64,000 bases of DNA from Cyclonatronum proteinivorum (GTDB lineage Bacteria > Bacteroidota > Rhodothermia > Balneolales > Cyclonatronaceae): assembly GCF_003353065.1 (NCBI RefSeq), contig NZ_CP027806.1, positions 3,368,501 through 3,432,500 of the forward strand, written 5' to 3'. Of this stretch, positions 1 to 64,000 are shown in pieces. Position 1 is the first letter of the stretch. The number at the start of each line of letters is the position of its first letter. A program made the position numbers and the translations under genes. The notes under the pieces are model-generated. The model was not told the DNA's origin. It did not search any database and saw nothing but the letters and a program-made list of their open reading frames with translations.

Positions 1-2060
1 TCATTTACCAAACCCTGCCGGTCTTCCCCAATCACTTTGATCGCTCCGTTAAAACGGCCCCCGGAATTCATATTCCACTTAATTTCCTGCACGGTGTTCT
101 CCGACGCCTTCATCAAATGCTGAAGATTGCGGCATTTGGACCGGTGTATTTTCAGAAGACCTTCCCGGCTCACATAACCCAAAGCCTCGTCACCGGGTAT
201 AGGTTTACAACAGTTTGCATACACATGCTTGATGTTTCCCAGCTCCCCGTCAAGGGTCAGGGTGTGCGCGTTCGCCATTTGCATGTCTTCGATCACTTCG
301 GTCGATTCCACCTTTCTGCCCTGATTCAGGCCGGCAGGCTGCGCTTCTTCTTCCATCCGCCCTTTGCTCAAAAATGAGCGTACGGCCTTCACCAGGCGGT
401 TGATTTCATACGATTCATTCCCGATAGCAAAAAACATGGCCTGAATCGAAGGAAAACCCAGTTTGCGGGCAATGCGCGCCAAATCCTGATCTGAAATTTT
501 GAAGTTGTTGCGGTCCGCCTTTTTCTCCCAGGCCTCCTGCCCCAAATCAGAAATCTTACGCTGTTCCTGTTTCAGAAACTGACGCAGCCGGGCTTTCGCC
601 TTATGTGTCACCACATGATCGATCCAGTCGGGGTTCAGGTTCGAAACTTTACCCGTTACAACTTCAACCTGATCGCCGCTACTCAGCTTATGCCGCAAGG
701 GCACCAGCCGTCCGTTGACTTTTGCTGAAATCGCACGCTCTCCAATCTGACTGTGAATATCGAATGCAAAGTCGATGGGTGTTGCGCCCTGCGGCAGCGT
801 TCGCAGCTCACCTTTCGGCGTAAATACGTAAATCTCACGGGAGTAAAGATTGAGCTGGAAATCCTTCACAAATTCCTGTGCCGACTCCGCACCCGGATTT
901 TCGAGTACTTCCCGCACCCAGTTTACAAACTTATCGAGCCCCTCTCCTCCCTGACTCCCCTGTTTGTACTTCCAGTGCGCCGCAAGGCCCTGTTCCGCAA
1001 TTTCATCCATTTTGCGGGTACGAATCTGCACCTCAACCTTACGCCCGCGTTTTGTGATTACCGTTGTGTGCAGCGACTGATAGCCATTGGCTTTGGGCAC
1101 CGACATAAAATCCCGGAAGCGCTCCGGTATGGGCGTATATTCATCGGTGATGAAGGAGTACACCCGCCAGCAATCTTCTTTTTTATGGGGCAGGTCAAGG
1201 ATGATACGGATGGCGAACAAATCATAGATTTCCTCAAAGGGCTTTTGCTGCCGCACCATCTTTTTGTGAATGGAATAAATATGCTTCGGACGCCCCTTGA
1301 TTTCGAAATTGAATCCCGAGCGTTCCAGTTGCTCCCGGATCGGTTCCATAAACTCCCTTATGAAACTTTCCCGCATATCCTTTTTCTCCTTGAGCTTGCG
1401 GGCAATAAATTTAAAGGCGTGCTCATCGGTTGCTTTCAGACAAAGGTCTTCAAGCTCGCTTTTGATCTTATACAGGCCGAATCGGTGCGCAAACGGCGCA
1501 TACAGCTCACTCGTCTCCGTCGCGATACGAATCTGTTTTGCTTTCGGAAGATGGTGAAGCGTGCGCATGTTATGCAGGCGATCCGCAAACTTGATCAGCA
1601 CAACACGCAGATCGTCCGCCATGTACACCAGCAGCTTCATGAAAGTCTCAGCCTGCTTGGCGCCCTTAGTTTTGAAGAAGCCTGCAATTTTGGTCAGACC
1701 GTCAATCAGCTTCGCAACAACATCACCGAAGTGCTTGCGGATGTCGTCGAGCGTCACGTCCGTATCTTCGACCGTATCGTGCAGCAGGGCAGCTGCGACA
1801 GAGACATCATCCAGCCCGATTTCCTCAACAATAATGCAGGCAACCGCCAGCGGGTGCAGATAATAGGGTTCCCCGGAAGCACGGGTGTCTTTGCTGTGCG
1901 ACTGATAGGTCAGCTTAAATGCCCGTGAAATCAGGGATTTGTCGTATGATTTCAGGTGCTTATCACATAGCTGAAGCAGGTAATTCAGATCATTTTGCTG
2001 AACCTCTCCGAGCGCATAGTTTTCAAGATCCCAGTCGATAATTGTTTTGGAGTCAGCCAT
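1..2060 (-). CDS. spoT: Bifunctional (p)ppGpp synthetase/hydrolase (RelA/SpoT family), 3' end beyond window
   Basis: This enzyme makes and degrades the alarmone (p)ppGpp in the cytosol during starvation. The reading frame starts at the ATG at 2060 (MADSKTIIDWD) and stays open to the left edge, giving about 686 codons. Visible domains, in order, are an HD hydrolase with the motif LLHDTVEDT (H94/D95), a synthetase domain with RFRDFMS and NGYQSLHTTV, a TGS domain (ATPIDFAFDIHSQIG), and the start of the conserved Cys/ACT region (YANCCKPIPGDEALGY). The intact HD pair and the RFRD (RxKD-type) synthetase loop favour a bifunctional Rsh over a synthetase-only RelA. The C-terminal ACT domain is cut by the window edge. 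It lies 108 bp downstream of pbpC on the same strand and could be co-transcribed with it. Confidence 0.95.
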   Translation of the reverse strand, partial: MADSKTIIDWDLENYALGEVQQNDLNYLLQLCDKHLKSYDKSLISRAFKLTYQSHSKDTRASGEPYYLHPLAVACIIVEEIGLDDVSVAAALLHDTVEDTDVTLDDIRKHFGDVVAKLIDGLTKIAGFFKTKGAKQAETFMKLLVYMADDLRVVLIKFADRLHNMRTLHHLPKAKQIRIATETSELYAPFAHRFGLYKIKSELEDLCLKATDEHAFKFIARKLKEKKDMRESFIREFMEPIREQLERSGFNFEIKGRPKHIYSIHKKMVRQQKPFEEIYDLFAIRIILDLPHKKEDCWRVYSFITDEYTPIPERFRDFMSVPKANGYQSLHTTVITKRGRKVEVQIRTRKMDEIAEQGLAAHWKYKQGSQGGEGLDKFVNWVREVLENPGAESAQEFVKDFQLNLYSREIYVFTPKGELRTLPQGATPIDFAFDIHSQIGERAISAKVNGRLVPLRHKLSSGDQVEVVTGKVSNLNPDWIDHVVTHKAKARLRQFLKQEQRKISDLGQEAWEKKADRNNFKISDQDLARIARKLGFPSIQAMFFAIGNESYEINRLVKAVRSFLSKGRMEEEAQPAGLNQGRKVESTEVIEDMQMANAHTLTLDGELGNIKHVYANCCKPIPGDEALGYVSREGLLKIHRSKCRNLQHLMKASENTVQEIKWNMNSGGRFNGAIKVIGEDRQGLVN

Positions 2061-2168
2061 AGATACAGGACTTTTGGATGAAGGGCTATCTGTTAAAATA
2101 TTTATTCAGTCCCTCTGATACAATTTGAATATCACTCCGGGCGAAATAATTCCGGTATACTTTACACG

Positions 2169-4577
2169 CTATGGCCTTAGATCGCCCATGATGGTGAACC
2201 GCCGGGTCAGTTGCTGTCCATGCTCATCAACCAGCGTTAGCCGGTAACGTCCGGGTTCAGGCGTAACCGCCAGCTGATGAATGCCCTGCGTACTTCCGGC
2301 AAATTCCTCATTCAGGTGCCAGTAAAGCCGGACATCCCCCTGTTCGTGCACCGCTTCAAACACCGTTTTCCCGCGCCCGCCGTCGAGTTCGTACGGGATA
2401 TAAATTTCGGCTCCGTCCGTCGGATAAATCAGCGCCATTGCCATGCCCGGGGATTCCTGCGGTTCACAACCCGGCTTCCAGGGCGGAAGCGGACGATAGC
2501 CCGGATGGTTGGCACGGTAGAAGTGCGCCCTGTCAGCCGGCAGCACAAACTGAGTCTGCCGCGTCATGTTTTCGGGCGGAAAACAGCTACTGTTGACCCG
2601 AAGCCCTGTTTCAGGATCTGCATGAAATGCCTGATGATACGGGCAGGCGGGCGTTTCAAGCGCTGTGAGCGGCACGGCCTGTGTGACCGTATCCGAACAG
2701 TCGGGGCCGGCACGGTGCCCGCTTATGCGGCAGACCTCAACCGGTTGCAGGCTGAAGACCGGCTCCGCAAACCAGCCGCTATCCTCCAGAAGACCAAATA
2801 AACTGAACATCACCGGTGCAGCCGCCTCTACACCGGTCAGTCCCGGACGCCCCTCGCCGCCCGCATTGCCTGCCCAAACCGCCACGACATGCCGCGGCGT
2901 CAATCCCACCGACCAGGCATCGCGGTAGCCGAAACTCGTGCCCGTTTTCCAGGCAACCCTGCGAGCAGAAGCAAACCGGCGCCAGTCGGTTTCCCCGACG
3001 GGACGGTTGACATTCTGCATGGCTTCCATCATTGCCCAGACTGCACCATGCGAAAGCGGGAAAGCGGTAGGTTCAGGTTCCGCCCTGTGTGAATCGGTGA
3101 AACGCAGCGGTCGTGCCTGAAACGGCGCCTGTGCCGGAAGCCGGGCATCATACTGCAACAAATGCCTGCCAAGTGAAGCATACATCCCGGCCACATCCCA
3201 CAGGCTTGCCTCCGCCCCTCCCAAAATGAGCGTGAGTCCATAATGATTTGCGGGCCGGGTGATGGTGGTAAGGCCCAATTCCTGCAGGTAATGGTGAAAG
3301 TCAGGAAGGCCGAAATCCTGCAGCATACGCACCGAAGGGACATTGAGTGAGCGTGAAACGACTTCAGCAGCGGGCACCGCTCCCCTGTATGTGCGACTGA
3401 AATTCTGCGGATGATAGCCGGCAACCTGCGTGGGAATATCGGGGATAAGGGTGTTAGGCAGCAGCATCCCCCGGTGGAGCATGAGCGCATAAAGTGGCGG
3501 CTTGAGCATGCTGCCGGTACTTCGCGGCGCGCGGATGATATCGACAGCATGGCCGCGACTGCGCTGCCCCTCAGGTTCCGGGGTGTTGCCAATGTAGGCG
3601 AGCACACGACCGGTTTCGACCTCAGCTATCAGCACCGCCATGTTATGGATTTCGTTGGCCCGCAGCGTGTTGTTATGCTGCACAACGACCTCCGCGGCAC
3701 GGCGCTGCAGCGCGGCATCAAGGGTTGTTCGCCGCTGCGTGCCGTTTCCGCCTCCGGCAAGAATGCGGGTGAGAAGGTGTGGCGCAAGCTGCGGAAGCGG
3801 CAGCGGCACTTCCGGCAGGGTTTCCGCCTGCGCGAGCTGTAAGGTCAGGGCATCGAAGTGACCCGCCTCGTACAGTTGCTGAAGCAACCAGTCCCGTTTG
3901 CGCTGCAGTTGTTCCCGGTTGCGTCCGGGGTGCATAAGCGCCGGCGCGTTGGGCAGTACGGCAAGGGTTGCAGCCTCCGCCCAGGACAGCGCCCCAGCCT
4001 CCCGGCCAAAGTACCGCCATGAAGCCGCCTCAAGTCCCACCACATTCCCGCCGAAGGGTGCATGTGCGGCATACAGTTGCAGAATCTCGGCTTTGCTGTA
4101 CCGGTTTTCCAAACGCAGTGCCTGCAGGGATTCGAATAGTTTTCGGCTTAACGTGCGGGGCGGGTTCGTCTCCGCAAGCCGGGCCAGCTGCATGCTGATG
4201 GTACTGCCTCCGCTGACAATACGTCCGGCATGCAGATTCTCCTGCACGGCCCGTCCGATGGCCCGCACATCCACGCCCCTGTGCTGCATAAAGCGCTTGT
4301 CTTCAAAATAAAGCAGGGCTGTCAGGTACCGGTCAGGAAGCGTGCCACCCGGCGGAAACCGCCACTGCCCGTCATCTGAAATGCGGGCTGCAAGCAGTTC
4401 TCCCTCGCGGTCATAGACCACGGTTGAGTACGGTACATCGAACTCCGGTACCGGCACGGCAAAAAAAGCAATGATCAGCAGAAACGGCGGCAGCAGCCAC
4501 CATGCCGCTTTCCGCCAGCCCTTAAAACGGAAATAAGAACCAACCGACACCGCTTTTTCAGGTTCCGAAACCATCAT
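2169..4577 (-). CDS. pbpC: Penicillin-binding protein 1C (transglycosylase/transpeptidase)
   Basis: This is a bifunctional peptidoglycan polymerase of about 802 aa, anchored in the inner membrane with its domains in the periplasm. An N-terminal membrane segment (WWLLPPFLLIIAFFAVPVP) precedes a family-51 glycosyltransferase domain with catalytic EDKRFMQHRGVD (Glu about residue 92) and SGGSTISMQ. The transpeptidase domain has SMLK (Ser about 356), SLN (about 410) and KTGTSFGYRDAW. The C-terminal part resembles the PBP1C-specific C-terminal domain and is rich in Pro and Cys. I chose ATG at 4577; a TTG lies three codons earlier. In enterobacteria pbpC is paired with the alpha-2-macroglobulin gene yfhM. 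The same association is seen here, with one extra gene in between, so a shared envelope-protection role is likely. Confidence 0.94.
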   Translation of the reverse strand: MMVSEPEKAVSVGSYFRFKGWRKAAWWLLPPFLLIIAFFAVPVPEFDVPYSTVVYDREGELLAARISDDGQWRFPPGGTLPDRYLTALLYFEDKRFMQHRGVDVRAIGRAVQENLHAGRIVSGGSTISMQLARLAETNPPRTLSRKLFESLQALRLENRYSKAEILQLYAAHAPFGGNVVGLEAASWRYFGREAGALSWAEAATLAVLPNAPALMHPGRNREQLQRKRDWLLQQLYEAGHFDALTLQLAQAETLPEVPLPLPQLAPHLLTRILAGGGNGTQRRTTLDAALQRRAAEVVVQHNNTLRANEIHNMAVLIAEVETGRVLAYIGNTPEPEGQRSRGHAVDIIRAPRSTGSMLKPPLYALMLHRGMLLPNTLIPDIPTQVAGYHPQNFSRTYRGAVPAAEVVSRSLNVPSVRMLQDFGLPDFHHYLQELGLTTITRPANHYGLTLILGGAEASLWDVAGMYASLGRHLLQYDARLPAQAPFQARPLRFTDSHRAEPEPTAFPLSHGAVWAMMEAMQNVNRPVGETDWRRFASARRVAWKTGTSFGYRDAWSVGLTPRHVVAVWAGNAGGEGRPGLTGVEAAAPVMFSLFGLLEDSGWFAEPVFSLQPVEVCRISGHRAGPDCSDTVTQAVPLTALETPACPYHQAFHADPETGLRVNSSCFPPENMTRQTQFVLPADRAHFYRANHPGYRPLPPWKPGCEPQESPGMAMALIYPTDGAEIYIPYELDGGRGKTVFEAVHEQGDVRLYWHLNEEFAGSTQGIHQLAVTPEPGRYRLTLVDEHGQQLTRRFTIMGDLRP

Positions 4578-4627
4578 CCCACACAACCTACTTTAAATTA
4601 TAAAGCAAAAACCCGGTGCTTTGCCGG

Positions 4628-5377
4628 CTACTTGATCGGGATTATTTTCGGATCGTCGGCCCCGCCAAGCGGTCTGTCCTGGTCGTTGTCATCGTCATCG
4701 TCGTCATCCATATTATTGAATAACTGATCAAGCCCGCCTTCGCCAAACAAGGCATCGCCGCGGCTTTTCAGGTGCTCAGCCATGGATTGCATTACCTTTT
4801 GCGCCTCTTCGCTGAGCTCGACATTCTCTCCGTTCGCCCACTTTTGCAGCTCCTCTGCGTGCACATCCAGACCAAAATCGGCAAAATTGAGAAACCCTTC
4901 ATCGTCGAAGTCATCGTCATCATCATCGTCCCAGTCGTCGTCATCTGCAATGAGCCCATTAAGTTCATCAATGCACGCGTCTAATGTGAGTTCAACCTTA
5001 TCAAACTGTTTTTTCAGCGCCTTCTTAGACTTTAATTCTTCGACCATCTGCGCGTACTCCATCAGAGCATCGAGCGCCGGCATCCAGCATACAAAGAACT
5101 GCGTGAAATCTTCCTCATCTATTTCAATGCTGTCCCTCAGCATGTGAGATACCTCAGTGATGGTCAAGTCTGTAGGCATATCCCGCGGATCACCATAGTA
5201 AACGCCGTGAGTAATCTGCAATTGAATCAGCAATTCATACCAGTCACCTTCATTAAAAGTATCTTCCTTTAGCAGATCGGAGACAAGCGTTTCCGGTGTG
5301 AGTGCATAAGCGGCTTCACTTCTGATCCCTATCTCATTCATAATGGAATAGAGATATTTGTTCATCGTCAAATTCAT
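4628..5377 (-). CDS. Acidic protein of unknown function with two poly-Asp tracts
   Basis: This 249-aa protein is not a family I recognise. The frame is open further upstream to 5527 but would run into the macroglobulin gene, so I chose the ATG at 5377 (MNLTMNKYLYS), with a second ATG at 5365. There is no signal peptide or membrane segment, so it is probably cytoplasmic. The N-terminal ~80 residues (TLVSDLL, then DWYELLIQLQITHGV, then LTITEVSHML) follow the helix pattern of acyl carrier proteins. The DSL serine that carries phosphopantetheine is missing, so the resemblance is only suggestive. The middle and end carry two runs of mostly Asp. It sits between the alpha-2-macroglobulin and pbpC genes in the same direction, 50 bp upstream of pbpC, and is probably in their operon. 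Confidence 0.8.
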   Translation of the reverse strand: MNLTMNKYLYSIMNEIGIRSEAAYALTPETLVSDLLKEDTFNEGDWYELLIQLQITHGVYYGDPRDMPTDLTITEVSHMLRDSIEIDEEDFTQFFVCWMPALDALMEYAQMVEELKSKKALKKQFDKVELTLDACIDELNGLIADDDDWDDDDDDDFDDEGFLNFADFGLDVHAEELQKWANGENVELSEEAQKVMQSMAEHLKSRGDALFGEGGLDQLFNNMDDDDDDDNDQDRPLGGADDPKIIPIK

Positions 5378-5415
5378 TTTTTTGGGGTTAAGTTGTAAAA
5401 AAGAAAGGTAGGGTT

Positions 5416-5449
5416 TCCGCGGGCCAATTACAGGAGAACCTGCCGCGGA
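5416..5449 (-). terminator. Possible weak terminator after the macroglobulin gene
   Basis: A 7-bp perfect inverted repeat (TCCGCGG / CCGCGGA) with a 20-nt loop lies in the 85-bp gap after the macroglobulin stop. Reading leftward it is followed by a T-rich stretch ending in TTTCTTTTTT. The T-tract is displaced by about 10 nt, so it may only attenuate read-through to the acidic-protein gene. Confidence 0.35.
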
Positions 5450-5462
5450 GACAAAAAAAGAG

Positions 5463-8400
5463 TTAGCGGTGTACCTCCACGCGGGATGCTGTGGTTCGCG
5501 CGAAGACTGCGGGGTCGTGCAGTGCATGCACCGAAACTGCGGGCAGAAGGAAGTCCCCCGCGTAGGTCGCGGTCAGGTGCATCCGAAAAATGCGGGTTTG
5601 CCCGGCAGGCAGGCTGAAATACGTGAGCATGCGATCGTCGCGCACGTCCTGATAGTCCGCTTGTGAAGCAGCTTCGCGGAAGGCGTCGTTGTCGCCGCGG
5701 GTGCTGATGATTTCCCATCCCGACGGAAAAATCTGCGTCAGCGCGAGATTTTGCAGCGGTCCGCGGCTTCCGGGATTGGTGACCCGCACTTCGGCGATCA
5801 GGTCGGTGCCCATGCGGAGCCGGGCCGGATCAACTTTATCGCCATTCGGGAAGAAATACTGCACATCAAGGGCAAGATCGGAAGATGCTGCCGGACTGCG
5901 GTCCTCGGCGGGGATGCCGGACTGCAACAGGCGCGCAAACACGACGCCGCTGCCTTCGTTGCGCAGTTCTATGCGATGCGTGCCGGTTTCGGTGATTTCA
6001 AACGGAACCTGCCACAGCGGCTGCGTGCCGCTGATCTGACCTGAGCCGATGCCCGTACCTTCGAAACGAACCGCGGTTTGTTCGGAAACCGGATAGGCTT
6101 CAGCGAAGCGGGCCGCGGCAATGAGCGCAAAGGCTACCGTCTGCGGAGAAAACCATTCGTCGCGGTTGATTTCGGCGGAGACCTCCATCATCAGGCGGGA
6201 AGCCTGATCCGCGAGGCCGAGCAGGACGAGGCTTTCGAGCATCATGGCGCGGTCGCGCAGGCTGCTGCCATAGGTGCCGCCGGTTTCGCGGTAGGATGAA
6301 ATTTGGGTACCAGCCTGACGCACGAGCTGCGAGGCGGCCTCCGGCATACCGGCGGCCTGATAGGCTGCAGCCAAGCGCCAGCGGGCCTGTGCTGAAAGCG
6401 CGTTCACCTCCCGCAGGCGGTTCATGGAACCCAGCGGGGCTTCACCGCTGATGACCAGGGTGTAGAGGCGGTAGGCCTGCATTAAATCGGCGCTGTGGGG
6501 CGCGTCAGGCACTTCCCGCCAGTTGCCGGCGGCCTGCTGCTGGAACCGGCGCAGCGGTGCTTTGAGACTGCCCGGCACAAAATAGCCGGCCCGTTCGGCC
6601 TCCGTGAGAAAGTGCAGCGCGAAGCTGCTGAGCCACTCCTGCGCAACCGCCTGACCCGGCCACTGCGCAAGTCCGCCGTTCGGCAGCTGATAGCGGCTGA
6701 GTGCGGCAATGACCTCTTCCACCCGGCGGCGGCTTTCGGCCTGCTGCGCGGCCCCCGCATCGGATCCGGTTCCGCTAAACACGCTCAGGTACAGGTGCGG
6801 GAATGCGCGTGCAATCTGCGCTTCGAGGCTGCTGTGCGGGTAGCGGTTCAGGAAGCGGATGTGACGCCCAAGGTCAACCGGCGGAATAGCCGAGATTTCG
6901 AGCAGGGCTTCCCCCGCACCGGGCGCACCGACTGGGTCAAAGTTCAGATCCCAGCTCTCTCCGGCCTGAAGGTTTTGGGCGAATAGCTGCGTGACCGGCG
7001 GATTCGGATTCCGGATGCTCAGCTCGATTTCATCGCGCCCCTGTTCGCTTCCGCTTTGGGCGTGCAGGATGATGCGTCCCGTGCCGGTAAGCGGGCCCGT
7101 GCGCAGCTCGAAGCGTTCGAGGCGATCGCCCATACCGGAAAAAGCAAGCCGACGGCGGGTATCATCCCTAAGCTCAAAAAGTTCGTTGGCTTCAAGGCGC
7201 AGCTGCACCTCGCGGATGCGGTCCTCCATCGCAAACACCGTTGCCGGCAGCTCGACCCGCTCGCCGGGACTCAAAACCCGCGGCAGGGTACCGACCACCA
7301 TCACCGGCTGACGCACCGGCACGGCAGCTTCGGCACTTCCGAAGGCATCATCCTGCCCGGCAACAACCATCACCCGGACCGAGCCGACGTAGTTCGGAAT
7401 GTCCACCCGGTGCACAGCTGTCGAGCCGGAAGCCAGCGTGAACGGCCCCAAGAAACGAACCATCGGCCTGAACCGGACCACTTCCGCTGTTTCCAGATCA
7501 GCCAGATCCAGGTCGCCCCCGATGGCCAGAATCCGGCTCAGGGCGCCGGCATAGGCACCGGCCACATCATCATAAACATCCCAGGTGCGCACGCCCAGCG
7601 CTTCGCGCGCATAGAAATGGCTGTGCGGGTCGGGCGTCCGGAAGTTGGTGAGGTCGAGCAGGCCTTCATCCACCAGCGCGAGGGTGTAGGTCATTGCGCG
7701 GCCGCGCTGCTCGCTTACGCGGATTTCGGCGACGGATTCAGGTCGCATTTCTGACGGAACGCCAAGCACCGGCTGCAGACGGGTAGCCGGATTGTTCACG
7801 GTAACGGGCACAACACCGTACATGCGGATGGGCAGGTCGTTGAAGCGCTGTCCGTGCGGCTGCACCACGTGCACGCTCGCGTACACGGTCGGACTCATGC
7901 CGGCTTCGGCGGGAATCCGGATTTCATTCATGCCCGGTGCGGTTTCGGTCCAGAAGCTGCGGAGCACTTCGCTGCCGGTCTCCAGGCTTACGAGCGCCCG
8001 CGCCTGATGCGCACCGGGAAAGCGCAGGGTGATGGTCTCCCCGACCTCATACTGCTCGCGGTCGGTTTCCACGGTGAGGCGGGTCGGCGCACCGCCCTCG
8101 GCTTCGTTGCCGCTCCACCCCATAAAAAACACTTTTCCGGCGGCGTGTCCGCCGGGCGCTTCGACCTCGAGGAGATAGCGGCCCCAATCAAGCTGCATGG
8201 CCGGCAGCGAAATGTTGACCTGTCCGCTGCTATTGGTGCGGACAGTAGTAGAAAGCAAAGGTGAACGGCTTCTGGAGCTGAAAAACTGACTCAGGTTTTC
8301 ATCCCGCCGCTGCCACCACCAGCGCCAGTCGAGTTCAAAAATGGTGATGGTGAGGCTTTGATTAGCCAGCGGCTGCCCTTCGGCATTGACCAGCACCGCC

Positions 8401-10988
8401 TGCGCGCGAATGGGCGCGTCGTAGGCAAAGGTGTCGCGCTCGTCGGCCCCGACCAGGCGTATGCCCGCAATACTATTGTAGGGGAGGTAGCGGAAGGACG
8501 TGGTGCCCGTGCTGAAATTGCCGGATTCCTCAAAAACGCGGGTCGTGAGGGTGCCTTGCAGCAGACCTGGCGAGCGGTCGGGCCTTTGGAGGCGGTGCGT
8601 GAAGCGGGTCTGACCCTGAGCATCAAGGCGACCCCGGAAGATTTCATCGGACTGCGAACTGAGTGCTCTCGCAGGATTATCAAAGGTGAACTGCGCGTAA
8701 TCCGTGAACCGGAGCGAGACCGCCCGCAGGCTCAGGCTCAGATCCGTGTCCAGATTTCCGGCTATGGCGCCATGCAGCCACTCGGCGCTGATGCTGCCGC
8801 TGAGCGTAGCCTGTGCCCCGCTCAGGCGGGTCTCGTCCGGCTCGGTGCGGATACGCAGCCGGTTCGGCTGAATGGTTTCGATGTTGATGTTTCGGGTGAA
8901 GGTGTTGCCGCCCACCCGCGCGCGCAGCTGCCAGCGGCCGGTTTCAGCGCGGGCTTCGGTCCGGCCGGCGAAAGTATAGAGCCGGTTCACGGGATGCACC
9001 GTGCGCCGCTCGGTCACCCGGCCCGACGGATCGAGCAGCTCAAAAGTCGCGGGATGTGCCGCCGGGAGCATGGACTCATCGGCCTGTATCATCAGGTTCA
9101 CAAAAAGCGAATCGCCGGGCCGCCTGACCCCGCGCTCGCTGTAGAGGAAGCCTTTCACGCCGCCTTCAACACGGGCGCCGGAAACATCAAACTCGCTCAG
9201 GGAAAGTGCGCCGCCTTCATTCAGCCGGAGGTACGCCCGCTCGGCACCCCGATTTGCCAGCAGCAGGAAGGGTTCCTGCTCAGGCGCATCCATCACCCAA
9301 AAGCCGTCGCTGTCGGTGCGCCCGGCAGCCAGGGTTTGCTGCTGAAAATCAAGCACTTCCAGCTCAATCCCCGAAAGCGGTCGGGCGGTGACCAGACTTG
9401 CGGCAGTGACGTGCAGCTTTCCGGATTCCGCGCGCTTGGCGATCAGGCCGATGTCGGAGGCCAGCGTATTGCGGCTTACCCGGCGATTGGAAGTGTAAAA
9501 AGAGCTGTGACATGGATTGTCGCGCTCCCGCCAGTCGTACTCGCCGAAAGCCCAGAGGGTGTCGAAGTATTGCCAGTAGTTTTCTTCTGCGACTGGATCA
9601 GGGTCCTGCCAGTTGGTACTTGCCGGACTTACGGCTGCCCCACCGTCGCAGGGATACAGCGACTGATGCTGCCGGAACCCCAGGGTCACGCGGTAGATGG
9701 CGCCCGGCTCGGGTTCGATAATGCGGCTGAGGTCAATCGCGTAACTATTCCGCTTGCCGGGTTCGCTACCACTGAGGGTGCTGAGCGGTATGACCTCACC
9801 GGCAACCGGCCTTCCCACTTCACGCAGCGACCAGCCGCCATCTCCCAGACGGCTCGATTGCAGAAACTGCGGGATGTTGTTTTCGAAGATGCGGACGACC
9901 TGCACATCGACCGCGCCGAGGTTTACAGCTTCGAAGGGCAGCAGCAGCTCGGTGCTGTTGGGGAGGATGACGCCGCTGCCGAGCAGACGGATCTGCGGCG
10001 GTTCGTGCGCGAGTGTCAGGGTTCGGGTTACCTCCTCTGCGAGGCGCTGTCCCTGTGCGCCGCGAATGCCGGAGGCCAGCAGCAGGCGCGCCTCACCAGG
10101 CTGCGCTGCCCGAGGATACACGAGCAGGCGGTTGTTCCGGATGATGACGCCGGGATCGGGCAGGCCTTCGAAGCGGACCAGCCCCGTAAGGTTTTGCGTG
10201 GCATCAAGCGGGTCGGAGAAGGAGACTTCGACGAAGGGTTGCTGCTCATAGACGACGCGAACATCGGTGATGGTGAAGCTGTCGCGGGAAGGCACCGTGA
10301 GGCGGGCATTGCCGCGGGTGCGGGCGCCGAGCGGACGGGCATCCCAGCTGAGTTCGAGCTCCTGCGGCTGCGCCTCGCGGTCGATGCCGGTGAGGGTGAA
10401 GCTGAAACTGCGGTCAGTTTCGCGGGTCACGACGGGGATGAGGCGCTGCCCCTTCAGCTCGGCACGCAGCACGCCGATGATGTCGGCGGTTTCGGCTACA
10501 TCGGCGGTGAGGATGCGTCCGCTGAGCTGCTGAGCGCCGCTGGGGGAATCCGGGTCGGGCTGCAGGGCTGCAAGCTGCACATCGAGGTCCTGAGGGATGA
10601 TGCCGAGCTCGAACACAAACAGACGGGACTCCCCGCCGGGAGCAAGCGCGCGCCCCGCATCGAAGGTGACCTGATACCGGGCGCCGTTTTCGAGGCGGGA
10701 GGCGGGTCGGAAAACGACGGTGCGCTCATCGGCCCAGCGCTGCTCGCCCCGCACCGAAGGCCGGAGCGTGAACAGGTTCGGATTGGCGTTCCGGATTGAT
10801 TCACTGACCGGGTTCACGAAGCGAACCACAATCTCAGAATCGCTGCTGAGGAGGCCGCTCGAGTAGGAGGCGATCTCCCCGCTAAACTGCCCGGGACTCG
10901 TGAGTTTTTCGTCTGAAGTTTTTCCGCAGCCGGAAAATAGCAGCAGCACAAAGCCAATGAGAATAGTACACCTGATGGATACCCGCAT
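5463..10988 (-). CDS. Alpha-2-macroglobulin family lipoprotein lacking the thioester
   Basis: This envelope protein of about 1841 aa belongs to the bacterial macroglobulin family, which traps proteases attacking the periplasm. I chose ATG at 10988; the longer frame begins with a TTG. The N-terminus (MRVSIRC, a hydrophobic stretch, then LLFSGC) looks like a lipoprotein signal with Cys21 as the acylated residue, although Phe at -3 is not ideal. Multiple beta-rich macroglobulin-like repeats follow, then a helical thiol-ester-domain-like region. Where canonical members have GCLEQ, this protein reads YPHSSLEAQ (Ser1387 and Ala1390 replace the reactive Cys and the Gln). Apart from two Cys in the signal region, I see only two other cysteines, in YPCDGG and NPCHSS. 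Covalent trapping is therefore unlikely. Its position upstream of pbpC matches the enterobacterial yfhM-pbpC pair. Confidence 0.9.
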   Translation of the reverse strand: MRVSIRCTILIGFVLLLFSGCGKTSDEKLTSPGQFSGEIASYSSGLLSSDSEIVVRFVNPVSESIRNANPNLFTLRPSVRGEQRWADERTVVFRPASRLENGARYQVTFDAGRALAPGGESRLFVFELGIIPQDLDVQLAALQPDPDSPSGAQQLSGRILTADVAETADIIGVLRAELKGQRLIPVVTRETDRSFSFTLTGIDREAQPQELELSWDARPLGARTRGNARLTVPSRDSFTITDVRVVYEQQPFVEVSFSDPLDATQNLTGLVRFEGLPDPGVIIRNNRLLVYPRAAQPGEARLLLASGIRGAQGQRLAEEVTRTLTLAHEPPQIRLLGSGVILPNSTELLLPFEAVNLGAVDVQVVRIFENNIPQFLQSSRLGDGGWSLREVGRPVAGEVIPLSTLSGSEPGKRNSYAIDLSRIIEPEPGAIYRVTLGFRQHQSLYPCDGGAAVSPASTNWQDPDPVAEENYWQYFDTLWAFGEYDWRERDNPCHSSFYTSNRRVSRNTLASDIGLIAKRAESGKLHVTAASLVTARPLSGIELEVLDFQQQTLAAGRTDSDGFWVMDAPEQEPFLLLANRGAERAYLRLNEGGALSLSEFDVSGARVEGGVKGFLYSERGVRRPGDSLFVNLMIQADESMLPAAHPATFELLDPSGRVTERRTVHPVNRLYTFAGRTEARAETGRWQLRARVGGNTFTRNINIETIQPNRLRIRTEPDETRLSGAQATLSGSISAEWLHGAIAGNLDTDLSLSLRAVSLRFTDYAQFTFDNPARALSSQSDEIFRGRLDAQGQTRFTHRLQRPDRSPGLLQGTLTTRVFEESGNFSTGTTSFRYLPYNSIAGIRLVGADERDTFAYDAPIRAQAVLVNAEGQPLANQSLTITIFELDWRWWWQRRDENLSQFFSSRSRSPLLSTTVRTNSSGQVNISLPAMQLDWGRYLLEVEAPGGHAAGKVFFMGWSGNEAEGGAPTRLTVETDREQYEVGETITLRFPGAHQARALVSLETGSEVLRSFWTETAPGMNEIRIPAEAGMSPTVYASVHVVQPHGQRFNDLPIRMYGVVPVTVNNPATRLQPVLGVPSEMRPESVAEIRVSEQRGRAMTYTLALVDEGLLDLTNFRTPDPHSHFYAREALGVRTWDVYDDVAGAYAGALSRILAIGGDLDLADLETAEVVRFRPMVRFLGPFTLASGSTAVHRVDIPNYVGSVRVMVVAGQDDAFGSAEAAVPVRQPVMVVGTLPRVLSPGERVELPATVFAMEDRIREVQLRLEANELFELRDDTRRRLAFSGMGDRLERFELRTGPLTGTGRIILHAQSGSEQGRDEIELSIRNPNPPVTQLFAQNLQAGESWDLNFDPVGAPGAGEALLEISAIPPVDLGRHIRFLNRYPHSSLEAQIARAFPHLYLSVFSGTGSDAGAAQQAESRRRVEEVIAALSRYQLPNGGLAQWPGQAVAQEWLSSFALHFLTEAERAGYFVPGSLKAPLRRFQQQAAGNWREVPDAPHSADLMQAYRLYTLVISGEAPLGSMNRLREVNALSAQARWRLAAAYQAAGMPEAASQLVRQAGTQISSYRETGGTYGSSLRDRAMMLESLVLLGLADQASRLMMEVSAEINRDEWFSPQTVAFALIAAARFAEAYPVSEQTAVRFEGTGIGSGQISGTQPLWQVPFEITETGTHRIELRNEGSGVVFARLLQSGIPAEDRSPAASSDLALDVQYFFPNGDKVDPARLRMGTDLIAEVRVTNPGSRGPLQNLALTQIFPSGWEIISTRGDNDAFREAASQADYQDVRDDRMLTYFSLPAGQTRIFRMHLTATYAGDFLLPAVSVHALHDPAVFARTTASRVEVHR

Positions 10989-11220
10989 AATAAAGCCCAA
11001 AAAAGCATTGATTTAAAATTCGAATACAGCTATCAGATAAAATAGGAATAATAGCAGGTAAATCTGCACATGAATCCCAATCCTCAAGCGGGTCATCTCC
11101 ACAAAAAGCTACGGTTTGCCTTGTTCAAACGCTTGCAGCGGAATGATTTTGAAGTCAAAAACCTTTAGTGCACCGTATTAGCTAAACCAAATTATTTAAT
11201 CAACCCTGAATCACTATCCC

Positions 11221-11796
11221 ATGACTCGTATACATATTTTAAGTACCACCGACCGGCCTGACTCTATGGCTTTAAAGGTTTCTGAATTTGTTAAACCTAA
11301 GCTCGAAGCCGAAGGCGTTGAAGTTGACATTATTTCTCTTCAGGACTTTCCCATCAAAGATGTGGCTGGCGGTCCCTACGGCAGTGATATACCAAGCGTA
11401 AAAGCATTTAATGAGCGTGTCCTTAACTGCGACGGTCTCCTGATGGTTGTACCCGAGTATAATGGCTCATTCCCGGGCATTTTAAAGCTTTTCATTGATT
11501 ACCTGCCTTTCCCGGAGTCGTTCGACAAATTGCCAATAGCCTTTATCGGCGAGGCGGCCGGAGCCTTTGGTGCGCTGCGTGCCGTAGAGCAGCTTCAGAT
11601 GGTTTGCAACTACCGTAATGCGTACCTCTATCCGGAGCGCGTTTTCCTGCAGCGTGTTTACAAGATATTTGATCCTGAAACCGGTATTTCGGATGAACTT
11701 CAGGCAAAACTTCTGGATAGCATGATCACAGGTTTCGCTGCATTTACAAGCCGTAATAAAATTGAGCGTCAGGAGAATGCCGGCGCAGCAGATTAG
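11221..11796 (+). CDS. NAD(P)H-dependent FMN reductase family flavoprotein
   Basis: This is a 191-aa flavodoxin-fold oxidoreductase of the NADPH-dependent FMN reductase/azoreductase group, which reduces FMN, quinones or similar acceptors in the cytosol. The characteristic motif VPEYNGSFPGILKLFIDYL (about residues 79-97) is the FMN-binding and dimer-contact signature. The N-terminal phosphate-binding loop region (LSTTDRPDSMALKVSEF) is a divergent form of the usual GSxRxxS motif. Length is normal for the family and the start is ATG. It stands alone on the plus strand and ends just before a strong hairpin terminator. The physiological substrate cannot be read from sequence. Confidence 0.9.
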   Translation: MTRIHILSTTDRPDSMALKVSEFVKPKLEAEGVEVDIISLQDFPIKDVAGGPYGSDIPSVKAFNERVLNCDGLLMVVPEYNGSFPGILKLFIDYLPFPESFDKLPIAFIGEAAGAFGALRAVEQLQMVCNYRNAYLYPERVFLQRVYKIFDPETGISDELQAKLLDSMITGFAAFTSRNKIERQENAGAAD

Positions 11797-11831
11797 TAAG
11801 GAATAAATCCACCCTACTATCAAATGGAAAC

Positions 11832-11870
11832 AAAAGCCCCTGCGAGTCTATGCAACGCGCAGGGGCTTTT
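11832..11870. terminator. Bidirectional rho-independent terminator
   Basis: A 13-bp inverted repeat (AAAAGCCCCTGCG / CGCAGGGGCTTTT) with a 13-nt loop is flanked by A and T runs. It lies between two convergent genes and can serve both. Confidence 0.88.
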
Positions 11871-11886
11871 TCATTTTCCAAATACT

Positions 11887-12426
11887 TTACGGGCTTTTTA
11901 TCTGATCCTCTTCCGATAATAGTTCTATTAACTTCTCAGCATATTCGATAAGCGTAGCATTGGTTTTGTTCCCGCAGCCCATGAGGGTAAGGAAGTCCCC
12001 GTTGTCCTTAAAGTATTGCAGAAAAGCCTCAGCACCAATTATGCCGTTCATGAAGAGGACATTTTTGGGTCGCGGCGGAATTTGATGATAACCGGATATG
12101 ACCTCTGACTTTATATTTCGTCGTTTTAAGGAGCGCTCAGCAGAAGCTTGCCCTTCCCCGGCTATATTTTCGCTATGCTGTTCTGTTCCGGCTTCCTGCT
12201 GCATAGCAATCAATGTATCAGCAAAATCTAAAAGCTCCGTATTGGTTTTTTTTCCACAATGCCGCAAGGTCGTAAAATCACCAAATCTTCGGTGATAGCT
12301 CAAAAAGACCTCAAGATTATCTATTCTGTTCATTACCAACACATTCAAAGCACGTTCGCTCAGGCCTTTAAAAACACTTTTCTTCTTTACTTCCTTTTTC
12401 TTTTCACTATTAAGCTTTCTTATCAT
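11887..12426 (-). CDS. Protein with two RpoA C-terminal-domain-like (helix-hairpin-helix) repeats
   Basis: This 179-aa protein has a Lys-rich N-terminus (KKKEVKKK) followed by two copies of one motif. Repeat 1 (about residues 20-73) reads LSERALNVL...NLEVFL...LRHCGKKTNTELLDFA. Repeat 2 (about 115-172) reads RPKNVLFMN...AEAFL...LMGCGNKTNATLIEYAEKL. The spacing and the (L/P)SxRAxNxL...CGxKT signature resemble the C-terminal domain of RNA polymerase alpha, which contacts DNA and transcription factors. No catalytic motif or signal peptide is visible. A nucleic-acid or protein-binding role is inference. The two repeats are joined by a polar, low-complexity linker. It is convergent with the FMN reductase gene and has its own upstream AT-rich region. 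Confidence 0.8.
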   Translation of the reverse strand: MIRKLNSEKKKEVKKKSVFKGLSERALNVLVMNRIDNLEVFLSYHRRFGDFTTLRHCGKKTNTELLDFADTLIAMQQEAGTEQHSENIAGEGQASAERSLKRRNIKSEVISGYHQIPPRPKNVLFMNGIIGAEAFLQYFKDNGDFLTLMGCGNKTNATLIEYAEKLIELLSEEDQIKSP

Positions 12427-12725
12427 AAGTCAAAACCAACCAAAAAATTAAATGCTTAGCTTCTCTGTCATATGTGTATTTTGAGCCTGCTAATGGCAAA
12501 TAAATCAGCACAACCGATAAAATCATAACGAAGGACTACTCTTATACTTCCAGGCGCATTTGCCTTTGAAGTTCAGCAATATTAAGATTGCTTAAAATAC
12601 CTGTTATTTCAACTTAAACAAAATGTAAAGCTGTCAATGATATTCAGCAATAAACCTGCCTCAGTTTGCAGTCTCCTATTATTTTAGCGCCTTAAACGGG
12701 ACATGAGATTCTATAAGCAAAGTAT
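12427..12725. other. AT-rich intergenic stretch between divergent genes
   Basis: About 300 bp separate the divergent alpha-CTD-like and AEC transporter genes. It must contain both promoters. I see no RNA gene, clear operator or repeat in it. Confidence 0.5.
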
Positions 12726-13640
12726 ATGTCAAGCATTGTTCTGTTAGTTGTATGTTTGTGTATCGGGGTGCTCCTCAGACGCGTAAAGGACTTTCCGGAA
12801 AATACGCCCATGGTTCTGAATCAGTTTCTGATCTACATATCCCTTCCGGCTCTCGCTCTGATTTACATTCCTCAGATCAGTTTAACGAATGAGCTGTTAA
12901 TTGCAGTCTCGACCTCATGGCTTGTATTGGGCTTTGCACTGATCATCATCCCCCTTTTGGGCAAATGGATGGACTGGTCACGCGGTACCGTTGGATGTCT
13001 ATTACTTACAGCCGGACTGGGCAATACCTCATTTGTCGGTTTTCCGGTAATTGAGGCGCTTTATGGTGCAGAAGCGCTCAAAATTGCGCTTATGGTTGAT
13101 CAGCCCGGATCTTTCGTTGCGGTGTCAACCGCTGGTATCATCATTGCCTGCACCTATTCAAGTACTGCCCTAAGGAAGCGGGATATCGCGAGAAAAGTAC
13201 TCCTGTTTCCGCCTTTTATCACCTTTATCCTGGCTCTGGGCATGAACATGGCCGGCATTCAGGCACAGGATATCCCGCTTGAAGTGCTGGAGCGGCTCGG
13301 GGCAACCCTTGCTCCTATCGCACTGACTTCGGTTGGCATGCAGCTCTCTTTCAGCCTAAAAAAGGAATTCATCAAACCACTTGTATCCGGACTTTCTTAC
13401 AAGCTGTTGATTGCCCCTTTCCTGCTGACCATACTTTTCATTTTCATACTGGGTGGCAGCGGTGATATTGTTAAGGTTAGCATCATGGAAGCGGCCATGG
13501 CACCGATGATCACAGGTTCTATATTGGCCATCATGTACGGACTTAACCCGCAGCTTGCCGCGCAGATGGTTGGCATCGGAGTGCCTCTTTCCTTTGTTAC
13601 CCTTTATGGCTGGTATAAACTGCTGGAAGTGCTGGCCTGA
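12726..13640 (+). CDS. AEC family (auxin efflux carrier-type) membrane transporter
   Basis: This 304-aa integral membrane protein fits the AEC family in length and in its ten or so hydrophobic segments, with an N-terminal helix starting directly at MSSIVLLVVCLCIGVLL. The segment GLGNTSFVGFPVIEALYG contains the family's conserved Asn/Gly/Pro region in helix 4. The C-terminal half repeats the pattern with EAAMAPMITGSILA. Bacterial members export or import malate, malonate and other organic anions. The substrate here cannot be assigned. It starts at ATG and is transcribed alone, converging on the flotillin-like gene with a 23-bp gap and no obvious terminator. Confidence 0.88.
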   Translation: MSSIVLLVVCLCIGVLLRRVKDFPENTPMVLNQFLIYISLPALALIYIPQISLTNELLIAVSTSWLVLGFALIIIPLLGKWMDWSRGTVGCLLLTAGLGNTSFVGFPVIEALYGAEALKIALMVDQPGSFVAVSTAGIIIACTYSSTALRKRDIARKVLLFPPFITFILALGMNMAGIQAQDIPLEVLERLGATLAPIALTSVGMQLSFSLKKEFIKPLVSGLSYKLLIAPFLLTILFIFILGGSGDIVKVSIMEAAMAPMITGSILAIMYGLNPQLAAQMVGIGVPLSFVTLYGWYKLLEVLA

Positions 13641-13663
13641 GCTTAAGTCGCGGCCTGCGGGCA

Positions 13664-14359
13664 TTATCCGTCAGGGTTCACGGTGATCACCACATCATGC
13701 TCAATCAGCACCAGTTTAAAATGCTGCTCCCAGTGCGCCTTCCGCAGCACATTGTGCAGGATGAGCCGGCGTAATTCCTCCGTATCGCCGGCCTTAATGC
13801 GAAGCAGCTCTTTGTGATAGCGGCTCAGATCGCGGATTTTGCGGTTGATTTCTTTTATAACAGGCTCTTCCGAAAAAGAATCAAAGGCAACCGACATAAT
13901 CGGACGGCGAAATTTTGCCTTATAAATATAGCTGAAAGACATCCCCGAAAAATCGAATGATCCGGATGTTTCTACCGAACGGAGCTCCTCAGCCTCCTGA
14001 ATGACTTCCGGAAGCGGCTTTCCGGAAAGGTCAACAAGGCAAACATGCCTGAAACCGGCACGAAGGGATTCAATGGTTGTTTTCTCAAGATATTCAAGGG
14101 CTTCGATCACCTGCAGCGGGTTTCCGCCGGAGGCTGCATGCAGCTGAAGTTTCTCAACGGGCACGGACTGCTTCAGGTTTTTTGAACGCTTCGCAGCTTC
14201 TGCGATATCTTTCCTAAAGCCTCCCCGAATAAATACATTTACCGCCTGCTGAAATGGCAGATCAACGCCGTACCGCTTGAACCGCAGTTTTTCACGATAA
14301 ATTATGCCGGTAAAAAGCAAAACGACGGTAAGCAAAAAATAAAACGGTATGAGTAGCAC
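13664..14359 (-). CDS. Small membrane-anchored protein resembling flotillin-like FloA
   Basis: This 231-aa protein begins with a single hydrophobic helix (LLIPFYFLLTVVLLFTGII) followed by a basic segment (REKLRFKRYG). Residues about 35-130 follow the pattern of bacterial FloA, including ASGGNPLQVIEAL (FloA: AGGNVDRVV.AL) and VCLVDLSGKPLPEVIQ (FloA: AIDLAGRDVLEAVQ). The long C-terminal part of FloA, normally about 330 aa in total, is not recognisable and is replaced by an unrelated ~100-residue segment. The only in-frame start I find is GTG at 14359. I read it as a shortened or rapidly evolving FloA relative, possibly organising membrane microdomains. It is divergent from the Smr gene. Confidence 0.75.
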   Translation of the reverse strand: MLLIPFYFLLTVVLLFTGIIYREKLRFKRYGVDLPFQQAVNVFIRGGFRKDIAEAAKRSKNLKQSVPVEKLQLHAASGGNPLQVIEALEYLEKTTIESLRAGFRHVCLVDLSGKPLPEVIQEAEELRSVETSGSFDFSGMSFSYIYKAKFRRPIMSVAFDSFSEEPVIKEINRKIRDLSRYHKELLRIKAGDTEELRRLILHNVLRKAHWEQHFKLVLIEHDVVITVNPDG

Positions 14360-14583
14360 TGATGAGCTATTTAGTATTTATTAAATTAACCGGCAATCCG
14401 GACACCGGCAGGTATGCAAAAGCAGGCAACTACGTCAGCGATAAGATAAGTGCTTCATACACCATCTTCCACAGCATCGCTGAACTCCGCCTGCCGCACG
14501 TCGGTTATCACAGCAAAACTGATCTCCCTGTTCGCACCGGCAAGCGAATTTCTATTGTTAACCCAAAATCACCTGAGCGATTC

Positions 14584-14838
14584 ATGGCAAAGCTTAAACT
14601 GGACCTGCACGAGATTTACAACAAAGGTCACCTCATCGACCGCGCGCTGGAAGAAATTATTGAAGAAGCCGTATCCCGAAAAATCAGGTTGGTTGAGATT
14701 ATTCCCGGCAAAGGCAGCGGACAGCTTAAAAAGAAGGTGATACGCTTTTTACAGCAAAAGCACATCAAGCCCTATTATCATCGCATGGAAAAAGACAGCA
14801 AAAACTTCGGGCGCTTGTTTGTACATTTCCGGTTCTGA
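14584..14838 (+). CDS. Small Smr (MutS2 C-terminal-like) domain protein
   Basis: The 84-aa product is a single Smr domain, the putative nuclease/nucleic-acid-binding module first named in MutS2. The signature LDLHEIYNKG at the N-terminus and IIPGKGSGQLKKKVIRFL in the middle match the conserved LDLHG and HGxGxGxLr motifs. I chose the internal ATG at 14584 because it starts exactly at the domain. The frame is open back to an ATG at 14362 (158 aa), but that start would leave only 2 bp to the divergent neighbour and no room for either promoter. Stand-alone Smr proteins of this size are common in Bacteroidota-related phyla. Confidence 0.8.
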   Translation: MAKLKLDLHEIYNKGHLIDRALEEIIEEAVSRKIRLVEIIPGKGSGQLKKKVIRFLQQKHIKPYYHRMEKDSKNFGRLFVHFRF

Positions 14839-14891
14839 TTTAAACCGCATGCTTTAAGCATCCCTAACAGATTCGACGCCAAAATAAGCCC

Positions 14892-15686
14892 ATGACTGTA
14901 TCCAAATCGCTCACCTATACCCGCTACCTCAAAATCAACGAGCTGCTCGCGCTTCAGGAATGCAAGTCCGATCCTGAAGAACACGATGAAACCTTGTTCA
15001 TCATCATTCATCAAACATACGAGCTTTGGTTTAAACAAATTCTGCATGAATTTGATCTGCTCAGACAGGAACTGAATGCGGGGCGTACCTGGACGAGCAT
15101 TAAAACCATGCGACGCATCCTCACGATTATGAAAACCCTTGTCGGACAAATCGACATACTTGAGACCATGACGCCCCTTTCCTTTAATCAGTTCCGGAAA
15201 TTCCTGGACAGCTCCAGCGGGTTTCAGTCTGTGCAGTTTCGCGAAATGGAAATACTCTGCGGTTTGCGGTATCCATTGATGACCAACGCGCACCGCGAAA
15301 ATCAGCCCGCACTCGACATCATTAAAGGCCGTATGGAAGAACAGACCCTTTGGGAAGCGTTTATTACCTACCTCCAAAAACAGGGTCACAGCGCAAAAAT
15401 TCCGGACAGGGTTAATGATAAAGGACTGATGTTCGAACCCCATCCGCACAATCAGCAGGTTCTGACTGATGTCATGCATAATGATCCTGAGTCATCGGTA
15501 CTCTGTGAGCTGTTTGTTGATTTTGATGAAGGGCTGCAGGAATGGCGCTACCGGCATGTAAAAATGGTTGAGCGCACCATCGGAACCAAAAAAGGCACCG
15601 GTGGTTCGGACGGCGTCGGCTACCTCAGGAAAACGACCAACACCCCTATTTTCCCTGATTTATGGGCTATCAGGGCATATATCTGA
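14892..15686 (+). CDS. kynA: Tryptophan 2,3-dioxygenase family protein
   Basis: This 264-aa all-helical haem enzyme opens the indole ring of L-tryptophan to give N-formylkynurenine, the first step of the kynurenine route. The substrate/haem pocket motif FIIIHQTYELWFKQI lies at residues 36-50. The proximal haem ligand is probably His222 in WRYRHVKMVERTIG, followed by the substrate loop GTKKGTGGSDGVGYL. Length fits bacterial members. It starts at ATG, 53 bp after the Smr gene on the same strand. No other kynurenine-pathway gene is nearby, so activity toward tryptophan rather than another indole is inferred from the motifs. Confidence 0.9.
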   Translation: MTVSKSLTYTRYLKINELLALQECKSDPEEHDETLFIIIHQTYELWFKQILHEFDLLRQELNAGRTWTSIKTMRRILTIMKTLVGQIDILETMTPLSFNQFRKFLDSSSGFQSVQFREMEILCGLRYPLMTNAHRENQPALDIIKGRMEEQTLWEAFITYLQKQGHSAKIPDRVNDKGLMFEPHPHNQQVLTDVMHNDPESSVLCELFVDFDEGLQEWRYRHVKMVERTIGTKKGTGGSDGVGYLRKTTNTPIFPDLWAIRAYI

Positions 15687-15832
15687 TTTTTTCTGCCGCT
15701 GAAGTGAAAGGTTTTTTCTTTTCGGAACTCTGAACGATGTCAAAACAGAATTAAAGTCATCGGGACTTTCAATTCACATACTTTATACATATACTTTGAG
15801 CAAAATCATACTCTCCAAACTTATTACTCGAT

Positions 15833-16912
15833 ATGGCAAATTCAGACAGACAGAAAGCGATTGACCTGGCCTTAGGGCAAATTGAGAAGCAGCATGGCAA
15901 AGGCACCATCATGCGGCTTGGCGATACTCCTATCGTTAACATACCCGTAATTTCTTCCGGGTCTATGATGATCGACGCCGCACTCGGCGTCGGAGGCTTC
16001 CCGCGGGGTCGTATAGTTGAGATTTACGGACCGGAGTCATCCGGTAAAACTACCCTTGCCCTGCACGTGATAGCCGAAGCGCAAAAAAAAGGCGGCTATG
16101 CGGCGTTTATTGACGCGGAAAATGCGTTCGATGCCAAATATGCCAAATCGCTGGGCATTAAAACAGACGAACTGCTTGTATCACAACCCGACAGCGGTGA
16201 GCAGGCACTTGAGATTACCGAGACCCTGATTCGTTCTGCCGCGCTCGACGTAGTGGTAGTCGATTCAGTTGCCGCACTCGTACCCCGCGCCGAACTTGAT
16301 GGCGAAATGGGTGATTCACATATGGGTCTTCAGGCCCGACTGATGTCACAGGCGCTGCGAAAGCTTACCGGTATCGTAAACAAGACGCATACCTGTGTGA
16401 TCTTCATCAATCAGATTCGTGAAAAAATTGGCGTGATGTTCGGGAACCCGGAAACAACGACCGGCGGACGCGCCCTTAAGTTCTACTCTTCGGTACGTGT
16501 GGATATCCGCCGCATCGGTACCATTAAAAAGTCAGATGAAGTAGTGGGTAACCGTACCAAAGTCAAGATTGTGAAAAACAAGGTCGCCCCGCCCTTCCGG
16601 GAAGTCGAGTTCAACATTGAGTACGGCAAAGGCATTTCGAGAATGGGCGAGCTGCTCGACCTTGCGGTGCAGTTCGATATTATTCAGAAACGCGGAAGCT
16701 GGTACCGCTACGATGGTGAGCCCATCGGGCAGGGCGCAGACGCGGCCCTTCAGTTTCTCACGGAAGATCCTGAACTGACCAACCGCATTGAAAAAATTGT
16801 GCGCGCCAAACTTATGCCGGATACCCTCACCGAAGAGGAAACCGCAGAAGCGGCAGCAGCCGGCGAAGCCCTGACCGCAGCGGCCAACACCAACGGAAAG
16901 GGCAAAAGCTAA
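15833..16912 (+). CDS. recA: Recombinase RecA
   Basis: RecA forms ATP-dependent filaments on single-stranded DNA, drives homologous strand exchange and triggers SOS self-cleavage reactions. The 359-aa product has the Walker A motif [12 protein letters not shown], the Walker B segment [12 protein letters not shown], loop L1 with [20 protein letters not shown], loop L2 with [22 protein letters not shown], and an acidic, Ala-rich C-terminal tail. The ATG start gives the usual short N-terminus. It is followed after 17 bp by recX, its standard regulator. I could not identify a LexA box upstream with confidence. Confidence 0.98.
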
Positions 16913-16929
16913 GCCCGATCCGCACGTGA

Positions 16930-17634
16930 ATGAGACGCCGAAATAAAACAAGACAAGAGCATAATGACGCCCCGGAGCCTGAATTCAGTCCGGGGCGCAT
17001 TACTTCTGTCAGTACCCAAACCCGCAACAGCTCGCGGGTTTCTGTTTTTATAGAAGGGGCGTTTAGCTTCGGATGCTTCAAAGCCGTTTTCCTGGCATCC
17101 GGGCTGGCCGTGGGCCGGGAACTGGATGCCGCAAGCTACGCGGCTTTAATGAAAGAAGAAGCCCGGTTCAAACTGCGCGAATACTGGCTGGGATTGTTGG
17201 GGAGGCGGGCACATACCGCCGCAGAGCTCGTCCGCAAAGCAAGGCAAAAAGACTATGACGCCTCGCAGTTTGAACGCGTGCTTCAGGAGTTTCGCGAGCG
17301 CAACTACCTCAACGACGAAGCATTTGCGCGGGCTTACATTCAGGAAATGAGTACGATAAAAAAGTGGGGACCGGCCAAACTGAAGCTCGAACTCAGGAAA
17401 AGGGGGGTCTCTGACGAAGTGTCGAACCCGCTCATTGCAGCGCTGATTCCGGAGGATGACATCAGCGCCCTTGAAGCGCTTGTGCGTAAAAACAGCAGGC
17501 GATTCAAGCGCGAATCCGATATATTAAAGCGGAAAAAAAAGATAGCGGATCACCTGCTCCGAAAAGGCCACAAGCCGGAACAGGTGTTCCGGCATCTGGA
17601 TCATTTCCTTGAAATAGTGAGCCAACAGCCTTAA
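16930..17634 (+). CDS. recX: Regulatory protein RecX
   Basis: RecX caps RecA filaments and limits strand exchange. The 234-aa protein shows the tandem three-helix repeats of the family: LGRRAHTAAELVRKARQKDYD, then FRERNYLNDEAFARAYIQ, then WGPAKLKLELRKRGVSDE. A final repeat (LKRKKKIADHLLRKGHKPEQVFRHL) follows. The first ~60 residues form a predicted beta-rich extension before the repeats, which many Bacteroidota RecX proteins have. Its position 17 bp downstream of recA supports co-transcription. Confidence 0.92.
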   Translation: MRRRNKTRQEHNDAPEPEFSPGRITSVSTQTRNSSRVSVFIEGAFSFGCFKAVFLASGLAVGRELDAASYAALMKEEARFKLREYWLGLLGRRAHTAAELVRKARQKDYDASQFERVLQEFRERNYLNDEAFARAYIQEMSTIKKWGPAKLKLELRKRGVSDEVSNPLIAALIPEDDISALEALVRKNSRRFKRESDILKRKKKIADHLLRKGHKPEQVFRHLDHFLEIVSQQP

Positions 17635-17685
17635 AAACACGACAACCCTTCGCCTCAGGTTTAGCCCGACGGTTTACTGAACACC

Positions 17686-18753
17686 ATGCTTAACTTTACC
17701 CCGGAAAAAGTTTTTCGCTTTCTGTTCTACACTGCCATTGGCGTGACCGTTGCCATGGTACTTTGGCGCTTCTCCGGGCTGCTGGTGTACCTGCTTTTAT
17801 CGCTGGTATTGAGCTATATCCTGAATCCGGTTGTGAACCGCATGCAGGCCAACGGCATGCACCGTACGCTGGCGACTTTCCTTGTTGTGCTTTCGGTCCT
17901 ACTGATTCTCATCTGGGCTTCAACAACCATTATACCCAATATTGGGAATCAGCTTCTGCGGCTTACCGCGCAGCTGAACGTAGAAACCGTGGCCTTCATC
18001 GCACGCTCGATCGAAGATTACACGCTTCAGCTTATCCCACAGCTCCCGCAGGGATACCTCACCGATAATGTAAACAGCTTCTTTGACCGCTTTTTTGATC
18101 TCGACAATGTGCAGGCACTGTTCGGGAATATCATCGGGGTCTTCACCAATTTATTCACCGCCCTGCTGATCCTGCCCTTTACCACCTTCTTTCTGCTCAA
18201 AGACGGAAGCAAGCTGCGCAGACAGATTCTTCAGCTTGTCCCTAACAAGTATTTTGAGACAACCGTCAATATCATCAGTCAAATCGAAATGCGGCTGGGC
18301 CGGCATTTTAAAGCGGTGGGACTACAGAGCACGCTCGTCGCCTTTTTTTCATGGATGCTGCTTAGCGTTGCCGGACTGAACAACGCGCTTTCGGTAGGGG
18401 TTGCGATCGGTTTAGCAAATACTATCCCATACTTCGGGCCGGTACTCGGCTACCTGCTGTCCATAGTTATTGCCATCATTGAAACCGGTGATTTCAGCCT
18501 GGTACTCAACTGCATTCTCGCTGTGATGATTGTTCAGATTATGGATAATGTCATTTTTTATCCGGCCATTTTTTCACGCTCGGCCAACATTCACCCGCTT
18601 TATGTGCTGCTCATTATTCTAATTGGTGCCGAACTTGCCGGCCTGATTGGTATGCTCGTCGCCATCCCCCTTTTCACGGTCATCCGGGTGATTTACAACG
18701 AAATTTCATGGAGTATCCAGAATTATTATGTCTTTAAGTCAAGGCAAACCTAA
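17686..18753 (+). CDS. AI-2E family transporter (PerM-like permease)
   Basis: This 355-aa polytopic inner-membrane protein belongs to the AI-2E/PerM family, whose members have been linked to autoinducer-2 export and ion-coupled transport. The N-terminal helices (VFRFLFYTAIGVTVAMVLW and LLVYLLLSLVLSYILNPVVNRM), a central amphipathic domain, and the C-terminal segment NTIPYFGPVLGYLLSIV plus ILIGAELAGLIGMLVAIPLF are family hallmarks. The substrate is not predictable from sequence. It overlaps the LD-carboxypeptidase gene by 26 bp and lies 51 bp after recX, so it is part of one dense plus-strand transcription unit. Confidence 0.9.
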   Translation: MLNFTPEKVFRFLFYTAIGVTVAMVLWRFSGLLVYLLLSLVLSYILNPVVNRMQANGMHRTLATFLVVLSVLLILIWASTTIIPNIGNQLLRLTAQLNVETVAFIARSIEDYTLQLIPQLPQGYLTDNVNSFFDRFFDLDNVQALFGNIIGVFTNLFTALLILPFTTFFLLKDGSKLRRQILQLVPNKYFETTVNIISQIEMRLGRHFKAVGLQSTLVAFFSWMLLSVAGLNNALSVGVAIGLANTIPYFGPVLGYLLSIVIAIIETGDFSLVLNCILAVMIVQIMDNVIFYPAIFSRSANIHPLYVLLIILIGAELAGLIGMLVAIPLFTVIRVIYNEISWSIQNYYVFKSRQT

Positions 18754-19696
18754 GCCTTTCATACCGCTGCGCCCTCTGCGCAAGGGAGGCACCATTGGTG
18801 TATTTTCGCCCTCTTCGCCACCTGTGGCCGAAAATACAGCGCAGGGCGTCCGCTACCTTGAGTCTTTGGGATACCGTGTTGTGCTCAGTCCCAATTATTC
18901 ACAGCACGAAGATTATCTCGCAGGCAGTGGGGAACAACGTGCAGGCGACCTCATGGGCCTGATTTGCAACGATACTATTGACGCCATTTTTTGTACACGG
19001 GGCGGTTTTGGCAGCTTTATGATGCTCCCTTTTCTGGATTTTGAAGCCATCCGCAAAGCCCGCAAACTGATTTTAGGGTTCAGCGATGTCACCGCGCTCC
19101 AATGGGCTGTATATGCGAAAACCGGATTGCCTTCCATATCCGCGGGTATGGTAGCAACAGACCTGTCTTACCCGGCACGGGATCCGCAGTTTGAGTCTTT
19201 TTTTTGGGAGCTGATTGAGTCAGGTCATACGAACTGTACTTTTCAAAACACATTAAGCCATGCGGAAGAACAGGACGGCGTAGCAAGCTGTGAAGGCATC
19301 AGCATGCCCGGCACCATGTCGGTAGCGGCAATGCTGCTGGGTACGAAGTGGTTTCCGGTATTGGAGAACTGCATCCCGATTTTAGAAGACGTAGATGAGC
19401 CGAGGCATAAAGTTGAAGCCTACCTTACACAGCTTATACTGGGCGGCCATTTTGCAGCCTGCCCGGCAGTTGTTTTCGGACAGTTCACCGACGCCTCCGT
19501 TCAGGGCTACCCCGAAGTTCCTGAACTTCATACCATTTTCCGCCGGGCGACCCAAAAAAGCAGCCTTAAGGTTTTGCAGGGGATTGACTACGGGCACATT
19601 CCGGGTAAAATTTCATTGCCTTTAGGTGTGCCGATATCCGTATCTTTGGGATCAACGAGTATTTTGCGAACCCGGCAATCCATTTTCGAATCTTGA
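18728..19696 (+). CDS. ldcA: LD-carboxypeptidase (peptidase family S66)
   Basis: Family S66 enzymes remove the terminal D-Ala from tetrapeptides released during peptidoglycan recycling. The 322-aa protein starts with the conserved GGTIGVFSPSSPP, then has RGGFGSFMMLPFLDF and the nucleophile motif GFSDVTAL (Ser within GxSD). The C-terminal half contains ILEDVDEPRHKVEAYLTQL, with the catalytic Glu, and DYGHIPGKISLPLGVP, with the catalytic His. The start ATG lies inside the AI-2E transporter gene. The stop overlaps the TTG start of purN. No signal peptide is seen, consistent with a cytoplasmic recycling enzyme. Confidence 0.92.
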   Translation: MSLSQGKPKPFIPLRPLRKGGTIGVFSPSSPPVAENTAQGVRYLESLGYRVVLSPNYSQHEDYLAGSGEQRAGDLMGLICNDTIDAIFCTRGGFGSFMMLPFLDFEAIRKARKLILGFSDVTALQWAVYAKTGLPSISAGMVATDLSYPARDPQFESFFWELIESGHTNCTFQNTLSHAEEQDGVASCEGISMPGTMSVAAMLLGTKWFPVLENCIPILEDVDEPRHKVEAYLTQLILGGHFAACPAVVFGQFTDASVQGYPEVPELHTIFRRATQKSSLKVLQGIDYGHIPGKISLPLGVPISVSLGSTSILRTRQSIFES

Positions 19697-20298
19697 TCCC
19701 AAGTATTGTAGTCGCTGCCTCCGGTGGTGGCACTAATTTTCAGGCACTTATCGACGCGGCGGCGCGAGAAGAGCTCAGCGTCCGTTTTAGCGGACTTATT
19801 GCCGGATCTGAAAATGCCGGAGCAATAAAGCGGGCTGAGAAGAATGGAATACCGATTTTTATATTACCGCGCCAAAACGACGCTGCTGCCGAAGCCCAAA
19901 GAATGCTGGATATTCTTGAGGCCTGTAAACCCGACCTCATCGTACTTGCCGGCTGGCTGCGAAAAATACCTGCATCCGTCCTGAAGCGCTACCCCGATCA
20001 GATCATCAATATTCATCCTTCGCTGCTCCCCAAATTTGGCGGCAAAGGGTTTTATGGTTTGAAGGTGCATGAGGCCGTTCTGGAAGCTGGTGAAACAGAG
20101 TCCGGCTGTACGGTGCACATGGTAAATGAGGCTTATGATGAGGGACATGTTTTGGGACAGCGTCGCATACCCGTGCTTCCTGACGACAGCCCGCAATCGC
20201 TTGCATCCCGGGTACTGGAACAAGAACATCAACTTTATCCCGCCTGCATCCGACAGCTGCTGCAGGAGCGGGTTTCTAAACCGAACGCCATATTATGA
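19693..20298 (+). CDS. purN: Phosphoribosylglycinamide formyltransferase
   Basis: PurN transfers a formyl group from 10-formyl-THF to GAR in de novo purine synthesis. The 201-aa protein has the N-terminal VVAASGGGTNFQALIDAA loop, the active-site segment INIHPSLLPKFGGKGFYG (Asn and His), and GCTVHMVNEAYDEG with the catalytic Asp region. The only start that fits is TTG at 19693, and its TTGA overlaps the upstream stop. Translation is probably coupled to ldcA. Its own stop overlaps the purH start as ATGA. Length is typical. Confidence 0.94.
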   Translation: MIPSIVVAASGGGTNFQALIDAAAREELSVRFSGLIAGSENAGAIKRAEKNGIPIFILPRQNDAAAEAQRMLDILEACKPDLIVLAGWLRKIPASVLKRYPDQIINIHPSLLPKFGGKGFYGLKVHEAVLEAGETESGCTVHMVNEAYDEGHVLGQRRIPVLPDDSPQSLASRVLEQEHQLYPACIRQLLQERVSKPNAIL

Positions 20299-21866
20299 TT
20301 CAGGCCTTTTCAGCCTTCCAAAAAAAGAACCTTTCGGTTAAGCGTGCCTTACTTTCGGTTTTTGACAAGACCGGCATTGCTGAACTCGGTACTTTTCTGC
20401 ATGAACACGGGGTAGAACTGATTTCCACAGGCGGCACGTCGAAAGTGCTTGAAGATGCCGGACTGCCCGTGACAAGTGTTGACAGCCTCACCGGTTTTCC
20501 TGAAATGATGGATGGGCGCGTTAAAACCCTTCATCCTGCCGTACACGGCGCGCTGCTTTCCCGTCCGAACGTGGAAGCCGATATGGCTTCTCTCAGTGAA
20601 CTCGGGTATGCGCCCATTGAGCTGCTCGTGGTAAACCTGTATCCGTTCAGCGAAACAGTAGCCGAAAGTTCAGGTTTTGAGACCTGCATTGAAAACATCG
20701 ACATTGGCGGACCGGCTATGCTGCGGGCCGGAGCCAAAAATATCGATCATGTATGTGTGCTTACCTCTTCTGATCAGTACAGCGCTTTCATGCAGGAATT
20801 TAAAGAGCAAGACGCCACGGTGCGCTACAAATACCGGCTGCGTATGGCACAGCACGCCTTTCAGCATACCTCCATTTACGACACAGCCGTAGCGATGTAC
20901 CTGTCGAAAGAGATCAAATCCGGTTTCCCGGATGTGCTCAACCTGCAGCTGCCCAAGTTTGCACCCCTCCGCTATGGTGAAAACCCGCATCAGGCGGCCG
21001 CTGTTTACGGCAATCAGGGGGACATCATTGAAGTCCTGCACGGCAAACAGCTCAGCTACAACAATTTGCTCGATGTTGACGCAGCCCTGAATCTGTTCCG
21101 TGATTTTCAGCATGATGAGCCCACCTGTGCCATCATCAAACACACCCTGCCCTGCGGGGTATCGACAAGGGCTTCCCTCAAAGAAGCCTGGGAAGCTGCA
21201 TTTGCGACGGATACGATCAGCCCGTTTGGCGGCATAGTGCTGGTAAACCAGCCGCTCGACGCTGAAACCGCTCAGGCCATTGACACCATTTTCACGGAGA
21301 TTATCATCGCTCGGGCATTCAGCGAAGCCGCCCTCGAGCTGTTGTCCCAAAAAGCAAACCGTAGGCTGGTTAAAATCAAGAACTTTTCAGCCACAGAAAG
21401 CCGCTACGCCTACCGGAGTATATTCGGTGGCATGCTTTGTCAGCAGCCTGACGCTGTGGCTACAGATACACGCAACTTTCAGGTCGTGACCCACAAAACC
21501 CCGACCGATCAGCAAATGGCCGACATGCTTTTTGCCTGGAAAGTGGTGAAGCGGGTGAATTCAAATGCCATTGTATTCGGGCGGGATCAGCAGACGCTTG
21601 GTATTGGCAGCGGTCAGCCGAGCAGGCTGGACTCCTCAGAGTTTGCGATTGCCAAAGCAGCCAAATTCGGCCATGACCTGAAGGGCGCAGCGGTAGCTTC
21701 TGATGCTTTCTTCCCGTTTCGGGATGGTATAGACGCAAGTGCCAAAGCAGGCGCGGGCTGTATCATTCAGCCGGGCGGCAGCATTCGCGATCAGGAAGTT
21801 ATCGACGCCGCCAATGAACACGGAATCTGTATGATTTTTACGGGCCGAAGACATTTTAAACACTAA
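20295..21866 (+). CDS. purH: Bifunctional AICAR transformylase / IMP cyclohydrolase
   Basis: PurH performs the last two steps of IMP synthesis. The 523-aa protein has an N-terminal MGS-like cyclohydrolase domain (SVFDKTGIAELG, STGGTSKVLEDAG, and MMDGRVKTLHPAVHGALL) followed by the transformylase domain (LRYGENPHQAAAVYG, KHTLPCGVS, SPFGGIVLVN, and KVVKRVNSNAIVF). It ends with GCIIQPGGSIRDQEVIDAANEHGI, the usual C-terminal signature. The ATG at 20295 overlaps the purN stop by 4 bp. The rest of the purine pathway is not in the window. Confidence 0.97.
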   Translation: MIQAFSAFQKKNLSVKRALLSVFDKTGIAELGTFLHEHGVELISTGGTSKVLEDAGLPVTSVDSLTGFPEMMDGRVKTLHPAVHGALLSRPNVEADMASLSELGYAPIELLVVNLYPFSETVAESSGFETCIENIDIGGPAMLRAGAKNIDHVCVLTSSDQYSAFMQEFKEQDATVRYKYRLRMAQHAFQHTSIYDTAVAMYLSKEIKSGFPDVLNLQLPKFAPLRYGENPHQAAAVYGNQGDIIEVLHGKQLSYNNLLDVDAALNLFRDFQHDEPTCAIIKHTLPCGVSTRASLKEAWEAAFATDTISPFGGIVLVNQPLDAETAQAIDTIFTEIIIARAFSEAALELLSQKANRRLVKIKNFSATESRYAYRSIFGGMLCQQPDAVATDTRNFQVVTHKTPTDQQMADMLFAWKVVKRVNSNAIVFGRDQQTLGIGSGQPSRLDSSEFAIAKAAKFGHDLKGAAVASDAFFPFRDGIDASAKAGAGCIIQPGGSIRDQEVIDAANEHGICMIFTGRRHFKH

Positions 21867-22188
21867 ATTTGCTGCTGTGATTGCTTATTTTCCCGCCCAA
21901 CGTATCATAACCATTTTCAGCAGTACCATACACCTGATCGCGCATGAATTTCAATTTTCTCCAAGCTCTGTTTTCCTATTTTACGGGCAGAAAAAATAAG
22001 GTGAAAGCCATTCGTGAGTGCCCAAAACGCGGGCACAGCTTATCTGTTCATTAAAACCGCTTACGTGCAGCCCTAACCGTGCAGAATAATTCAGCGTTAG
22101 TTCAGAACGTGCAGATTCAGATTGGCACCCCAAGTTGTGCAGCAATCTACCCTTAATTTTTATCGTATTTAATTCTCCTTCTTTCCTT
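21867..22188. other. Intergenic region upstream of mreB
   Basis: About 320 bp separate purH from the cell-shape operon. It is moderately AT-rich and presumably holds the mreB promoter. I see no hairpin terminator of useful length, RNA gene or repeat. Confidence 0.5.
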
Positions 22189-23247
22189 ATGCAAGCAACT
22201 GAAACCCCGGAAACAACAAAAAATCGCCCCAAAAAACAGTCCGCATTTGACTGGCTTTACACGGACATTGCTATTGACCTTGGAACCGCCAATACGCTGA
22301 TCTATGAACGCGGGAAAGGAATTGTGCTCAATGAACCTTCTATCGTAGCCATGGATGCCAAAGGGGGCGTTGTAGCCATCGGGCACGAAGCCCGGCTCAT
22401 GCACGAAAAAACGCACCAGAATATCCGGACCATACGCCCGCTGCGGGACGGCGTTATTGCCGATTTTGAAGTAGCTGAGCATATGATTCGCGGCATGATT
22501 AAAAAAGTAAAAAAGCGCTGGTACTCTTCAACCCGAAAAATGGTCGTTTGTGTGCCTTCAGGCATTACGGAAGTTGAAAAACGCGCCGTCCGCGACAGTG
22601 CAGAGCGCGCAGGTGCGAAAGAAGTTTTTCTGGTTGATGAGCCCATGGCTGCCGCTATCGGTATCGGTCTTGATGTGCATGAACCCGTCGGAAACATGAT
22701 TGTGGATATCGGTGGCGGTACTACCGAAATCGCGGTTATTGCCCTCTCCGGAATTGTGTATTCACAATCTGTCCGGATTGGCGGGGACAAGCTGAACGAA
22801 GTTATCATCAATTATTTCCGCCGCAATCACAACCTGCTTATTGGGGAGCGAACGGGTGAAGAAGTCAAGATGACACTGGGTTCAGCAACGCCGCTTGATG
22901 AAGAAATCGAAATGTATGCGAAAGGTCGCGATCTGATCAACGGCGTGCCCAAAACCAGGGTTGTAACCTCGCGCGACGTGAGAGAAGCACTATCAGAAAC
23001 TGTAAACACTATTGTCGAATCTGTCACCAAATCTCTGGAGCAAACCCCGCCGGAGCTGTCTTCAGACCTGCTGGACCGGGGTATTATGCTTACGGGCGGC
23101 GGGGCCCTTCTCAAAAACCTGGATCGGCTTATTATGGAGACTACCGAGCTTCCGGTTCATATCGCCGAAGATCCCCTAACAGCTGTTGTACGGGGTACAG
23201 GGGCTATTCTCGAAGATATTGATTTCTACAAGAGCGTACTCACCTAA
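22189..23247 (+). CDS. mreB: Rod shape-determining protein MreB (bacterial actin)
   Basis: MreB polymerises under the inner membrane and positions the elongasome for lateral wall synthesis. The 352-aa product contains the actin-fold phosphate loops DIAIDLGTANTLIY and VDIGGGTTEIAVIALSG, the connector EVFLVDEPMAAAIGIG, and the adenosine motif LTGGGALLKNLDRL. I chose ATG at 22189 (MQATETPETTK); an open frame continues upstream to 22135 without an ATG that fits. A ~25-residue N-terminal extension precedes the core. It is the first gene of mreBCD-mrdA-rodA. Confidence 0.97.
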   Translation: MQATETPETTKNRPKKQSAFDWLYTDIAIDLGTANTLIYERGKGIVLNEPSIVAMDAKGGVVAIGHEARLMHEKTHQNIRTIRPLRDGVIADFEVAEHMIRGMIKKVKKRWYSSTRKMVVCVPSGITEVEKRAVRDSAERAGAKEVFLVDEPMAAAIGIGLDVHEPVGNMIVDIGGGTTEIAVIALSGIVYSQSVRIGGDKLNEVIINYFRRNHNLLIGERTGEEVKMTLGSATPLDEEIEMYAKGRDLINGVPKTRVVTSRDVREALSETVNTIVESVTKSLEQTPPELSSDLLDRGIMLTGGGALLKNLDRLIMETTELPVHIAEDPLTAVVRGTGAILEDIDFYKSVLT

Positions 23248-23280
23248 TCCTAAGCGGGCACCGTCCGGCATTTGCACTTT

Positions 23281-24123
23281 ATGAGAATCAGGTTTACCAA
23301 GATTGGAGATATCCGGGATCAGCTTATATCCGCCGGTCTGATTTTGGTCGCCCTGCTTATGATTGTTGCCCGGCAGGATGAAGCGTTTCAGAATGTCAGA
23401 AAAGTTTCTATTACGCTAATAAGCTACGTTGAAGCACCGCTTTCCAACGTGCGTGTTTACCGCTCTGCCCTTCGCACCAATGCGGCACTGGAACAAAACA
23501 CCATACTGCTGCAGGATGAAATCAGCCGTTTGCGATCGCTTCGGGATGAGAATGACGTACTCCGGGCGCTGCTGAATTTCAGAGAAAACTCCGAGTTCGA
23601 CATGCAGCCGGTCCGCATTGTCTCCAAAAACCTGACCGGAATCAACAACAATATTATTGTAAACGCAGGAGCCTCCCACGGTCTTGAAATTGGTATGCCC
23701 GTTGTGAATCACGAAGGGCTCATCGGTACGGTCACCCTTATGGCAGACCGGCATGCGCAGGTTCTGCCGCTTTTCAACAGGCAGTTCAGGGCAAGCGTAC
23801 GACTCGAAGACAGCCGGGCATTCGGAATTCTTTCGTGGGAATCCGATAACCTATCGGAGCTTGTCGTCAACTTTGTGCCCCAGACCATTCCTGTACAGCC
23901 CGGTATGCGGGTGTTTACTTCCGGGCTGAGCAACAAACTTCCCGCCAATATTCCGGTCGGAACGGTTATACGGGCCATACCGGAACCGGGTCGTGAAACG
24001 CAGCGCATTTATGTCGCGCCCTATGTTAATTTTTCAACCCTGGCCGAAGGCCATGTTTTGCTGTATACGGTTGAAGCAGAAATCATCGAGCTGGAACAAG
24101 AATGGCAGGAAATGTTTGAATGA
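23281..24123 (+). CDS. mreC: Rod shape-determining protein MreC
   Basis: MreC is a bitopic periplasmic scaffold that links MreB to PBP2 and RodA. The 280-aa product has a short basic N-terminus, one membrane helix (LISAGLILVALLMIVARQ), a coiled coil (LRTNAALEQNTILLQDEIS to LRDENDVLRALLNF), and the beta-barrel region with NAGASHGLEIGMPVVNHEGLIG. I chose the ATG at 23281; an in-frame TTG lies 9 bp upstream. It follows mreB after 33 bp and its stop overlaps the mreD start as ATGA. Confidence 0.94.
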   Translation: MRIRFTKIGDIRDQLISAGLILVALLMIVARQDEAFQNVRKVSITLISYVEAPLSNVRVYRSALRTNAALEQNTILLQDEISRLRSLRDENDVLRALLNFRENSEFDMQPVRIVSKNLTGINNNIIVNAGASHGLEIGMPVVNHEGLIGTVTLMADRHAQVLPLFNRQFRASVRLEDSRAFGILSWESDNLSELVVNFVPQTIPVQPGMRVFTSGLSNKLPANIPVGTVIRAIPEPGRETQRIYVAPYVNFSTLAEGHVLLYTVEAEIIELEQEWQEMFE

Positions 24124-24590
24124 AACAGTCTCTTGCTATCGACCTCTTTATCGGGCTTGCTGCCGTACTGCTTCAGGTGATGATATTCCGGCACCTTGAA
24201 TTATGGGGCGTAACCCCTGACGCCGGATTTCTCTACATTCTCGGCCTTTGTGCCATAAGACCCCGCACCTACGCCCTGCTTACAGGTGCTGCAATTGCGA
24301 TCCTGCTCGACATCTTTCTGGATACCTGGGGTATCCACTTATTTAGCTTCACCCTCCTGATACTGACCACACATTCGCTGATTGCTACGCAGTGGGAAAA
24401 CAAGCTTTTGATTGGGCAGACTTTTCTGCTGCTGCTTGTTTTGTCGGCCGTTTATCATCTTATTTTTTTGCTTGTTGCCTCCTTTGCGGGTATTTACGAT
24501 ACAAGCCTGCTGTTTTTAAACTTTTGGCTGGGCAGCAGTTTATATACCGCCCTTGTTGGTATTATATTATACCTGCTGTTAATTGATTAA
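24120..24590 (+). CDS. mreD: Rod shape-determining protein MreD
   Basis: MreD is the small polytopic membrane partner of MreC. The 156-aa protein consists almost entirely of five or so hydrophobic segments, beginning with LAIDLFIGLAAVLLQVMIF. The loop WGVTPDAGFLYILGLCAIRP matches the pattern of the family. It is recognised mainly by position, hydrophobicity and length, since MreD is poorly conserved. Its ATG overlaps the mreC stop by 4 bp. Confidence 0.9.
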   Translation: MKQSLAIDLFIGLAAVLLQVMIFRHLELWGVTPDAGFLYILGLCAIRPRTYALLTGAAIAILLDIFLDTWGIHLFSFTLLILTTHSLIATQWENKLLIGQTFLLLLVLSAVYHLIFLLVASFAGIYDTSLLFLNFWLGSSLYTALVGIILYLLLID

Positions 24591-24640
24591 TTCATCAGCC
24601 GCGGGCAGCCGCCCCGCTGATGAAGTGCTGATTTTTTCTA
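24591..24640 (+). terminator. Hairpin between mreD and mrdA (terminator or attenuator)
   Basis: A 9-bp perfect inverted repeat (TTCATCAGC at 24591-24599, GCTGATGAA at 24616-24624) has a GC-rich loop, and runs of T follow about 7 and 20 nt downstream. It starts at the base after the mreD stop codon. It could stop part of the mreBCD transcripts before mrdA. Confidence 0.6.
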
Positions 24641-24662
24641 CTCTTTTTTTGCGTCACCTGCT

Positions 24663-26504
24663 ATGCCTGTAGCCTCCCAGGACCCCCGTCGTCACCGCAT
24701 TGTTGTAATCGTACTGCAGCTTCTTGTAGTTTCTGTATTCCTCACCCTGTTTGGCCGGCTGATCTACCTTCAGATTTATCAGTTCGAGATTTATAACCCT
24801 ATCAGCGAAAGAAACAGCGTACGGCAGCAGGTTGTCAATCCGGCAAGGGGGCTTATTTTTGACCGGCACGGCGATCTCATCGTTGGGAACGAGCCCTCCT
24901 TTACGATAACCATCACCCCGCTTAATTTCGACCGGGATAACATCCCCCTGCTTGCCGAACTGACGGGCACATCCGAAGAAGAAATTACTGAACTTGTTGA
25001 TGAAGCGCGCACCTTCTCGCTTCACCGGGAAAGCCGGCTGCTGCGGGATGTCGATTTCAAAACCTTTTCCAATATTCAGGAAAATCTGTGGCGTCTGCCC
25101 GGTATCAACCATCAGGTCGAAGGCAAGCGCAGCTATCCTTCTGATGCCCGCCTTTCACATGTGTTAGGCTACCTTGCCGAAGTAACGCGCGGAGAGATGT
25201 CGGCCTCTTCGTTTTACCGCATGGGTGACCTCATCGGGCGAAGCGGTATCGAGCGGATTTATGAAAATGAGCTTCGCGGCGATAAGGGCACCCAATTCGT
25301 AACGGTGAACGCCCTGGGACGTGCACTGGGCCCTTTCAATCAGGGACAGCTTGACGTGAATCCGGTACAGGGCCTGAACCTGCACACGACCTTAGACATA
25401 GAGCTGCAGCGCGTAGCTGAAGAACTCATGGAAGGCAAAGTTGGCGGGGTTGTTGCCCTAAACCCCAAGACAGGCGGCATTCTGGCTATAGCAAGCGCCC
25501 CCGATTACGACAACAGCCGGCTTGCCGGCCGGCTCGACCGGGCGTACTGGCAGGCCGTTAATGCGGACTCCCTTACCCCTCTGTTTAACCGTGCTGTCGC
25601 GACCCTGCAGCCTCCCGGCTCAACCACAAAGCCGATGATGGGGCTGATCGGTATGCGGCTCGGACTTATTTCCGAAAACACAACCATTCACTGCAGCGGC
25701 GGCTACATGCGCGGCCGTTTTTACCGCTGCCTGCGCAGGCATGGCGATCAGAATATCAAACAAGCCATTGAAACTTCCTGCAACACGTTCTTCTATGCGC
25801 TGATGGACCAAATCGTGACCCGTCACGGCCTCAACGTCTGGACCCGCATGATGAATGATTTCGGCATGGGCATCTCAAGCGGGGTTGATCTCACCGGGGA
25901 AGTTCGCGGGCTTGTGCCCGACAGCACCTACTTCGACCGCGTTTTCGGGCGCCGCCAATGGGGTCTCGGAGACATGATTAACCTCGGTATTGGTCAGGGC
26001 GCAATGGGGACCTCCCCCCTTCAGATGGCCATCGCAACCGCCGTAATTGCCAATGGCGGCCACAGGATACAGCCCCATATTGTGGATCACGTCACCTACG
26101 CGGGCGGCAATATTGTTCCTGTTCGCCCGGAGCCGGAACGCATAGAATGGATGCAACCCAAACACCTGAAGGCTGTTCAGTACGGCATGCGCAACGCTGT
26201 CACGGAAGGTTCGGGACGCTTCTACGCCAACCTCAGGGACGTTGCCGTAGCGGGCAAAACGGGCACCGCGCAAAATCCTCACGGTCAGAATCATGGCTGG
26301 TTTATCGCTTACGCGCCGGCCGAAGACCCCGAAATTGCGATTGCCGTGCTGCTTCAGAATGCAGGCTTTGGGTCCATATCCGCAGCGCCCGTTGCGGCTA
26401 TGATGTTTGAACAGTACTTCCACGGGGAAATCCGCCGACCGCATATTTACCGGATGATGCTGGAATTTGAACCTGCACCTTTTAACCCCAACCGCAACCC
26501 ATGA
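24663..26504 (+). CDS. mrdA: Penicillin-binding protein 2 (elongasome transpeptidase)
   Basis: PBP2 cross-links peptidoglycan made by RodA during elongation. The 613-aa protein has one N-terminal membrane helix (IVVIVLQLLVVSVFLTLFG), a pedestal domain with NPARGLIFDRHGDLIVGNEP, and a transpeptidase domain. The catalytic motifs are PPGSTTKPMM (SxxK), TSCNTFF (SxN) and VAGKTGTAQNP (KTG). It begins at ATG at 24663, 72 bp after mreD and beyond a hairpin. The stop overlaps the rodA start as ATGA, the usual PBP2-RodA pairing. Confidence 0.96.
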   Translation: MPVASQDPRRHRIVVIVLQLLVVSVFLTLFGRLIYLQIYQFEIYNPISERNSVRQQVVNPARGLIFDRHGDLIVGNEPSFTITITPLNFDRDNIPLLAELTGTSEEEITELVDEARTFSLHRESRLLRDVDFKTFSNIQENLWRLPGINHQVEGKRSYPSDARLSHVLGYLAEVTRGEMSASSFYRMGDLIGRSGIERIYENELRGDKGTQFVTVNALGRALGPFNQGQLDVNPVQGLNLHTTLDIELQRVAEELMEGKVGGVVALNPKTGGILAIASAPDYDNSRLAGRLDRAYWQAVNADSLTPLFNRAVATLQPPGSTTKPMMGLIGMRLGLISENTTIHCSGGYMRGRFYRCLRRHGDQNIKQAIETSCNTFFYALMDQIVTRHGLNVWTRMMNDFGMGISSGVDLTGEVRGLVPDSTYFDRVFGRRQWGLGDMINLGIGQGAMGTSPLQMAIATAVIANGGHRIQPHIVDHVTYAGGNIVPVRPEPERIEWMQPKHLKAVQYGMRNAVTEGSGRFYANLRDVAVAGKTGTAQNPHGQNHGWFIAYAPAEDPEIAIAVLLQNAGFGSISAAPVAAMMFEQYFHGEIRRPHIYRMMLEFEPAPFNPNRNP

Positions 26505-27748
26505 AGTGGTATAACCGATTCGACTGGCTGATCTTTTTTAGCTGGCTCATTTTATCTCTGATCGGGCTGGTTGCCATTTACAGCGCTACGCAGGGACCCA
26601 TGCACCGCGACACCTTCATTGCCGGAAACTTTGACCGGCAGGTGCTTCATGTTGCCATCGGCCTGGTTATCATCATTCTGATGCAGTTTCTCACGCCGCA
26701 AACCTATGTGCAGTTAAGCTGGCCGGTTTACATTCTTTGCCTGTTTATTGCACTGCTTACCGTGTTCTTTGGTATTGAAGTTGGCGGTGAGCGCAACTGG
26801 CTGAATGTCTTCGGGTTCCGGCTTCAGATCAGTGAGTTCATGAAACTTGCGACCATCATGGTCATCGCCGGGTTTCTGGCTTCGCAGCGTCAGTTTTCAA
26901 TTGAAGAGCCGAAAACACTGCTGGTGCTACTCGTTCTCGTAGCGCTGCCGGTTGGATTTATCACCCTGCACGGCGATACCGGCACAAGCATGGTTTATAT
27001 CGGCATGATTCCATTCCTGCTCTTTTGGGCGGGGCTCTCATTTGGCCTGTCCCTGCTCATGGTGATGCCCGCTGTTTTGGCCTATCTCACGGTTGTGAAC
27101 ATTGTGGCAGCGGGAATTGTGGCCGTTATGATGTGCGGGATGATTTTTCTGGTTGACCGCCGCCCGATGGTTACCGTTAGCGGGGTATTGCTGGGAATCG
27201 CCGTAATCATTGGGGTGCAGGTTGCGCTTACCGAAGTCCTTCAGCCCCATCAGCGGGCACGGGTTGAAGCATTCACCAACCCCGCTGTTGACCCGCAGGG
27301 TGCCGGCTGGAACGTGATTCAGGCTAAAACAGCCATCAGTTCCGGCGGGATTTACGGGAAGGGTTTCCTGCAGGGCACCCAAACGCAGCTGCGCTTTCTG
27401 CCTGAACAGCAAACCGATTTTATTTTCTGTGTCATCAGCGAAGAGTTCGGCCTGATAGGCGCAGGCACGACACTCTTTTTCTTCCTCATCCTGCTTTCCC
27501 GCATGGTGTTTATTGCCGGCAGCCATAAACACGCCTTTGCCCGGATCACCATCATTGGTATTGCCTCAATCTTCCTGGTTCACATCATCGTGAATCTCGG
27601 CATGGCTACAGCTTTGCTGCCGGTTATCGGAATTCCGCTGCCGCTGATTAGCTATGGCGGCTCTTCTTTTCTGAGTTTCAGTATCATGATCGGGCTGTGC
27701 CTGAACCTGCGCTTTTATGAGCGGAGCTTCAGCATTTACGACTCATAG
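26501..27748 (+). CDS. rodA: RodA peptidoglycan glycosyltransferase (SEDS family)
   Basis: RodA polymerises lipid II into glycan strands together with PBP2. The 415-aa protein has about ten membrane segments. Family signatures include LSLIGLVAIYSATQGP near the start, GGERNWLNVFGFRLQISEFMKL, GWNVIQAKTAISSGGIYGKG, FLPEQQTDFIFCVISEEFGL, and the C-terminal GMATALLPVIGIPLPLISYGGSS. The Asp essential in SEDS proteins would be the one in QQTDF or nearby. The start overlaps the mrdA stop by 4 bp. The gene ends 13 bp inside the convergent rnhB gene, so no terminator separates them. Confidence 0.96.
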   Translation: MKWYNRFDWLIFFSWLILSLIGLVAIYSATQGPMHRDTFIAGNFDRQVLHVAIGLVIIILMQFLTPQTYVQLSWPVYILCLFIALLTVFFGIEVGGERNWLNVFGFRLQISEFMKLATIMVIAGFLASQRQFSIEEPKTLLVLLVLVALPVGFITLHGDTGTSMVYIGMIPFLLFWAGLSFGLSLLMVMPAVLAYLTVVNIVAAGIVAVMMCGMIFLVDRRPMVTVSGVLLGIAVIIGVQVALTEVLQPHQRARVEAFTNPAVDPQGAGWNVIQAKTAISSGGIYGKGFLQGTQTQLRFLPEQQTDFIFCVISEEFGLIGAGTTLFFFLILLSRMVFIAGSHKHAFARITIIGIASIFLVHIIVNLGMATALLPVIGIPLPLISYGGSSFLSFSIMIGLCLNLRFYERSFSIYDS

Positions 27749-28398
27749 CCGTTCCGGGGCGCGGTTGTCAGTACCTTGTCGGTTCGCAGCCTGAAACTGC
27801 GGCGGTGCAGCGGACTGATGCCGCAGGCCTCAAGTCCGGCATAATGTGTCCTGGTCGGATACCCAACATTCGTATCCCAACCGTACCATGGATACAACTG
27901 ATGCATGCTGTACATCAATTCGTCCCGATACACTTTCGCAAGGATGGAAGCGGCAGCAATACTCGCGGAACGGGTATCGCCTTTAACAACACATTCGTAG
28001 GGGATCAGGGAAGCGGTGAACCGGTTTCCGTCAACAAGCAAAAAATCAGGCGTGGGATCAGCCGCCTCGACGCACTTTTGCATTGCCAGAAAAGACGCTT
28101 GTAAAATGTTATGGGTATCAATTTCCTGCGGGCTGCACTCTTTCACTGCATAAAACACGGCTTCCTTCCGGATTCTTTCCGCGACTTGACACCTTAGCGC
28201 ATGTGTCGGGATCTGCTTGCTGTCGGTAATTCCGGCACAATTGAAATCATCCGGTAAGATCACCCCTGCCGCTACGACCGGACCGGCAAGACAGCCCCTG
28301 CCGACTTCATCAAGCCCCATCACACGGCTAAAGCCCTGCTTCCAAAGCTGTTGTTCAAAATGAAGCATATCAATTGGCATGCTGTTCTTCTTCTTCAT
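27736..28398 (-). CDS. rnhB: Ribonuclease HII
   Basis: RNase HII cuts the RNA strand of RNA-DNA hybrids and initiates removal of single ribonucleotides from DNA. The 220-aa protein has the N-terminal catalytic motif MGLDEVGRGCLAGPVVAAG (Asp30 and Glu31), DSKQIP, LLVDGN (the third acidic residue), and KGDTRSASIAAASILAKVYRD. Length is usual. The start is ATG at 28398, with another ATG at 28380. Its last four codons overlap the end of rodA on the other strand. Confidence 0.94.
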   Translation of the reverse strand: MKKKNSMPIDMLHFEQQLWKQGFSRVMGLDEVGRGCLAGPVVAAGVILPDDFNCAGITDSKQIPTHALRCQVAERIRKEAVFYAVKECSPQEIDTHNILQASFLAMQKCVEAADPTPDFLLVDGNRFTASLIPYECVVKGDTRSASIAAASILAKVYRDELMYSMHQLYPWYGWDTNVGYPTRTHYAGLEACGISPLHRRSFRLRTDKVLTTAPRNGYES

Positions 28399-28651
28399 GA
28401 GAAACTTGGGCTAAGGTTTTGGTCGCGTGCTTAAAAAGAAAAAAGTACTTCGGATCGTGCAAGGTGCTGCGTGCAGGTCTGCAAAGCCATCCATCGAAAA
28501 AACAAAAATAACAAATTACCGCGGCGCTAACACAGCAAGACTTCTGCCTTCATCCGCAGGCATGGCTCTCGAATGAAGCGCTTTACAGAATGATTCAACA
28601 GATCAAGCTGTTACCGAAACAGCTCAATATCATCTCAAATTAACTGCCTCC

Positions 28652-29758
28652 ATGCGTTTTCTCTATCAAAAATGGGACCCCCGGTTCGATCAGTCTAAGT
28701 CAAAACCGGCTTTTGACCGCCTCAACGAAATTTTTCAGCAGCTACTGTATATCAGCAGCGGTGATGTGGGGCAGGCTTTGAAATGGCTGACAGAGCTGGA
28801 TAAGGAGTACAATCTGACAGCGGAGTACGACAATTACGGCATTGCTGATTTTATCAAAGAGCTGGAGGAGCGGGGGTACATTAAGTATGATGCCGAAGAG
28901 GTAGAAGTCGTGATCACCCGGAAAATGGAGCGCAGCCTTCGTACGCGGGCTTTGGAAGAGGTTTTCCGCAACCTGCGTAAAGGCGGGGCCGGACAGCATA
29001 AGACGGCACATCAGGGCAAGGGGCTTGAGCGTGAGCCTGAAACACGCGCCTGGCAATTCGGCGACGATGCCAATCAGTTCGACAGCACCGGCACCCTCCT
29101 GAATGCCCTGCGCAATAGCCCGATCGATCAGTTCAGCCTTACCGAGAATGATCTGCGCGTGTACGAAACAGATCACAACACCAGCATGGCAACTGTGCTC
29201 ATGATTGATTTAAGCCACTCGATGATTTTGTACGGGGAGGACCGGATTACCCCGGCGAAGAAAGTCGCCATGGCGCTTGCTGAGCTTATCCTGAGCCGAT
29301 ATGCCAAAGACAGCCTCGAGATCATCGCATTCGGCAACGATGTGTGGAAAGTATCGATAGATGAGCTTCCGTACCTGAGTGTAGGCCCGTATCACACCAA
29401 TACGCTCGCCGGACTCGAGCTTGCACGGCACCTCCTGCAGCGGAAAAAACACGCCAACAAGCAGATTTTCATGATTACCGACGGTAAGCCCTCAGCCATG
29501 TACGAAAACGGCAAGCTCTACAAAAACAGCTTTGGCCTCGACCGCAAGATCGTTAACAAAGTACTAAACGAAGCGACGCAGTGCCGCAAAGAAAAAATTA
29601 CGATTACTACCTTTATGATTGCGCAGGACCCTTACCTGCAGAATTTTGTCCGTGAGATGACCGAAGCGAATAAAGGACGCGCCTACTTTTCAGGGCTGAA
29701 CAAGCTCGGCGGTTTCGTACTTGAGGATTATGTGCGAAACAGGAAGAAGAATGTGTGA
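28652..29758 (+). CDS. VWA-domain protein (CoxE/magnesium-chelatase-D-like)
   Basis: This 368-aa cytoplasmic protein ends in a von Willebrand A domain with an intact MIDAS motif (LMIDLSHSMIL, i.e. DxSxS), the second metal-site Thr in HTNTLAGLELA, and the Asp in FMITDGKPSA. The N-terminal ~170 residues are helical and basic and not assignable to a known domain. VWA proteins of this type usually work with a MoxR- or ChlI-like AAA+ ATPase to insert metal or remodel a target complex. No such ATPase is in the window, so the partner must be elsewhere or absent. The gene stands alone, starting at ATG. Confidence 0.88.
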   Translation: MRFLYQKWDPRFDQSKSKPAFDRLNEIFQQLLYISSGDVGQALKWLTELDKEYNLTAEYDNYGIADFIKELEERGYIKYDAEEVEVVITRKMERSLRTRALEEVFRNLRKGGAGQHKTAHQGKGLEREPETRAWQFGDDANQFDSTGTLLNALRNSPIDQFSLTENDLRVYETDHNTSMATVLMIDLSHSMILYGEDRITPAKKVAMALAELILSRYAKDSLEIIAFGNDVWKVSIDELPYLSVGPYHTNTLAGLELARHLLQRKKHANKQIFMITDGKPSAMYENGKLYKNSFGLDRKIVNKVLNEATQCRKEKITITTFMIAQDPYLQNFVREMTEANKGRAYFSGLNKLGGFVLEDYVRNRKKNV

Positions 29759-30219
29759 AGGGATATAATTCAGGGAGGCTTCCTGCTCCCGAAGTTTTGA
29801 CGCATGGGCAACAAATGTTCCGACCGTCTGCACCAGGCCTTTTTACGGTTTAGTCTTCTGAGCCCTCGATTCTGAAAACACCCGGGTTTCTGTTTGGCAC
29901 TTATTTATGTTTCGATGCCATCAGCTAATCATTTGCGGTTCAGTGCAGGTGTATATGATGATGAATCTTCATGCGCCGGACTTCCATGCCTCAGCTATAC
30001 CCCATTTGTATTCCTTTGCCGCATAACCTATTTTTGATAATGGATTTAATTCCATCTCCGCACATATCTTCATCAATTAATTTTGTGCGAGCGGCCATTT
30101 TATTTAGCGGTTGATTACATCCGCAACATGCCTCACTTTATTGTTTTAAGCTATCTATGCCTTCCCGCCGTAACGACTTCGAATGCCCCCATCTGCCGGT
30201 TTCCACTGTACCTTCAACC
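29759..30219. other. Intergenic region before the CotH-like secreted protein gene
   Basis: About 460 bp without a credible gene. A weak inverted repeat (GGGAG...CTCCC near 29775) follows the VWA gene, but its T-tract is short. The second half is AT-rich and presumably contains the promoter of the next gene. Confidence 0.45.
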
Positions 30220-33200
30220 ATGCGACACGTCCGTAAACTGACGCTCCTGTTAACCCTGATATTGGGCATCAGCTTATCAACAGCTCCGCTTGATGGCATG
30301 AATGCGCAGGCACAGGCACAGGGACTGGTTGTTATCAATGAGTTTCAGGCCTCCAACCAAAATACAATAGCCGATGAAGACGGCGATTACGAGGACTGGA
30401 TTGAACTTCATAATCCCGGTACAGCACCCATCAGCCTGGGGGGCTTCGGGCTTTCAGATAATGACGGTAATCCGTTCAAGTGGATTTTGCCGGATGTAAG
30501 CATTCCTGCCGGTGGCTATCTTCTGGTCTGGGCTTCCGGCAAAGACCGCAGCAATCCGGGCGGGGAACTTCATACCAACTTCAGCATTTCGGCTTCCGGC
30601 GAGCCGCTGCTCATCACCCGTCCAAATGGCAGCACAGCCGATTTCATCCCCGCGCAGCAGCTGTATCCTGACATTTCCTACGGCCGTTTGCCCGCCGGCA
30701 GCGGCTTCGGATTTTTCGCAACGCCCACGCCGGGCAGCAGCAATACTACCACTGCCTATGCAGGCATAACGCCTCAGCCCGAATTTTCACAGCCGGGCGG
30801 CTTCATCACAGGTCCTGTCAGCCTCAGCCTGAGTCTTGAAAGTCCGCCTGAGACAAGAAATGGTGATGCAGGGCGTGGCACCATCCGCTACACCTTATCT
30901 CATAACAAACCCGGCGAGGGGGAAGACACCGCCGTTTATGACACCCCGCTTACCATTGACGGCACCCGAATCGTTCGGGCAACAGCACAATGGCCGGACT
31001 ATCTGCCAAGTGAGCCGGTCACTGAAATCTTCACACGTATCACGCCTGCCGTGGAAGCCTTCAGCTCCAATCTGCCGGTGATGGTCATGCACGAGCACGG
31101 CACCGAAGTTACGCCGGGCGACCGCAGCCCGGTGAGCTACCTCATGCTTGAACCGGGTTCGGACGGCCGGGCGCGTTTCAGCTCCCCGCCCGCGATTCAG
31201 AGCCGCGGGGTTGCCAACATACGGGGCAACAGTTCGCAGATGTTTCCCAAAAAAATGTTCGGCTTTCATTTGTATGATGATTTTGACCGAAGCCGGAACG
31301 AAGCCCTCTTTGGCATGCCCGCTGATCACAACTGGATTCTGTATGCGCCTTACAGTGATAAGTCGCTGATGCGCAACGTCATATCCTATCATCTTGGCGC
31401 GGAGCTGCACGGCTACGCCCCCCGCACCCGCTTTGTCGAACTCTTCCTCAACCCCGGCAACGGTGCCCTCAATGACGGACACTATCACGGCGTTTATGTG
31501 CTCACCGAACGGATCAAGTGGGGCGAAGGGCGCGTGGATATTCCGGTTCCGGGACGCGACAACAGCGATCCCGGTGCGCTCACCGGCGGCTACATTTTCA
31601 AGAAGGACCGTCTGAATGAAGGTGACAGCGGCTTCACGACACAACGCGGGACGATGTTTGCCTTTGTGCGACCGCAGGAACGGGACATGACACCGGCCCG
31701 CACAGACTATCTCAGGAACTACCTGAGCAGCTTTGAATCTGCCCTCTATGGCAACGACTTTACCGACCCGGCGACCGGATACCGCGCATGGATTGATACC
31801 GAAACCTTTATCGATCACTTCATCCTCACTGAGCTGCTCAAAGAAATTGACGGCTACCGCCTCAGCACCTATTTCACCAAAAACCGGCACGAAAAACTGC
31901 GTATGGGGCCACTTTGGGATTTCAACCTGAGTCTCGGCAATGCAAACTATCTCACGGGGGAAAACCCGGAAGGCTGGTATTACACAGAGCCCTCCAACGG
32001 CAATCACTGTTACATCGGCTGCGGCGTGCGGGACTGGTACGTGCGCATGCTGGAAGATCCCGCTTTTGATGCACAGCTTCGTCAGCGCTGGCAGATGCAC
32101 CGGCAAAATCAGCTGTCGGAAGACTATCTGAACGAGCTGATCAGCAGCCTGCAGGATGAGCTGCAGGAAGCGCAGGCGCGTAATTTCATCCGCTGGCCCA
32201 TTCTGGGACAGTACGTATGGCCCAATTACTTCGTGGCCGAAACCTGGGAGGAAGAGCTTGAATGGATGCGGGACTGGCTCATGACCCGCCTGGCCTGGAT
32301 TGATGAGCAGCTGGATGATGACAGCGAACCCAAAGAAGCCCGCCTTGCCAACTTTTTCTTTTTCGGCGAACAGCTTCCCAACAACACCCCGCTGGAGGAA
32401 ATCGGCAACCGCTATGCCGCTTTTGATGTCGCACACCTTACGTTTGAATCGGCCCTCAGCGGCTACCCCTTCATCTCAGATCATCCCGACTGGCGCCGTG
32501 CAGCCCTCGAGCGCAGAAACAGGCCGACCGACCTTAATTACCGGGAGCGCGGCAATGCGCACATCCCCTTTGATGATGCTGATATGCGCGGCATTCAGGT
32601 ACGTCAGCCCTTCGCGGGCGACGGGGGCGAGAATGCGCTCATCCTGCACCTGCCTGCCTCCGAAACCGGCGGACTCATCCTGAGCTTTGCCGCCATGGAC
32701 GAAGGGGCCGCTGAGTATCTCGATATCAGCTACTCCGTCGCCAACGGGGAACCGGTCTGGCGCACCGACGGCCTAAACCAGCACAAGCTCCCGCTGCAGG
32801 ACAGCTATCAGCTTTACACCATCGATCTCGGCCTGATTGAAGAAGCCAACCAAAACCCGGACTTCAAGGTCCGCATCGGTTTCGGTGGTACCGATATGTC
32901 GGTAGATGATGGCAACCGGGTGACCTTCAACAACATCGCCTTTGAGTACCGGCTTAACGGATCAGACTTCGTGAATCTGCCGGAAGAGCAGCCCCGCGCC
33001 CTTCAGTTGATGCAGAACTATCCGAATCCGTTCAATAATAACACCATCTTCGAGTTCACCATACCGTCCCAAGGTTTCACCGAATTGTCGGTTTATACGG
33101 TTCTGGGTCAACGAGTAGCCGTTGCCGTAAGCGACGTATTACCGTCGGGCACCTACCGCATTCCTTTCAATGCTACGGGTCTCGCAAGCGGGGTGTACCT

Positions 33201-33258
33201 CTACCGCCTCACCCACAACGACCGCTCGGTATCCCGCAAATTCTTGCTATTGAAGTAA
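30220..33258 (+). CDS. Secreted LTD-CotH protein with type IX sorting domain
   Basis: This 1012-aa secreted protein starts at the ATG at 30220 with a signal peptide (MRHVRKLTLLLTLILGISLS ending near NAQAQA); upstream frame to 30157 is not needed. A lamin-tail domain follows (INEFQASNQNTIADEDGDYED and GYLLVWASGKDR). A CotH domain spans roughly residues 310-640, with RGNSSQMFPKKMFGFHLYDD, HGVYVLTERIKWGEGRVDI, HFILTELLKEIDGYR and LWDFNLSLGNANY. CotH proteins have a protein-kinase-like fold, and those residues match its Lys, Asp and Asp-Phe positions. The C-terminus (LMQNYPNPFNNNTIFEF to KFLLLK) is a type A T9SS sorting domain, so it is probably exported to the cell surface. Substrate unknown. 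Confidence 0.9.
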   Translation: MRHVRKLTLLLTLILGISLSTAPLDGMNAQAQAQGLVVINEFQASNQNTIADEDGDYEDWIELHNPGTAPISLGGFGLSDNDGNPFKWILPDVSIPAGGYLLVWASGKDRSNPGGELHTNFSISASGEPLLITRPNGSTADFIPAQQLYPDISYGRLPAGSGFGFFATPTPGSSNTTTAYAGITPQPEFSQPGGFITGPVSLSLSLESPPETRNGDAGRGTIRYTLSHNKPGEGEDTAVYDTPLTIDGTRIVRATAQWPDYLPSEPVTEIFTRITPAVEAFSSNLPVMVMHEHGTEVTPGDRSPVSYLMLEPGSDGRARFSSPPAIQSRGVANIRGNSSQMFPKKMFGFHLYDDFDRSRNEALFGMPADHNWILYAPYSDKSLMRNVISYHLGAELHGYAPRTRFVELFLNPGNGALNDGHYHGVYVLTERIKWGEGRVDIPVPGRDNSDPGALTGGYIFKKDRLNEGDSGFTTQRGTMFAFVRPQERDMTPARTDYLRNYLSSFESALYGNDFTDPATGYRAWIDTETFIDHFILTELLKEIDGYRLSTYFTKNRHEKLRMGPLWDFNLSLGNANYLTGENPEGWYYTEPSNGNHCYIGCGVRDWYVRMLEDPAFDAQLRQRWQMHRQNQLSEDYLNELISSLQDELQEAQARNFIRWPILGQYVWPNYFVAETWEEELEWMRDWLMTRLAWIDEQLDDDSEPKEARLANFFFFGEQLPNNTPLEEIGNRYAAFDVAHLTFESALSGYPFISDHPDWRRAALERRNRPTDLNYRERGNAHIPFDDADMRGIQVRQPFAGDGGENALILHLPASETGGLILSFAAMDEGAAEYLDISYSVANGEPVWRTDGLNQHKLPLQDSYQLYTIDLGLIEEANQNPDFKVRIGFGGTDMSVDDGNRVTFNNIAFEYRLNGSDFVNLPEEQPRALQLMQNYPNPFNNNTIFEFTIPSQGFTELSVYTVLGQRVAVAVSDVLPSGTYRIPFNATGLASGVYLYRLTHNDRSVSRKFLLLK

Positions 33259-33740
33259 ATCTGGGATTTGGCGGTTGGCTTTTTGCGGTTGGCTCTTGGC
33301 CATTCGCTTTGCTACGATCTCTTTTGTCAGAACACCATATCAACATCAAGCAACGGCACCGGCTTCGGCTTTTTTTTTGATGGATGAATTTCCTTCCCGC
33401 AAAAGGTGCAGGCAGAATTGGGGCGAAGCGATTTGACAGGGCATCGCTTGAACCGGTCCAAGCGTAGGCACATCGGCAGGTACTCCTATGATTGATAGAC
33501 GCGGGACTTCATCTGCACAGGCGTGTCCTGTTTCGGAATGGGCTACTGCGCGGTCTGTTGTTCTTCGGTATCAAAGTCGTTTTGCAAGCCCATCCAGCAC
33601 TGCGCGCTTGTCCTGAAGAAGGTACTTAACCGAAACAATGCAATAGGTTTAATCCGGCGCTGAATATGTACTTGCTTCCATGACAGGTGTTTGGTTTGAT
33701 TTCTTTTCCCGGGGCGTACATGTTTCTCCCTCCCATTACA
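33259..33740. other. Intergenic region, no supported gene
   Basis: About 480 bp after the CotH-like gene. It opens with a short imperfect direct repeat of GCGGTTGGCT (33271-33280 and 33285-33294). A 72-codon minus-strand ORF (33543-33761) overlaps the terminator and shows no recognisable features, so I do not call it. A short GC-rich stem before a run of nine T near 33370 might end the CotH transcript. Confidence 0.45.
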
Positions 33741-33780
33741 CAAAAAGCACAGCCCATACATAACAGGACTGTGCTTTTTG
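33741..33780. terminator. Rho-independent terminator after the CHRD protein gene
   Basis: A 12-bp perfect inverted repeat (CAAAAAGCACAG / CTGTGCTTTTTG) with a 16-nt loop. Read leftward it ends the minus-strand CHRD gene about 65 bp after its stop. The flanking A and T runs make it usable from both directions. Confidence 0.85.
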
Positions 33781-33844
33781 AATTTGGAGCTTTTAACGCA
33801 GAAGTGTGATCCAACCCATGCGGGCCTGATCCGGCTTTGCAGGC

Positions 33845-36478
33845 TTATTTCACCAGCATCATTCTGCGGGTAAGCTGTGTGCCTTCTGTTTCGAGGCGGT
33901 ACAGGTACACGCCACTTGAAAGGCGGCTGCCGTCGAACTGCACGGTGTGTATGCCAGCGCTTTGTGTTTCATTGACGAGCAGGGCTACGCGCTGTCCCAG
34001 CATGTTATACACCGAGAGCTGTACGTTTCCGGCTGCGGGCAGCTCATACCGGATGTTGGTGACCGGGTTGAAGGGGTTCGGATAGTTTTGCTCGAGGCGG
34101 AAGCTTCCCGCAAGCTCGGTGCCTTCATTAACAGAAGTAACCACACCGCGCTGCAAGGTCACTGATGCGCCATCGCCGGTGTTGAATCCACTGCCGTCGG
34201 TAGCAAAAGCGCGGTGCCACACAGTTACCGATTCGCCTTCAGCTACGCCAAGGTCGGCGAGCAGGGCGTCAACAGTGCCAAAGGTGAGGGGCGCTGCGGT
34301 TGCTTCCCCGGTGCTGAGCTGCAGCACGCTGTCTTCGAAATCAGCATCAAGCGCGAGTTCCCACACATAGACGAGCAGATCTCCATCCGCATCTTCTGCG
34401 GCAGTCCACTCCGGCTCAAAAGGTGTTGACCCAGCGCCTTCCAGCACCAGCGTTGCACCATCGGCAGGGAAAGTGATTTCAGGTGCGGTAGCCGGAGCGC
34501 GGTTTGGCGCAAGCAGCAGCTGCCCCCGGATTTCGCCCGGCATGTTATCAACCGAGTGCACATTCACATACAACTCACCACTGACAAGCTGAACGAGTTC
34601 ATCCATGCTGAGGCTGAACACATTCTCACCTGCATCAAAAATGCCGTTGCGGGCGTCATCCGCGCTGTCGAGCTGCGGGTTCAAATCAAACACAATACCG
34701 CCATTGGTTCCGGCAGCACCTTCATGAATGTGGACACCGGGGGAACCCAGGAAGTTGCTTTCCAAGTCATTAAAGCTTCCGCTCAGGGTAAGCTCGGTGC
34801 CGCGCAGCTCAACAGCAATACCCCCGAAGGCTTCGGTCTGAACCGGCTGTACTTCTGTGAGTCCCGTGAGTGCGGCATAGAAATAGTGCTGCGCCAGCGG
34901 CAGGACCTGACCACGGATTTCGCCCGGCGGAATATCCGTACTGTGGATGTTCACATACCACGAGCGGGATACGAGCGCATTCACATCTTCGGCGGTCAGG
35001 GTGAAGGTGTTATCAGCCGGCAGATAGGTCCCGCTGCGGTTATCATCGCCCAGCACGGGATTCAGCACAAGATCAACGCCACCGTTTTGTCCGGCAGGTC
35101 CGTTGTGAAAATGCGATCCGATATCAAGGTTGTAGTCTGATTCCAGGCCCGCAAATGAGCCGGTTGCCACAATGGAACTGTCCGAAGCATACCATTCTAC
35201 GAAGACGGCGCCGGTTGCCTGACTCGTGTTCTGCGGAATTTCAAACGCACCGGACAGGGGTGCGTAGAAGTAAATGTTGGCCTGCGGCAATACCTGTCCG
35301 CGGATTTCACCAGCAGGAAAGGCCTCGGAGTGAATATTCAGGTAGTGTCCGCGGTCGGCAAGGCGCGACACGATTTCTGCGGGTACGTTTTCAAAAGTAT
35401 TGTTGGCGGCTTCAAAAATGCCGGAGCGACCGTCTTCATCGACAGTTGGGGTGAGGGAAACATCTACCCCGCCGTTTTCACCTGCAAAGCCGCGGTGCAG
35501 GTGTGCCCCGCTGCCGGTATTGCCGACTTCTTCGATATAATCGCCTATCAGACCGGAGAAGGCCCCGGTGACAACCAGAGTGCTGCCGTCCCACTCCAGC
35601 GAAAGTCCGCCCTGTGCCGTGCTCGTATTGGCCGGGACTTCAAAACCGCCGGAAGCATAGGCCTGAAAAATAGTGCGGTCGGAAGGCAGCAGCTGTCCGC
35701 GCAGCTCACCTGCAGGATGGCGTTCAGTATGGATGTTGATGTACATGCCACGTTGCTGCAATAGATTAGCCTGATCGGGAGTCAGCGTAACCGTTTCATC
35801 AAACGTACCGGCAGTATTTCCGGCAGAAAGCACCGGATTCAGGATGACCTCGACCGGGCCATTCTCGCCGGTGAAGCCTGCGTGAATGTGCACACCGGTT
35901 TCCCCTACCGGCATAATAGCTGTGCTTAGGCCTTCAAATGTTCCGGTGAGGGTGAGCTCGCTGCCGTTCAGGCTCGCCTCAACCATTCCGGTTGCAGCGG
36001 TAAACACAGGCGGCACTTCACTTGAACCGCTCAGGAAAGCGGTAAAGTTTTGAAATTCAGGCGCATCGGTAAGGTTGATCTTCCAGCCCATATCAGCATG
36101 AAATCCGCACTGATACCAGATGACATCCGGAAGATCGTCGCCCGGCGTAAAGGTCAGTACGCCGTTTTGCACGCGTGAATTGACCACGCCGTCGGTAATC
36201 TCACCTTCATAGCCGTTAAATTCTTCCTGAACCGACAGGAAAAAAGGGTGTCCGCTCGCATCAACATTGAAGGTGTAGGTTTCGCCCCGCTGCAGGGTCA
36301 GTTCAGCCCCCTGCACGCCATCAATGACATAGACGACGGGAAAGGTATTGCCAAAGTTCGGATGGCTCTCATTAACCGACTCAACGGTAACATCGAAAGT
36401 TTGCTGTGCCTGAGCCGTCAGCCCCACAGCAAATATCATCAGCAATACTGATGCTATACTTGTGAATAGTTTTTTCAT
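33845..36478 (-). CDS. Secreted cupredoxin-like / four-CHRD-domain protein with type IX sorting domain
   Basis: This 877-aa protein starts at the ATG at 36478 with a signal peptide (MKKLFTSIASVLLMIFAVGL ending TAQAQ). A cupredoxin-like domain follows (about 25-135) with candidate type-1 copper ligands in SGHPFF (His) and YQCGFHADMGW (Cys, His, Met). Four CHRD repeats (about 140-640) each carry a VHIH- or HLH-type motif, an N/H-x-NIH motif, and a terminal PAGEIRGQ. A Fibronectin-like linker (EPEWTAAEDADGD) leads to the C-terminal sorting domain (RLEQNYPNPFNPVTNIRYEL to RMMLVK). CHRD domains occur in chordin and in bacterial secreted proteins with no settled function. Surface location through T9SS is inferred. 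Metal binding is likely from the motifs but unproved. Confidence 0.9.
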   Translation of the reverse strand: MKKLFTSIASVLLMIFAVGLTAQAQQTFDVTVESVNESHPNFGNTFPVVYVIDGVQGAELTLQRGETYTFNVDASGHPFFLSVQEEFNGYEGEITDGVVNSRVQNGVLTFTPGDDLPDVIWYQCGFHADMGWKINLTDAPEFQNFTAFLSGSSEVPPVFTAATGMVEASLNGSELTLTGTFEGLSTAIMPVGETGVHIHAGFTGENGPVEVILNPVLSAGNTAGTFDETVTLTPDQANLLQQRGMYINIHTERHPAGELRGQLLPSDRTIFQAYASGGFEVPANTSTAQGGLSLEWDGSTLVVTGAFSGLIGDYIEEVGNTGSGAHLHRGFAGENGGVDVSLTPTVDEDGRSGIFEAANNTFENVPAEIVSRLADRGHYLNIHSEAFPAGEIRGQVLPQANIYFYAPLSGAFEIPQNTSQATGAVFVEWYASDSSIVATGSFAGLESDYNLDIGSHFHNGPAGQNGGVDLVLNPVLGDDNRSGTYLPADNTFTLTAEDVNALVSRSWYVNIHSTDIPPGEIRGQVLPLAQHYFYAALTGLTEVQPVQTEAFGGIAVELRGTELTLSGSFNDLESNFLGSPGVHIHEGAAGTNGGIVFDLNPQLDSADDARNGIFDAGENVFSLSMDELVQLVSGELYVNVHSVDNMPGEIRGQLLLAPNRAPATAPEITFPADGATLVLEGAGSTPFEPEWTAAEDADGDLLVYVWELALDADFEDSVLQLSTGEATAAPLTFGTVDALLADLGVAEGESVTVWHRAFATDGSGFNTGDGASVTLQRGVVTSVNEGTELAGSFRLEQNYPNPFNPVTNIRYELPAAGNVQLSVYNMLGQRVALLVNETQSAGIHTVQFDGSRLSSGVYLYRLETEGTQLTRRMMLVK

Positions 36479-36673
36479 AGTTAGGGATTTGGTTTTCTGA
36501 TTGATGAACACCCATTTCAACTATGAACAAAAAAAAAATCGTTCCTATATAATTAAATATCAGCATGATATATCCCCAACGTATTGCCGTACAGCCGGTT
36601 AGTTGAGCAATATAAAACTGATATGTCTGAACGTGGTGGTTAATAAATGCAACTAAATTGCATATATTCCGGC

Positions 36674-37228
36674 ATGAGTAAAACAGGCAGACAGATCGAA
36701 AAACTATTTCATCAGCAGTGCTGGTGCTGGGGAGCGGATATCCGCAACGGCAATCCGAACTATCTCCTGCAATATGGCTTCACCAAAAGTCCGCGTCCCT
36801 GCCCGGACTGCGGAAGCAGCCGGTATACGCTGTTGCGGGACGGCCTTCAGATTCACTTATGGGCTTTCGGCGCCCTGTGGCAATCCGGCAACAAAACTGC
36901 ACTCTGCCTGAAGCGCTATGACCGGCAGCCTTCTCTTTTCACGGGTGAAATCTCCCCTGACTGTATTCATGAAGTATCCGAATTTGAAGGACACATGCAG
37001 CGCATACCAAGGTCTTCTCTGCCGCTGTATCATGCGGAATTTGCAGAATTTATTTCCTTCATGGTCAGCTATGAAGCCTTCATCAGACAGCACGCTCCCG
37101 CCGGATACCGCAATCGATGTCTGAAAGGCTGGCCGCACAAATGTATGGAAGGCAGCAGGATGGAAGCCGCGTGGCGGGATCTCCGCGCGCACCTCACAAA
37201 CGGCAAACCGGGCCCTGCGGCGGCCTGA
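36674..37228 (+). CDS. Cysteine-rich protein of unknown function
   Basis: The 184-aa product is not a family I recognise. I chose the ATG at 36674 (MSKTGRQIEKLFHQQCWCWG); the frame is open to an ATG at 36647. Pairs of cysteines, CWC and CPDCGSS, lie 36 residues apart and could bind one zinc ion as a ribbon-like CxC...CxxC site. Further Cys residues follow near ALCLKRY, SPDCIHEV, NRCLKG and HKCMEG. There is no signal peptide or membrane helix. It is flanked by long gaps and is transcribed alone, opposite to the CHRD gene. Coding status is supported by an uninterrupted frame with Cys/Trp-rich conservation-like patterns, but homology was not checked. Confidence 0.65.
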   Translation: MSKTGRQIEKLFHQQCWCWGADIRNGNPNYLLQYGFTKSPRPCPDCGSSRYTLLRDGLQIHLWAFGALWQSGNKTALCLKRYDRQPSLFTGEISPDCIHEVSEFEGHMQRIPRSSLPLYHAEFAEFISFMVSYEAFIRQHAPAGYRNRCLKGWPHKCMEGSRMEAAWRDLRAHLTNGKPGPAAA

Positions 37229-37379
37229 GCACGGGCTGAATTTAATTTGAGAAAAGGCCGTTTTACCGGTAACTTCCTGCGCGTGTACAGCAAGTCTGTT
37301 TCCTTTTCCGTATATTGGTTAGCTAATCAGAAAAGCGGTTTCACAGCCCATTTTTATCAAACTTACAAGAGTGAATTTT

Positions 37380-38159
37380 ATGAAAATCAGTGTTTGTATT
37401 AAACAAGTCCCGGACGTATCCGCTCCGATAAGTATTAAAGACGGAGCCCTATCACAGGATTCAGACCGCATGGTGCTGGATGCCTACTCTGCCTCGGCCG
37501 TTGAAGAAGCCCTGGTACTCACACAGGCACACGGCGGGGAAGTCGAAGTTGTGCTGGTTGGTCCGGATAAGGCCAAGGAAACCATTCGTAAAGCGCTGGC
37601 TATGGGCGCAGCATCCGGGGTACACATTCAGGTTGAAGAAATGGAAGGACTGGATTCCGGCGCCTTTGCCGAAATTCTGGCGGCCTGGCACAAGCAAAGC
37701 AGCTTCGACGCCATTCTCACCGGCAAGCAAAGTCAGGATACGGATGCCGGCCTCACCGGTGGCATGCTGGCCTGGAAACTCGAGCTGCCCTACTGCGCCA
37801 ACGCCGTAGGACTCACCTACGAAAACGACAGCTTCCTGGTGAAACGTCAGGGCGATACCGGTCAGGAAATGGTTGCGCTCAAAAGCCCCTGCCTGGTCAC
37901 CTGTTCAAACGACATGAACGAGCCGCGCATACCGAGCCTGAAAGGTATTATGCAGAGCAAGAAGAAGCCGGTTAAAACCGTAACGCTGGATGATCTGGGC
38001 CTTACACTCGACGCCGTGAAAGGCAGCGTAGTTAAAACCGAAGGGAAAGGCTATAAGGAAGTACCCGGCCGCGAACCCGGCCAAAAATTTGAGGGCGATG
38101 CCGAAGAACTGGTTTCTCAGCTCGTGAATTTGCTGGATAACGAGGCCAAAGTATTGTAA
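37380..38159 (+). CDS. etfB: Electron transfer flavoprotein beta subunit (FixA-like)
   Basis: EtfB forms the AMP- or second-FAD-binding half of the electron transfer flavoprotein. The 259-aa protein begins MKISVCIKQVPDVSAPI and has LDAYSASAVEEALVLTQAHGGEVEVVLVGP and the signature LTGKQSQDTDAGLTGGMLAWKLELPY. I chose ATG at 37380; an upstream GTG is also in frame. It is the first gene of etfB-etfA-fixC-fixX, with a 71-bp gap before etfA. In Fix-type ETFs this subunit binds the bifurcating FAD and NADH. Whether that applies here is inferred from the linked fixC and fixX. Confidence 0.94.
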   Translation: MKISVCIKQVPDVSAPISIKDGALSQDSDRMVLDAYSASAVEEALVLTQAHGGEVEVVLVGPDKAKETIRKALAMGAASGVHIQVEEMEGLDSGAFAEILAAWHKQSSFDAILTGKQSQDTDAGLTGGMLAWKLELPYCANAVGLTYENDSFLVKRQGDTGQEMVALKSPCLVTCSNDMNEPRIPSLKGIMQSKKKPVKTVTLDDLGLTLDAVKGSVVKTEGKGYKEVPGREPGQKFEGDAEELVSQLVNLLDNEAKVL

Positions 38160-38230
38160 AAACCGCCTCCTGCGCCCCGCGGCGCACGTTTCCCTAATCC
38201 GAAATTATTACCGATTTATTCTCCGAATTT

Positions 38231-39208
38231 ATGTCACACATTTTAGTTTACATCGCAGCTACCGACGGCAAAGTTAAGCGCTCATCCCTTGAAGTGCTGA
38301 GTTACTGCCGCAGGCTGGCCGCGGATAACAACCTGAAGCTCAGCGCCGCAGTACTTGACGCTGATCCTTCCCGCTACACCGATACCATCAATCAGTACGG
38401 CGCGGACACCATTTTCACGGTGAAGGAACCCGTATTTGCGAATCACCTGAACACACCCCTCATTGAAGGACTGAGCAAAATCATATCTGAAAGCAATCCG
38501 CGACTTGTTGCGTTTGCTTCCACCGAATCCGCCAAAGAAGTAATGGGCGCCCTTGCTGCGCGTCATCAGGCGGGCGCGATTCCGGACGTTGCCTCCTTTA
38601 GCCTGAATGGCGACAGCGTAGAAGCCGAGCGCCCCGTAATGGCGGCCAAAGTGCTGAGTGTGACCTCAAGCAGCAGTCCGCTGGTGATGGTTTCTGTCCG
38701 TTCCGGCTCTTACGATGCCGTAGAGCAGGCCGGCTCAGCCGAAGTACAGGAAGTCGCCTTTGATTTTGATGAAGGCGGACTGAAAAACATCCTGAAGGAA
38801 GTGATCTCAAGCTCCGGCGACAAAGTTGATCTTTCCGAAGCTGAAGTTGTGGTTGCGGCAGGTCGCGGAATCAAAGATGCCGAAGGCGTGAAGCTGGTCG
38901 AAGACCTGGCCGATGCGCTCGGCGCAGCCATTGGCGCAAGCCGCGCAGTCACCGAATCCGGACTCTTCCCCGCAACCCTGCAGATCGGTCAGACCGGGAA
39001 AGTCGTTTCGCCTCAGCTTTATTTTGCCATTGGTATTTCCGGCGCGATTCAGCACGTTGCCGGCATGGCCAACTCCAAGGTCATCGTAGCCATCAACAAA
39101 GACGCCGACGCGCCGATTTTTCAGTATGCGACCTACGGCCTTGTGGGAGATCTCTTCAAAATCCTGCCGCTGCTCACTGAGCAAATCCGCAGCGTGAAGG
39201 CAGGCTAA
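38231..39208 (+). CDS. etfA: Electron transfer flavoprotein alpha subunit (FixB-like)
   Basis: EtfA binds the electron-transferring FAD. The 325-aa protein has an N-terminal ETF domain (HILVYIAATDGKVKRSSLEVL) and the C-terminal FAD-binding domain with VVAAGRGIKDAEGVKLVEDLADALGAAIGASRA, GQTGKVVSPQLYFAIGISGAIQHVAGM and INKDADAPIFQYATYG. These are the diagnostic FAD-contact motifs. It is followed after 9 bp by the quinone oxidoreductase gene. Start is ATG. Confidence 0.95.
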   Translation: MSHILVYIAATDGKVKRSSLEVLSYCRRLAADNNLKLSAAVLDADPSRYTDTINQYGADTIFTVKEPVFANHLNTPLIEGLSKIISESNPRLVAFASTESAKEVMGALAARHQAGAIPDVASFSLNGDSVEAERPVMAAKVLSVTSSSSPLVMVSVRSGSYDAVEQAGSAEVQEVAFDFDEGGLKNILKEVISSSGDKVDLSEAEVVVAAGRGIKDAEGVKLVEDLADALGAAIGASRAVTESGLFPATLQIGQTGKVVSPQLYFAIGISGAIQHVAGMANSKVIVAINKDADAPIFQYATYGLVGDLFKILPLLTEQIRSVKAG

Positions 39209-39217
39209 GGATACATC

Positions 39218-40543
39218 ATGGAAGATAAATTTGACTGTATCGTCATCGGAGGCGGCATTGCGGGGCTGAGCGCGGCCATGGTGCTCGCCCGCAACAACAT
39301 GAAGTTCATGCTCATCGAGCGGGGCGAATTCAGCGGGGCGAAGAACGTCTCCGGCGGCGTGCTCTGGGGTGAAGGTCTCTCCAAGCTCGTGCCCAACTAC
39401 TGGGAGGAAGAAGACGCCGGTTTCGAGCGCTTCATCAATCACCGCCGCCTCACCTTCATGGACCCGGACTCCACCTTCAGCATCGACTTCAAAAGCGAGA
39501 GTTTCAACGGCACCCCTTACAAGGGCGTTGTGGTGCTGCGCTCGAAGTTCGACAACTGGCTTGCCGAGAAGGTGCAGGAAGCCATAGACCAAAGCGAGCA
39601 CGCCGACGAGTGCTTTCTCGCCCCGAACATTCTCGTGGAAGAAGTGCTGATGCAGGACGGCAAAGCGGTCGGCATCAAAGCAGGCGGCGACGAATTCTAC
39701 GCCGATTCCGTCATCATTGCGGAGGGCGTCAACAACCTGCTCACGCGGCAGATCGGCCTGCAGGACAAGTACGTCCCCGCCGACGCCCTGGCTGTTGGCG
39801 TGAAAGAGATCATCCGCTTCGATCAGAAAGTGCTGGAAGACCGCTTTCAGCTCAACGGACTCAGCGGCATGAGCAACGAATTCATCGGCACGGCCACGCA
39901 GGGCGTTGAAGGTGGCGGTTTCCTCTACACCAACCGCGACACCCTCTCCTTCGGCCTCGTGCTCGGCATGATCAGCCTCCGCGATTCCGGCCTCAAGCCT
40001 TACGACATCCTGAACGAATTCAAGGCCCATCCGGTCATCCGCGACATCCTGCGGGATGGCGAAGTCGTTGAATACTCCGCGCATGCGGTCTCCACCGGCG
40101 ACATGAAGGTGATGCCGAAGGAAATCTACGCCGACGGTGTACTCGTAGCCGGTGAAGCCGCCAATTTGCTGATGAACTCGGGCAAGGCCATTCAGGGCAT
40201 GGATTACGCCCTGCACTCCGGCGTACTCGCCGCCGAAACCATCGTGGAAGCCAAACAAAAAGGCGACTACAGCAAAACCACCATGAAATCCTACCGCGAC
40301 AAGCTTGAAAAAAGCTTCGTGCTGCAGGATATGCGCAACTTCCAGGGCGCGGTCGAGTTTCTGCACAGCAAGCAGATGTTCGAATCGGTCCCGGGGCTGG
40401 TCTGTGATTTCGGGAAACAGTTCTTCTCCATCAAAAACGAACCCACCCCGAAAACCCGCGAGATGCTAACCAAATCCATCAAAAAACACTCCAGCTACTG
40501 GGATTTACTGAAATTAGGACTTAAAGGAGCACGCTCACTATGA
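39218..40543 (+). CDS. fixC: ETF-quinone oxidoreductase family flavoprotein (FixC)
   Basis: FixC passes electrons from the ETF to the quinone pool. The 441-aa protein starts with a Rossmann FAD motif (CIVIGGGIAGLSAAMVLAR), then ERGEFSGAKNVSGGVLWGEGL, and near residues 300-330 has DGVLVAGEAANLLMNSGKAIQGMDYALHSG, the second FAD-contact region and the membrane-associated ubiquinone segment. It lacks the Fe-S domain of mitochondrial ETF-QO, which here is encoded separately as fixX. The stop overlaps the fixX start by 4 bp. GC content at third positions is high across this operon. Confidence 0.94.
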   Translation: MEDKFDCIVIGGGIAGLSAAMVLARNNMKFMLIERGEFSGAKNVSGGVLWGEGLSKLVPNYWEEEDAGFERFINHRRLTFMDPDSTFSIDFKSESFNGTPYKGVVVLRSKFDNWLAEKVQEAIDQSEHADECFLAPNILVEEVLMQDGKAVGIKAGGDEFYADSVIIAEGVNNLLTRQIGLQDKYVPADALAVGVKEIIRFDQKVLEDRFQLNGLSGMSNEFIGTATQGVEGGGFLYTNRDTLSFGLVLGMISLRDSGLKPYDILNEFKAHPVIRDILRDGEVVEYSAHAVSTGDMKVMPKEIYADGVLVAGEAANLLMNSGKAIQGMDYALHSGVLAAETIVEAKQKGDYSKTTMKSYRDKLEKSFVLQDMRNFQGAVEFLHSKQMFESVPGLVCDFGKQFFSIKNEPTPKTREMLTKSIKKHSSYWDLLKLGLKGARSL

Positions 40544-40842
40544 AAAAACTCAGCATCGCTGAACGCCTGGGGATGGTCAACTACCTGAACCAGGGCAAAT
40601 CAGAAGCAAAACCCCACATTCTCGTCAACACCGATATCTGCAACACCGAGTGCGGCCACAAAGCTACGACCCGCGTGTGCCCGGCCAACTGCTACACCCT
40701 CGACGAAGTCGGCAAGGTGCACTTCCAGTTTGAAGACTGCATCGAATGCGGCACCTGCATGTACGCATGCGACAAAGGCGCCGTAGAATGGCACTACCCC
40801 GACCCCGAAATCGGCCGCGGCGTAAAATGGAACTTCGGCTAA
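40540..40842 (+). CDS. fixX: Ferredoxin-like protein FixX
   Basis: FixX is the small ferredoxin partner of FixC. The 100-aa protein has an N-terminal ~30 residues, then cysteines at about 34, 38, 47 and 51 (NTDICNTECG, VCPANC), and the classical ferredoxin motif CIECGTCMYACDKGAVEW (Cys67, 70, 73, 77), which together can bind one cubane [4Fe-4S] cluster. A possible ribosome-binding sequence (AAAGGAG) lies 12 nt upstream, inside fixC. It is the last gene of the operon, which ends with a strong terminator. Confidence 0.94.
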   Translation: MKKLSIAERLGMVNYLNQGKSEAKPHILVNTDICNTECGHKATTRVCPANCYTLDEVGKVHFQFEDCIECGTCMYACDKGAVEWHYPDPEIGRGVKWNFG

Positions 40843-40890
40843 ACGGGCTAAGCCCAAACACAGCCATTTCTACTGATAGAGCATACAATC

Positions 40891-40926
40891 AAAAGAGGCC
40901 GGATCGCCCTGATCCCGGCCTCTTTT
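40891..40926 (+). terminator. Rho-independent terminator of the fix operon
   Basis: A 12-bp inverted repeat (AAAAGAGGCCGG / CCGGCCTCTTTT) with a short loop lies 49 bp after the fixX stop, followed by a T-rich stretch. Confidence 0.9.
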
Positions 40927-40945
40927 GTATTTTTAGACTTTATTA

Positions 40946-41035
40946 TTTTTTGGGGAAAACCCCGTGCACATCACTGGCAGCGGAGGTGGTTTAGATATCC
41001 CAAATCGGCGGGAGTACCTTGCTTTTTTTTGGGGG
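40946..41035 (-). repeat. Dispersed intergenic repeat, copy A
   Basis: Read on the minus strand, this stretch goes from AAAAAAAAGCAAGGTAC through ATTTGGGATAT to GATGTGCACGGGGTTTTCCCC followed by a run of A. The same anchors in the same order and orientation recur at copies B (47077-47195) and C (56543-56632), while the sequence between them differs. The element is not inside a gene in any of the three places. Its nature (a decayed mobile-element end or a structured RNA) is unknown. Confidence 0.55.
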
Positions 41036-41102
41036 CTAAGTGGGTTAATTGAGTTTTTTACCCGTAATGATTTGATTTTATGTGCGGCAAAAAGGCGGCG
41101 CG

Positions 41103-41162
41103 GATAAACTTCGAATGTAAGCAGCAAAACTCAAACACGTTCGCTTGATTTGCTTGTTATGC
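41103..41162 (+). other. attC-like recombination site (left boundary of cassette)
   Basis: The 3' end reads TTCGCTTGATTTGCTTGTTATGC, close to the degenerate consensus used to recognise integron attC sites (a TCGGCTTGAACGA-like stretch followed by TTGTTAGVC). The core GTTATGC is at 41156-41162. A plausible 1L-type start, GATAAAC, lies at 41103. The inner arms pair poorly by eye, so the folded site remains unproved. Confidence 0.5.
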
Positions 41163-41169
41163 TGGTGGT

Positions 41170-41436
41170 TTAGTCGTAATGCGTCCACATACGAATCACC
41201 TTTACAATCTTCTCTTCCTCAAGGACCTGGTAAACCAAGCGGTGCTGGATGTTGATGCGCCTGGAATAAGCTCCCTCCAAATTACCGACAAGTTTTTCAT
41301 ACGGAGGGTAATCTTGAGAGGGATTCTCCTTTATAATATCCAGTAAATCCTCAATTTTAGGCTTTAACCCCGAGGAAGCCGCTTTTTTAGCATCTTTTTT
41401 TGCTTGTTTTGTGTAAACGAGTTTGTATTTACTCAC
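41170..41436 (-). CDS. yoeB: YoeB/Txe-family mRNA interferase toxin
   Basis: This 88-aa RelE-superfamily toxin cleaves mRNA in the ribosomal A site. The C-terminal signature GAYSRRINIQHRLVYQV followed by VKVIRMWTHYD contains the catalytic Arg, His and terminal Tyr expected for YoeB. The start is GTG at 41436, overlapping the antitoxin stop as GTGA, so translation is coupled. Together with yefM it forms a complete addiction module bounded by two attC-like sites. Confidence 0.95.
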   Translation of the reverse strand: MSKYKLVYTKQAKKDAKKAASSGLKPKIEDLLDIIKENPSQDYPPYEKLVGNLEGAYSRRINIQHRLVYQVLEEEKIVKVIRMWTHYD

Positions 41437-41675
41437 CAGTCAAGCTCTTCATCGGTTTCTTCGACAGGAGTTCGTAGCCCTTCAATAATAGACTCCTGCA
41501 TTCCTGAAATAGAAGACAGATAGAGTGTTTCCTGAATGGATCGCCAGTCATCCTCGCTTATGAGTACCGCATTGGTTCTCTTGCCGGTTATTTGAATTGG
41601 CTCGTGGGTTTCAGAAGCCTCATCTAATAGCCGGTAAATCTCTTTCCGGGCTTGTGTGGCAGTTAATGTCTTCAT
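41433..41675 (-). CDS. yefM: YefM/Phd-family antitoxin
   Basis: This 80-aa antitoxin neutralises YoeB and represses the operon promoter through its N-terminal DNA-binding fold. I chose the ATG at 41675 (MKTLTATQARKEIYRLLDEA); the frame continues upstream to 41855 but that part is implausible and covers the attC-like site. KRTNAVLISEDDWRSIQETLYL is the characteristic middle segment. The acidic C-terminus (VEETDEELDW) would bind the toxin. The promoter should lie in the 310 bp upstream, toward the right-hand attC-like site. Confidence 0.94.
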   Translation of the reverse strand: MKTLTATQARKEIYRLLDEASETHEPIQITGKRTNAVLISEDDWRSIQETLYLSSISGMQESIIEGLRTPVEETDEELDW

Positions 41676-41754
41676 AATAACATAGTGGGTTAAATGTATT
41701 TTCATTTTAACGTACGTCATTCCGTACTTAATATCAAGCCAAAAATCTGAAGAA

Positions 41755-41844
41755 GCATAACGGTTTGGGTATATGCAGCGAGGCAACCAGTACAAAAGTC
41801 GAGCCGCCAAGCGCAAACTTGTCTGCAAGATGCACTTGTTAGCC
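41755..41844 (+). other. attC-like recombination site (right boundary of cassette)
   Basis: The site starts with GCATAAC (41755-41761) and ends ACTTGTTAGCC, with core GTTAGCC at 41838-41844. GCATAAC is the exact reverse complement of GTTATGC at the left boundary, as expected for the attC that belongs to a cassette starting there. TGCAG / CTGCA can form part of the inner stem. The region covered by the extended antitoxin frame is this site. Confidence 0.55.
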
Positions 41845-41985
41845 TCAATATGCAATAATTATTTAGCCCACTAACAGTCAGGTGTTACTGCTACCGGGCG
41901 ACCAACTTCAATTTTAAATGAAACCTGATTCGCATGCAGTTATTCCTCTGAATCGGCTGTGCAGGTTTATTTTTCAATCCCCCCC

Positions 41986-42450
41986 TCACATCATCCGCCG
42001 GTGATAATTCACCTGCCCCAAATGATAGGTCAGGTGCCCCGTTAGATGCGTCAGCAGAAACGCAGTGTCCGGGGTTTCGGGGAATTTGTCTTCGGGGTAG
42101 CGGGCAGTGACTTTTTCGGGTGGCAGGGTGCTGAGCACGGTATCAACCATGCGGCGGGTGGCTTCGAGTCGGGATAAGATTTCAGCCCGGCTAACCCCCC
42201 GCTCGGAAAACTCAAGGGGCCGGTCGCGGACATAGCCCGTATTTCCCAGTCTTGCCCCGATAAAATGGTTCAGGTTTCCCGCAACGTGCACACACAGCGT
42301 GCCGGGACTGTTGCTGATATCACCGCGCAGCTCCCAAAGGTCGGCTTCATTTTCATACGCCTGAACCTCCGCCATAAGCCGGTCTAAATCCCGCATCAAA
42401 ATGTAGCGGATGTTGCTGAGAAATAGTTTTGAAAAGGTTTGATCTTGCAT
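41986..42450 (-). CDS. DinB-family (DUF1572-like) putative metal-dependent protein
   Basis: The 154-aa protein has the four-helix pattern of the DinB/YfiT superfamily. Candidate metal-binding histidines occur in LCVHVAGNLNHFIG and THLTGHLTYHLGQVNYH, where the spacing of three His residues fits the family. Members include thiol-dependent S-transferases, but most are uncharacterised. I chose ATG at 42450 (MQDQTFSKLFLSNIRY); the frame extends to 42546 without support. It sits downstream of sbcC on the same strand, 141 bp from it. Confidence 0.88.
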   Translation of the reverse strand: MQDQTFSKLFLSNIRYILMRDLDRLMAEVQAYENEADLWELRGDISNSPGTLCVHVAGNLNHFIGARLGNTGYVRDRPLEFSERGVSRAEILSRLEATRRMVDTVLSTLPPEKVTARYPEDKFPETPDTAFLLTHLTGHLTYHLGQVNYHRRMM

Positions 42451-42591
42451 GAGGTATTGGTTTTGGATTTTAAAAATGGGATTTGGGTAGATTGGGATGC
42501 AGGTAAACGCCATCCTCCACAACCCACACACCTGGAAAACTGACACCCTCTACAGCCCAAGCACCTGAAATTTCAAGCCTCGGCCAAATCA

Positions 42592-45500
42592 TCATGTTAC
42601 CTCCCAACTGCCTTTCACCGAACTTCCCTGCTCCGCGTCGTTGGTGATTTTCAGGAAGACGTCGATTTCCTGCTGCAGCTCTTCCACGTGTGAGATGATG
42701 CCGACAACCCGCGATTCCTGACGCAGCGATTTGAGCGTTTCGAACACGGTTTGCAGCGATTCGCGGTCGAGGGAGCCGAATCCTTCATCGAGGAAGAAGA
42801 AGTTTTGCCGGCTCTTGTTCCGGCTCTGCACACTTTCGGCAAGCGCAAGCGCGAGGCAGAGTGAGGCCTGAAAGGTCTGTCCGCCGGAGAGCGTCTTCAC
42901 GCTGCGCAGGCGTCCTTCGTTGAGGAAATCCCGCACCTCGAATTTGTTATCTCCCGCAAGCTCAAGACGCAACTGCTGACGCGTGAGCTTGTAGAAGCGC
43001 CGGTTGGCCGCCTCGCACAGCTGCCGCAGATACACCGTCGAGATGTACTCCACAAACCCGCTTTTGCTGAACAGCTTTCGCAGGGTATCAAGGTTGCCGA
43101 GGCGCTCCTCCGAGATTTTGAGCCGGGCTTCAAGATTGTGTTTTTCAATCAGATTGTCACGGAGCCGTTCCAGTTCCCTTTGCGCTGCACCCAAGTCCTC
43201 CCGCTGCTTATTGAGCGCCTCTTCTTTCGCCCTCACATGCTCCTTCAGCGCATCGAAGGCCGCTGCGTCGAAGTCCTGACCCTTGAGTTCCGTTTCGAGT
43301 TTCTCGAGGTTGGATTGTACTGTGCTGAAGGTATTCCGGAAGGCTTCAATCGCCTCACGGACTTTTTCAGTATCGAGCTTTTGCGCCAGAATATCCTGCA
43401 CGGCCTGCAGCTTGGGATAGCCTTTTTCAAGCACGAGCTTTCGTAGCGTTTCTTCGGCCCGTTCGCTGTCTTCGGTTTTGGCTTTCAGGTCGGTTTCGAC
43501 TTCGTTCAGCTTCCCGCTTAACACGTCAAGTTCCTTCGCGAATCGCTGCCGGTTTTCTTCCAGCTTGGTAAACCGCTGTGCTATTTTTTCAATCAAAGCC
43601 GTGAGTTTGTCGCGCTCCTGCTCAATTTCGGAAGAAGGCACCAACCCAAAATCCGGCCACTGTAGCTGCTTCAGCTCCTTGATGGCGGCCCGCATATCGG
43701 CTTCATCCTGCGTTACGCGGCCCTGCAGGGTTCGGACTTCCTCCTCCACGGCCTTCACCTGATCCTGCATTTCCCGCAGCTTCTTTTCCGCGGCATCGCG
43801 GGTTTTGCGCAGCCCCTTGATCTCCCGGTCATGCGCGTCTGCCGCTTTCACCGCTGCATCGAGCGTACTGCGGTCGGCGGAGTCAAAGTCCGGCCACACA
43901 AAAATATCGGCATGAGCTCGCAGCTTTTCTTCCGCTGCCTGCACCCGGCGAAGTTTCTCCTGATAGTTGGCTGCGCTATTTTCGAGCTTACCCGAGAGAT
44001 CCAAAAAACCTTCCACAAACTTGCCGATCTCTGCCAGCCTTCTATCCTGTGCGCTAAGCTCCGCCTCTATTTTCGCAAGCTGATCTGCGCTTTCCCCGTG
44101 CAGCGGCGCCGGATGATGCAGGGCCCCGCACAACGGACACGCCTTACCGTCTTCCAGCTCCCCCGCAAAATCCTCCAGCTTCACCCGGACCGCCAGTTCG
44201 TGCCGCCTGTGCTCCGCTTCGGTCCGTGCCGCTTTTAGCGCGGTCTCATGCGACCGCAGCTGTTCGAGCACTGCTTCCGGAGTACCGGCCTCACCCAAAT
44301 CAAGTCCCAGCTGCGCCTTCACCTTATCCTTGCCCCGCTGAAACGACGCATCCTTATCGCGAAGCTGTTCCTGCGATTTTTGCGCTTCCTTCCTTTCATT
44401 ATTGAGTGCTGATTCCAAAGATGCCCGCTGATCAAACCAGTTTTTGATATCAGCCAAACGTCCGCGATCCGGCTCGTTTTCTTCCAACGCGCTGAGCTTC
44501 GCCTTCACCCCGGTCAGCGCCTGTTCTTCCTGCTCCGCTTTGGACGCAAGCCCGACAGCTTCATCCTGCTTCTTTTTCAGCGCCGCGCTTTTCTGCTGAA
44601 GCCCGGTCTCAATCTCCTTTATGTTCAGGATGCGTCCGAGCTCGTCCGCGCGCTGCTGACGCGCATCCCGCTGCTCATACTCCGGCCGGACCTCCGCAAG
44701 TTCCGTCTCAACTTCTCGCAGTTTGCCTTCCAGCCGTTGCGAATCACGTTGCAGCCCTTCTAATTTCTCAGTCTTTTTCTTAAGCTCTTGCCTAAGATCT
44801 TCAGCCGTATTCACTGGTAACTCAAAAACCCGGACACAACGCTCATAGCTTTTAAGCTGCTCCGCACGCGCCTCCGTCTCGGCCCGCTGCGCTTCCAGCT
44901 CATTCAGCCGGACCTTGAGCGCATCCCGCTCCCGCGCCTTTTCGGCAATCGCCTCCATCCGGGCTTGCTCTTTTCTGAGCGTTTCAAGATCCTCAGCCGC
45001 AGCCCGCACCGCGGCCTGTAGTTCGGTCACCAGCGCTTCCTGCCCGGCGATTGCAGTCTCGTCGAGCGACTCATGCGGCTTGAGCTGCCCCCGCAGGTTT
45101 TCAGCAAGGCCCTTTTCTTTGCTGATGAGCGCTGCCGTCTGCGCACTAAACTCAAAGCGGTTGAGGCTGAAAATTTCCTTCAGCATGCGCGTGCGGTCTG
45201 TCGGACCAAGCTGCAAGAACTCCTGGAACTTTCCCTGCGGGATGATGATTGTCCGCCGGAAATTATCATAGCTCAGCCCGATGATTTCATCGGGATTCGG
45301 CTCCTCAACCGCCTCCCACTTTCCATCAACATCCTTTCGGAAAGCCCTCCTTGAGAAGGTATTTACTTTGTCGAACTGCTTCGAATTTCGCTTTCCTTCC
45401 ACCACAAAGCGCCAGTGCTCGGATCGCCCGTTGATGCATTCAAAATCAATCAGCAGCCGATCCGATTTGAGGTTCATCATGTTATAATTCCGGCTATCCT

Positions 45501-45684
45501 GCTGGTTGAGGCGCTCGGTTTGTCCGTAAATCGCGAAGGCGATGGCTTCGAGTATGGTCGATTTTCCGGAGCCGACCGTGCCGAAGATGCCGAAGAGCTG
45601 AGACTCCACAAGCCGCGTGAAATCAATCGTTTGCTTCGACTGATAGGAGTACAGGCCCTGAATCGTGAGTTTTTGCGGAATCAT
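42592..45684 (-). CDS. sbcC: Exonuclease SbcCD, ATPase subunit SbcC
   Basis: SbcC is an SMC-like ATPase that, with SbcD, opens hairpins and trims protein-blocked DNA ends. The 1030-aa protein has the N-terminal Walker A (FGTVGSGKSTILEAIAFAIYG), two long coiled-coil arms rich in Glu, Lys, Arg and Leu, the zinc-hook motif CPLCG (Cys516 and Cys519), and the C-terminal signature LSGGQTFQASLCLALALAE and Walker B FFFLDEGFGSLD. The ATG at 45684 overlaps the sbcD stop as ATGA. Length and layout are normal. Confidence 0.96.
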   Translation of the reverse strand: MIPQKLTIQGLYSYQSKQTIDFTRLVESQLFGIFGTVGSGKSTILEAIAFAIYGQTERLNQQDSRNYNMMNLKSDRLLIDFECINGRSEHWRFVVEGKRNSKQFDKVNTFSRRAFRKDVDGKWEAVEEPNPDEIIGLSYDNFRRTIIIPQGKFQEFLQLGPTDRTRMLKEIFSLNRFEFSAQTAALISKEKGLAENLRGQLKPHESLDETAIAGQEALVTELQAAVRAAAEDLETLRKEQARMEAIAEKARERDALKVRLNELEAQRAETEARAEQLKSYERCVRVFELPVNTAEDLRQELKKKTEKLEGLQRDSQRLEGKLREVETELAEVRPEYEQRDARQQRADELGRILNIKEIETGLQQKSAALKKKQDEAVGLASKAEQEEQALTGVKAKLSALEENEPDRGRLADIKNWFDQRASLESALNNERKEAQKSQEQLRDKDASFQRGKDKVKAQLGLDLGEAGTPEAVLEQLRSHETALKAARTEAEHRRHELAVRVKLEDFAGELEDGKACPLCGALHHPAPLHGESADQLAKIEAELSAQDRRLAEIGKFVEGFLDLSGKLENSAANYQEKLRRVQAAEEKLRAHADIFVWPDFDSADRSTLDAAVKAADAHDREIKGLRKTRDAAEKKLREMQDQVKAVEEEVRTLQGRVTQDEADMRAAIKELKQLQWPDFGLVPSSEIEQERDKLTALIEKIAQRFTKLEENRQRFAKELDVLSGKLNEVETDLKAKTEDSERAEETLRKLVLEKGYPKLQAVQDILAQKLDTEKVREAIEAFRNTFSTVQSNLEKLETELKGQDFDAAAFDALKEHVRAKEEALNKQREDLGAAQRELERLRDNLIEKHNLEARLKISEERLGNLDTLRKLFSKSGFVEYISTVYLRQLCEAANRRFYKLTRQQLRLELAGDNKFEVRDFLNEGRLRSVKTLSGGQTFQASLCLALALAESVQSRNKSRQNFFFLDEGFGSLDRESLQTVFETLKSLRQESRVVGIISHVEELQQEIDVFLKITNDAEQGSSVKGSWEVT

Positions 45685-46922
45685 GGCGCCTCCTCGGTTT
45701 CGGTGCTGCCGGCCTGCACTTCGCGGAACAGCGTCATTAAGGCCTCCCCGGGCGCTTGGTTGCCGTTTTTGCTGCGGAAATAATCGGCGAAAAGCTCGTG
45801 CATCGGGCGCTGCAGGTCAATCAGCCCGGCCTCCTCAGCCGGTTCGCCCGCCTGCTGCGTCACGTACGGAATGATGGTGACAATCCCCGCATGCGTGTCG
45901 TGCAGCATGCGTGTTTCCGCGGCATTCAGGTAGGTTTCGGTCGTGAGGCTCAGCTCAATAAGCGCGTCCTGATTTTCGCGAAGCTGCGCCAACGCCTCCT
46001 CCAGCCCGTTTGCTTTTAGGCGCTTCAGGGGGCGTCCGCTGTGCAGCGGCACGCGCCTGACCTTTGCCGGTTGCCCCGGTTCGGCCTCAACAATCATCAC
46101 ATACTTCTGCTGCTCGGCCTCACTGAAACTGTAGCTCAGCGGACTGCTGCTGTACATCACCGGTCGCGCGCCGCCGCGGATTTCGATGCAGCGGTGCAGG
46201 TGTCCGAGTGCGGTGTACTGCAGCTGCGGCGGGATGCTGTCGGCATACAACTGCTGCGCCCCGCCGACGTGCAGCACCGGCTTTTCATCCTCGGGCTCCT
46301 CCACGGCCTCCCCGCTTGCGGGCGTAAAAAACAGATGCGCAACCAACAGATTGATGCCCCTCTCATCACAATATTTGTCCGCGAGCGTCTTCCAGCGCTC
46401 CGCCAGCAGCTCCCGCATGGTTTGCTCGGCCTCTTCCATGCCCAAAAACGTCTTCAGGCGCTGCTCGTTGGCGTACGGCGTCAGCAGCAAACGCACCGGC
46501 GCCGCCTCCCCCGGCAGGGCAAGCTCCGCAAAGCCCGGCTCACTTTGGGTGACCCGCAGCCCGCTGCCCAGCTCAAATTCCGGAACCACAGCATCGGGAT
46601 AACCCGCGAGCAAAATGCCGCACTCCCGCGCCAGCGGATCAGGCGCCGCGATGCGGTCGGCAGAGTCATGGTTACCCGCAATGGCGACAACGGCCCGACG
46701 CCCGTCAGCCGCGAGCCGCTTCACGGTCTTGTAAAACAGCTCCGTCGCCTGCGCCGGCGGATTATAGGTATCAAAAAGATCGCCGGCGATCAGCACAAGC
46801 TGCACCTGCTCCCGCTCGGCAATGTCGCAGATTTCCGCCATAACGAGGCGCTGTTCATCGAGGCGCTCAAACCGGTCGAGGCGCTTGCCCAGGTGCCAGT
46901 CCGCCGTGTGTAAAATTTTCAT
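45681..46922 (-). CDS. sbcD: Exonuclease SbcCD, nuclease subunit SbcD
   Basis: SbcD is the Mre11-type metallophosphatase nuclease of the complex. The 413-aa protein starts at the ATG at 46922 with MKILHTADWHLGKRL, the first metal-binding motif. Next come IAGDLFDTYNPPAQATEL, AIAGNHDSADR, NLLVAHLFF and YTALGHLHRC, which supply the remaining Asp, Asn and His ligands. The frame continues upstream to 47030 but that extension has no support. sbcC follows with a 4-bp overlap. Confidence 0.95.
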   Translation of the reverse strand: MKILHTADWHLGKRLDRFERLDEQRLVMAEICDIAEREQVQLVLIAGDLFDTYNPPAQATELFYKTVKRLAADGRRAVVAIAGNHDSADRIAAPDPLARECGILLAGYPDAVVPEFELGSGLRVTQSEPGFAELALPGEAAPVRLLLTPYANEQRLKTFLGMEEAEQTMRELLAERWKTLADKYCDERGINLLVAHLFFTPASGEAVEEPEDEKPVLHVGGAQQLYADSIPPQLQYTALGHLHRCIEIRGGARPVMYSSSPLSYSFSEAEQQKYVMIVEAEPGQPAKVRRVPLHSGRPLKRLKANGLEEALAQLRENQDALIELSLTTETYLNAAETRMLHDTHAGIVTIIPYVTQQAGEPAEEAGLIDLQRPMHELFADYFRSKNGNQAPGEALMTLFREVQAGSTETEEAP

Positions 46923-47076
46923 GGGATGTTTTCGGGTGAAAGGCTCCCGCCACGATCGGGCTGCGGTGCCTGTATATGCTATGAATCTTTTTTCGCCCGC
47001 TATAATCCTGAAACTGCGCTGCGATTGCAAGCAAAAAATCAGAAACCCATCCCACCGTGTTTTTTACCGTTCCGCG

Positions 47077-47195
47077 TTTTTTTGACTAAACACCGTGCAC
47101 ATCATTGTTTTCGTGAGGGCAGGGTGATCCCAAACCTAACCCGCATTATTCACCAAGAAATTTTCCTGCGGGCTAAGCGAGGCACCTTGCTTTTT
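47077..47195 (-). repeat. Dispersed intergenic repeat, copy B
   Basis: On the minus strand it reads AAAAAGCAAGGTGCC, then GGTTTGGGATCACC, then AACAATGATGTGCACGGTGTTT and a run of A. It matches copies A and C in these anchors and is the longest of the three, with an extra AT-rich segment containing CCAAGAAATTTT (plus-strand reading). It fills the space upstream of sbcD. Confidence 0.55.
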
Positions 47196-47214
47196 GATAT
47201 CCGGACGCTTAGCC
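47171..47214. repeat. Inverted repeat next to copy B
   Basis: A 9-bp perfect inverted repeat (GGCTAAGCG at 47171-47179, CGCTTAGCC at 47206-47214) with a 26-nt loop ends 5 bp before the protease stop codon. No T-tract follows on either strand, so it is not a standard terminator. It overlaps one end of copy B and may belong to it. Confidence 0.5.
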
Positions 47215-47218
47215 TTGT

Positions 47219-48841
47219 CTATTCATCCCACATCATGGCAGACACAGGGGGCTCCACCCGTGCAATTTCAAATTCCGGGAAGTCGGCCAGTATGCCGCTC
47301 ATCGGACTGAATACGCTGTATCCGCCGGGCGTGTCGCGTCCGCTGCTGCCCCAATGAATACCCGCGATTGCGACAGGATTGCTTACATCAGGGAAACTGC
47401 TTTCCGGCAGGCGAACGAATACGGGCGACCCGCTTGTGCCGCCGCCGTCGGTCGAATACCGCGCGCGGTTCTGACACTGCAGCATAAATCTGTGACTGCT
47501 GCGCCGGCTGTCGTAACAAACGCGCGTAACCAGCCCGGCGCTCCATCCCGAATTCCCTCCTACCTTGTGCACTTCCATACCCTGAATAAAGCTCAATTCC
47601 TGCCCCACAACGGTGAACACAGGATCGGTCGGATTGATTACCAGGGAACCGTTGGTCATCCAGTCTTCACTTACGCCCGTAGTTTTTACAATATTGGCTG
47701 GCAGTCGCGGTACCTCCACATTGAGCTGCACGAGAGATGCGTCACTCCACTTGCAGGGCCAGCAATCGTCGTTGATCTCCACACAGGCCTCCATGGAAGG
47801 ATCGCCCCCGTCGTATTCGATACCGATTTCATCATCATCGTTGTCACGTGCGCCCTGCCAGTAGATGGTATTACCCGTGCGATGCGGCAGTTCGGAACAA
47901 TGGGCATTGGTTACCATCACTTCGCGGTCTCCGCTTGTACCAAAGAACCCCATGGTACACAGGCTGGAACTGCCATACCTGATCCGCAGTCCGCCAGCCA
48001 GCGGGCGCTGCCGGTCCTGAATGCTGCCCGACCAGTTGCCCGGATCAGTGTCTTCAGTCAACAACCCAAACTCTTGTGACGCAATTTGTTTTGTGCGGAA
48101 ATCGGGTACCGTTGTGTGGTTTAGGAATACATCCTCCACATCAGGTTCATCCGCGAACAAATGCACGGCGTCAGGCGGGATATCAAGGGTATGGGTGAGG
48201 AAGTCATGAATTTCCGCACGGGATCGTGCATGAAACTGTCCCGCGTCAATCCCTATGGCAATATGGTTTTCCGCTTCATCAATAAATACGCTTATAACCG
48301 CCGGAAAGCGGCTACTGCCCAGCAGGCGGGCCGTTACCTGTTCCCGCCATGCGGCAAGTTCACGGAACGTAAAATCTGCGGCAGCTTCATAAACCTGAGC
48401 GGTTATCCCGGCTGAACGTGCGGAGATGTGACGCAGCGAGCCGTGCTGTAATTCCCGCTGAAGTCTTGCCTCAAGCGCAGGCGATGCCTGCATGGCTGAA
48501 CCTGTAAGCCTTATCGTAAGCTGCCCTGCATCATCAGCAAAAATGCCCGCAAACCGCTCGTCAGCATCATTGAGACGGTGCTGCAGCTGTTCGGCAGACC
48601 TGCGGGTTTGGGCCCATGTTTCTTCAAAGCCCGGGCTGTTTCCGGGCATAGGACGGCAGTCTGTTTCGGGTGGAGGAGGCGGGGGCTGCTGGTCAGGTGG
48701 TTCAGATTGGGGACCCGATGGACCAGAATCACAGGCGAAAAGGAAAAAGAGGAGCAGGAGCGGTAGCGATAGACTCCTGGAAATGAAGGTATTTTTTATA
48801 CCATATTCAGATTGCTTCGTATCCGTCATTTTTAACATCAT
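47219..48841 (-). CDS. Lipoprotein with trypsin-like serine protease domain
   Basis: This 540-aa product has a long N-terminus, a hydrophobic stretch ending LLFFLFAC (lipobox Cys), and a Pro-rich linker (QQPPPPPPETD). A middle region (about 60-240) resembles a protease prodomain. The C-terminal domain carries the chymotrypsin-type triad: His in VTNAHCSELP, Asp in WSDASLVQL, and Ser470 in DGGGTSGSPVF. ATGs at 48841, 48838 and 48829 are all possible starts. It is probably tethered in the outer membrane and digests external or periplasmic proteins. It lies downstream of the SusC/SusD locus on the same strand, separated by a terminator. Confidence 0.88.
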   Translation of the reverse strand: MMLKMTDTKQSEYGIKNTFISRSLSLPLLLLFFLFACDSGPSGPQSEPPDQQPPPPPPETDCRPMPGNSPGFEETWAQTRRSAEQLQHRLNDADERFAGIFADDAGQLTIRLTGSAMQASPALEARLQRELQHGSLRHISARSAGITAQVYEAAADFTFRELAAWREQVTARLLGSSRFPAVISVFIDEAENHIAIGIDAGQFHARSRAEIHDFLTHTLDIPPDAVHLFADEPDVEDVFLNHTTVPDFRTKQIASQEFGLLTEDTDPGNWSGSIQDRQRPLAGGLRIRYGSSSLCTMGFFGTSGDREVMVTNAHCSELPHRTGNTIYWQGARDNDDDEIGIEYDGGDPSMEACVEINDDCWPCKWSDASLVQLNVEVPRLPANIVKTTGVSEDWMTNGSLVINPTDPVFTVVGQELSFIQGMEVHKVGGNSGWSAGLVTRVCYDSRRSSHRFMLQCQNRARYSTDGGGTSGSPVFVRLPESSFPDVSNPVAIAGIHWGSSGRDTPGGYSVFSPMSGILADFPEFEIARVEPPVSAMMWDE

Positions 48842-48920
48842 CGTAATAGTTTTGTCGCATTCAAAAACACTGGTCCGGGAATCGGAAACCTGCTACAGGC
48901 TAATTGCGAAATCTCAAAAA

Positions 48921-48966
48921 AAAAGCTGCGGGCGACAGGAACAGAGCCTGCAAACCCGCAGCTTTT
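48921..48966 (-). terminator. Rho-independent terminator after the SusCD-linked lipoprotein
   Basis: A 12-bp perfect inverted repeat (AAAAGCTGCGGG / CCCGCAGCTTTT) with a 22-nt loop is followed, read leftward, by a run of nine T. It ends the sigma-FecR-SusC-SusD-lipoprotein unit 54 bp after the last stop. Confidence 0.88.
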
Positions 48967-49019
48967 GCTGAGTCAGAGAAGCTGTGCGGAGACTTCCCTG
49001 CGAGGTCATCAGCTATGGA

Positions 49020-49466
49020 TCATGGTCTGAGTGTGAGCTCAAACTCACTGTAGTTACGCGCAACCATTACTTCCCCTGTGGTATCACCAAGCAGGCGGAG
49101 AACAAGGACCGGACGATCACTTGTCACATTTTCCGGGATGGCATCGATGCGGATAAAGCCGAAACTGCTGTTCGCCGGAATAACGGTTGTGAAAGCACCA
49201 AGTTCGAATTGTTCGCCGAGCACAGCGGTACTGTTTTCGGTATCAATTTCAAACGTTACTACGATGTCGGTATCCTGATGCGGGCCGATAAGCTGAATTT
49301 TAGCTTCATAGGAAGTACCATTGCTCATTCGCTGGGTATCGGAAACCGGATTAAACTCAACCTGCAGCGGACCGCTGTAAATCACTTTGTTATCCGGAAA
49401 ACAGCCTGAGAGCATAAGCAGCCCTATAGCGGCGGCTATCAGAACGAGGGTTAAACTTTTTTTCAT
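49020..49466 (-). CDS. Small surface lipoprotein downstream of SusD
   Basis: The 148-aa protein has a lipoprotein signal (KKSLTLVLIAAAIGLLMLSGC, Cys about 22) followed by a beta-rich sequence resembling a Calx-beta-type domain (YEAKIQLIGPHQDTDIVVTFEI and ANSSFGFIRIDAIPENV). Such small accessory lipoproteins commonly accompany SusC/SusD pairs and may bind the same ligand. It follows susD after 23 bp, starts at ATG, and precedes a terminator, so it is the last gene of the unit. The ligand is unknown. Confidence 0.82.
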   Translation of the reverse strand: MKKSLTLVLIAAAIGLLMLSGCFPDNKVIYSGPLQVEFNPVSDTQRMSNGTSYEAKIQLIGPHQDTDIVVTFEIDTENSTAVLGEQFELGAFTTVIPANSSFGFIRIDAIPENVTSDRPVLVLRLLGDTTGEVMVARNYSEFELTLRP

Positions 49467-49489
49467 GATAAAATAGGTTTCAGGTTGGC

Positions 49490-50884
49490 TTAGTAGCCGG
49501 GGTTTTGGTTAAGCAGCGGATTGTTTTCCACCTGTGTGCTGGAAAGCGGCGCAAGAATGCGGAAGTCATCAAAGCCGATCGGTGACAAAAAGGTTGATGA
49601 AGGCTTCGGGACTTCCATCGCACGGCGCTTGAGATCGAACCAGCGGTGCCCTTCAAATGCGAGCTCGCGGCGGCGTTCGTCGAATATTTCATCGAACAGG
49701 GCCTGACCGGTAAGCGCGGTTTCATATGCTTCAAGACCACGCGCTGCACGCAGGGTTTCAAGATGACCGATAGCTGCGGATTCCTGACCCAGCTCATAAG
49801 CTGCTTCAGCTTGAATCAGCATCATTTCCGGGATACGGAACACCACGATGTTATCCGTGTTCTGCCCTACCGTACCGGGGTACTTGAGGATGTATGGAAA
49901 GCCATCGGTATGTACCGCGAACAGGTTGTTGCGCAGATCATCCTCACTGTAAAGGGCGAGAAGTTCATCTGAGGGGAGCAGGTCGAACCAGCCCGGAGGC
50001 GGGCTGGTAACTGCATTCATAGAACCGCTGCTACCGTGGGTGTTATCGAAAGAAAGCTCAAAAATAGCTTCCGGATTGGGCAGCATATCGAAGATATTTG
50101 CACCGCTGCTGTAGTCCGTGAGGTTTCCGATGGCGTTTTCCAGGGCTAAACCGGCATGCTCATACGCCTCGGCCCAGCGCTCCCAGTACAGATACACGCG
50201 TGCGAGTCCTGCATGGGCCGCTGCCAGATTAGCAAACTGTACGCTGCCGCGGTCGTTGCCATTCAGCAGCTCAATGGCCTGCAAAAAGTCTGATTCCATC
50301 AGCTGATAGCCTTCCGCAACTGAAGAACGGGCACGCAAATCGGCCTGTGACAGCCCCAGTGTCGGCGTGGTACGAATAATCACGCCTTCGCCCCATGTGC
50401 TGAGCCGCGGATGGTTTGGCTCATAGGCATACACACGATGCAGCTCATGGTAGGCCATACCCCGCAGAAAGAAAGCCTCTCCTTTAATGCGGTCACGGGT
50501 AGCCTGGGTTGTTTCGGTACGCTCAATGGCATCAATAATAATATTGGCTTCATTGATGAGGCGGTAGGCTGTTGACCACACACCTGTAGTAAAGTGAGAA
50601 CCAACCTGGTTTTCGGCCTGTCCGCTGAAGCGCCCGGAGTTGATCGGATGCAGCTGCGAGTTATCCGCGAGGATTTCAGGGGCGCCCATAATCCAGTATC
50701 GGTACAGGTTTTCAGCGCGCAGGCGGTCATAAGCGGAAATAAGGATGGCTTCCATGCCGCTCACGGTAGTCGTTACCTGATCAGAGCTGACCGATATGGT
50801 AGGTTCCGTTTCGAGCAGGTCACAGGCGCTGATGAGGAGCATCAGCAGGGTACCTGTTGTAATTGCTAAGAGAATTCGTTTCAT
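49490..50884 (-). CDS. SusD/RagB family nutrient-binding lipoprotein
   Basis: SusD-like lipoproteins form the lid over the SusC transporter and capture ligand at the cell surface. The 464-aa protein begins with a lipoprotein signal (KRILLAITTGTLLMLLISAC). It has the N-terminal TPR-like helical region (EAILISAYDRLRAENLYRYW, GEAFFLRGMAYHELHRVYAYEPN) and the C-terminal SusD domain (RIPEMMLIQAEAAYELGQ, IFDERRRELAFEGHRWFDLKRR). Those C-terminal motifs are diagnostic. It lies 18 bp downstream of the SusC gene. Confidence 0.94.
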   Translation of the reverse strand: MKRILLAITTGTLLMLLISACDLLETEPTISVSSDQVTTTVSGMEAILISAYDRLRAENLYRYWIMGAPEILADNSQLHPINSGRFSGQAENQVGSHFTTGVWSTAYRLINEANIIIDAIERTETTQATRDRIKGEAFFLRGMAYHELHRVYAYEPNHPRLSTWGEGVIIRTTPTLGLSQADLRARSSVAEGYQLMESDFLQAIELLNGNDRGSVQFANLAAAHAGLARVYLYWERWAEAYEHAGLALENAIGNLTDYSSGANIFDMLPNPEAIFELSFDNTHGSSGSMNAVTSPPPGWFDLLPSDELLALYSEDDLRNNLFAVHTDGFPYILKYPGTVGQNTDNIVVFRIPEMMLIQAEAAYELGQESAAIGHLETLRAARGLEAYETALTGQALFDEIFDERRRELAFEGHRWFDLKRRAMEVPKPSSTFLSPIGFDDFRILAPLSSTQVENNPLLNQNPGY

Positions 50885-50902
50885 ATTGTTTCGGATGCCT
50901 GG

Positions 50903-53900
50903 TTAGAATTGAAGGTTTACGCCTGCAGTAATCTGGCGGGACTGCGGGTACACACCGGTACCCTGACCCACAAATTCGGGATCACCGAACATGTAGTTGG
51001 TCCATGTGAGCAGGTTCCTGCCCTGAACAAATACATTTGCCCGTGAAAGGCTTACGCGCTCCAGAAACTGAGAAGGAACCTGATAATCGAGGCGAACCTC
51101 CTTAAGGCGGATATAAGAAGCATCATTGATGTACACCGAGTTGGTGTTGTGACTGCTGCTGCCGGGGAATGCACTTGAGTTATAGTGACGTGGCAGATAG
51201 GTCATATCGCCGGGTTGCTGCCAGGCATCGCGGGCGACGCGGGCATGCAGACCACGTTCAGAACTTACGCTATGCATCCGACGCCCGATGGTCTGGTTAA
51301 ATGCATCGCGGCCATGCTCATACTGGAAGAAGGTATAGAGCTGGAAATTGCGGTAGCGGAAGGTGTTCACAAAGCCCCCGAAGAAGTCAGGTGAAAAGGA
51401 ACCAATCTGCTGCTGGTCGGCACTGGTTCTCCTGTATGTGACATGGCCGTCTTCATCCTCCCACATTACCCTACCGTCGGCAGGGTTGATACCGATAAAC
51501 TTGTTGCCCCAGATAATATCAAGCGGGAAGCCAACGCGGACGGATGATCCAAGAATATCGAGACCGTCAACCAGCTCAATAACCTCGTTTTCCTGGAAAG
51601 TGATGTTAAATGCGCTTGTCCAGTTGAAGTCGCGTGCGTTTATGACCCGGCCACCAAGTTCGATTTCCCAACCGGTATTCCGTACTACCCCCGCGTTGCG
51701 GGCGATACTGGAGAAACCGCTGTCAGTAGGCAGAAACGCATTAAGCAGCAGGTTTCGGTTGTTGGTACGATAGCGGTTTACATCGGCAAATACGCGCCCT
51801 TCAAAAAGGGAGAGTTCAAAACCAAGGTCAAGGGTTTCCGCTTCTTCCCAGGTCAGTACGTCGTTGCCGAGGCCGCTTGGACGCAGGCCGGTTGCGCCTT
51901 CGTAGGTACCACCGCTTCCGAACAGGGAGCGGGAAGCAAAATCGCTGATACCGGAATTCCCGGTTATACCGTAGCTGGTTCGAAGCTTAAGCTGATCAAT
52001 AAAGGTGAAGCGCTCCATAAAGCTTTCCTGCGCTATATCCCATGCAAGGGCACCGGAATAGAAAAGACCCCAGCGGTTGTTTTCACCGAATCGGGATGAG
52101 CCGTCGTAGCGCATGTTGCCGCTTACGAAATAGCGCTGCATGTAGCTGTAATCGACACGGGTAAACGCTCCTGCATTTTTAGATTCGGTTGTACGGCCGG
52201 AAATGCTGCTTTCAATAGCAGCAAGATCAAGCTGCTGAAAGAGCGGATTAGGGAACATTTCACCGGCAGCGGCAAAGCTTTGGTACTGATTTTCGCGGTA
52301 TTCCACCCCGGCTACAACCGTGATGTCGTGCTCATCGAAGTTTTGGAAGTACTCAATGAGCTGATTGGTGTTGAAAGCGACCGTTTCCCGGAAACGCTCT
52401 GTGAGCGAACCGCCGGTTGCAGCATAGCGCGGCAGCAGGGGCGAGGTGTAGGAGCGGTCGCGCACCGTACGGTAATCAACCCCCCAAAGAGAACGGAAAG
52501 AGATGTTATCCTGAATACGGTAAATACCTGTAAGGCTACCACGGAGCTGACGTGTGGTTGCTTCCCGGGTGTTTACATCAAGCAGATGAACAAGATTAAC
52601 CCGAATTATATCATTGTGATTGTAGTCCCCGTCTTCAGTAAAAATGGCATCAATCGGTCGTTGCGTGATGCCGCCATGAAAGGGACTCAGAATATTTGCA
52701 CTACCGGTTCTAACACCGTTTGCTTCTGACGTTGATGCGCTGAGACGTGTAGCCAGCGTAAAGCGATCGTTAAAGCTATGATCAATGTTGGAACGGAAGC
52801 GTAAAGTACTGAAATCGCTGCCATTTACGGCCCCTTGTTCAAAATCGTACGAACCTGAGAGAAAAATACGGGTGTTATCAAAGCCAGCTGATGCAGATAT
52901 GCTGTAATTATGCAGCGCTCCTGAACGGGAGATGGCATCCTGCCAGTCATAGGTTGGAGCTGTAGCCGGGTCACCGAAACGATCAATGGCCTGCTGACGG
53001 GCTTGCTCTTCATCACGCCCGCGATCAACTTCCCGGTTTACGAAACCCTGAATCATCACATCGGTCCAGGTTGGCCCGTCCATGACATCTATTTTCTCCG
53101 GCTGCGCATTAAAGCCTACCTGAGAGGAAATATTGATCTGGGTTTGTCCCCTGCGCGCCTGACGCGTGGTAATCAGTACCACACCGTTAGCACCCTGCGC
53201 ACCATACAAGGCTGTGGCAGAAGCATCTTTGAGCACTTCAATACTTTCAATATCATTCGGATTGATGCCGGTAAGCGCGTTGTCTTCTACAACTACCGAA
53301 GTGAAATCAGTACGCACCTGAACCCCATCCACAATATAAATGGGTGAGTTTGAAGCATTGATGGAACCGCGACCGCGCACACGAATCAACAGACCACTGC
53401 CGGGCTGACCACTGGTGTGAGACACCTGAACACCCGTCATTCTGCCCTGAAGCGCCTGATCAGGCGACTGAATCAGGCTTTGCTGAATATCAGCACCTTC
53501 AATACGAGAAAGTGCACCGGTAGGGGTGCTGCGCTGACGCACCGAATATCCGGTAACGACCACATCATCCAAAAAGGCTACGTCCTGTGTCAGCTGAAAG
53601 TGAAGCTCACGGGTTTCACCGGCAGTTACTGTGACTTCCCTGCGCTTGGTCTGATACCCTATGAACGAAATGCGTGCTGTGTAGCTGCCTTCAGGCAAAT
53701 TGGCAAGTTCGAACGTCCCATCAATGTCAGCAGCACGGCCAACATTGAGACCTTCGATGAAGATCGTAGCACCCGTTAGCGGCTCGCCGGTTTCTGCATC
53801 CCGAATGGAACCAGTCAGCGTACCCGTTGTGTCAGGCAACTCAGCAGTTAGAAGTACAAGCTGCCCGCTTTCGGTTACATAGTAAAAAAGCCCGGACTGA

Positions 53901-54274
53901 CTGGTGACCGCATCAAGTACGTACTCAAGCGAGCGCTGCTGATAGGTGCCTGTAACCAGCTGCTTGGTATCAATATCACTACGGTTGTAGTTGAGCTGAA
54001 GCCCGGTTTCTTTGGCAACTTTTTCAAGTGCTTCCAAAACAGGTGTGCTTCGGAAACTAACCGAAATATTCGACTGAAGCATATTGGCAACAGCACTGTT
54101 CTGGCCAGATACCGAGGTCAGCAGCTGGTTTGAAACCCGCTGATACAGCTGCGCTTCAGCCTGCGGTGTAAACGCAGGTAACAAAGCGAGCATCAGCATG
54201 AAAACAGCGACAAGCACTGCGCGCAGTGTTGCTGTTTTGCCGATTGAGGATAGTAGTAGCATGGTGTGATTCAT
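50903..54274 (-). CDS. SusC/RagA family TonB-dependent receptor with signalling (STN) domain
   Basis: This 1123-aa outer-membrane receptor starts at ATG at 54274 with a signal peptide (ending near QAEAQ). A secretin/TonB N-terminal STN domain (about 50-130: FRSTPVLEALEKVAKETGLQ) follows, then a carboxypeptidase-regulatory beta domain (LTGSIRDAETGEPLTGATIF). The plug (GVQVSHTSGQPGSGLLIRVRG, SPIYIVDGVQV) and a large beta-barrel ending in aromatic residues (ITAGVNLQF) complete it. The STN domain, together with the FecR and sigma genes upstream, indicates transmembrane signalling that activates transcription when ligand is transported. It imports a ligand shared with the SusD protein. Confidence 0.95.
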   Translation of the reverse strand: MNHTMLLLSSIGKTATLRAVLVAVFMLMLALLPAFTPQAEAQLYQRVSNQLLTSVSGQNSAVANMLQSNISVSFRSTPVLEALEKVAKETGLQLNYNRSDIDTKQLVTGTYQQRSLEYVLDAVTSQSGLFYYVTESGQLVLLTAELPDTTGTLTGSIRDAETGEPLTGATIFIEGLNVGRAADIDGTFELANLPEGSYTARISFIGYQTKRREVTVTAGETRELHFQLTQDVAFLDDVVVTGYSVRQRSTPTGALSRIEGADIQQSLIQSPDQALQGRMTGVQVSHTSGQPGSGLLIRVRGRGSINASNSPIYIVDGVQVRTDFTSVVVEDNALTGINPNDIESIEVLKDASATALYGAQGANGVVLITTRQARRGQTQINISSQVGFNAQPEKIDVMDGPTWTDVMIQGFVNREVDRGRDEEQARQQAIDRFGDPATAPTYDWQDAISRSGALHNYSISASAGFDNTRIFLSGSYDFEQGAVNGSDFSTLRFRSNIDHSFNDRFTLATRLSASTSEANGVRTGSANILSPFHGGITQRPIDAIFTEDGDYNHNDIIRVNLVHLLDVNTREATTRQLRGSLTGIYRIQDNISFRSLWGVDYRTVRDRSYTSPLLPRYAATGGSLTERFRETVAFNTNQLIEYFQNFDEHDITVVAGVEYRENQYQSFAAAGEMFPNPLFQQLDLAAIESSISGRTTESKNAGAFTRVDYSYMQRYFVSGNMRYDGSSRFGENNRWGLFYSGALAWDIAQESFMERFTFIDQLKLRTSYGITGNSGISDFASRSLFGSGGTYEGATGLRPSGLGNDVLTWEEAETLDLGFELSLFEGRVFADVNRYRTNNRNLLLNAFLPTDSGFSSIARNAGVVRNTGWEIELGGRVINARDFNWTSAFNITFQENEVIELVDGLDILGSSVRVGFPLDIIWGNKFIGINPADGRVMWEDEDGHVTYRRTSADQQQIGSFSPDFFGGFVNTFRYRNFQLYTFFQYEHGRDAFNQTIGRRMHSVSSERGLHARVARDAWQQPGDMTYLPRHYNSSAFPGSSSHNTNSVYINDASYIRLKEVRLDYQVPSQFLERVSLSRANVFVQGRNLLTWTNYMFGDPEFVGQGTGVYPQSRQITAGVNLQF

Positions 54275-54351
54275 GAATTGCAACTTTATGTTTTTGCGTT
54301 TCAGTGAGGTTTTGGTTGAGGATTTTAGCGTTTTGGTGTGGTTGATAGGTG

Positions 54352-55401
54352 TTATTGAGAATCTGAATTACGGGACGACACTTCAAAACTAAGCCCGTGG
54401 GTAAGCGAGGTGATGCTTAGAATTTCATTCAGGGATTCGGATGCGTAGCGTGCCGTTACGGGTTGCGTTGCACGGCTGCTATCGCTTAGCGTGATATGTA
54501 CATTGAAATGACGCTCAAGCTGTAAAATCACTTCTGAAAGCGGGGTATCGTTGAACAAAAAATATTGGCGGGTCCAGCTCAACAAAGCGTGGGCACCATT
54601 GGGGGAAGGCGCATCAGGTTTGGCACCATAGGTCACACGGGTAAACTCACCCGCCCCAACTTCAACCCCCTTTGCAGATTCATCGGATATGCCGGGAAAA
54701 CCCTGCACGGAAACCCTGCCGCTTTGAACCGCTATGTAGGAAACCCCCTGCTCCGGACGGGTGCGAACCCCAAAACTTGTACCGATTACTTCAACGGTGG
54801 CTTCAGCTGTTTGTACCACAAACGGCAGCGTTGTATCAGATTCTATTTCGAAAAACCCCTCACCAATCAGCGTAATACTGCGGGTTTCCTGACCATACAC
54901 ATCGGGCAGAAACAGACGGGAATCTGCGTTCAAACGAATACGGCTCCCGTCGGGCAGGCGATAGGTGCGCTGTTCGCCGTAAGCTGTTTCATACCATACG
55001 CCTGTATCTATGCCCGTAACTTCTGCCGGATTTTCAATAAAGCGGGGGTACAGCACATACATCGAAATGCCAAAAACGATGAGCAGAACAGCCGCAAGTT
55101 TTAGCCAGATTCCGGAATTCCGTTTATCCTGTAAAGCTCTGAAGGTGGCAGTTTTTGTTTTCCGGACAGCTTGTGGCTCAGATGATTCAGGAAGTTGTAC
55201 AGTCCGGTTCTTCCGAAAGGTCTGAAGCGCAGCTATGGTATCGAATCTTTCTGTTCTCTCAATTTTTACGGTATAAATCTTCCGGTATTCCTCAAACTGT
55301 GCGCGATTATCCGCACTGGCTGCCAGCCATTCCTCAAAGGCTTTATTTTCAGCAGCATTTGCTTCGCCTGATAAGTATCGGTGAATATTTGTGATCGTCA
55401 T
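54352..55401 (-). CDS. FecR-family anti-sigma factor
   Basis: FecR proteins relay a signal from the receptor's STN domain to the cognate ECF sigma factor. The 349-aa protein has a cytoplasmic N-terminal domain (HRYLSGEANAAENKAFEEWLAAS), one membrane helix (IWLKLAAVLLIVFGISMYVLY), the periplasmic FecR domain (TAYGEQRTYRLPDGSRIRLNADSRLF, EGFFEIESDTTLPFVV), and a C-terminal domain (FLFNDTPLSEVILQLERHF). Start is ATG. It lies 77 bp before the SusC gene and 54 bp after the sigma gene. Confidence 0.93.
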   Translation of the reverse strand: MTITNIHRYLSGEANAAENKAFEEWLAASADNRAQFEEYRKIYTVKIERTERFDTIAALQTFRKNRTVQLPESSEPQAVRKTKTATFRALQDKRNSGIWLKLAAVLLIVFGISMYVLYPRFIENPAEVTGIDTGVWYETAYGEQRTYRLPDGSRIRLNADSRLFLPDVYGQETRSITLIGEGFFEIESDTTLPFVVQTAEATVEVIGTSFGVRTRPEQGVSYIAVQSGRVSVQGFPGISDESAKGVEVGAGEFTRVTYGAKPDAPSPNGAHALLSWTRQYFLFNDTPLSEVILQLERHFNVHITLSDSSRATQPVTARYASESLNEILSITSLTHGLSFEVSSRNSDSQ

Positions 55402-55455
55402 TGAATGGGTTCGGTATAATGTTTTTGTATACCGGTATGACGAACGGAAAACCCT

Positions 55456-56019
55456 TTACCCTGAAATTTTTTTTGTTTTTACGGAATACAGATTCCCTCT
55501 GTCAAGCCTTTCTCGCAGTAATTTCAACGCTTTAGATATCCTTGATTCGATTGTTTTTTGTGGCAGGCCGAGTACCTCTGAAATTTCGGAATAGGTGAGA
55601 CCATCCTGTCTGTGCAGCAGATATGTTTCCCGGATGGGGTCAGGCAGGCGCTGTACTTCCCTGTTCACTTTAGCAATGAGGGCTTCATCGTCTGCATACC
55701 GTTCTTCATACGTGTTGAGACTTTCTTCCAGCTTCATATCGGTGATGATGTCTTGTTGATACTTATCCCGCATGGCACTGTGCCTGAGCAGATCCAGACA
55801 GCGGTTACGCACCGATTTGAATAACCATGCTTTAATATTCATATCATCGGTGATGGTTTCGCACCTTTCCCACAAGCGAAGAAAGGTTTCTTGCACAGCA
55901 CATTCTGAAGCTTGTCTGTCGCTCGTTATGCCCAGCGCATAGCCGCAGAGGGGCTCAAAGAACGCTAAAAACAGTTCTTCGAAAGCCTGCTTGTTGCCTC
56001 TCCGCAGTCCTTTAATCAT
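55456..56019 (-). CDS. ECF-type RNA polymerase sigma-70 factor
   Basis: This 187-aa sigma factor likely directs transcription of the SusC/SusD locus under FecR control. Region 2 (AFEELFLAFFEPLCGYALGI, QETFLRLWERCETI, KAWLFKSVRNRCLDLLRH) and region 4 (LPDPIRETYLLHRQDGLTYSEI, LGLPQKTIESRISKALKLLRERL) are clear. I chose ATG at 56019 (MIKGLRRGNKQAF); a TTG 13 codons earlier at 56058 is a possible alternative. It opens the transcription unit that runs leftward to the lipoprotein gene. Confidence 0.93.
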   Translation of the reverse strand: MIKGLRRGNKQAFEELFLAFFEPLCGYALGITSDRQASECAVQETFLRLWERCETITDDMNIKAWLFKSVRNRCLDLLRHSAMRDKYQQDIITDMKLEESLNTYEERYADDEALIAKVNREVQRLPDPIRETYLLHRQDGLTYSEISEVLGLPQKTIESRISKALKLLRERLDRGNLYSVKTKKISG

Positions 56020-56542
56020 GCTTTCGGGAGATTTCAAGTATTTGGAATTACCTGCCAAAAATTACCTGCTTCTTGCTTTGATCTGTTTCTTAGGTTGAGG
56101 TTTGTTTAATAATAAGCCAAGTCCTTGAAACAGATGTTATCTAAATAAGAATATTATCACTTTTTTTAATTAAGGCCGGGCTTCTCTTTATATCTCAGCA
56201 CTGCACCTCCCTCTCATTTTCAGACTGAATAAGCTGTATTCATGGGAAACCTAGGCGCAATATTACACGCTCTCTTCTAATGAAAGGCCTTTAATTCATC
56301 CTTAAATGAAAAACCGCTGTGCAAAATTTAAGCTCATCCGGTACGATATCAGCATTTCTGGCTTATGGTGTTATTAGCGGGTTTTTAATTTTCAATATTT
56401 GATTATTATTGAGCATATTGCCGTTTATTTAAATTTTTTAGTCCAATACATATGCGTCATCAATGCTACAGGATTTGACGAATATCCTTGACAAGTTGAC
56501 GCGCTTTACCTGTCCGGTGTATGCTTCATCCTTAGATTCGAA
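56020..56542. other. AT-rich intergenic region upstream of the sigma factor gene
   Basis: About 520 bp of AT-rich sequence without a supported gene. It should contain the promoter of the ECF sigma unit reading leftward. I see no stable hairpin or RNA gene. Confidence 0.45.
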
Positions 56543-56632
56543 GAAAAAAAGCAAGGAGCTTATCTTTGGTTTGGGGGTTCAGAGACTGTCGCCCTAACTC
56601 CTGATGTTCACGGCGTTTTCCCCAAAAAAAAA
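56543..56632 (+). repeat. Dispersed intergenic repeat, copy C
   Basis: On the plus strand it reads AAAAAAAGCAAGGAGC, GGTTTGGGGGTTC, then CCTGATGTTCACGGCGTTTTCCCC and a run of A. Copies A and B carry the same anchors in the same order on the minus strand. The ORF of 70 codons over its right part (56604-56816) is probably spurious. The rest of the gap to the CAP gene (56633-56886) holds nothing I recognise. Confidence 0.55.
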
Positions 56633-56886
56633 CACCCTTTTAACCTGGCGGGATTGCTTGTATCCGCCTCAGCGGCGGGAGCTGATATGCCGCGTTCCAG
56701 CTGATTCAAAACGAGGTGCGCCAACTGGTTTAATAATGTATGAGGAGCGCAATATATTAAACTACCCATATCTTTTTGACTTAGTTCTAAACAGTATATT
56801 TTCCAGAACGCTGTAAAAGAATCAATCATTTTTTTTTGAAATCGGTATTCTGTCCTCTCTTATAGCTGAACCTAACCTATCCTTTG

Positions 56887-58059
56887 ATGGCTTCTTCAAT
56901 CCGTTGTTTCGTGGTGATTTTTGCCCTTTGTTTTTCGCTGCACGCTGTAACGAACTCCCAGGTAAGTGCTCAACCATTAGCCGGCGATGACACCCCCGAT
57001 TTCGATGCCTACGCCCGGGCGTTGACCGCTTTGTTCAATGAGGCGCGGGCGGAGGGGCGGATGTGCGGGGAGGAGTATATGCCGGCTGCGCCGCCGGTGA
57101 GCTGGGATGAAGATCTGGCGCGTGCAGCCCGGGTGCATTCCGAGGATATGTCCAAAAACGGTTTCCGCGGACACGAAGGGAGCGACGGCTCGAGTCCGAG
57201 CGACCGGATCCGGCGGGTGACAGACCGGTTTTTCGGGGCGGCTGAAATCCTTGCCTATGGTGGCCGCTCCCCTGAGGCCGCGGTTTTCCTGTGGCTGCGG
57301 AGTCCGGGGCACTGCCGCATTATCATGGGCGGACAGTACGCTTTTGTCGGAGCCCATGCCCTTCATCCGGAATACCGGCCCGGAAATCAGTGGATTTACT
57401 GGACGGCCAAGTTTGCGCGCAATCCGGTCGGGGGAACCGGCGCAATTCGTACCATCCCGGAGCTGGATCGATTTGAACAAATGCAGCGGCTTCGGGGCAA
57501 GCGGGTTACGGTGTATGCCAATTATGACGATCCGCGTACGCAGCCCTTGCTGAATGATATTTTTGCAGCCGGTAACGGCCCTTATGCCTACAACTGGAAT
57601 GAGTCGGGGTACAGGCAGGAAACGGATTTGTTACTCGAAATGGCCGAGTATGGCAACATTCGCCCGAATTTTGCCCTGGTAAAAATGGATAAGCGTATCA
57701 TGCTTGATCCGCAAAATGTAAATGAGCTGATTTATCGGTTTGAGCATGATTCGCGTCAGATGCTTCCGGATGGGCACCAAATCCTGTCCCAAAACCGGGT
57801 TTTTATCTGGGGTCCTCGGGCATGCGAAAGCTGTGCACGGCTCGAACAAATGCTCCGGTTAAGCGGCAACCGGCCCGTTCGCTACTACACCGAGGATGCA
57901 CGCAGCCTCGAGTTCATGTGGAGCAAGGTGACGGCAGCGGGCGCCTATACGGTTGATGCGAACGGGGAAAAAATGGTCGCGTTTCCCGTTGCGGAAATTG
58001 CGGGCCATGTGCTTACCGGAGACATCACGCTGCGCGCGCTCATTGAGGCGGTCCGTTAA
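56887..58059 (+). CDS. Secreted CAP-domain protein fused to a glutaredoxin-like domain
   Basis: The 390-aa protein starts at the ATG at 56887 with a signal peptide (SSIRCFVVIFALCFSLHAV ending near VSAQ). The N-terminal CAP (SCP/PR1) domain has FNEARAEGRMCGEEYMPA, SWDEDLARAARVHSEDM, HEGSDGSSPSDRI, AEILAYGG and WLRSPGHCRIIMGG, retaining the His and Glu residues of the CAP cavity. A linker region (about 195-300) leads to a C-terminal thioredoxin-fold stretch with RVFIWGPRACESCARLEQML (Cys313 and Cys316) and a cis-Pro-like loop VAFPVAEIAGHVLTG. A second Trx-like half (VTVYANYDDPRTQPLL) without CxxC may precede it. It is probably periplasmic or exported. The fusion is unusual. Confidence 0.85.
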   Translation: MASSIRCFVVIFALCFSLHAVTNSQVSAQPLAGDDTPDFDAYARALTALFNEARAEGRMCGEEYMPAAPPVSWDEDLARAARVHSEDMSKNGFRGHEGSDGSSPSDRIRRVTDRFFGAAEILAYGGRSPEAAVFLWLRSPGHCRIIMGGQYAFVGAHALHPEYRPGNQWIYWTAKFARNPVGGTGAIRTIPELDRFEQMQRLRGKRVTVYANYDDPRTQPLLNDIFAAGNGPYAYNWNESGYRQETDLLLEMAEYGNIRPNFALVKMDKRIMLDPQNVNELIYRFEHDSRQMLPDGHQILSQNRVFIWGPRACESCARLEQMLRLSGNRPVRYYTEDARSLEFMWSKVTAAGAYTVDANGEKMVAFPVAEIAGHVLTGDITLRALIEAVR

Positions 58060-58082
58060 CCCGGTCTTTTTGGAGTAGCATT

Positions 58083-58120
58083 AAAAAAGCCCCGTTGCAC
58101 GAATGCAGCGGGGCTTTTTT
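58083..58120. terminator. Bidirectional rho-independent terminator
   Basis: A 17-bp stem, with one G-T pair in the RNA, of the form AAAAAAGCCCCGTTGCA / TGCAGCGGGGCTTTTTT with a 4-nt loop sits between the convergent CAP and oxoglutarate dehydrogenase genes. Confidence 0.92.
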
Positions 58121-58147
58121 TTCGATGGATGTGTTCACAGACCGGAA

Positions 58148-61100
58148 TTAACTCAGGGCTTCGGCAACGAGTTTTTCCTGTTCGGCTGTGTGCAGCTTCA
58201 TGGTTCCGGCAGCCGGGGAGGCCGACGGGAAGCGTCCGGCGTATTTGATCTGGAAATCGTCTTTGAGGTCGTACTCGAAGCGCGAGCGGATGTAGGTCCA
58301 TGCGCCCATGTTGCGCGGCTCTTCCTGACACCACACGATTTCTTTGACGTTCGGGTAGGCTTCAATTTGCGCACGCACGTCTGAATCCGGGAACGGATAA
58401 TATTGCTCAATGCGCACAAGGGCGACGTCGTTGGCTTCGGTTTCCTTCCGCTTGTTGTACAGATCATAGTACACCTTACCGGAACAGAACACGACTTTGC
58501 GTACATCAGCGGCATTCACTTCCGTATCGCCGAGCACGTAGTTGAAACGTCCGTTGGCCAGCTCTTCAGTATTGGATACCGCAAGCGGATGACGCAGGAG
58601 GCTCTTGGGTGTGAACAGCACGGTCGGCTTTTTCGCGGCAGAAAGCGCCTGACGGCGGATCAGATGGAAAAGCTGTGCCGGGGTCGTACAGTTGCAGACG
58701 CGCATGTTGTCTTCCGCGCATAGCTGCAGGAAGCGCTCCATACGGGCCGATGAGTGCTCAGGGCCCTGACCTTCGTAGCCGTGCGGGAGCAACATCATCA
58801 GGCTTGAGGTCTGCCGCCACTTGGTTTCAGAGGAGGAGATGTACTGATCGATGATGATCTGCGCACCGTTCACAAAATCGCCGAACTGCGCTTCCCAAAG
58901 CACGAGAGATTCCGGACGCGAAGCGCTGTAGCCGAATTCGTAACCCAGGGCCGCAAACTCACTCAGCAAGCTGTTGTACACCTGAAACTTCGCCTGATCT
59001 TCATCGAGATGATTGAGCGGCGTGAATTTCTGACTCGTCTCGGTACCGTGCAACACGGCATGTCGGTGCGAGAAAGTACCGCGCTCGGAATCCTGACCGG
59101 CCAAACGAATCGGTACGCCCTGAACGAGCAAGCTGCCAAAGGCGAGGGCTTCGCCGTAGCCCCAGTCGATTTTCTTCTGATTTTTTTCCACAATTTCGCT
59201 GCGCTTGGCCAGAATGCGGAGAAGCTTCGGATTGGCGTCGAAATCAGCGGGTACTTTGTTCACCTTGTAGGCAATATCAACCAAGGTTTCGGTATCGACA
59301 GAGGTATCGGTTTCTTCATGCCGCTCGCTTTGGCTGCTGTGTTTGCGGAGGGTGTCTTTCTCACCAATCTCATAGCTCGGCAGCGACTTGGCACCGGTGA
59401 AAGCTTCTTCGAGGATGTCATCGAACTCTTTGAAGATTTCATCGACTTCTTCCTGCTTAAGCTCTTTTTTTCGGAGCAACTCTTTGGTGTAAATTTCGCG
59501 CACCTGCGAGTGATCCTTAATTTCGCGATACAGGCCGGGCTGTGTGAATGCGGGCTCGTCCCCTTCATTGTGCCCGTGCTTACGGTAACAAATGAGATCA
59601 ATGACCACATCTTTGCCGAAGCGCTGACGGTAATCGAGCGCAAGGTTCATGGCATGAACGCAGGCCTCGGGATCGTCGCCGTTCACGTGGAAGATGGGCG
59701 CGAGAATCATCTTGGCCAGATCGGAAGCGTAGCGGGTTGAACGGCCGTCACCGGGCAGGGTGGTGAAACCAATCTGATTGTTGATAATCAGGTGAATGGT
59801 ACCACCAGTTTTGTAGCCCTTCAGCTGCGACATGGTGAGGGTCTCGGCCACAACGCCTTGTCCTGCAAAAGCTGCGTCCCCGTGAATAAGAAGGGGGATG
59901 ACCTTGCTGCCGCTGTCTTCGTTGTTTTCGCTGATGAGGTCTTGCTTCGCCCTAACCGCGCCTTCTACGACCGGATTCACCGATTCCAGGTGAGACGGGT
60001 TCGGCATAAGCTCCAGCTTGATTTCCTTGCCTTCGGCGGTCGTGAAAACGCTGCGGGTACCGAGGTGATACTTCACATCGCCGGAGCCCTGTGCGCTGTC
60101 CGGATCGATGTTGCCTTCAAACTCAGAGAAAATCTGTTTGTAGGATTTACCCATGATGTTCACGAGCACATTCAGGCGGCCGCGGTGTGCCATCCCGAAT
60201 ACAACTTCTTCCACGCCGTACCCGCCGGCGCGCTCGAGCATGTGGTTGATAGTCGGGATTACCGACTCGGCACCTTCGAGTGAGAAGCGCTTGTGACCGA
60301 TGTATTTCTTGTGCAGAAACTCTTCGAAAGCTGACGCCTGATTAAGTTTTTTCAGAATGAGGCGCTTGTCGTCCTTGTCAAGGGCCGGGACGTTCAGCGT
60401 GCTTTCCATGGTATCGGTGAGCCAGTTGCGCTCACTGAGGTTGAGGATGTGCGTGTACTCCGCGCCGATTTTGCCGCAGTAGGTATCGCGCAGCAAGCTC
60501 ACAATATCCCGCAGCGGAGCTTTTTCCAGACCGCCCAGGCCACCGCAGTAAAACTCGCGGTCCATATCCCACATGGTGAGGCCGTGATACTCGTAATCCA
60601 GCTCCGGATGGTGACCCGGCCCGTGCTTCAGCGGGTTGATGTTTGCAAGCACGTGTCCGTGCGTGCGGTACATATTAATGAGGTTAAGCACCGAAACCGC
60701 CTTCTTGGTAGCGGCAAGGTTATCGGCATTGCCGCCGATCAGTCCCGAGTAATTATCGCGTCCGAACGGAATCGGATCGTAGGGAATGTCGAGGTCCGCA
60801 AAAATGGAATCGTAAAAATCTTCATTACCCGTGAGAAGGCTGTGCACCTTAGCCAGGAAGTTGCCGCTCTCCGCGCCCTGAATGATACGGTGATCATAGG
60901 TGCTCGTCATCGTCATCACTTTGCTGATGCCGAGATGATTAAGCAACTCTTCAGACATGGACTGAAACTCGGCAGGGTAATCCATCGCGCCGGTTGCCAC
61001 AATGGTGCCCTGACCTTTCATCAGTCGGGGCAGGGAAGAAACCGTGCCGATCGTACCGGGATTGGTGATACTGATGGTTGTGCCCTGAAAGTCCGGCACA

Positions 61101-61828
61101 TCAAGCTGACCGTTACGGGCCCGCGAAATAAGCTCATAGTACGCGTGCAAAAACTCGCGGAAGCTCATTTTGTCTACTTTCTTGATGTTGGCTACTACAA
61201 GATTTCGGGAGCCGCCTTTTCCGGGGAGGTCGATGGCAATTCCGAGATTGACATCATTAGGATACACCTTCACCGGACGTCCTTTTTCGTCCGTGTCGTA
61301 GTAGGCATTCATGGAAGGCACTTCTTTGAGGGCGCGAATGACGGCCCAGCCGATGAAGTGTGTAAAAGTCGCCTTGGGTTCACCGCGCTCAACGAGATGC
61401 TTGTTGATGATATTCCGGTCTTCGAAAAGCATTTTTACCGGTATCACGCGCAGCGAGGTTGCCGTAGGCAGCTCAAGGCTCTGATCCATGTTTTCGGCAA
61501 TCTTGGCTGAAGCACCGCGCAGGGGTTCTGTTTTTACATCCTCATGCTTTGCGGCTGTTTGATCAGCTTTCTTTTCCGTTTTTTTCGGCTTTTCGGGAGC
61601 CGCTTTGGGTGCAGCCGGAGTTGCCGTCGCGGCACCGTTGGTAGCGGCTTGTTTTGTGGCAGGCTGTGGCGGTGTTGCGGCTACGACACCGGTATCCATC
61701 TTGTGAATGTTCTCATTAAAATAATTGCGCCAGTACTCAGGAACCGAATCCGGGCTTTCCTGATATTGTTTTAATAATTCTTCAACAAGAGCTGCATTCG
61801 GGCCAAATAGTTCTTCAAGTGACTTCAA
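58148..61828 (-). CDS. kgd: Fused 2-oxoglutarate dehydrogenase E2-E1 (multifunctional 2-oxoglutarate metabolism enzyme)
   Basis: This 1226-aa chain combines the succinyltransferase (E2) and thiamine-dependent decarboxylase (E1) parts of the TCA-cycle 2-oxoglutarate dehydrogenase, as in actinobacterial Kgd/OdhA. The N-terminal E1 tail (LEELFGPNAALVEELLKQYQ) is followed by an Ala/Lys linker (about 50-105), an E2 catalytic core (about 110-340) with TYDHRIIQGAESGNF (His313), and E1 with HGDAAFAGQGVVAETL and IINNQIGFTT. I see no lipoyl domain, so it must use one from another protein. The start is TTG at 61828, since no in-frame ATG fits the domain start. It is alone on the minus strand with a terminator just after it. 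Confidence 0.94.
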   Translation of the reverse strand: MKSLEELFGPNAALVEELLKQYQESPDSVPEYWRNYFNENIHKMDTGVVAATPPQPATKQAATNGAATATPAAPKAAPEKPKKTEKKADQTAAKHEDVKTEPLRGASAKIAENMDQSLELPTATSLRVIPVKMLFEDRNIINKHLVERGEPKATFTHFIGWAVIRALKEVPSMNAYYDTDEKGRPVKVYPNDVNLGIAIDLPGKGGSRNLVVANIKKVDKMSFREFLHAYYELISRARNGQLDVPDFQGTTISITNPGTIGTVSSLPRLMKGQGTIVATGAMDYPAEFQSMSEELLNHLGISKVMTMTSTYDHRIIQGAESGNFLAKVHSLLTGNEDFYDSIFADLDIPYDPIPFGRDNYSGLIGGNADNLAATKKAVSVLNLINMYRTHGHVLANINPLKHGPGHHPELDYEYHGLTMWDMDREFYCGGLGGLEKAPLRDIVSLLRDTYCGKIGAEYTHILNLSERNWLTDTMESTLNVPALDKDDKRLILKKLNQASAFEEFLHKKYIGHKRFSLEGAESVIPTINHMLERAGGYGVEEVVFGMAHRGRLNVLVNIMGKSYKQIFSEFEGNIDPDSAQGSGDVKYHLGTRSVFTTAEGKEIKLELMPNPSHLESVNPVVEGAVRAKQDLISENNEDSGSKVIPLLIHGDAAFAGQGVVAETLTMSQLKGYKTGGTIHLIINNQIGFTTLPGDGRSTRYASDLAKMILAPIFHVNGDDPEACVHAMNLALDYRQRFGKDVVIDLICYRKHGHNEGDEPAFTQPGLYREIKDHSQVREIYTKELLRKKELKQEEVDEIFKEFDDILEEAFTGAKSLPSYEIGEKDTLRKHSSQSERHEETDTSVDTETLVDIAYKVNKVPADFDANPKLLRILAKRSEIVEKNQKKIDWGYGEALAFGSLLVQGVPIRLAGQDSERGTFSHRHAVLHGTETSQKFTPLNHLDEDQAKFQVYNSLLSEFAALGYEFGYSASRPESLVLWEAQFGDFVNGAQIIIDQYISSSETKWRQTSSLMMLLPHGYEGQGPEHSSARMERFLQLCAEDNMRVCNCTTPAQLFHLIRRQALSAAKKPTVLFTPKSLLRHPLAVSNTEELANGRFNYVLGDTEVNAADVRKVVFCSGKVYYDLYNKRKETEANDVALVRIEQYYPFPDSDVRAQIEAYPNVKEIVWCQEEPRNMGAWTYIRSRFEYDLKDDFQIKYAGRFPSASPAAGTMKLHTAEQEKLVAEALS

Positions 61829-62361
61829 GGCAGTAGTAGAGTTGTGTGAGTAAGGGAGGGTTAATAATAGCGGATACAGCGTTTCACACAGATGATGCGC
61901 ACCCCATTGGTAAGTGAGGATACACCTGAGAAATTTTCATCCCCCGCAACGAGGTTTCATTTATTTCCGAATCTGTGTAAATACATTGAAAGTAAACAAA
62001 GAAAGCTGCGCCCCTAAACGGTCACGACCAAACAGGATTCAAGTGTTTGAATAAAAGAAAAAACCATTACCGCTGAAAGCGCTTTTAATGCTAACTCATC
62101 AGCCTAAAATAATTAATCTGCCGCTTAAATACGACTATTTAAAAATAGATACCTCTCTTTGATTTAGTATTTTTAAGTACTCATTTTCAGGCTTGCCTGT
62201 TTGACCAAAAAGGGCGGCACTGCACCGGATTGAATCAAGGTGACTGTGCCTGACCCGGTTCAAAACACCAAGCCTTTTTATATTTTCTTTCTTCTAAGGC
62301 CGCAACAACCTTTTCGGAATTCATTCAAAATCAAAAACATCATCATTCATCATTTCATCAC
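61829..62361. other. AT-rich divergent intergenic region between kgd and pepF
   Basis: About 530 bp hold the promoters for both divergent genes. The centre is strongly AT-rich (around 62100-62200). I see no tRNA, strong hairpin or repeat, and cannot place a promoter with confidence. Confidence 0.5.
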
Positions 62362-64000
62362 ATGAGTAAAGCACACGGAGCTGAATCAATTCACTGGGAC
62401 CTGTCTGATCTTTATGAAGGTCCGAATGACCCATCTTTAATCCGCGATATGGACGGCATTATAGCCCGGGCCGACTCATTTGCAAGTCAGTGGAAAGGCC
62501 GGATTGCAAGCCTCAGCCCGGCCGAATTCCGGGAAGCCCTCCAAGCCTACGAAGGGCTCATGGATCTGGGAAGCAAAATAGGCTCGTATGCCTACCTTAA
62601 CTGGAGCACAAATACCGAAGATGCGGCCCTGGGCAAGCTGTTGCAACAAAGTAGCGAGCTGGGCTCTGAGCTCAATCAAAAACTTGTTTTCTTTGATCTT
62701 GAGTGGCTTGCATTAGAGGAGACTGAAGCCCGCAAACATATTGATGCGCCTGAACTTGCTTTTTACCGGCACTACCTGATCAGCTCCCGTAAATACAAGC
62801 CGCACATGCTTTCAGAGGCGGAAGAAAAAATCCTTTCGGCTAAATCCGTGACCGGTGCACGGTCATGGGTGCGCTTTTTTGATGAAACCCTCGGCGCGGC
62901 ACGCTTCACATTTGAAGGCGAACCCCTGACCGAACAACAGGTGCTGAGCAAAATGCATGCGCCCGAGCGTGAGACCCGGCAAAAAGCTGCCGCCTCCCTG
63001 ACCGCAGGCTTTAGGGAACTGAGCCGTCCGCTGACCTTTATTTTTAACACGCTCCTGGCCGACAAAAGCACCAACGACAAACTGCGCGGCTACCCGAGCT
63101 GGGTTACATCCCGCAATCTTTCCAACGAAATTAAAGATGAAACCGTCGATGCCCTGGTTGAGGCCGTTACCGAAGCCTATCCCCTGGTGCAGCGCTACTA
63201 CAGGCTGAAAACGAAGCTCCTCGGTCTCGACGAGATGCGCGATTACGACCGCTACGCCCCGCTGGCGCAGAACGAAACGGTCGTGAGCTGGCAGGAAGCG
63301 CGGAAAATGGTGCTCGACGCCTACAGCGGCTTTCACCCCAAAATGGGCGAAGTGGCCGGCTACTTCTTTGAGCACAACTGGATTGATGCCGCCATCAGAC
63401 CCGGAAAACGGGGCGGCGCATACTCGGCTTCAACCGCAGCAAGCGTACACCCCTATGTTTTCATGAATTACGACGGACGCGTGCGCGATGTGCAGACCCT
63501 CGCGCATGAGCTTGGGCACGGCGTACATCAGTACCTATCCCGCGAACGCGGACCGCTGCAGGCTGGCACACCGCTCACAACTGCGGAAACGGCTTCCGTC
63601 TTCGGGGAAATGCTCGTTTTCCGCGATCTCATGGGTACGCTTACCGATCCGAAAGAACGTCTCGCCCTGTTGTGCAGCAAAATTGATGACAGCATTGCAA
63701 CCGTGTTCCGACAGATTTCCATGAACCGTTTTGAAAACGCCATTCACACCGCAAGGCGCGAAAAAGGGGAGCTGACGACACAGCAATTCAGCGAGCTATG
63801 GATGGAAACACAAACCGCCCTGTATGGCGACTCGGTGAAACTCAGTGACGATTACGGCATTTGGTGGTCTTATATTCCGCACTTTCTGCACTCCCCCGGA
63901 TATGTGTACGCCTATGCTTTTGGCGAGCTGCTTGTGCTTTCGCTTTACGAGCAATACCGCACACAGCCGCAAGGCTTTGCTGACCGTTACCTCGAACTGC
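62362..64000 (+). CDS. pepF: Oligoendopeptidase F (peptidase family M3B), 3' end beyond window
   Basis: PepF is a zinc metallopeptidase that cleaves short peptides in the cytosol and helps recycle imported or cellular oligopeptides. The frame opens with ATG at 62362 (MSKAHGAESIHWDLSDLYEG) and is open to the right edge, giving 546 codons. The N-terminal helical region fits the family. The zinc motif HELGH is at residues 382-386, followed about 25 residues later by the second-ligand segment TAETASVFGEM. SPGYVYAYAFGELLVLSLY near the end is the conserved substrate-binding helix region. The last ~50 residues of a typical ~600-aa PepF are missing. Confidence 0.94.
   Translation, partial: MSKAHGAESIHWDLSDLYEGPNDPSLIRDMDGIIARADSFASQWKGRIASLSPAEFREALQAYEGLMDLGSKIGSYAYLNWSTNTEDAALGKLLQQSSELGSELNQKLVFFDLEWLALEETEARKHIDAPELAFYRHYLISSRKYKPHMLSEAEEKILSAKSVTGARSWVRFFDETLGAARFTFEGEPLTEQQVLSKMHAPERETRQKAAASLTAGFRELSRPLTFIFNTLLADKSTNDKLRGYPSWVTSRNLSNEIKDETVDALVEAVTEAYPLVQRYYRLKTKLLGLDEMRDYDRYAPLAQNETVVSWQEARKMVLDAYSGFHPKMGEVAGYFFEHNWIDAAIRPGKRGGAYSASTAASVHPYVFMNYDGRVRDVQTLAHELGHGVHQYLSRERGPLQAGTPLTTAETASVFGEMLVFRDLMGTLTDPKERLALLCSKIDDSIATVFRQISMNRFENAIHTARREKGELTTQQFSELWMETQTALYGDSVKLSDDYGIWWSYIPHFLHSPGYVYAYAFGELLVLSLYEQYRTQPQGFADRYLEL

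Follow-up and report, generated by a model that had tools for sequence, protein, structure and literature searches.

For 2-oxoglutarate dehydrogenase, a key enzyme of the citric acid cycle, E. coli has two genes encoding SucA (E1o) and SucB (E2o), and SucB bears its own lipoyl domain. A fused form, described as an actinobacterial hallmark, is represented by OdhA of Corynebacterium glutamicum and KGD of Mycobacterium smegmatis, in which the E2 core follows an E1 N-terminal segment and a lipoyl domain is lacking. The catalytic role of the E2 histidine has been described for C. glutamicum OdhA (PMC10415282). According to the same study, the actinobacterial E2p of pyruvate dehydrogenase (PDH) is reduced to trimers through a three-residue C-terminal insertion; its sequence logo was drawn from a search confined to Actinobacteria.

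Herein, we describe a fused gene of this kind in the soda-lake bacterium Cyclonatronum proteinivorum (Balneolales), located in a window of 64,000 nucleotides of contig NZ_CP027806.1. Our reading, in which we have considerable confidence, is that the gene encodes the cell's OdhA-type 2-oxoglutarate dehydrogenase, which would receive its lipoyl group in trans, most likely from a separate E2 that we term E2x. The fused form would be of single origin, not an actinobacterial invention, and spread over lineages of the Bacteroidota group, Acidobacteriota and Actinomycetota.

Domain layout and catalytic residues

The gene is a single unbroken frame of 1226 amino acids, from TTG through the stop codon, with the following features:

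58148..61828, minus strand: odhA-type fused E2-E1 2-oxoglutarate dehydrogenase (frame, Pfam, NF008907 and PDB matches)
61826..61828, minus strand: TTG start codon, kept in Balneolales relatives (21/21 rows)
61712..61810, minus strand: E1 N-terminal segment, PF16078 2-oxogl_dehyd_N, residues 7-39 (36.6 bits, cut-off 27)
61541..61711, minus strand: Ala/Pro/Lys-rich linker, residues 40-96 (no lipoyl or E3-binding family at E <= 1)
60830..61540, minus strand: E2 succinyltransferase core, PF00198 2-oxoacid_dh, residues 97-333 (171 bits; E2 tree)
60890..60892, minus strand: His313, the E2 catalytic His, in a DHRIIQG motif with Gln317 (alignment to OdhA)
60815..60817, minus strand: Phe338, equivalent to OdhA Phe340, in the phenylalanine-containing motif at the E2-E1 boundary (F in 66/67, Y in 1/67)
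59375..60337, minus strand: E1 ThDP domain, PF00676 E1_dh, residues 498-818, with His548, His588 and His753 (Pfam, alignment)
58592..59176, minus strand: transketolase pyrimidine-binding domain, PF02779 Transket_pyr, residues 885-1079, with His1025 (Pfam, alignment)
58154..58576, minus strand: 2-oxoglutarate dehydrogenase C-terminal domain, PF16870 OxoGdeHyase_C, residues 1085-1225 (175 bits)

The domain order is that of OdhA and KGD. A sequence-only reading of the window had proposed an OdhA-type fusion, and the Pfam order, the profile and structure matches and the residues described below bear this out. It had placed an E2 core with His313 at the N-terminus of E1. The fusion and the histidine stand, but the E2 core is not simply N-terminal: it is inserted between a short E1 segment, alignable in 66 of 67 fused proteins, and the E1 core. 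The NF008907 profile matched with 1744 bits over model positions 10-1239 of 1241, and the best PDB matches, both nearly full length, were M. smegmatis KGD (8p5r, 1229 bits) and C. glutamicum OdhA (8p5t, 1199 bits). Since these matches run almost from end to end, the fold of the fused protein is already indicated. The match to E. coli SucA (2jgd) reached 858-860 bits; going by sequence, the two E1 parts are homologous and SucA with SucB would perform the same reaction, for which Cyclonatronum, unlike E. coli, has one fused gene. A Pfam profile search of the 1226-residue protein returned neither a lipoyl (PF00364) nor an E3_binding domain even at E <= 1, in agreement with the sequence-only reading, so that a lipoyl domain overlooked by eye was rejected.

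The unusual TTG start was also read correctly. TTG is the start codon in all 21 rows obtained for 22 loci, L051 yielding none; the rows cover the window and Balneolales relatives, with at least two near-duplicate pairs among them. No alternative ATG, GTG or TTG occurs among the 16 codons displayed at the start in these rows. Rfam and tRNA scans gave no RNA matches, promoter and terminator scans gave matches no better than those in shuffled sequence, and an IMG/VR scan found no relative.

The catalytic residues are those of OdhA and KGD, as is the boundary phenylalanine. His313 aligns with His316 of C. glutamicum OdhA and Gln317 with Gln320, and these positions are H and Q in 67/67 fused proteins. 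Nine of 11 named active-site or motif residues of C. glutamicum OdhA were invariant across all 67; the position of OdhA Ser129 is S in 66 and T in one. In the Cyclonatronum protein, the E2 and boundary residues S125, T255, S265, Y311, H313, Q317 and F338 are all present, and so are the E1 histidines H548, H588, H753 and H1025, each of which is H in 67/67. In contrast to OdhA and KGD, the Cyclonatronum protein belongs to another phylum, starts with TTG and has Lys787 in place of Arg781. Arginine occupies that position in 3/3 Actinobacteria, 0/2 Acidobacteria and 23 of the 62 proteins outside these, which are of the Bacteroidota group. Because Arg781 is a regulatory contact and not catalytic, it is not a defining trait of the family.

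The systems also differ in regulation. A soluble FHA protein of the OdhI/GarA type, for which the sequence-only reading had suggested a search, was not found in the Cyclonatronum genome, and an OdhI-like regulator was rejected: the sole FHA protein found has 391 residues and contains what look, by eye, like a signal peptide and a membrane segment. Its gene sits between a Ser/Thr-kinase-like gene and a PP2C-like gene.

Distribution of the fused gene

Of 74 genomes sampled from the host's class, 72 have the fused gene, which is intact in 69 and split across two contigs in three. Within this class of Bacteroidota-related bacteria as a whole, the sampled genomes usually carry the fused form, and because of this presence the gene in Balneolales is not a stray import. 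Intact fusions were found in 125/296 genomes of the host's GTDB phylum and in 21/119 genomes of the phylum of an Acidobacteria MAG. A form described as an actinobacterial hallmark is found here in at least three phyla, which supports the earlier suggestion of a distribution wider than usually stated and cautions against labelling the fusion as actinobacteria-specific, for example in weighing its value as a drug target.

Separate sucA and sucB genes were found in E. coli, S. meliloti and B. velezensis, and a stand-alone E1 in 52 of 79 loci examined; at 44 of these 52, the sequence fetched also included a separate E2. In the single-contig Cyclonatronum genome neither a separate sucA nor a separate sucB was found. 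A recent acquisition alongside a normal sucA-sucB pair, named by the sequence-only reading, together with a lipoyl domain, as a finding that would speak against it, was rejected accordingly.

Phylogeny of the fused form

The 28 fused E2 domains tested formed one clade (100/100), and fused and separate forms were split with 100/100 in the tree with acidobacteriotal rows. With E1 only, the support for this split was 34 in a quick tree and 99/99 in a careful tree from which six rows, the long L128 among them, were left out. These trees suggest that the fused form, present here in three bacterial phyla or more, had a single origin.

The host's class as one clade for the fused gene was not rejected (AU p = 0.061). 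When E1 was taken by itself, the Bacteroidota-group rows as a single clade were not rejected either (AU p = 0.113). With acidobacteriotal rows included, a single Bacteroidota-group clade was rejected (p = 1.6e-35), partly because row L259 (family f41) falls among the Acidobacteriota; without L259 and six further rows, the value was p = 8.6e-5.

Candidate lipoyl donors

The host has three PF00198 domains, those of the PDH E2p (L006), E2x (L007) and the fusion, and four PF00364 matches, two in E2p and E2x and two with a biotin-type AMKM/AMKI motif. By elimination among these E2s, a separate E2 would have to supply the lipoyl group, which supports the dependence on another acyltransferase proposed from the letters. 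E2x is a protein of 483 amino acids with a lipoyl domain, an E3-binding domain and an E2 core without a C-terminal knob. The host E2p carries the canonical knob (...LLEEPMGMLL), in contrast to the trimeric actinobacterial E2p. Unlike the actinobacterial models with their knob-less AceF donor, Cyclonatronum has a canonical E2p next to the knob-less E2x.

Across genomes, 43/43 fused genomes among 45 class genomes searched carry at least two further E2 cores. Of the 39 fused genomes examined outside the class, 20 have E2x as their sole other E2, in each case with a lipoyl and an E3-binding domain. Gaps in MAGs could conceal an E2p in some of the sole-E2x genomes; G005, G043 and G059 are single contigs with 99-100% completeness. 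Against SucB queries, 123 E2 frames from the class and other fused genomes reached at most 207 bits, versus at least 313 bits for eight SucB of non-fused genomes, one of which was itself a query. By a text pattern of our own rather than by structure, the C-terminal knob was seen in 0/83 E2x, 53/53 E2p and 58/59 SucB-like frames. Four further frames had AceF as best match, only two of them actinobacterial, and one of the four has the knob: L215, whose genome belongs to the host's phylum and lacks the fusion.

E2x was also found without OdhA, in G018, G073 and seven loci of non-fused genomes, and must have other partners there. In the host, two fused alpha-beta E1s are the obvious candidates. 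Since E2x is knob-less in genomes without OdhA as well, the cause of the knob loss may be something other than OdhA.

Proposed reaction and alternative explanations

In the reaction that we propose, the E1 part would decarboxylate 2-oxoglutarate on ThDP and then reductively succinylate the lipoyl group of another protein, most likely E2x or, alternatively, the PDH E2p. Within the same polypeptide, the E2 part would pass the succinyl group on to CoA, and the lipoyl arm would be reoxidised by lipoamide dehydrogenase, for which one host gene (L330) scored above the family cut-off. A hexameric shape is assumed for the fused protein.

The donor may instead be the canonical E2p, in a PDH-ODH supercomplex as in Corynebacterium, with E2x serving only the two fused alpha-beta E1s. 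Actinobacteria use the PDH E2 AceF in this way (PMC10415282). The host itself encodes E2p, and among the 43 fused genomes of the class E2p was confirmed in 28; each of the remaining 15 contains an unfetched E2 with a similar score. We nevertheless consider an E2p donor rather unlikely, as 13/18 and 7/21 fused genomes outside the class have a lipoyl-bearing E2x as their only other E2, and the knob of every E2p marks a core type that was speculated to be incompatible with OdhA (PMC10415282). Moreover, it is E2x that comes nearest to the actinobacterial AceF model, TIGR02927 SucB_Actino, with 408 bits compared to 243 bits for E2p. E2x remains our preferred donor.

The two other alternatives concern the origin and the role of the gene. 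An ancient transfer from Actinobacteria to Balneolales would explain the strong overall similarity to actinobacterial OdhA, and a clade of Actinobacteria with Balneolales was not rejected (AU p = 0.103). In the best trees, however, the genes of Balneolales make up a deep clade of their own (100/100), while the three actinobacterial rows lie elsewhere, within a clade of Acidobacteriota and non-Balneolales class members (98/99); the actinobacterial gene in a Bacteroidota-like genome of the sequence-only reading does not agree with this placement. A single clade of all non-actinobacterial fused rows was marginally rejected (AU p = 0.040), a value that, like the nesting itself, rests on three actinobacterial sequences and on groups picked after the tree was seen. 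The nesting of the actinobacterial sequences inside a wider fused tree has moderate support from these comparisons, and we regard the transfer as very unlikely. The main activity of the protein might also be that of a lipoyl-independent 2-oxoglutarate decarboxylase or carboligase, a role reportedly once proposed for mycobacterial KGD, with korAB carrying the succinyl-CoA flux. The protein lacks a lipoyl domain and the host does encode korAB, a possible ferredoxin-linked 2-oxoglutarate route, so the fused enzyme need not bear the whole flux. Yet the E2 active site, superfluous for a pure decarboxylase, is fully retained (His313, Gln317, Thr255, Tyr311, Ser125), and the literature describes the host as an aerobic grower with all TCA-cycle genes. 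A pure decarboxylase is hardly plausible, and we keep to a lipoyl-dependent dehydrogenase.

A broader scenario is tentative, and we hold it to be possible rather than probable. The two-in-one dehydrogenase may have arisen once, in or near the Acidobacteriota and the Bacteroidota group, and spread between phyla, including to Actinobacteria, this direction of transfer being presumed. Its partner would always be an AceF-like E2 that lacks the knob and is predicted to form trimers only, and the same cell could also harbour a canonical PDH core. If true, this rule would replace the proposed link of OdhA to the loss of the PDH core. With the fusion and a canonical PDH E2p in one host, the need of OdhA for a trimeric lipoyl donor becomes testable in other organisms, as does the question of whether OdhA excludes a large PDH core.

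The tails of E2x can be compared with those of AceF. E2x resembles AceF in its best-matching model and in lacking the canonical knob, and several acidobacteriotal E2x tails (LEAGQFSL type) resemble AceF tails (LEAGKFEV, Georgenia). Unlike AceF, the host E2x falls slightly below the model cut-off of 423 bits and E2x sequences group apart in the E2 tree (81/77), and the tails of Bacteroidota E2x (LEEFDTNRSI type) fall short of the AceF insertion in length.

Domain organization of the fused gene

The fusion in the window is encoded in one frame, and its domains were assigned with Pfam:

Window 58148-61828, minus strand: odhA-type fused gene, single frame, 1226 residues, opening with TTG
Residues 7-39: E1 N-terminal segment
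Residues 97-333: E2 acyltransferase core
Residues 498-818: E1 ThDP domain
Residues 885-1079: transketolase pyrimidine domain
Residues 1085-1225: 2-oxoglutarate dehydrogenase C-terminal domain

The sequence-only reading had proposed an actinobacterial-type E2-E1 fusion lacking a lipoyl domain, and both points were borne out. The multifunctional OdhA/KGD family model NF008907 scored 1744 bits across nearly the entire protein, alignments to the closest solved structures (mycobacterial KGD and corynebacterial OdhA) ran over almost the full length, and a Pfam search of the protein gave no lipoyl or E3-binding domain at E <= 1. The E2 was said to be joined to the E1 N-terminus; the fusion is real, but in it the E2 core separates the E1 core from the N-terminal segment of E1. 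Since that segment could be aligned in 66 of 67 fused proteins, this placement is common to Actinobacteria as well.

These 67 proteins (62 Bacteroidota-group, 2 acidobacterial and 3 actinobacterial) were used to map the residues of C. glutamicum OdhA described in PMC10415282. Thr258, Ser268, Tyr314, His316 and Gln320 (C. glutamicum numbering) were invariant (67/67), as were the four E1 histidines, while Ser129 and Phe340 had one exception each. Arg781, which according to that paper makes a contact between E1 and E2 and is conserved in Actinobacteria, is not retained: the window protein has Lys787, and arginine is found in 23/62 Bacteroidota-group fusions.

The TTG start, previously called unusual, proved to be conserved in 21/21 rows printed for the window and its Balneolales relatives (22 loci requested), with no alternative start within the 16 codons displayed. 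The TTG at window 61826-61828 is retained across all printed Balneolales rows despite variable flanking codons. It is a conserved feature rather than an annotation slip, and possibly a deliberately weak start. The window protein is a genuine OdhA/KGD-type enzyme, ordinary within its lineage; its interest lies in that lineage and in the lipoyl E2 that serves the enzyme.

Distribution of the fusion

The NF008907 model is already part of NCBI's annotation library. Stand-alone SucA proteins (about 880-1200 bits) exceed its cut-off of 878 bits, so fusions were called by aligned range; used alone, the model can mislabel an ordinary SucA as the fused enzyme. An intact fused match, meaning a row listed at 1568 bits or more, was found in 125/296 genomes sampled from the host's GTDB phylum, and the phylum of an acidobacterial MAG (L065, G297) had the fusion in 21/119 genomes. 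Of the two explanations offered earlier, ancient transfer or a wider distribution, the second is supported, and transfer between phyla is suggested by the trees below. Within the host's class, 69/74 genomes had an intact fusion; in three more its pieces lay on two contigs, and the other two lacked it. The only pair of class genomes matching neither a fused nor a separate 2-oxoglutarate dehydrogenase E1 was G018 and G073 (family f7, genus g16), which are small (2.1-2.4 Mb) and still have the PDH acyltransferase E2p and the second lipoyl E2, E2x.

The named relatives that come nearest, at 61-92% identity, carry the labels Balneolales, Balneolaceae or Balneolia. Among 79 loci examined, 25 had the fusion (22 Balneolales-group, two Acidobacteria and one Ignavibacteria), and two Balneolia contig pieces (L067, L069) had E1 only. 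The remaining 52 (proteobacterial, verrucomicrobial and bdellovibrio) had a stand-alone E1, and in 44 of them a separate E2 was encoded on that stretch as well. At G272:C6:72738-76453, odhA occupies two adjacent frames of one contig (query residues 3-432 and 436-1226), reflecting a frameshift, a sequencing error or a secondary split. Two plasmid-filed records carrying odhA, NZ_LT559118.1 (L123, 11.85 Mb) and NZ_LN868939.1 (L124, 2.66 Mb), resemble chromosomes or large parts of them.

The hybrid complex is presented as actinobacterial in PMC10581250 and is described for Corynebacterium and mycobacteria in PMC8146983. None of the matches listed from the open full-text literature dealt with OdhA-type fusions beyond Actinobacteria; such fusions may be noted elsewhere, e.g. 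in subscription papers.

Origin of the fusion

Trees separated fused from separate enzymes cleanly (100/100). Phylogenies of the two parts were a check proposed earlier. All 28 fused E2 domains tested, three actinobacterial ones included, formed one clade (100/100) far from SucB, E2p, E2x and the actinobacterial PDH E2, AceF. On E1 alone, support for the split was 99/99 in one tree and 34 in a quick tree. Inside the fused clade, sequences from the Bacteroidota group and from Acidobacteriota were interleaved. A single Bacteroidota-group clade was rejected (p = 1.6e-35; p = 8.6e-5 after removal of seven further rows), as was a single acidobacteriotal clade (p = 4.5e-8); an E1-only analysis that omitted most acidobacteriotal rows did not reject the former (p = 0.113). 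The three actinobacterial rows shared a clade (98/99) with Acidobacteriota and with those members of the host's class that are not Balneolales, and their placement outside all other fused rows was marginally rejected (p = 0.040). A clade uniting Balneolales with Actinobacteria was not rejected (p = 0.103), nor was monophyly of the host's class (p = 0.061). We conclude from these trees that the fusion probably had a single origin and was repeatedly transferred between phyla, in an uncertain direction.

One OdhA (L259), whose genome (G164, family f41) is assigned to the host's phylum, lies deep among acidobacteriotal sequences; either the gene was transferred recently or its contig was mis-binned.

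Partner genes in the host

Strain Omega, a haloalkaliphilic member of the Balneolaeota, is reported in PMC6243061 to have a complete TCA cycle gene set. Its genome is a single contig of 4,294,247 bases, and the proposed search for separate sucA and sucB found neither there. The genome has three PF00198 E2 cores: the fusion, E2p, which adjoins the genes for the alpha and beta subunits of its E1 (L001, L006), and E2x (L007). Of its four PF00364 domains, two belong to E2p and E2x and the other two have a biotin-type motif; E2p and E2x have one lipoyl and one E3-binding domain each. One lpd gene scored above the family cut-off. In two further E1 proteins, L002 and L003 (667 and 694 aa), the alpha and beta parts make up a single chain; both are likely other users of E2x. 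A further gene pair was found:

L271 1060-2913 and 3-1091, minus strand (G000:C1 near 4239305-4239940): korAB-type 2-oxoacid:ferredoxin oxidoreductase pair

The first frame encodes 617 aa and the second, which is cut off by the locus end, at least 363 aa. The pair is a possible second route from 2-oxoglutarate to succinyl-CoA, as also occurs in mycobacteria.

The suggested search for an OdhI/GarA-like FHA regulator returned only one FHA protein (L043 574-1749, plus strand). By sequence reading, it seems to carry a signal peptide and a membrane segment and is flanked by Ser/Thr-kinase-like and PP2C-like genes, in what looks like a compact phospho-signalling cluster.

The probable lipoyl-donor E2

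At least two further E2 cores were present in 43/43 fused genomes (45 class genomes searched); among the E2s retrieved from them, E2p was confirmed in 28/43 and E2x in 37/43, together with one extra E2 (L162, G108) and a second E2x-like protein (L197, G030). Outside the class, a single other E2 was found in 13/18 fused Bacteroidota-group and 7/21 acidobacteriotal fused genomes. It was of the E2x type in 20/20, each with a lipoyl and an E3-binding domain. Being the only other E2 in these 20 genomes, E2x would by elimination donate lipoyl groups to OdhA there, except where that role fell to a lipoyl protein other than an E2, for instance GcvH. None of 123 E2 frames from class and other fused genomes, a set leaving out three acidobacteriotal E2s of the 21 genomes, looked like a true SucB: these frames scored at most 207 bits against SucB queries, while eight SucB of non-fused genomes scored 313 bits or more.

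The host E2p passes the classical PDH model (497 bits; cut-off 445), and the best model for its E2x is AceF, just below the cut-off (408 versus 423 bits). The C-terminal knob of canonical large E2 cores, sought as a simple text pattern of a proline and a hydrophobic C-terminus, was present in E2p (53/53) and SucB-like frames (58/59, the exception being L102, an E2 frame of just 222 aa) and in 0/83 E2x frames. Every fused genome whose E2x was retrieved had a knob-less E2. E2x also lacks the knob where the genome has no OdhA, and the association between OdhA and a knob-less E2 is therefore a correlation. The host also departs from a strict OdhA-to-trimeric-PDH rule, since its E2p has the canonical knob and OdhA thus coexists with a canonical E2p.

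Other genes in the window

Two other groups of genes were recognized, by Pfam and by sequence reading, respectively:

Window 2169-11000, minus strand: penicillin-binding protein (transglycosylase, transpeptidase, BiPBP_C) near a bacterial alpha-2-macroglobulin (1845 aa)
Window 50903-56058, minus strand: SusC-like TonB receptor (50903-54283) beside anti-sigma-like and ECF-sigma-like genes

The former is a known gene pairing, and the latter reads as a typical Bacteroidota uptake regulon.
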